From contig JAKAXN010000053.1 in assembly GCA_021816565.1 (NCBI GenBank), positions 1 to 18,795 of the forward strand: 18,795 nucleotides of DNA. Direction: 5' to 3'. Both the position numbers and the translations under genes were made by a program. Source of the stretch: Actinomycetes bacterium. Lineage in GTDB: Bacteria; Actinomycetota; Acidimicrobiia; Acidimicrobiales; Palsa-688. Positions 1 to 18,795 of this stretch are shown here, piece after piece. Each line of letters opens with the position of its first letter. Position 1 is the first letter of the stretch. The notes below the pieces were generated by a model that saw only the letters and a program-made list of their open reading frames with translations, was not told where the DNA came from and did not search any database.

Positions 1-999
1 CAGGTGGGAGGCCCGCCGGTCGGGGTCCAGCCACCGGCCCGCCGGGTCCACCACCACCTGGGGCACGCCCGGGCCGAGGGCGGCCAGCCACTGGCCCATC
101 ACCTTCGACGCCCACGGGGCGCCGAGGCGCAGCACCACGTCGGGGGTCCAGCCCCGGACCGGGTCCGCGCGCAGGAGCAGGTCGGCGGCGGCCACGACCG
201 GACCCCCGGGGAGCCGGGCCCCGCTGCGGGGATCGGCCAGCAGCGGCCATCCCAGCCGGGCGGCCAGGTCCGCCACCTGATCCGGGTCCCCGCACCCCTC
301 GCCGGCGATCACCAGGCCGCGGCCCCCGGCGTGGGCCGACAGCACGGCGGCGACGGCGTCCACCGCCCCGGTCGGCGCCACCGGCGGGGCCGGGACCACC
401 CCGTGCCACGGGCCGCCGTCGGGCCGGCCGGCCGGGGCGTCGACCGAGCCGGCGACGCCGAGCAGAGGTTCGCGAAACGGTAGGTTGAGATGCACCGGGC
501 CGGGGGCGGCTGCCCGGCCCAACGCCTCGGCCACGCTGCGGCAGGCCAGCGGCCGCCACGCTCCGGCGGTGTCGGCGTCGGCCACTCCGGGGTCCACCGA
601 CCAGCGGACGGCGGCCGCGAACAGGCCGTGCTGCTCGACCGTCTGGGGGGCGCCGACGTGGTGCAGCTCGGGTGGGCGATCGGTGGTCACGGCGATGAGC
701 GGCACCGCGGCCTGGGACGCCTCCACCACGGACGGGTGCAGCTCGACCGAGGCGGTGCCGCTGGTGGTGACGACCACCGCCGGGCGCCGGGCGGCCAGGG
801 ACAGGCCCAGGGCCATGAAGCCGGCCGACCGTTCGTCGAGCACCACGTGCACCCGGATGCGGCTCTCGGCTTCCAGGGCCGCCACCATAGGGGTGGAGCG
901 GGATCCCGGGGCGACCACCGCGTCGGTGACGCCGCAGCGGGCCCACTCGTCGCAGAGCACCGCGCAGAAGGCCGCTTGGACATCAGGTGTGTGCGTCAT
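1..999 (-). CDS. menD: MenD, 2-succinyl-5-enolpyruvyl-6-hydroxy-3-cyclohexene-1-carboxylate synthase (3' end outside window)
   Basis: MenD is the thiamine-diphosphate enzyme that joins isochorismate and 2-oxoglutarate (with decarboxylation) in cytosolic menaquinone synthesis. The minus strand is open from an ATG at 999 to the window edge, giving 333 residues of a family usually about 550-580 long. The C-terminal diphosphate-binding part is therefore off-window. Visible landmarks are APGSRSTPM (residues 30-38), DERSAGFMALG (55-65, with E56 at the position of the cofactor-activating glutamate) and TSGTASVELHPSVVEA (79-94), all typical of the MenD N-terminal domain. The start is supported by a strong GGAGGA Shine-Dalgarno 7 nt upstream (1007-1012 on the complement). 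It diverges from menH with 14 bp between start codons. No frameshift or stop is seen in the visible part. Confidence 0.93.
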   Translation of the reverse strand, partial: MTHTPDVQAAFCAVLCDEWARCGVTDAVVAPGSRSTPMVAALEAESRIRVHVVLDERSAGFMALGLSLAARRPAVVVTTSGTASVELHPSVVEASQAAVPLIAVTTDRPPELHHVGAPQTVEQHGLFAAAVRWSVDPGVADADTAGAWRPLACRSVAEALGRAAAPGPVHLNLPFREPLLGVAGSVDAPAGRPDGGPWHGVVPAPPVAPTGAVDAVAAVLSAHAGGRGLVIAGEGCGDPDQVADLAARLGWPLLADPRSGARLPGGPVVAAADLLLRADPVRGWTPDVVLRLGAPWASKVMGQWLAALGPGVPQVVVDPAGRWLDPDRRASHL

Positions 1000-1002
1000 G
1001 CC

Positions 1003-1013
1003 AGGATCCTCCG
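1003..1013. promoter_or_regulatory. Overlapping Shine-Dalgarno sites of menD and menH
   Basis: The 14 bp between the two divergent start codons contain the palindrome AGGATCCT (1003-1010) followed by CCG. Read on the plus strand it gives AGGA 7 nt before the menH ATG. Read on the minus strand it gives GGAGGA 7 nt before the menD ATG. Both ribosome binding sites thus use the same base pairs. There is no room for promoters here, so each promoter must lie in the other gene's 5' coding sequence. Confidence 0.65.
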
Positions 1014-1781
1014 ATGGCGTTCGCTCCCCCGCTTCACTACGACGCCCGGGGTTCGGGCGCCCGGCTGGTGCTGGTCCACGGTTTCACCCAGTCCGGGCGG
1101 GCGTGGGGCCCGGTCGGCGACGCCCTGGCCGGGCGGTACCGGGTGGTGGCCCTGGACGCTCCCGGCCACGGCCGTTCGGCCGGCGTCACGGCCGACCTGG
1201 AGACCGGGTCGGACCTCATGGCCCGCACCGTCGAGGCCGAAGGAGGCCCGGCCGCCTGGCTGGGATACTCGATGGGGGGCCGCTACGCCCTGCACGTCGC
1301 CCTGCGCCATCCGGCCACGGTCGAGCGCCTGGTCCTCGTCAGCGCCACCGCCGGCATCGCCGACCCGGACGAGCGGGCCGAGCGCCGGCGCTCGGACGAG
1401 GTCCTGGCCGAGCGGGTCGAGACCGAGGGCCTGGAGCGGTTCCTGCGATGGTGGCTGGCCCAGCCGCTGTTCCGGTCCCTTCCCGCCGACGCCGACCAGA
1501 TGGAGGGTCGCCTGGAGGGCAGCCCGGCCGGGTTGGCGTCCAGCCTCCGGCTGGCCGGGACCGGCACGCAGGAACCGCTGTGGGACCGCCTGGGCGAGCT
1601 CCCGATGCCGGTGCTGATCCTCGCCGGCGAGCTCGACCCGAAGTACTGCGCCCTGGCCCGGCGGATGGTCGCCGCCATCGGCTCCAACGCCGAGCTGCAG
1701 ATCGTTCCCGGCGCCGGCCACGCCTGCCATCTCGAGCGCCCGGAGCCGTTCCTGGCGGCGGTCACGTCCTGGTTGGGTTGA
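1014..1781 (+). CDS. menH: MenH-like alpha/beta hydrolase (SHCHC synthase)
   Basis: This is an alpha/beta-hydrolase-fold protein of 255 residues. MenH eliminates pyruvate from the MenD product to give 2-succinyl-6-hydroxy-2,4-cyclohexadiene-1-carboxylate. Visible are the oxyanion motif HGFTQSG (22-28), nucleophile elbow GYSMGG with S86, acid D208 in LAGELDP, and H236 in GAGHACHLE. This Ser-Asp-His triad has the spacing of MenH. I chose the ATG at 1014, preceded by AGGA, over an in-frame GTG at 987 that would overlap menD. The assignment as MenH rather than a generic hydrolase rests largely on its place beside menD, menA and menE. It is convergent with menA, with 6 bp between stops. Confidence 0.85.
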   Translation: MAFAPPLHYDARGSGARLVLVHGFTQSGRAWGPVGDALAGRYRVVALDAPGHGRSAGVTADLETGSDLMARTVEAEGGPAAWLGYSMGGRYALHVALRHPATVERLVLVSATAGIADPDERAERRRSDEVLAERVETEGLERFLRWWLAQPLFRSLPADADQMEGRLEGSPAGLASSLRLAGTGTQEPLWDRLGELPMPVLILAGELDPKYCALARRMVAAIGSNAELQIVPGAGHACHLERPEPFLAAVTSWLG

Positions 1782-1787
1782 GGGCGC

Positions 1788-2657
1788 TCACAGCCAGAGT
1801 CCCACGGCGAGCAGGATCCCGAACGCCAGCTGGGTCCGGCCGGTGTCGCCCAGCACGGGTATGAGGTCGCGCCCGGCCGCCCCGGCCAGCACCCGGCGCA
1901 CGGGCGGGAGGGCGATGGGCAGAGCGGCCAGGGCCAGGAGCGACCCGACCCGGTAGGGAGCCATCCCGAGGGCGAAGACGAACGGCACCAGGATGCAGGC
2001 GACGAACAGCCGGCGCGTCGCTGCAGCTCCGACGCGCACGGCGAGGGTCCGCTTGCCGCTGGAAGTGTCACCGGGGATGTCGCGCAGGTTGTTGACGACG
2101 AGGAGCGCCACCGCGAACAGGCCGACCGGCACCGCGGCCAGCCCGGCCAGGGCGGTGAGTCGCTCCATCTGCACGTAGGCGGTCCCGGCCGTGGCCACCA
2201 GCCCGAAGAACACGAACACGAACAGCTCCCCGAACCCGGCGTAGCCGTAGGGCCGCGGGCCGCCGGTGTAGAACCAGCCGGCGGCGATCGACGCGGCCCC
2301 GACCAGGATCAGCCACCACCCGGCGTAGGCGGCCAGCAGGAGCCCGGCCACCCCGGCCACCCCGAAGGCGGCGAACGCAGCCCGCTTGACCGCCCCCGGC
2401 GCCTTGAGGCCGGAGGCGACCAGGCGCACCGGGCCGACCCGGGCGTCGTCGGTGCCACGTACCCCGTCGCTGTAGTCGTTGGCGTAGTTGGTGCCCACCT
2501 GCAGGGCCACGGAGACGACCAGGGCGGTCACCGCTCGCCACCAGATGACCTGCCCTCCGGCGTGGGCCACTGCCGTGCCCACCACCACCGGCACCGCGGA
2601 GGCGGGCAGGGTCCGGGGCCGGGCCCCGGCCACCCATGGATGTCTCGGACCGTTCAC
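1788..2657 (-). CDS. menA: MenA, 1,4-dihydroxy-2-naphthoate polyprenyltransferase
   Basis: MenA is an integral-membrane UbiA-superfamily prenyltransferase that attaches the polyprenyl tail to 1,4-dihydroxy-2-naphthoate, giving demethylmenaquinone. The 289-residue product has the first Asp-rich motif in NYANDYSDGVRGTD (57-70) and a second in NNLRDIPGDTSSGKR. Both are needed for Mg-diphosphate binding in this family. The rest is a string of hydrophobic helices. The frame is open further upstream, to 2789, but that extension is low-complexity Arg/Pro and overlaps menE. A GTG at 2657 gives the typical MenA beginning (HPWVAGARPRTLPAS). It has TAGTTT (complement of 2666-2671) 8 nt upstream and no clear Shine-Dalgarno, which suggests a leaderless message. 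Confidence 0.92.
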   Translation of the reverse strand: MNGPRHPWVAGARPRTLPASAVPVVVGTAVAHAGGQVIWWRAVTALVVSVALQVGTNYANDYSDGVRGTDDARVGPVRLVASGLKAPGAVKRAAFAAFGVAGVAGLLLAAYAGWWLILVGAASIAAGWFYTGGPRPYGYAGFGELFVFVFFGLVATAGTAYVQMERLTALAGLAAVPVGLFAVALLVVNNLRDIPGDTSSGKRTLAVRVGAAATRRLFVACILVPFVFALGMAPYRVGSLLALAALPIALPPVRRVLAGAAGRDLIPVLGDTGRTQLAFGILLAVGLWL

Positions 2658-2664
2658 CGGTTGG

Positions 2665-2671
2665 CAAACTA
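2665..2671. promoter_or_regulatory. Superimposed divergent -10 elements of menA and menE
   Basis: On the minus strand TAGTTT (2671-2666) matches the actinobacterial -10 consensus TAnnnT and ends 8 nt before the menA GTG. On the plus strand CAAACT (2665-2670), one mismatch from TAnnnT, ends 7 nt before the menE GTG at 2678. Neither start has a good Shine-Dalgarno, so both messages may be leaderless. The menE half is the weaker call. Confidence 0.45.
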
Positions 2672-2677
2672 CCTGTC

Positions 2678-3805
2678 GTGCCGGAACTGGTGGCAATCGA
2701 TCTCCCGGGGGGCGAGCCGTTCGTGGACGCCCTGCGGCGGGTGTGGGACGACGGCGACGCGGCTCTGCCGGTGGACCAGCGGCTCCCACCCGCCGCCCGG
2801 GCCGTCCTCTTCGACGCTCTCGGGCCGGCCCGGGTGGTGGGCCCCGACGGCTGCCGGGCCCTCCAGGGGGGCCGCCCGGTCGAGCCGGGCGACGCCCTGG
2901 TTATGGCGACCAGCGGCACGACCGGCGCCCCCAAGGGAGTGGTGCTGACCCACGACGCGGTGGCGGCGTCGGCCCGGGCCACCTCCGCCCGTCTCGGCGT
3001 GGATCCCGGCCGGCACCGCTGGCTGGCCTGCCTGCCCCTCAGCCACGTCGGGGGCCTGTCGGTGGTCACCCGAAGCCTCTGCACCGGCACCCGGTGCGAC
3101 GTGCTGCCGGGTTTCGACGCCGAGGCGGTGAGGGCCCTCTCCGGCCCCGAGGTGATGGTCTCGCTGGTGGCCACCGCCCTGCAGCGCACCCCGGCCGACC
3201 TTTTCCGAACCGTGGTCCTCGGCGGGTCGGCCCCCCCGGCGGAGCTCGCGTCGAACGTGGTCACGACCTACGGGCTCACCGAGACCGGCAGCGGCGTGGT
3301 CTACGACGGGTTGCCGCTCGAGGGGGTGGAGGTCGACGTGGACGGGGCCAGCGGGGAGATCCGCCTGCGCGGTCCCATGCTGCTGCGCTGCTACCGGGAC
3401 GGCACCGTTCCCCTCGACCCCGACGGCTGGTTCGCCACCGGGGACGTGGGCGGCTTCGACGGCGACGGCCGGCTGACCGTCCACGGCCGGGTGACCGACA
3501 TGATCATCTCCGGGGGCGAGAACATCTGGCCGGCGCCGGTCGAGGAGGTCCTGCGCAGCCACCCGGGGGTGGCCGAGGTGGCTGTCGCCGGCCGTCCCGA
3601 CCCCGAGTGGGGGCAGCGGGTCGTGGCCTGGGTGGTCCCCGCCGACCCCGCCCGCCCGCCCCGGCTGGAGGAGCTGAGGGACCTGGTGGGTGAGCGGCTG
3701 GCCCGCTTCGCCGCGCCCCGGCAACTGGTCATCGCGTCGAGCCTGCCGCGGACGTCGATCGGCAAGATCCGCCGGGAGGAGCTGACGGTGCCCGAGCCGG
3801 GTTGA
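2678..3805 (+). CDS. menE: MenE, o-succinylbenzoate--CoA ligase
   Basis: MenE is an ANL-superfamily ligase that activates o-succinylbenzoate as an adenylate and then forms its CoA thioester. The 375-residue form shows the phosphate-binding loop [12 protein letters not shown] (76-87), the adenine motif YGLTETGSG (198-206), the hinge region GWFATGDVG (250-258) with [14 protein letters not shown] (272-285), and the C-terminal catalytic Lys, K363, in [12 protein letters not shown] prefer GTG 2678 because [12 protein letters not shown] is a natural N-terminus and avoids overlapping menA. An in-frame ATG at 2636 would add 14 residues and overlap menA by 22 bp. It is short for an ANL enzyme but normal for actinobacterial MenE. 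The aldo/keto reductase follows 26 bp downstream. Confidence 0.92.
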
Positions 3806-3818
3806 CCGGTCCGGCCGG

Positions 3819-3824
3819 TAGGTT
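3819..3824 (+). promoter_or_regulatory. -10 element TAGGTT of the aldo/keto reductase gene
   Basis: TAGGTT matches TAnnnT and ends 7 nt before the ATG at 3832. No Shine-Dalgarno is present, so transcription probably starts at or next to the start codon (leaderless). The same hexamer in the same position precedes the gene at 15268. Confidence 0.55.
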
Positions 3825-3831
3825 GACCCCT

Positions 3832-4809
3832 ATGGACATGCCCTACCGAAGCCTGGGCCGCTCCGGCCTGCAGGTGAGCGTTCTGTCGTTCGGATCCTGG
3901 GTGACCTTCGGGCCCCAGCTCGCCGGCTCGGGGGCGGCCGAGTGCCTCGACGCCGCCCGCTCCGCGGGCGTCAACTTCTTCGACAACGCAGAGGCCTACG
4001 CCGGGGGTGAGTCCGAGCGCATCATGGGTGAGGCCATCCGGGAGCTGGGCTGGCCCCGCCACTCCTACGTGGTGTCCACCAAGCTGTTCTGGGGCCTCCA
4101 CGACGGGCCCAACATGAAGAACACGCTCAACCGCAAGTACCTGCGCCAGGCCATCGAAGCCAGCCTGGAGCGCTTCGGGCTGGACTTCGTCGACCTGGTG
4201 TTCTGCCACCGCAACGACCCCGACACCCCCCTCGAGGAGACGGTGTGGACCATGTCGGACATGGTCGAGCGGGGCCAGGCCCTCTACTGGGGGACCTCGG
4301 AGTGGCCGGCCGACGAGATCCGCGCCGCGTGGGAGATCGCCGAGCGCCACCACCTGCACAAGCCGGTCATGGAGCAGCCGCAGTACAACCTGCTCAGCCG
4401 GCGGCGGGTGGAGCGGGAGTACGCCCGCCTCTACGACGACATCGGGCTGGGCCTCACCACATGGAGCCCGCTGGCGTCGGGCCTGCTCACCGGCAAGTAC
4501 GCCGACGGCATCCCGGAGGGCAGCCGGGCCGCCCTCCCCGGTTACGAATGGCTCCAGCAGAGCCTCACGGACCGCAAGGCCAACGAGGCGGTGGCCGAGC
4601 TGTCCGCGGTGGCTGCGGATCTGGGCTGCACCCCGGGGCAGCTGGCCATCGCCTGGTGCGCCCGCAACCCCCACGTCTCGACCGTGATCACCGGAGCCAG
4701 CCGGATCGAACAGGTCCGGGAGAACATGGACGCCGTCGAGGTCCTGGCCGCTCTCGACGACGAGGTCTGCGAGCGCCTCGACCGGGCCTTCAAGCCGGTC
4801 GCCCGCTGA
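3832..4809 (+). CDS. Aldo/keto reductase, potassium-channel-beta-like family
   Basis: This 325-residue NADP-dependent (beta/alpha)8 oxidoreductase resembles the Kv-beta/AKR6 and YghZ groups, judging from the opening [21 protein letters not shown]. The AKR catalytic tetrad is present: D51 and Y56 in [12 protein letters not shown]84 in VVSTKLFWG, and H126 in DLVFCHRND. The C-terminal cofactor-binding segment [16 protein letters not shown] is also intact. The substrate cannot be read from the sequence; carbonyl detoxification is the usual role. The ATG at 3832 is chosen because it begins the family motif and follows TAGGTT by 7 nt. A TTG at 3802 overlapping the menE stop is less likely. Its position just after menE may be incidental. 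Confidence 0.9.
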
Positions 4810-4867
4810 GCGGGACGGCGGGCTGACCACCCGGCGCCCCAACTCCCGTCTGCAACAGGTTCTGGTC

Positions 4868-4873
4868 TAGGGT
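4868..4873 (+). promoter_or_regulatory. Candidate -10 element TAGGGT upstream of the alcohol dehydrogenase
   Basis: TAGGGT fits TAnnnT and would give a leader of about 40 nt ending in the GGAGG Shine-Dalgarno at 4912-4916. No convincing -35 is visible. Confidence 0.35.
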
Positions 4874-4920
4874 CTGGGCCGATCCGACGAAGTCCGATGC
4901 ACCTGAGCACGGGAGGGACA

Positions 4921-6033
4921 GTGCAGACCGAAGCCGCAATATGTTGGGGCCTGAACGAGAAGTGGAGCGTCGAGCCCATAGAGCTGGACCCGCCCAAGGA
5001 GGGCGAGGTCCTGGTCAAGCTGGCCGCCTCCGGAATGTGCCACTCCGACGAGCACCTGGTGACGGGTGACCTGGGCGGGATCTTCCCCATCATCGGCGGC
5101 CACGAGGGCGCCGGCGTGGTGCAGGAGGTCGGTCCCGGCGTCAGCAACCTGAAGCCCGGGGACCACGTGGTGTTCGGCTTCGTGCCGGCCTGCGGTCACT
5201 GCCCGTCGTGCGCCCAGGGCCACTCCAACCTCTGCGACAACGGCGCGGCCCTGCTCATGGGCCTGCAGCTCGACGGGACGTCGCGTCACCACGCCCGCGG
5301 CCAGGACATCAACACCATGGTGTGCCTCGGCACCTTCGGCAAGTACACCGTCGTCAACCAGATGTCGTGCGTGAAGATCCTCGATGACATCCCGCTGGAG
5401 CTGGCCTGCCTGGTCGGCTGCGGCGTCACCACCGGGTGGGGCTCCTCGGTCTACGCGGCCGATATCAAGCCCGGCGACAACGTGGCCGTGATCGGTGTGG
5501 GCGGCATCGGGGCGGCGGCCATCCAAGGCGCCCGCCTGGCCGGCGCCGAGCGGATCTTCGCCATCGACCCGGTGCAGCTGAAGCGGGAGCTGGCCCCCAA
5601 GTTCGGGGCCACCCACACCTACTCCTCGGTCGAGGAGGCCACGGAGCTGATCCGGGCCGAGACGTGGGGAACCATGTGCCAGAAGGTGATCTGCGCCATG
5701 GGCGTGGGCCAGGGCTCGATGATGGCCTCGATCATGGGGATCACGGCCAAGCACGGCCGGGTGGTGGTCACCAACATCCACCCCATGGCGGAGATGGACG
5801 TCACCCTCAACCTGTGCGACCTGACCCTCATGGAGAAGCAGATCGTCGGCACGATCTTCGGCTCGGCCAACATCCACTACGACATCCCGCACCTGCTGCA
5901 CCTCTACCGGCTGGGCCAGCTGGACCTCGAGGGGATGGTCACCAACCGCTACAAGCTCGGCGACATCAACCAGGGCTACCAGGACATGCGCGACGGCAAG
6001 AACATCCGCGGGGTTCTCATCTACGACGACTGA
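4921..6033 (+). CDS. Zinc-dependent alcohol dehydrogenase, NDMA-dependent (mycofactocin-associated) family
   Basis: This is a medium-chain dehydrogenase/reductase of 370 residues. Catalytic zinc ligands are C40 (GMCHSDEH), H61 (GGHEGAG) and C167 (LVGCGVTTGWG). The structural zinc lobe is C91, C94, C97 and C105. The Rossmann motif GVGGIG is at 192-197. The phrases CHSDEHLVTGDL, CDNGAALL and the ending GYQDMRDGKNIRGV are those of the NDMA-dependent group (TIGR03989-type). Members of that group hold NAD tightly and are recycled through the peptide cofactor mycofactocin rather than free NAD. I chose GTG 4921, with GGAGG 4 nt upstream, because MQTEAAICWG is the usual family start; an ATG at 4897 is the alternative. 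No mycofactocin biosynthesis gene lies in the window. It is co-transcribed with the next gene. Confidence 0.9.
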   Translation: MQTEAAICWGLNEKWSVEPIELDPPKEGEVLVKLAASGMCHSDEHLVTGDLGGIFPIIGGHEGAGVVQEVGPGVSNLKPGDHVVFGFVPACGHCPSCAQGHSNLCDNGAALLMGLQLDGTSRHHARGQDINTMVCLGTFGKYTVVNQMSCVKILDDIPLELACLVGCGVTTGWGSSVYAADIKPGDNVAVIGVGGIGAAAIQGARLAGAERIFAIDPVQLKRELAPKFGATHTYSSVEEATELIRAETWGTMCQKVICAMGVGQGSMMASIMGITAKHGRVVVTNIHPMAEMDVTLNLCDLTLMEKQIVGTIFGSANIHYDIPHLLHLYRLGQLDLEGMVTNRYKLGDINQGYQDMRDGKNIRGVLIYDD

Positions 6034-6034
6034 C

Positions 6035-6865
6035 GTGCTCTCCTTTACCAGGGACAGCCTGGTATTCGACGTGTCCGATGACGGCCCGGCCGACGGCCGG
6101 GCCGTCATCGCGCTGCACGGCTTCCCGGAGGACCGGCACTGCTGGGGTCCTCTGGCAGCCCGGCTCACCCGGGCCGGATACCGGGTGCTGGCGCCCGACC
6201 AGCGCGGGTACTCACCCGGCGCCCGGCCGGCCGGCCGGCGCTCTTACAGCATCGACAAGCTGAGCGGCGACGTCCTGGCTCTGGCCGACTCCGCTGGTGT
6301 GGACCGCTTCGACGTGATCGGCCACGACTGGGGCGCGGTGGTGGCGTGGGACCTGGCCGGCCGGCACCCGGACCGGGTGCGGACCCTGACCGCCCTGTCG
6401 GTACCCCATCCCGGGGCCGTGCGCGACGCCGCCCTGCGCAGCAGCCAGCTGCTGCGGTCGTGGTACATGCTGGCGTTCCAGGTGCCCGCCCTGCCGGAGC
6501 TGGCCCTGCGCCTGGCCGGTCCCCGGAGGGCCGCCGCCGGCCTCGAGCGCGACGGCCTGGACGGGCCCACCGCCCGCCGCTACGCCGAGCGGATGGCCTC
6601 CTCCGCGGAGATGACCCCGCGCATCAACTGGTACCGGGCCCTGCCGTTCGGGCTCGGGGACCCGCTGCCGGCGGTGCGGGTACCGACGCTCTACGCCTGG
6701 GGCGACGGCGACCACTACCTGAGCCGCTACTCGGCGGAGCGGTGTGGCCACTACGTCGAGGCCCGCTACCGCTTCGAGGTGCTGCCGGGCGCGTCGCACT
6801 GGCTGCCCACCGCTGCGGCGGAGCGGGTGGGGCCGCTCCTGCTCGAGCACCTGGCGGCCGGATAA
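6035..6865 (+). CDS. Epoxide-hydrolase-like alpha/beta hydrolase
   Basis: This 276-residue alpha/beta hydrolase has features of soluble epoxide hydrolases. They are the oxyanion motif HGFPE (28-32), nucleophile D98 in GHDWGAVVAW, lid tyrosines Y144 (SWYMLAFQVP) and Y200 (INWYRALP) that could protonate the epoxide oxygen, acid D224 or D226 in WGDGDHYLS, and H255 in GASHWLP. An Asp nucleophile with two lid Tyr favours epoxide hydrolase over haloalkane dehalogenase, which has Trp halide ligands. The GTG start lies 1 nt after the dehydrogenase stop, so the two are translationally coupled. This suggests successive steps on the same xenobiotic or hydrocarbon-derived substrate (inference). Confidence 0.85.
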   Translation: MLSFTRDSLVFDVSDDGPADGRAVIALHGFPEDRHCWGPLAARLTRAGYRVLAPDQRGYSPGARPAGRRSYSIDKLSGDVLALADSAGVDRFDVIGHDWGAVVAWDLAGRHPDRVRTLTALSVPHPGAVRDAALRSSQLLRSWYMLAFQVPALPELALRLAGPRRAAAGLERDGLDGPTARRYAERMASSAEMTPRINWYRALPFGLGDPLPAVRVPTLYAWGDGDHYLSRYSAERCGHYVEARYRFEVLPGASHWLPTAAAERVGPLLLEHLAAG

Positions 6866-6897
6866 GGGCGGCGCCGCCGGGCGGCCGGAGGCGGGAA

Positions 6898-6911
6898 GGG
6901 ACCAAAGTCCC
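6898..6911 (+). promoter_or_regulatory. DosR/DevR-type operator upstream of the universal stress gene
   Basis: GGGACCAAAGTCCC is a 5-4-5 inverted repeat (GGGAC-CAAA-GTCCC). It matches the core of the mycobacterial DosR box GGGACTWWAGTCCC at 13 of 14 positions. It lies in the 82-bp gap before the stress-protein ATG, centred about 43 bp upstream of that ATG. A further GTCCC at 6917-6921 repeats the right half-site one helical turn downstream. In mycobacteria DosR boxes control several universal stress protein genes under hypoxia or NO. Confidence 0.65.
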
Positions 6912-6947
6912 TGATGGTCCCGGCCCCGGTACGCCCAGGATGGGGCC

Positions 6948-7400
6948 ATGACAAATGGTCGAAACCCCCAGGATGCGTCGGGGCGGAGCGGGGTCATCGT
7001 CGTCGGGGTGGACGGCTCCGAGTCCTCCCGTAAGGCGCTGCGCTGGGCCGCCCGGCAGGCCCAGATGACCGGGGCCGAGATCGCGGCCGTCATGTCGTGG
7101 GAGGTCCCCACGGCGGTCTACTGGGTTCCCTACCCGGAGGGTCTCGACCTGGAAGCCAACGCCCGCAAGCTGCTGGCAGCCACGGTCGAGGAGACCCTCG
7201 GGCCGGACCCGGTCGTGGCGGTGACCCAGACCGTCGTGCAGGGCCACCCGGCGCCGTCGCTGGTGGACGCGTCGGGCCGGGCCGACCTGCTCGTGGTCGG
7301 CAGCCGGGGCCACGGGGAGTTCACCGGAATGCTGCTGGGCTCGGTCAGCGAGCACTGCGTGGCCCGGGCCCACTGCCCGGTGGTGGTGGTGCGGAGCTGA
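6948..7400 (+). CDS. Universal stress protein (UspA family)
   Basis: This is a single-domain UspA protein of 150 residues. The N-terminal strand VIVVGVDGSESS carries D22. The ATP-binding signature G-x2-G-x9-G-S/T is complete: G118, G121, G131 and S132 in VGSRGHGEFTGMLLGS. It is therefore predicted to bind ATP, like Rv2623-type Usps. The ATG is preceded by AGGA at 6937-6940, 7 nt away. A DosR-type box upstream implies induction under low oxygen or redox stress. It converges on the PAS protein gene, with 12 bp between stops. Confidence 0.93.
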   Translation: MTNGRNPQDASGRSGVIVVGVDGSESSRKALRWAARQAQMTGAEIAAVMSWEVPTAVYWVPYPEGLDLEANARKLLAATVEETLGPDPVVAVTQTVVQGHPAPSLVDASGRADLLVVGSRGHGEFTGMLLGSVSEHCVARAHCPVVVVRS

Positions 7401-7412
7401 CACCCCGGCCGC

Positions 7413-8135
7413 TCAGCGCCCGAGCGGGTCGCAGCCGTCCGGGTCGGCGTCGGGCAGCAGTCCGGCGAAGACCGTGTGGCGGATCTCCCGGATGACGGTG
7501 TCGAGCTGGTCGACGCTCTCGCTGAGGCGCTCCGAGACCGGCTGATCGGTCAGGTTGAGCACCGACTGGATCTTCATGCCGGCCAGGAAGAGCCTCTTGA
7601 CGATCCGGTCGTTGAGTTCAGCGGCGATGCGCTCGTCCTCCTGGACCGCCACCCGCCGCCGCAGTTCGGCCTCCCGCTCGGGGCCGTGGGACCCGTGGCG
7701 GACGACGGCGATGGTCGCCGAGCGGCCGCCCAGGCTCACCGGCGACAGGCTGATGTCGACCGGTACCGCCCTGCCGTCGGACCGGCGGGCCGCCAGGGCC
7801 CGGCCCCGGCCCATGGGGCGGGGCTGCGGGGCGGCCCGGTACCCCCGGCGGTGGGAGGTGTGCGCCGACCTCAGGTACTCCGGCACCAGCGCCTCCACCG
7901 GGAGCCCGACCAGATCGTCGCGGGTGTAGCCGAAGATCCCCGAGGCAGCGGGGTTGGCGAAGGTGACCACTCCCTCCGAGTCCACGATCAGGATCCCGTC
8001 GGGGGCCAACTCGACGATGGTCGTGGCCAGATCCGACGACGGCCGGGGCCCCTCGGAGCCGGCCGCTGCGGAAGTGGCGGAACGGGAAAGGGTGGCTCCC
8101 CCGCCCCCAGCCTTCGAGACGTGCTCGACTCTCAT
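7413..8135 (-). CDS. PAS protein with degenerate DosS-like DHp domain, no ATPase domain
   Basis: This 240-residue soluble protein has a disordered N-terminus, a PAS domain (about 36-148: LAPDGILIVDSEGVVTFANPA, GYTRDDLVG) and then a HisKA_3-like dimerisation helix pair (about 160-227). The segment DERIAAELNDRIVKRLFLAG followed by IREIRHTVF matches the DosS/DosT/NarX-type consensus, in which ERIARDLHD carries the phosphoacceptor His. Here that His is Asn (N175). The HATPase domain is absent: the stop falls just after the second helix and a convergent gene begins 12 bp later. It can neither bind ATP through that domain nor autophosphorylate. It may sense through PAS and act by dimerising with, or decoying, a real kinase (inference). 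The ATG follows AAGGGG by 4 nt. Confidence 0.85.
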   Translation of the reverse strand: MRVEHVSKAGGGGATLSRSATSAAAGSEGPRPSSDLATTIVELAPDGILIVDSEGVVTFANPAASGIFGYTRDDLVGLPVEALVPEYLRSAHTSHRRGYRAAPQPRPMGRGRALAARRSDGRAVPVDISLSPVSLGGRSATIAVVRHGSHGPEREAELRRRVAVQEDERIAAELNDRIVKRLFLAGMKIQSVLNLTDQPVSERLSESVDQLDTVIREIRHTVFAGLLPDADPDGCDPLGR

Positions 8136-8228
8136 TGAACCCCTTCTGCCAGACGTTCTCTTCCGATGTGGCCGCCGGGGTCACGGGAGGCGTAGCAGGA
8201 GCCGGGGTCAGGGGCTTCCCTGCCCATG

Positions 8229-8257
8229 ATGCTAAAGGGCCGAACGGCCCGGGACAA
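8229..8257 (-). promoter_or_regulatory. Promoter of the PAS/DHp gene with a palindrome filling the spacer
   Basis: On the minus strand TTGTCC (complement of 8252-8257) and TAGCAT (complement of 8229-8234) are separated by exactly 17 bp, a good sigma70-type promoter. The spacer holds a 14-bp 5-4-5 inverted repeat at 8237-8250 (GGGCC-GTTC-GGCCC on the minus strand). That is the architecture expected of an operator. The leader would be about 85-90 nt. The same repeat could form a small hairpin followed by TTTA and act as a weak terminator for the upstream PAS-ANTAR gene. Confidence 0.5.
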
Positions 8258-8307
8258 GGGGTTGACCGCTCCGGATCGGGTCGGGGGCCCGGGTCCGGGC
8301 CGCTTCG

Positions 8308-9291
8308 TCAGATCTGCAGGCCCAGGTTGACCACCGCGGCGGCCACGTCATGGATGCGGGCGTTGTGGGACCGGCTGTGCTGGCGCAACATCTCGAAGGC
8401 CTGGTCGACGCCCACCCCGTGCCGCTCCGCCACGATGCCCTTGGCCTGCTCGATCACCACCCTGGTGGTCAGGGCGGTCTGGAGCTGCTCGGTGAGCCGG
8501 ACCAGCTGCTCCCGGTCGTGATGGCGGTCGGTCACGTCCCGCAGGTTGCACACCACGTAGCGGGCGGACGGGTCGTCGAGCATGTTGGTGACCACCAGCT
8601 CGGCCCAGGCCCACCCGCTCGGGAAGCGGGCCACCCGGCACTCCGCCGGGGAGGCCCCGTTGCCGGCTCCGACGGCTCGTCGGTACAGGTCCTGGCACGC
8701 GGCCACGTCGTCGGGGTGCAGCAACTCCCAGAAGGACCGGCCGAGGACCTTCTCCTCGGTCCAGCCGAAAAGGACCGCTCCGGCCGGGCTGACCAGCGTC
8801 ACCCGGTCGTCGCGGGTGAGTATGAGCGCGGCATCCGAAGAGCGCTGGAGCAGGGGCCACACCGCCTGGCCCAGCTCCACCGACACGCCCACGATGCCGG
8901 CCGGCACCCCGGACCGGTCCCGTATGGCGGTGTCTGTCACCAGGGCCGGGAAGGTGGAGCCGTCCTTGCGCCGCACCGTGAACGCCCCCGACCAGCTTCC
9001 GCCGGCCTGCAGGGTGTCCATGATCTCCGTGGCCAGGGCCCGGTTGATCTGCGGCACTGCGACGTCGGCTATGTTGCGCCCGACGACCTCGGCTGCGCTC
9101 CAGCCGTAGAGAGCCTCGGCTGCGGTGTTCCAGTAGTGCACCACCCCGGGCATGTCGGTGGCGATGATCGCGTGGCCGACGTGCTGAAGGAGCGATCGGG
9201 CCTCGAGCCACTCCCCGACCGGACCGCCCGGACCCCGGCCACCGTCCCCGTTGCGTCCGGCGGGGTACTCATCAGCGTTGCCTCTCTCCAC
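8308..9291 (-). CDS. PAS-PAS-ANTAR regulator (putative transcription antiterminator)
   Basis: This is a 327-residue cytosolic protein. PAS 1 spans about 32-140 (LLQHVGHAIIATD, YWNTAAEALYGWS, AEVVGRNI). PAS 2 spans about 147-256 (LLQRSSDAALILTRDDRV, FGWTEEKVLGRSFWELLHPDD). The ANTAR domain (about 268-324) contains TRVVIEQAKGIVAERHGV and AFEMLRQHSRSHNARIHDVAAAVV, the hallmark RNA-binding helix bundle that stabilises antiterminator stem-loops. PAS input suggests a redox, light or small-ligand signal. The frame is open up to 9540, but GTG 9291 is favoured by an AGGGAG Shine-Dalgarno 5 nt upstream and because the extra 83 residues look random and Arg-rich. It is followed by the PAS/DHp gene and preceded, 221 bp away, by the response regulator. 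Confidence 0.88.
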   Translation of the reverse strand: MERGNADEYPAGRNGDGGRGPGGPVGEWLEARSLLQHVGHAIIATDMPGVVHYWNTAAEALYGWSAAEVVGRNIADVAVPQINRALATEIMDTLQAGGSWSGAFTVRRKDGSTFPALVTDTAIRDRSGVPAGIVGVSVELGQAVWPLLQRSSDAALILTRDDRVTLVSPAGAVLFGWTEEKVLGRSFWELLHPDDVAACQDLYRRAVGAGNGASPAECRVARFPSGWAWAELVVTNMLDDPSARYVVCNLRDVTDRHHDREQLVRLTEQLQTALTTRVVIEQAKGIVAERHGVGVDQAFEMLRQHSRSHNARIHDVAAAVVNLGLQI

Positions 9292-9512
9292 GCTGTCTCC
9301 CTGGGGGCCGCATCGCTTCCTGGCGCACCCTCTTCGCACAGTAGCCCTACGCAACGAGGCGCGCCCCTGCCGACGGGCCTTCTCTACCCGAAGTGGCAAT
9401 TTGCGCGGCAGCCGGAACCGGATTCGGCCCCACCTGAGGTGGAAAGTATCGCCGCAGGCATGATGGCCACCTCCCAGAACTCGGCCATGGTGCTGTCGAT
9501 GGGGCATCTTCT
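9292..9512. other. Intergenic leader of the PAS-ANTAR gene
   Basis: This 221-bp gap lies between the response-regulator stop and the PAS-ANTAR GTG, both minus strand. It holds a short palindrome CCACC-TGA-GGTGG at 9430-9442. On the minus strand TACTTT (complement of 9443-9448) is a possible -10 just before it, though no matching -35 is seen. No gene or known RNA family was recognised. Confidence 0.4.
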
Positions 9513-10211
9513 TCACCAGGGCTCCGGGTGGCTCGACCATCCGGCCCGGTTGGCCTTGCCGACCGCCTCGAGCTGACTGTTGACCCCGAGCTTCAACAGG
9601 ACGGACCGGACCTGGATACGCACGGTGGCCACCGACACGAAGGAATCGCCGGCGATGCGCTCCACCGGCTTGCCCTCCATCAGCATGCCCAGCACGACCG
9701 CCTCCCGCCTGGTCAGCTGCTCGAACGGAGCCAGGGCTGCTGCGACATCCGACTCCCGTCGGCGCCAGGCACCCACCAGCCGTTCCCGCTCCTGAAGGCT
9801 CAGGACCGGCTGACCGGCGAGGGTGGCGAGGATCGCCTCGAGCAACTCGTCGAAACCGGCGGTCTTCGGTACCGCTCCGTAGGCTCCCGCATGGATGCAG
9901 CCGCCGACCACGGCCTCATCCCGCTGCCCGGAGACGACGAGCACCCTGGTACCGGCACCGGTCAGGACGGGCAGTAGCTCCTCGCCGCGGCCGAACGGGC
10001 CGAGGTCCAGGTCCAGCAGGGCCACCGACGGCCGGGTGGTCGATAGCACGTGGGCCACATCGCCGAGATCGGTGAGGGCAGGCGCCACCACCACCTATCC
10101 CTCGGCCTGGAGCGCCGCCGTGAGCGAGATCCTCAGCAGCCGGTGATCATCGACGACCGCCACCACCGGCGGGAGCAGATCGGCCCCGCCCGGGCCTCTC
10201 CGGCCCGTCAT
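9513..10211 (-). pseudogene. NarL/DosR-family response regulator interrupted by one in-frame TAG
   Basis: Reading from ATG 10211, 2 nt after the kinase stop, gives MTGRRGPGGADLLPPVVAVV then DDHRLLRISLTAALQAEG. A TAG follows at codon 39 (complement of 10095-10097), and then the same frame continues VVVAPALTDLGDV to a normal end at 9513. The receiver landmarks are all present: D21-D22, phosphoacceptor D67 in LLDLD, Ser in VVSGQ and Lys in VPKT. The D21-to-D67 distance of 46, counting the TAG as a residue, equals that in NarL and DosR, so nothing else is inserted or lost. The C-terminus is an intact LuxR helix-turn-helix (LTRREAVVLGML to VNSQLEAV). Either this is a fresh nonsense mutation (GAG to TAG is one base), readthrough occurs, or GAGGGA before TAGGTGGTG restarts a 193-residue product from 10094. 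Confidence 0.85.
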
Positions 10212-10213
10212 CG

Positions 10214-11842
10214 TCACCGCTCGACCTTCTCCCCGGTGCGGGACGGTCCCGCGGACCACCGCAGCGACCGGCCGAAGGCCCGCGTCCCGGAGGTCGCCGC
10301 AGGCAGCCCTGCCGGGATGGCGAAACGGCCGGCACCGGGTTCCGGGTGCCGTCGGAGGGCGGCCGGCAGATCCAGCACGAAGCAGGCCCCTCCCCCGGCC
10401 GCCTCCTCCACGTACAGCGCCCCGCCCATTTCCGTCGCCAGGCGGCGGGCGCCGTACAGACCCAGCCCACTCCCCGGCTGCCGGGCCGCCGTGCTTCCCC
10501 GGAAGCCCCTCCCGAAGATGGCATCGCGCTCATCGGCGGGAACTCCGGGACCGTGATCGACGACGCGGACCTCCACCCGGTCGGAGCGCCGGCGGCCCAC
10601 GATGCGGACCGGCGATCCCGGGGCGTAGCGGCGGGCGTTGGCCAGGAGGTTCTGGAGCACCTGGCCCAGAGCACCGCGGTCCCCGCACGCGCACAGGCCG
10701 CCCAGGTCCACGCGGACGTCCATGCCCGCGGCCCTGGCGGTGGCCACCACCGGCCCGAAAGCCTCCCCGAGGAGCTGGGGTGCCCGGCCCACCGCGGGGT
10801 GGGGCTCGATCAGCGCCTGGAGCCGGGACAGCTCGGAGCTGACCGCGTCGGCGAGCCGGGCCCTCGTCACCTCGTCGAGTCGGCCGGCGTGGCGACGCAG
10901 GGTGGCGTCGGCCAGGCGGACGCCCGCCACCGCGTTGCGCAGGTCGTGCAGCTGCTCGTCCAGCCCGGCCCTCTCCGCCTGCAGCTCCTGATGCAGCCGG
11001 CTCGCCACCGAGCGCAGGTCGAGGCTGTAGCGCTCCTGACCCCTCAGGGTCCAGCGCAGCTCCCATACTCCCGCGGTCAGACCCAGGGACGCCCCCGCCA
11101 GGTACCCCCCGCTCATCAGGACGGAGCTGATCCATCCGATGCCGAGGGCCGCAGCCAGGACCTGCGCCAGGCCCATGACCAGGAGGACGCCGGCCAGCCA
11201 GACACCGACCGCCGGGTTGCGGCGGCGGGTCACCAGAGCCAGCAAGGCCAGGACCAGCCACGTCAGCCCGGCGCCGGCCCGGGTGACCGCCACGGTCGCC
11301 GGGCCGGCGCCGTTCCAGCCGGTGACCACACCGAGCAGGACCAGCGAGAACAGCCCCACCGGAACGCTGACCACCACGGCATGGAGCGGCTTCAGATGGG
11401 CTTCGACCTCAGCGGATCCGAGGGCGGCCAGGATCGGGACGGCGGCGAACAGTGCGGGAATCAGCCGGCCGTACGGGTTGGCGAGCGGCGACGCCCCGGT
11501 GGTCAGGGCGTCCAGCCGGCTGTACGCCAGAGTGAGGACGCCCATGTCGACCAGCCCGATGCCCAACCACCCCGGAGCGGCCCGTCCCCCGACCTTCCAG
11601 GAGATGATGAGCGTCCCACCAGCGGCGACGAAGCCCATACCGGCCAACGACTGCCACACGGCGGCAACGGCCGGGAGACCGGCCTCCGATCGCCACACCA
11701 GGACGGTCGGCACCATAACCCCGACCAGGATGAGGCCGGAGTGCCTGACCATCTCGGTGAGCGGTACGGCCGGTGGCCGCTCCACCCTCTTCCGCCTGTC
11801 CGGGCCGCGGTAACGGCCCTGGGTACGACAAATCCGCATCAC
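10214..11842 (-). CDS. Membrane sensor histidine kinase
   Basis: This 542-residue kinase has about eight hydrophobic segments in residues 35-260 and no large extracellular loop, suggesting sensing in or near the membrane. A DHp helix follows with H299 in EQLHDLRNAVAGVRLAD, then a HATPase domain: N-box N402 in QNLLANARRYAPG, G1 box DHGPGVP (429-435), F-box IFGRGFRG and G2 box GSGLGLYGARRL (457-468). All catalytic elements appear intact. The roughly 45-residue C-terminal tail is Arg/Pro-rich and featureless. GTG 11842 (or ATG 11839) follows AGGGG in the complement of 11848-11852. The response regulator begins 2 nt after its stop, so the two form a cognate pair. Pairing an HDLRN-type DHp with a NarL-class regulator is less common than with HisKA_3 kinases. 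Confidence 0.9.
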   Translation of the reverse strand: MMRICRTQGRYRGPDRRKRVERPPAVPLTEMVRHSGLILVGVMVPTVLVWRSEAGLPAVAAVWQSLAGMGFVAAGGTLIISWKVGGRAAPGWLGIGLVDMGVLTLAYSRLDALTTGASPLANPYGRLIPALFAAVPILAALGSAEVEAHLKPLHAVVVSVPVGLFSLVLLGVVTGWNGAGPATVAVTRAGAGLTWLVLALLALVTRRRNPAVGVWLAGVLLVMGLAQVLAAALGIGWISSVLMSGGYLAGASLGLTAGVWELRWTLRGQERYSLDLRSVASRLHQELQAERAGLDEQLHDLRNAVAGVRLADATLRRHAGRLDEVTRARLADAVSSELSRLQALIEPHPAVGRAPQLLGEAFGPVVATARAAGMDVRVDLGGLCACGDRGALGQVLQNLLANARRYAPGSPVRIVGRRRSDRVEVRVVDHGPGVPADERDAIFGRGFRGSTAARQPGSGLGLYGARRLATEMGGALYVEEAAGGGACFVLDLPAALRRHPEPGAGRFAIPAGLPAATSGTRAFGRSLRWSAGPSRTGEKVER

Positions 11843-11859
11843 GCCTGCCCCTACGTCCG

Positions 11860-11896
11860 CTCGGGTCCAACCTAGCGACGGACCCGAGCCGGGTCC
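11860..11896 (-). promoter_or_regulatory. Kinase promoter with interlocking inverted repeats
   Basis: The minus-strand -10 TAGGTT (complement of 11869-11874) lies 26 nt before the kinase GTG, leaving a short leader with a Shine-Dalgarno. It is framed by a perfect 9-bp inverted repeat (CTCGGGTCC at 11860-11868, GGACCCGAG at 11880-11888). The right arm also belongs to a second perfect palindrome, GGACCCG-AGC-CGGGTCC (11880-11896). Three alternating GGGTCC half-sites thus cover the -10 and the region upstream of it, which suggests autoregulation or an activator. Confidence 0.5.
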
Positions 11897-12006
11897 TAGG
11901 GTCGTTTCCTAAAATTTCGAACAACCGGAGGAAGTCCGCAGCCCGGCGAAACACCCGTACGTCGCCAAATCGGCACAACAGCGCCGAGCAGCGACCGGCA
12001 GGCGCT
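11897..12006. other. Intergenic stretch with an AT-rich patch
   Basis: This lies between the lipoprotein stop and the kinase promoter. It contains an unusually AT-rich patch at about 11905-11925, including TAAAATTTCGAA, in otherwise roughly 70% GC DNA. It could be an upstream promoter element or curved DNA. No gene or terminator hairpin was recognised. Confidence 0.35.
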
Positions 12007-13038
12007 TCAGCCTCCGGAGACCCGGCGGTACTCGTAGACGGCGATTGACAACTGACAGTTGCCCGGTGGGAGAACCTCCACCCGGAGCGTCCCGCTGCCG
12101 CGGTCGTAGTCGATGCCCTCGACCTCATACGATCCCGGGCAGTCGCTGACCTGCGGCAGCTCGCCCAGCGACGTGACGTGACCAACCTCGGCGGCCCCGT
12201 CCAGGGGCCTGACCAGCGTTATGCGCAGGAGCTGGTCGGGGGTGGGCCAGAGGTCGGTCCCCGGGTCGGTGGACGAGCAGAGCAACTCGGTCGGGGAGTA
12301 GAACGCGCAGCCCTGCACGTCGCGTACCGGGTGGTCCAGGTTGATCGTGGCGGCCATCCCGACGACCGCCGCACGGGCCGGTACGGACCGGTTGGTGATC
12401 GGGGCCGGAAACACCAGCAGGCGGGTCATCCGGCCCCACTCCCCCGAGACCATCCACTGGCCGTCGGGGGTCACCGCCACGAAGGAGTTGTTGGGCATCT
12501 CGCCCGGATCCAGCCGGTGGACGAACTGGTAGGTCGCACCGGCCGGGGTGGTGACCTCGAACAGCTTGTGCGTGGTGGGCGGGGAGTCCTGGTAGGCGTC
12601 GAACAGGTACCCGTGCCAGCTGTCGGGGTCGCCGACGTGGCCCCATCCCTGCCGGCGGAGGGAAGGGGGAACCGACAGATCCCCGCGGAACACGATGGTC
12701 GCAGACTTCCCCGGTCGCCTGAGCGTGGCCAGCCCCTGATCGCCCAGGGCGGCCAGCACGAGGAAGCGGTTCCGGAGCTGCCAGGGCCCGAGTCGGGCGC
12801 CCACACCGTGTCGGGGAATCGTGTTCCACGGCGACGTCGGAGGGGTGGTGGCCGCCACCGCGGTGACGGGGGCCGCCGCGGCCGAGGCGGGCCGGCCCGG
12901 ACGAGCCGCCAGTGACGAAGTGCCGCAGGCTCCGGCGGCGAGGGCGACGAGCAGCGCCCCGCTCACGGCCCTGATCGCCCGGGCCGCCCGTCCGACCGAC
13001 GTCCGGCCCGGGTCCCGACGGGCCGCCGTCCGGGTCAC
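12007..13038 (-). CDS. Putative lipoprotein of unknown function
   Basis: The product is about 343 residues from GTG 13038; an adjacent GTG at 13041 would add one residue. AAGGA lies 7 nt before the 13038 codon. The N-terminus has Arg residues, a hydrophobic stretch (VSGALLVALAAGAC) and a lipobox-like AGAC whose Cys is residue 38. An Ala/Pro/Thr-rich linker follows, then a globular domain. The lipobox lacks the usual Leu at -3, so lipidation is likely but not certain. The domain has short Trp/Gly-containing segments (DGQWMVSGEWGRMTRLLVFP, QGCAFYSPTELLCSSTDPGTDLWPT) that resemble beta-propeller blades, but I do not recognise a family. Four Cys residues (in GCAF, LLCSS, SDCPG and GNCQL) could form disulfides outside the membrane. 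It is divergent from the DUF2993 gene. Confidence 0.75.
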   Translation of the reverse strand: MTRTAARRDPGRTSVGRAARAIRAVSGALLVALAAGACGTSSLAARPGRPASAAAAPVTAVAATTPPTSPWNTIPRHGVGARLGPWQLRNRFLVLAALGDQGLATLRRPGKSATIVFRGDLSVPPSLRRQGWGHVGDPDSWHGYLFDAYQDSPPTTHKLFEVTTPAGATYQFVHRLDPGEMPNNSFVAVTPDGQWMVSGEWGRMTRLLVFPAPITNRSVPARAAVVGMAATINLDHPVRDVQGCAFYSPTELLCSSTDPGTDLWPTPDQLLRITLVRPLDGAAEVGHVTSLGELPQVSDCPGSYEVEGIDYDRGSGTLRVEVLPPGNCQLSIAVYEYRRVSGG

Positions 13039-13092
13039 CACCGGTCCTTACTACCGTAAATTCGCCGTGTTGTCCTCGTCACCCCACGAGCA

Positions 13093-13788
13093 GTGAACTC
13101 CCGCAGGCGACCCCTGGCGGTGACCTGGCACCGGCTGGCCGCGGCCGCCCTGGCGTTCCTGGCGGTGGCTGCGGTGGCCGTCGTGGGGGTCGGCTGGTGG
13201 GCCCGCGGCCAGGTGGAGAGTGCGGTGGCGCAACGGATCGACCAGCAACTGCCCGGAGCTGAGGCGCAGGTCGGAATCTCCTCCTTTCCGTTCCTCGCCC
13301 ACCTCGCCGCATCCGGGACGATCTCGGAGCTGTCGGTGCACGTGGGCAATCTGCCGGCCGGGCCGCTGGCCTTCAACGGCTTCCATCTGGCTTCCCTCGA
13401 TTTCAGCGACGTGGAGCTGCACATCGACGACCTGCACATGCGGAGAGACCCACTGCTGCACCGCAGGGTCATGATCGACGGGCTCCGCCAGGCCACCGTG
13501 ACGGCCACCCTCGACGAGAGGACCCTGGACCGGAGCATCGGGCTCCCCATCACCCTGGGGAGCGGGAGCGTCGGAATAGGCGGGCTCAGCCTGCCCGCCT
13601 ACGCGGCCGTCCAGTCACGCGTGATCACGGTCACCGTCCCCGGCCAGATCACCTTCAGCCTGTCCGCCCCGCCGCTCGAGGTGCTCCCCTGCGTCGGGCG
13701 GGTGGAGATCGTCCCGGGCAGCCTGAAGCTGTCCTGCTCGGTCCACCGGCTCCCCGGTGTCCTCTCCCACACCAGCTTCAGCTACTGA
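13093..13788 (+). CDS. DUF2993-family membrane-anchored protein
   Basis: This 231-residue protein has one N-terminal transmembrane segment (about 14-36) and an exported domain. The pattern QVGISSFPFLAHLAASGTISELSVHV matches the opening of DUF2993, the family that includes mycobacterial LmeA, an envelope protein implicated in lipomannan elongation. The family is otherwise poorly understood and binds lipids. The first GTG at 13093 has no clear Shine-Dalgarno; a GTG a few codons later would still keep the membrane segment. TAAATT at 13057-13062 is a possible -10. It shares a roughly 54-bp divergent promoter region with the lipoprotein gene, so the two may be co-regulated envelope genes. Confidence 0.8.
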   Translation: MNSRRRPLAVTWHRLAAAALAFLAVAAVAVVGVGWWARGQVESAVAQRIDQQLPGAEAQVGISSFPFLAHLAASGTISELSVHVGNLPAGPLAFNGFHLASLDFSDVELHIDDLHMRRDPLLHRRVMIDGLRQATVTATLDERTLDRSIGLPITLGSGSVGIGGLSLPAYAAVQSRVITVTVPGQITFSLSAPPLEVLPCVGRVEIVPGSLKLSCSVHRLPGVLSHTSFSY

Positions 13789-13806
13789 CCCCGAACCGCG
13801 GACGGC

Positions 13807-13825
13807 CGGGGCCGGGCCCGCCCCG
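13807..13825 (+). terminator. Candidate terminator after the DUF2993 gene
   Basis: CGGGGC (13807-13812) and GCCCCG (13820-13825) form a 6-bp stem with a 7-nt loop, 19 nt past the stop. ATTTCATCAATTTC follows, unusually T-rich for this DNA. Confidence 0.5.
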
Positions 13826-13880
13826 ATTTCATCAATTTCGAGGATTCGCGTCGGGGAGGGTCGGGGGGACGCTGGTGCTG

Positions 13881-13998
13881 TGGCCGGACGGTACCGGCCA
13901 TGAGCGAGGCCGCGATCCACCCGACACATTGGTCGCCGCGTACGGCGGGTGGGGAGCCAGGGGCGAAACCGGCGCTCTCCTATAACGGAGGTAACTCG
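13881..13998 (+). other. Possible structured 5' leader of the TasA-like gene
   Basis: The 210-bp gap before the TasA-like gene contains consecutive hairpins: TGGCCGG/CCGGCCA (13881-13900, 6-nt loop); CCACC (13917-13921) with GGTGG (13948-13952) enclosing CGCCG-CGTA-CGGCG (13934-13947); and GAGC/GCTC (13954-13977). The last sits directly before the GGAGG ribosome site at 13987-13991. I could not match it to a known riboswitch. Confidence 0.3.
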
Positions 13999-14574
13999 AT
14001 GAAGATCAAGCAGGGACTGATCGCTCTGGTCGCCGCTGGGGGCACCGCCGGCCTGCTGTTCGGTGGCTCGGCTGTCAGCACCGCCTTCACCTCGGAGCAG
14101 TCCGGGGCTGCGACCGTGACCGCCGACCACGTGGGCCTCCAGCTCACCAGCGGCACCTTCAGCCTCGCCGGGCTCCTGCCCGGGCAGACGGTCACGGACC
14201 CCAATCCCGTCACCGTCGACCCCAGCTCGAGCAACGCGCCGACCGCGATGTATCTGCTCGGCGGCAACTGGAGCATCAACCGGGCGGGGACCTCCGGGAA
14301 CCCGAATCCGGCGGATCTGACGCTCAACATCGACATCCCATCTCTCCACTTCACCAGGAGCTACACCGAGTCGGCGTTGATGGGCCACGTGCTGCCGCTC
14401 TACTCCGGGATCCCGGCGGGGACGAAGGCCCTGACCGTGGACGTCAGCTTCACGCTGGCCCAAGCCGCCGGCAACGACTGGAACGGTGCCGAGGTCACCG
14501 TCCCCTACACCCTGCACCTGCAGGACATCGCCGGGACCGACAGCGGCGGGTACGTCGCCAACAGCAACAGCTGA
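13999..14574 (+). CDS. TasA/CalY-like secreted protein with SipW-type signal peptide
   Basis: The product is 191 residues. The N-terminus is MKIKQGLIALVAAGGTAGLL, then FGGSAVSTAFTSEQSGAATV and a short acidic/polar run into TADHVGLQL. This follows the layout of SipW-dependent signal peptides (hydrophobic core, small residues, an AYFSDTE-like segment and an FTAGTLDL-like strand). Cleavage would fall near STA-FTS. The mature part is a small beta-rich domain with LLPGQTVTD, comparable to the APGD segment of TasA/camelysin proteins, which form biofilm fibres or surface metalloproteases in Firmicutes. The family call rests on architecture and on the adjacent SipW-type peptidase rather than strong identity. 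The ATG has an excellent GGAGG Shine-Dalgarno. No Cys is present in the mature protein. Confidence 0.7.
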   Translation: MKIKQGLIALVAAGGTAGLLFGGSAVSTAFTSEQSGAATVTADHVGLQLTSGTFSLAGLLPGQTVTDPNPVTVDPSSSNAPTAMYLLGGNWSINRAGTSGNPNPADLTLNIDIPSLHFTRSYTESALMGHVLPLYSGIPAGTKALTVDVSFTLAQAAGNDWNGAEVTVPYTLHLQDIAGTDSGGYVANSNS

Positions 14575-14581
14575 CACTTCC

Positions 14582-14643
14582 GGCAGTCACCACGACTGCC
14601 ACCAGGCCGGAGCGTGGGCGGGATCGGCCCGCCCACACTCCGG
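14582..14643 (+). terminator. Tandem hairpins between the TasA-like and SipW genes (attenuator candidate)
   Basis: The first hairpin, GGCAGTC/GACTGCC (14582-14600, 5-nt loop), is a perfect 7-bp stem. The second pairs CCGGAG with CTCCGG and GTGGGCGGG with CCCGCCCAC (14607-14643). That makes 15 bp with one mismatch and a 5-nt loop, ending 5 nt before the GGAGG Shine-Dalgarno of the peptidase gene. There is no U-tract. It may be a partial terminator or RNase barrier that lowers peptidase output. Confidence 0.6.
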
Positions 14644-14658
14644 TCGACGGAGGAACCC

Positions 14659-15207
14659 ATGATCCGAAAAGCCCTCGCCGGACTCGCCGTCGCAGTCGTT
14701 GCGGCCCTCTCGGCGGTCGCCCTCTTCACCAACCACAGCTATGTGACCACCCCCTCGATGTACCCGACGATCCCCCCGGGGTCGGAGATCTTCGTCGTCC
14801 ACCGGTCCCACTACAGAGTCGGCCAGGTAATCGAGTTCAAAGCCAACGGCCTCATCTGGGCCCACCGGCTCATAGCGGTGAAGCCGAACGGCGACATGGT
14901 GACGAAGGGGGACAACCCCCTCAACTCGCCGGACGTCTTCCTTCCGCCCGTCACCGCCAAATCGGTGGTCGGTGCGGTCGAGTTCGCGCCCCGTTGGATC
15001 GGCTTCCCGGAGCTCATCCTTCACCACCCCGCTTACGGGTTGGCCTGGATGAGGGCCGAGCTCGGATTGGCCGGCAGGATCGCCATCGTCGCTGCAGTCG
15101 CCGCCCTGGCGTTCCTCGTGGCCTCCCGACGCCCGAACCAACGCCGGCTCGGCTCCAGGAGCCCGGCGGGGGAAGACCGATCGGCGGCGAATTACCTGGC
15201 TGCCTGA
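14659..15207 (+). CDS. SipW-type (S26B) signal peptidase I
   Basis: This 182-residue membrane peptidase has a transmembrane helix near residues 5-25 and another near 138-156. Nucleophile S33 is in TTPSMYPTIPPGS. H69 in GLIWAHRLI stands where bacterial-type enzymes carry Lys. The conserved acidic box is VTKGDNPLNSPD (81-92). Ser-His-Asp chemistry is that of the ER/archaeal and SipW branch of signal peptidase I, not the Ser-Lys LepB branch. ATG 14659 follows GGAGG by 5 nt; an upstream GTG at 14614 lies within the hairpin and is rejected. The neighbouring secreted protein is the likely dedicated substrate. The C-terminal 25 residues are cytosolic, Arg-rich and poorly conserved in appearance. Confidence 0.9.
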   Translation: MIRKALAGLAVAVVAALSAVALFTNHSYVTTPSMYPTIPPGSEIFVVHRSHYRVGQVIEFKANGLIWAHRLIAVKPNGDMVTKGDNPLNSPDVFLPPVTAKSVVGAVEFAPRWIGFPELILHHPAYGLAWMRAELGLAGRIAIVAAVAALAFLVASRRPNQRRLGSRSPAGEDRSAANYLAA

Positions 15208-15255
15208 TGCCCAGATGCACCGTGGCCGGCGGCCGCCCGTCGGCGTGCCGGTCGG

Positions 15256-15261
15256 TAGGTT
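15256..15261 (+). promoter_or_regulatory. -10 element TAGGTT of the YyaL-like gene
   Basis: TAGGTT ends 6 nt before the GTG at 15268, with no Shine-Dalgarno between. This is the same leaderless layout as at 3819-3824. Confidence 0.5.
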
Positions 15262-15267
15262 GGGACG

Positions 15268-17298
15268 GTGACGACCAACCGCCTCGCTCAGGAGACCAGC
15301 CCCTACCTGCGCCAGCACGCCGACAACCCGGTGGACTGGTACCCCTGGGGGCCGGAGGCGTTCGAGGCGGCGAAGACCAGGGATGTCCCCATCCTGTTGT
15401 CGGTGGGCTACTCGGCCTGCCACTGGTGCCATGTCATGGCCCACGAGTGCTTCGAGGACCGGGAGGTGGCGGCGGCCATGAACTCCGGGTTCGTCAACAT
15501 CAAGGTGGACCGGGAGGAGCGCCCCGACGTCGACAGCATCTACATGGAGGCGGTACAGGCCGTGACCGGGAGCGGGGGCTGGCCCATGACGGTGTTCCTG
15601 ATGCCCGACGGACGGCCCTTCCACGGCGGCACGTACTTCCCCAAGGGCCAGTTCCTGCCGCTGCTGGACCAGGTCGGCACCCTGTGGCGGGATCGGCGGC
15701 CCGACCTCGACGAGGCGGCCGGCCAGTTGTCGGCGGCGGTGCGGGCCGGCACCGCCCTGCCCAGCCGGAGTTGGGCGTCTTCGGGGGACGCCGGGGCGGC
15801 CCGCGCGCCCGAGCTCCTGGCCCGGGCGGCCGACTCGCTCATGCAGCGCCACGACCCGGAATGGGGCGGGTTCGGCCGGGCACCGAAGTTCCCCCAGCCG
15901 CCCGTGGTCGAGACGCTTCTCATGGCCGGAGCCGAATCCGGCCGTCCGGACGTCCTACAGGCGGTTGTCACGACCCTCGATGCCATGGCCAGCGGGGGGA
16001 TCTACGACCACCTGGGCGGGGGCTTCGCCCGCTACTCGACCGACCGGCGGTGGTTGGTCCCCCACTTCGAGAAGATGCTCTACGACAACGCCCTCCTGGC
16101 CCGCCTGTACCTGCACGCCTACCAGGCGACCGGCCTCGACCGGTACCGCCAGGTCGTGGAGGAGACTCTGGCCTACCTGCTGAGCCCGCCGATGGCCATC
16201 GAGGGGGCCGGCTTCGCGTCAGCCGAGGACGCCGACAGCGAGGGGGTGGAAGGTCGGTTCTACGTCTGGGACCGGGCGGAGGTGCTGGAGGTGGCCGGGC
16301 CGGAGGTGGCCGACTGGTACGGGGTCACCGACGCCGGCAACTGGGAGGGCCGCAACATACTGATTCGCCCCCAGCGGGGTGAGCTGGCCCGGACCGAGCC
16401 CGTCGAGGCCGGCCGGCGGGCCCTGCTCGACCGGCGCAACGGGCGGATCCGGCCCGGCCTCGACGACAAGGTTCTCACCGAGTGGAATGCCATGGCGGTG
16501 GCCGCCCTGGCCGAGGCCGGGCCGGCCATGGACCGACCGGACTGGGTGGCCGAGGCCGAGCGGGTGGCGGAGTTCCTTCTGGTTTCCCTGCGCCGGCCGG
16601 ACGGTCGCTGGCTGCGCAGCTGGCAGGCCGGCGCGGGAGCCGCCGGGGCGACCCGTCCGCTGGCCTATGCGTCGGATCATGCCTGGCTGGTGGAGGCGTT
16701 CACCCGGCTGGCCGAAGCGACAGGCCGGGCCCGGTGGATCGAGCAGGCGGTGTCGGCGGCGGAGGCCCTGCTCGACCTGTTCTGGGACGACGGGGCGGAG
16801 GCCTTCGTGACCGCCGGGCGCGACGCCGAGTCGCTGATCGCCTCGCCGGTCGACACCCACGACGGGGCGCTGCCGTCCACCAATTCGGTGGCCGCCACCG
16901 CTCTGTTGCGGCTGTCCGCGCTGACCGGCCAGGACCGCTTCGGGATCCGGGCCGAGGCGGTGGTCGACGCCATGGCCCCGGCTCTGGGGGCGGCGCCGGC
17001 GGCCTTCTCGGGGATGGTCGCCGCCGCCTCGATCATGCAGAGAGGCCTGACCGAGGTGGTGGTGTCCGGGGAGCGGCCCGACCTGGTCTCGGTGGTCACC
17101 AGCCGGTATCTGCCCGCCGCGGTGTGGGCCTGGGGGGAGCCGTTCGGATCCCCCCTGTGGGAGGGCAGGGATGAGCGGGGGGGTGACGGCCGGGCGTACG
17201 TGTGCCGGGATTATGCTTGTCACGCCCCGGTTTCGCAGCCGTCGGAGTTGGCGTCGGAACTGGAGACCATCCACCCGTCCCCACCCGCCTTTCGATAA
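15268..17298 (+). CDS. YyaL/DUF255 thioredoxin-domain protein
   Basis: This 676-residue protein belongs to the YyaL / spermatogenesis-associated protein 20 family. The N-terminal DUF255 thioredoxin-like domain opens with NRLAQETSPYLRQHADNPVD. It carries the CxxC pair C51-C54 in YSACHWCHVM and the block KVDREERPDVDSIYMEAVQA. The rest is an (alpha/alpha)-barrel-like region similar to glycosidase or N-acylglucosamine epimerase folds (FEKMLYDNALLARLYL; FASAEDADSEG; VLTEWNAMAVAALAEAG). The biochemical function of the family is not established; a redox or sugar-related role is only suggested by the folds. The length is normal and no frame disruption is seen. It probably forms a separate leaderless transcription unit, followed 12 bp later by the next gene. 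Confidence 0.93.
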   Translation: MTTNRLAQETSPYLRQHADNPVDWYPWGPEAFEAAKTRDVPILLSVGYSACHWCHVMAHECFEDREVAAAMNSGFVNIKVDREERPDVDSIYMEAVQAVTGSGGWPMTVFLMPDGRPFHGGTYFPKGQFLPLLDQVGTLWRDRRPDLDEAAGQLSAAVRAGTALPSRSWASSGDAGAARAPELLARAADSLMQRHDPEWGGFGRAPKFPQPPVVETLLMAGAESGRPDVLQAVVTTLDAMASGGIYDHLGGGFARYSTDRRWLVPHFEKMLYDNALLARLYLHAYQATGLDRYRQVVEETLAYLLSPPMAIEGAGFASAEDADSEGVEGRFYVWDRAEVLEVAGPEVADWYGVTDAGNWEGRNILIRPQRGELARTEPVEAGRRALLDRRNGRIRPGLDDKVLTEWNAMAVAALAEAGPAMDRPDWVAEAERVAEFLLVSLRRPDGRWLRSWQAGAGAAGATRPLAYASDHAWLVEAFTRLAEATGRARWIEQAVSAAEALLDLFWDDGAEAFVTAGRDAESLIASPVDTHDGALPSTNSVAATALLRLSALTGQDRFGIRAEAVVDAMAPALGAAPAAFSGMVAAASIMQRGLTEVVVSGERPDLVSVVTSRYLPAAVWAWGEPFGSPLWEGRDERGGDGRAYVCRDYACHAPVSQPSELASELETIHPSPPAFR

Positions 17299-17310
17299 TC
17301 ATGAGATTCC

Positions 17311-17976
17311 GTGTCGACCAGCACTGCGCCTGAGTTCCATCCCGTACTCAAGGATCTGCCCCGAGTGGACGTCTCGGCCGGCACCACCCTGCAGCTGGTG
17401 GTAGTGGCCGCTGACGGCTTCCACTGCGCTGGTATCGATCTGGCCTCGGGGGCCCTGGTCCGGGCCTGGTCGCCGGTCGAGGCCGAGTCCCGGCCCCGCC
17501 CCTACGACGTGGTCGAGGTGACGCTGGCCGGAGATCCCGACACCGTCCCGGACCCGGCCCAGCCGGAGGCCCTGGCCCTCACCGAGGCCCCCCGGGTGGT
17601 GGACCACATGGCCTGGCGGCGCTGCGAGCGCATGCTGCGGCAACTCCTGCACCCGCACGGCCAGCCCCTGCTGGGTATCAGCGCCACCGCCATCCCGTTC
17701 TGGGAGCGGCGGGGCGACCATCCCTCCATCGCCGTGGTGGAGCCGGAGGGCAAGGTCACCTTCCGCCGGGAGGGCCCGTATCTGGCCTGCCATTTCGAGT
17801 GGCAGGGCCACCAGCGGGAGCTGCCGTGCCTGGACCGGGCGGTGGCCGGCCACATGGACCGCCACGGCCGGGCCCTCATGACCGCCGACAAAGGGGACCG
17901 CCTGGTGGTGGCTCTCACCGCCCCCATCGACGGGCGCTGCCACAAGGTCGTGGAGACCCTCCTCCGGCGCCAGTAA
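17311..17976 (+). CDS. Conserved-looking protein of unknown function
   Basis: This is a soluble 221-residue protein with no signal peptide or membrane segment. I do not recognise the family. Visible features are an N-terminal beta-rich part (TLQLVVVAADGFHCAGIDLA), a segment RPYDVVEVTLAGDPDTVPDP, a helix with VVDHMAWRRCERMLRQLLHP, and a C-terminal half with evenly spaced Cys/His (YLACHFEWQGHQRELPCLDR, DGRCHKVVE) that could bind a metal or be chance. Codon bias (GC at third positions) supports a real gene. GTG 17311 is the start. GATAAT (17294-17299) straddling the YyaL stop is a good -10 and would place the 5' end nearly at the GTG. It is bounded downstream by hairpins. Confidence 0.75.
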   Translation: MSTSTAPEFHPVLKDLPRVDVSAGTTLQLVVVAADGFHCAGIDLASGALVRAWSPVEAESRPRPYDVVEVTLAGDPDTVPDPAQPEALALTEAPRVVDHMAWRRCERMLRQLLHPHGQPLLGISATAIPFWERRGDHPSIAVVEPEGKVTFRREGPYLACHFEWQGHQRELPCLDRAVAGHMDRHGRALMTADKGDRLVVALTAPIDGRCHKVVETLLRRQ

Positions 17977-17982
17977 CCCCCG

Positions 17983-18004
17983 GGCCCAGCCTGACGGATG
18001 GGCC
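17983..18004 (+). terminator. Hairpin after the 17311 gene
   Basis: GGCCCA (17983-17988) and TGGGCC (17999-18004) form a perfect 6-bp stem with a 10-nt loop that contains CCTGACGG, 6 nt past the stop codon. There is no U-tract. Confidence 0.4.
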
Positions 18005-18042
18005 GTAGCCGGTCGCACAGCCTGACGGCCCGGCCCTGACGG
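17987..18042 (+). repeat. Short direct repeats CCTGACGG (three copies)
   Basis: CCTGACGG occurs at 17990-17997, 18021-18028 and 18035-18042. The first two copies extend to an 11-bp identity, CAGCCTGACGG. They sit in hairpin loops or stems of the non-coding region between the 17311 gene and the right-edge gene. Confidence 0.55.
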
Positions 18043-18070
18043 GCCGGACAGCGGTCAGCCTCTGCGACCG
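18010..18070 (+). other. Extended nested hairpin (terminator or structured RNA)
   Basis: A 61-nt stretch folds as one long stem. CGGTCGCA (18010-18017) pairs with TGCGACCG (18063-18070). After a C-C mismatch AG pairs with CT, then after a second mismatch CTGAC (18022-18026) pairs with GTCAG (18054-18058). After an asymmetric internal loop CCGGCCC (18030-18036) pairs with GGGCCGG (18041-18047), around a TGAC tetraloop. That makes about 22 base pairs. It may be a terminator for convergent transcription or a structured RNA. Confidence 0.5.
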
Positions 18071-18191
18071 CCCCCGTCCCTCCCCTTACTCACACCTCGA
18101 GGCGTGACCAGAAGTTCGATCTCCCCCCTCCCCCCAGAAAGCGGCGGGAGCGGGAAGTGGGGCTGGAGCAGAGCGGAGGGAGCCTCGTTGT

Positions 18192-18210
18192 CCCGGCCCG
18201 GAGGGCCGGG
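18192..18210 (-). terminator. Perfect 8-bp hairpin downstream of the right-edge gene
   Basis: CCCGGCCC (18192-18199) and GGGCCGGG (18203-18210) pair fully around a 3-nt loop. The hairpin lies 61 bp past the stop of the minus-strand gene ending at 18271. It is symmetrical, so it could serve either strand. No U-tract follows. Confidence 0.45.
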
Positions 18211-18270
18211 GCCGGGCTAGCGCAGCGGTGCGCCAGAACCGCCTCTCAACCGGACCGCCGAGCAGCGGTA

Positions 18271-18795
18271 TCAGGGGGCGTACTTGCCGGCCAGATCCTC
18301 GGCCATGGCCCACCCGAAGCCGATCAGGACGTCGTGGCGGTCCCCGTCGAGGGCCTCGAAGAGGGCGGCGACTTCAGGCTCGATGGTCTCGGGCTTGGCC
18401 ACGGAGAAATCGAACACACCGGCGGAGTTGCCGTCGCCGGTGACCACGAAGGTCCGATCGTCGATGCGGCCCTCGGCCCCGAAGCGCTTGGCCAGGCGCC
18501 GGCTCCAGGCTCGCTCCTCGCCGCTCGGCTTGTGGCCGGGACGGGGGCAGATGTCCTCGAGGCCCTTGAAGGCGGCGAAGGCCCCGGCGTCGATGAAGCG
18601 GGTCCCGATCAGCACGTCCTCGTCCGGGAAAGCCAGCACCGCCCGGCGGAACTGGGCCGCCACGATGGCTTTCAGGACCTGATCGCGCTTGGCGTTGCGC
18701 TTGACCGAGGCCAGACCCCACAGCAGGCACGGGGTTCCGCCGATGCGCTCCAGGGTGCAGAATGAGAATCCGGCCAGCTTGCCGGCATCCCGCAC
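18271..18795 (-). CDS. Unrecognised protein, N-terminus outside window
   Basis: The minus-strand frame is open from the right edge to a TGA at 18271, giving 174 visible residues. A GTG coincides with the edge codon but nothing shows it to be the start, so the gene is treated as partial. I do not recognise the family. The part seen begins KLAGFSFCTLERIGGTPCLL, then has a Lys/Arg-rich helix (VKRNAKRDQVLKAIVAAQFR), DEDVLIGTRFIDAGAF, RPGHKPSGEERAWSRRLAKR, a strand RTFVVTGDGNSAGVFDFSV, and ends IGFGWAMAEDLAGKYAP. The alternation of strands and helices and the AGFSFCTLERIGG opening are reminiscent of acetyltransferase-like folds, but that is weak. No membrane segment is seen. Coding bias supports a real gene. 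Confidence 0.7.
   Translation of the reverse strand: MRDAGKLAGFSFCTLERIGGTPCLLWGLASVKRNAKRDQVLKAIVAAQFRRAVLAFPDEDVLIGTRFIDAGAFAAFKGLEDICPRPGHKPSGEERAWSRRLAKRFGAEGRIDDRTFVVTGDGNSAGVFDFSVAKPETIEPEVAALFEALDGDRHDVLIGFGWAMAEDLAGKYAP

Follow-up and report, generated by a model that had tools for sequence, protein, structure and literature searches.

The window, by which we mean the whole 18,795-base stretch of DNA analysed here (72% GC), carries on its minus strand a NarL/FixJ-type response regulator gene, running by sequence and translation from an ATG at 10211-10209 to a TGA at 9515-9513, in which codon 39 is a single in-frame TAG (10097-10095). This is probably a genuine, recent nonsense allele of a well-kept regulator, a pseudogene in the making that perhaps retains a leaky re-start. 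The frame is open on both sides of the stop, the neighbouring kinase gene is intact, homologues elsewhere are intact and no accelerated change is seen. We infer a real and recent mutation, with most of the function lost. Such a stop is an everyday kind of event and not a new system. The features around it are the following.

10214..11842, minus strand: intact histidine kinase, the upstream partner (HATPase_c at 85.7 bits; 85% identical to P0126 over its full length; derived changes 16 versus 24)
10098..10211, minus strand: regulator codons 1-38, with beta1, alpha1, D21 and D22 (translation and homologue alignment; no Pfam match alone)
10098..10103, minus strand: GAGGGA, Shine-Dalgarno-like, which also encodes part of a conserved Glu-Gly (sequence)
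10095..10097, minus strand: in-frame TAG, codon 39 (sequence)
10086..10094, minus strand: GTGGTGGTG, possible restart codons (sequence; P0001 starts at the second GTG)
9513..10094, minus strand: frame after the TAG, 193 codons, with the remaining receiver (D67, S94, K116) and a GerE DNA-binding domain (Pfam, alignment and leave-one-out conservation)
8308..9291, minus strand: next gene, a PAS-PAS-ANTAR protein with a proposed GTG start (Pfam; start chosen by eye)

The preliminary description of this DNA had the regulator ATG coupled to the kinase stop, and sequence and translation confirm it: the kinase TGA (10216-10214) is followed after 2 nt by the ATG at 10211-10209. An in-frame GTG at 10217 also overlaps the kinase TGA. 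As described there, D21 and D22 precede the TAG and D67 follows it at a spacing of 46. S94 and K116 also lie after the stop, so that all of these residues are present in the DNA, on both sides of the TAG. We take D21 and D22 to be the acidic pair, D67 the phosphoacceptor Asp, S94 the Ser/Thr and K116 the Lys of a receiver. The frame past the TAG stays open for 193 codons, to 9513. It matches the GerE (LuxR-type) DNA-binding domain PF00196 above the cut-off (E 1.3e-11), and its match to the receiver profile PF00072 (E 2.7e-6, 28 bits) is below the cut-off of 30.2 and covers profile positions 27 to 110 only. No Pfam match was found in the first 38 residues. With PF00072 matched from position 27 and below its cut-off, no one protein holds a complete receiver domain; the in-frame stop removes an essential part of the regulator, as in a pseudogene.

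We compared the interrupted gene with 119 homologues, which are the 120 listed of 499 matches minus P0001. The TAG occupies exactly one column of the alignment and the sequence on either side of it keeps the same register, which rules out a frameshift, in agreement with the earlier reading. In all 119 this column is filled by an amino acid (F 23, C 22, Y 20, L 20, H 12, I 7, V 6, M 5, A 3 and K 1). None of the 119 has Glu there, and the nearest among the matches listed, P0002 to P0005, have Tyr; the proposed origin from GAG by a one-base change is therefore unsupported. P0002, at 85% identity the nearest intact homologue among the matches listed, matches VraR (1.4e-15), DevR of the DevR/DosR type (8e-12) and NarL (3.4e-11) over both the receiver and the DNA-binding domain. 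The regulator of the window differs from VraR, DevR/DosR and NarL in the stop between its acidic pair and the remainder. In a model of intact P0002 (mean pLDDT 95.0), the TAG column falls just before beta2 (residues 40-42).

A comparison of the codon in relatives thus gives a sense codon in the intact homologues, and the P0001 protein hints at the same stop. No stop at codon 39 was found in any homologue whose DNA was read; P0001, seen as protein only, suggests its presence in a near-identical strain. The scan of genome contigs with the regulator returned four loci at 30-39% identity. In 32 genomes of the family of genome G563, eight had a match at E <=1e-38 (nine matches, none with an in-frame stop), the best at 57% identity. 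A sample of 397 genomes from the order of G563 contained no regulator closer than 57%; eleven of these genomes had a match at 1e-42, giving 13 matches, one of them with an in-frame TAG (genome G445). In a sample of 396 genomes from the phylum, no in-frame stop was present in 21 matches at 1e-30. The regulator gene had no match in a plasmid collection, and window positions 8000-12000 matched three Rhodococcus records there over only 1-5%, in the ANTAR part.

We then looked for decay, polarising changes between the window and P0002 with P0003-P0005 as outgroups. After the stop, 30 of 192 sites differ, of which six are derived in the window and 12 in P0002, the others being unpolarised; with 18 outgroups the derived changes number three and five. 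Before the stop, five of 37 sites differ, three derived in the window and none in P0002. The kinase differs from P0126 at 80 of 540 sites, with 16 changes derived in the window and 24 in P0126, and hence shows no excess in the window. A leave-one-out analysis considered two sets of columns: 80 with conservation of 85% or more among the 25 nearest homologues, and 38 with conservation of 95% or more across the 119 listed. In the former, the window departs at three and P0001 at five (homologue median three, maximum 12); in the latter, the window departs at none and P0001 at one. GC3 stands at 0.87 in the first piece, 0.86 in the second and 0.89 in the kinase. Decay is not measurable in either piece of the regulator, and the numbers of derived changes (6 vs 12) and of conserved columns lost (3/80) show no relaxed selection since the break.

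Considering that neither piece shows decay, the stop looks recent, at least on the scale of the split between the window and P0002, or else its products may still be in use. A very recent break would leave no trace of relaxed selection. Two of the six changes derived in the window, R65G and T160I (numbered after the stop), affect columns with about 90% conservation among the nearest 25 homologues, and the single difference of P0001 from the window also falls on a conserved column, which might point to a stop of greater age. Undecayed pieces would also be compatible with readthrough or with a functional restart product.

The two undecayed pieces are also what would be expected if the TAG had arisen by error in sequencing or assembly, or came from a minority strain whose variant the assembler chose, with the gene of the organism itself intact. 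The 38-residue fragment before the stop was found in the contig of the window only, which again agrees with an error. Against this stands P0001, a metagenome protein of 192 residues from another contig (1393 bases, ENA), which is 99% identical with one residue different and starts exactly at the second GTG, as though the stop were present. Of the 120 homologues listed, no other lacks the TAG column. The simplest reading, with P0001 known here from its protein alone, suggests that its contig has the same stop, and hints at recurrence in near-identical strains. A contig that began between codons 18 and 41, with no earlier start codon left, would yield the same protein. Every one of 50 proteins listed as ENA-only starts with M, so this source may force a start codon; P0043, among these 50, is also from NCBI, and P0226, outside the list, is likewise not among the proteins that start otherwise. 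A lone substitution is moreover an uncommon kind of consensus error. We regard an error as unlikely.

On the preferred reading, a very recent nonsense mutation in an Acidimicrobiales-like host, translation coupled from the kinase would yield a 38-residue fragment and then stop. The kinase would thereby be deprived of its cognate phosphorylatable regulator, and leaky re-initiation might still give some 192-residue product from the second GTG. The anatomy around the TAG allows such a re-start. GAGGGA (10103-10098) stands before GTGGTGGTG (10094-10086), as first described; GAGGG lies 7 nt upstream of the second GTG, which begins 3 nt past the TAG. The 193 open codons reported earlier are present, and the predicted product size of 193 residues differs from the 192 that the best-spaced restart, the second GTG, would give.

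This arrangement, together with the conservation of the part after the stop and a DNA-binding domain modelled with high confidence, could also point to functional termination-reinitiation, in which a 192-residue, phosphorylation-independent DNA-binding protein without the acid pocket is made. We find this quite unlikely. An intact gene already codes for such a context: the residues EG-Y-VVV are shared by intact P0002, and GAG-GGN also occurs in the homologues of L014, L033 and L037, all without a stop. With Glu-Gly and Val-Val-Val already encoded in P0002 and GAG-GGN in homologues, nothing had to evolve, and the re-start context (GAGGG, GTGGTGGTG) was probably inherited. The undrifted first 38 codons speak against a long-standing restart-only life, and among the 120 listed homologues the truncated form is seen only in the 99%-identical P0001. 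In a model of the restart product the DNA-binding domain has a mean pLDDT of 93.5, there is no beta1 or alpha1, and beta2 does not form; AlphaFold judges truncated domains poorly. Lacking beta1-alpha1 and the acidic pair, the 192-residue product cannot be a normal receiver.

A variant that we hold to be decidedly improbable is a one-step uncoupling, in which the ribosome arriving from the kinase would re-initiate on the pre-existing GAGGG and GTGGTGGTG and a constitutive DNA-binding form would be maintained in the population, where P0001 would represent a second allele. If the restart product were functional, it would show that regulation can pass from phosphorylation-dependent to constitutive in a single step. 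As a recent nonsense allele, the gene is one more young case in a two-component system, caught with its frame broken at a time when both pieces, like the kinase, are still free of decay. Of the possibilities left by the preliminary description (re-initiation, readthrough, a recent pseudogene or an assembly error), the recent pseudogene fits best; the re-start context looks inherited.

Whether TAG ends other genes, a point also raised there, has a divided answer. None of the 16 hand-listed genes of the window ends in TAG, yet relatives use it: TAG ends 28 of 172 mechanically picked ORFs (9/84 in G445, 11/55 in G563 and 8/33 in G515) and, in loci L038-L048, 17 of 64 such ORFs; the two sets overlap, as L048 is in both and L047 overlaps the G563 set. 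TAG is plainly an ordinary stop in related genomes. The sole TAG-ended mechanical pick in the window (4-483) overlaps the 1-999 frame on the opposite strand and was dropped. By hand calculation, the chance of 0/16 is about 6% at 28/172 and about 0.7% at 17/64. The lack of TAG ends among the window genes is a weak, unexplained and slightly odd observation. That the TAG is read through or is a sense codon, giving a full-length regulator, would agree with these counts, with the conservation of both pieces in one register and with the in-frame TAG in the G445 homologue, and is nonetheless hardly credible, since relatives end many ORFs in TAG, the TAG with the longest open continuation in G445 is by eye the end of a kinase-like gene, and the search of the window for a tRNA, and so for the suppressor that had been suggested, found none.

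Broken copies were also seen in two relatives. In L044 (G631:C56:1-7000), at about 430-1066, a regulator homologue (55%) follows the end of a kinase and is frameshifted; an assembly error is possible. The match covers residues 72-226 only, the frame shifting after LLDLDLGP. In L065 (G445:C31:94753-98397), a homologue 42% identical to P0002 lies downstream of a kinase and has its TAG inside the DNA-binding domain; past it the frame goes on to encode conserved sequence. Both sites are elsewhere than codon 39, and the three broken copies are a lead and not a rate, assembly errors being possible. By eye, G631 and G445 have the kinase before the regulator, as in the window; the order is reversed in G563, G636, G635 and the G633:C246 copy. 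In G604 the regulator is intact and a kinase precedes it by about 0.8 kb.

In-frame stops are widespread in bacterial genes and mostly short-lived, with dN/dS below 1 and fairly high, according to the accessible part of Belinky et al. (PMC7918605). The window resembles the cases presented in that part in having a single nonsense codon, with the frame conserved on both sides, that is probably short-lived; unlike the stops on which it focuses, common to orthologues of at least two species, no shared stop was found here. Pseudo-receivers are defined, in the available text of PMC12632262, by the lack of one or more of five active-site residues, and 18 of the 20 pseudo-receivers or atypical response regulators described in that text are orphans. 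The restart product would be like them in lacking the acidic pair needed for phosphorylation, and its model also lacks beta1, alpha1 and beta2. It would differ from those described there in that beta1-alpha1 itself is missing, rather than residues being replaced in a whole domain, and in that its gene, unlike the mostly orphan pseudo-receivers of that text, adjoins a kinase gene.

The kinase homologues P0130, P0136, P0139 and P0163 are labelled Acidimicrobiales bacterium. The absence of a regulator beside the kinase P0126 in the protein database was not interpreted, as the source and contig columns may describe the cluster representative only. At the start of the window lie four further frames.

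1-999, minus strand: partial frame, which we take from its motifs to be MenD-like
987-1781, plus strand: alpha/beta-hydrolase-like frame
1788-2789, minus strand: UbiA prenyltransferase
2636-3805, plus strand: AMP-binding enzyme

We presume that these genes (1-3805) belong to a menaquinone synthesis cluster. A DsbH-like protein (15268-17298) is 74% identical in G563 and 72% in G515, among 248 genomes from the order of genome G275. By these relationships and the labels of the kinase homologues, the window looks like Acidimicrobiales DNA. In the window (3805-15268), 11.5 kb separate the AMP-binding gene from the DsbH-like gene, against about 2.6 kb in G515 (L048), which places the kinase-regulator pair within a stretch absent from G515 at that place. 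Finally, 7413-8135 on the minus strand encodes a PAS domain with a weak, below-cut-off HisKA_3 match and no ATPase domain. Open frames of 230-247 residues matching most of this protein occur in G620 (two), G628 and G629, and short kinase-like proteins of this type may be a recurring kind.
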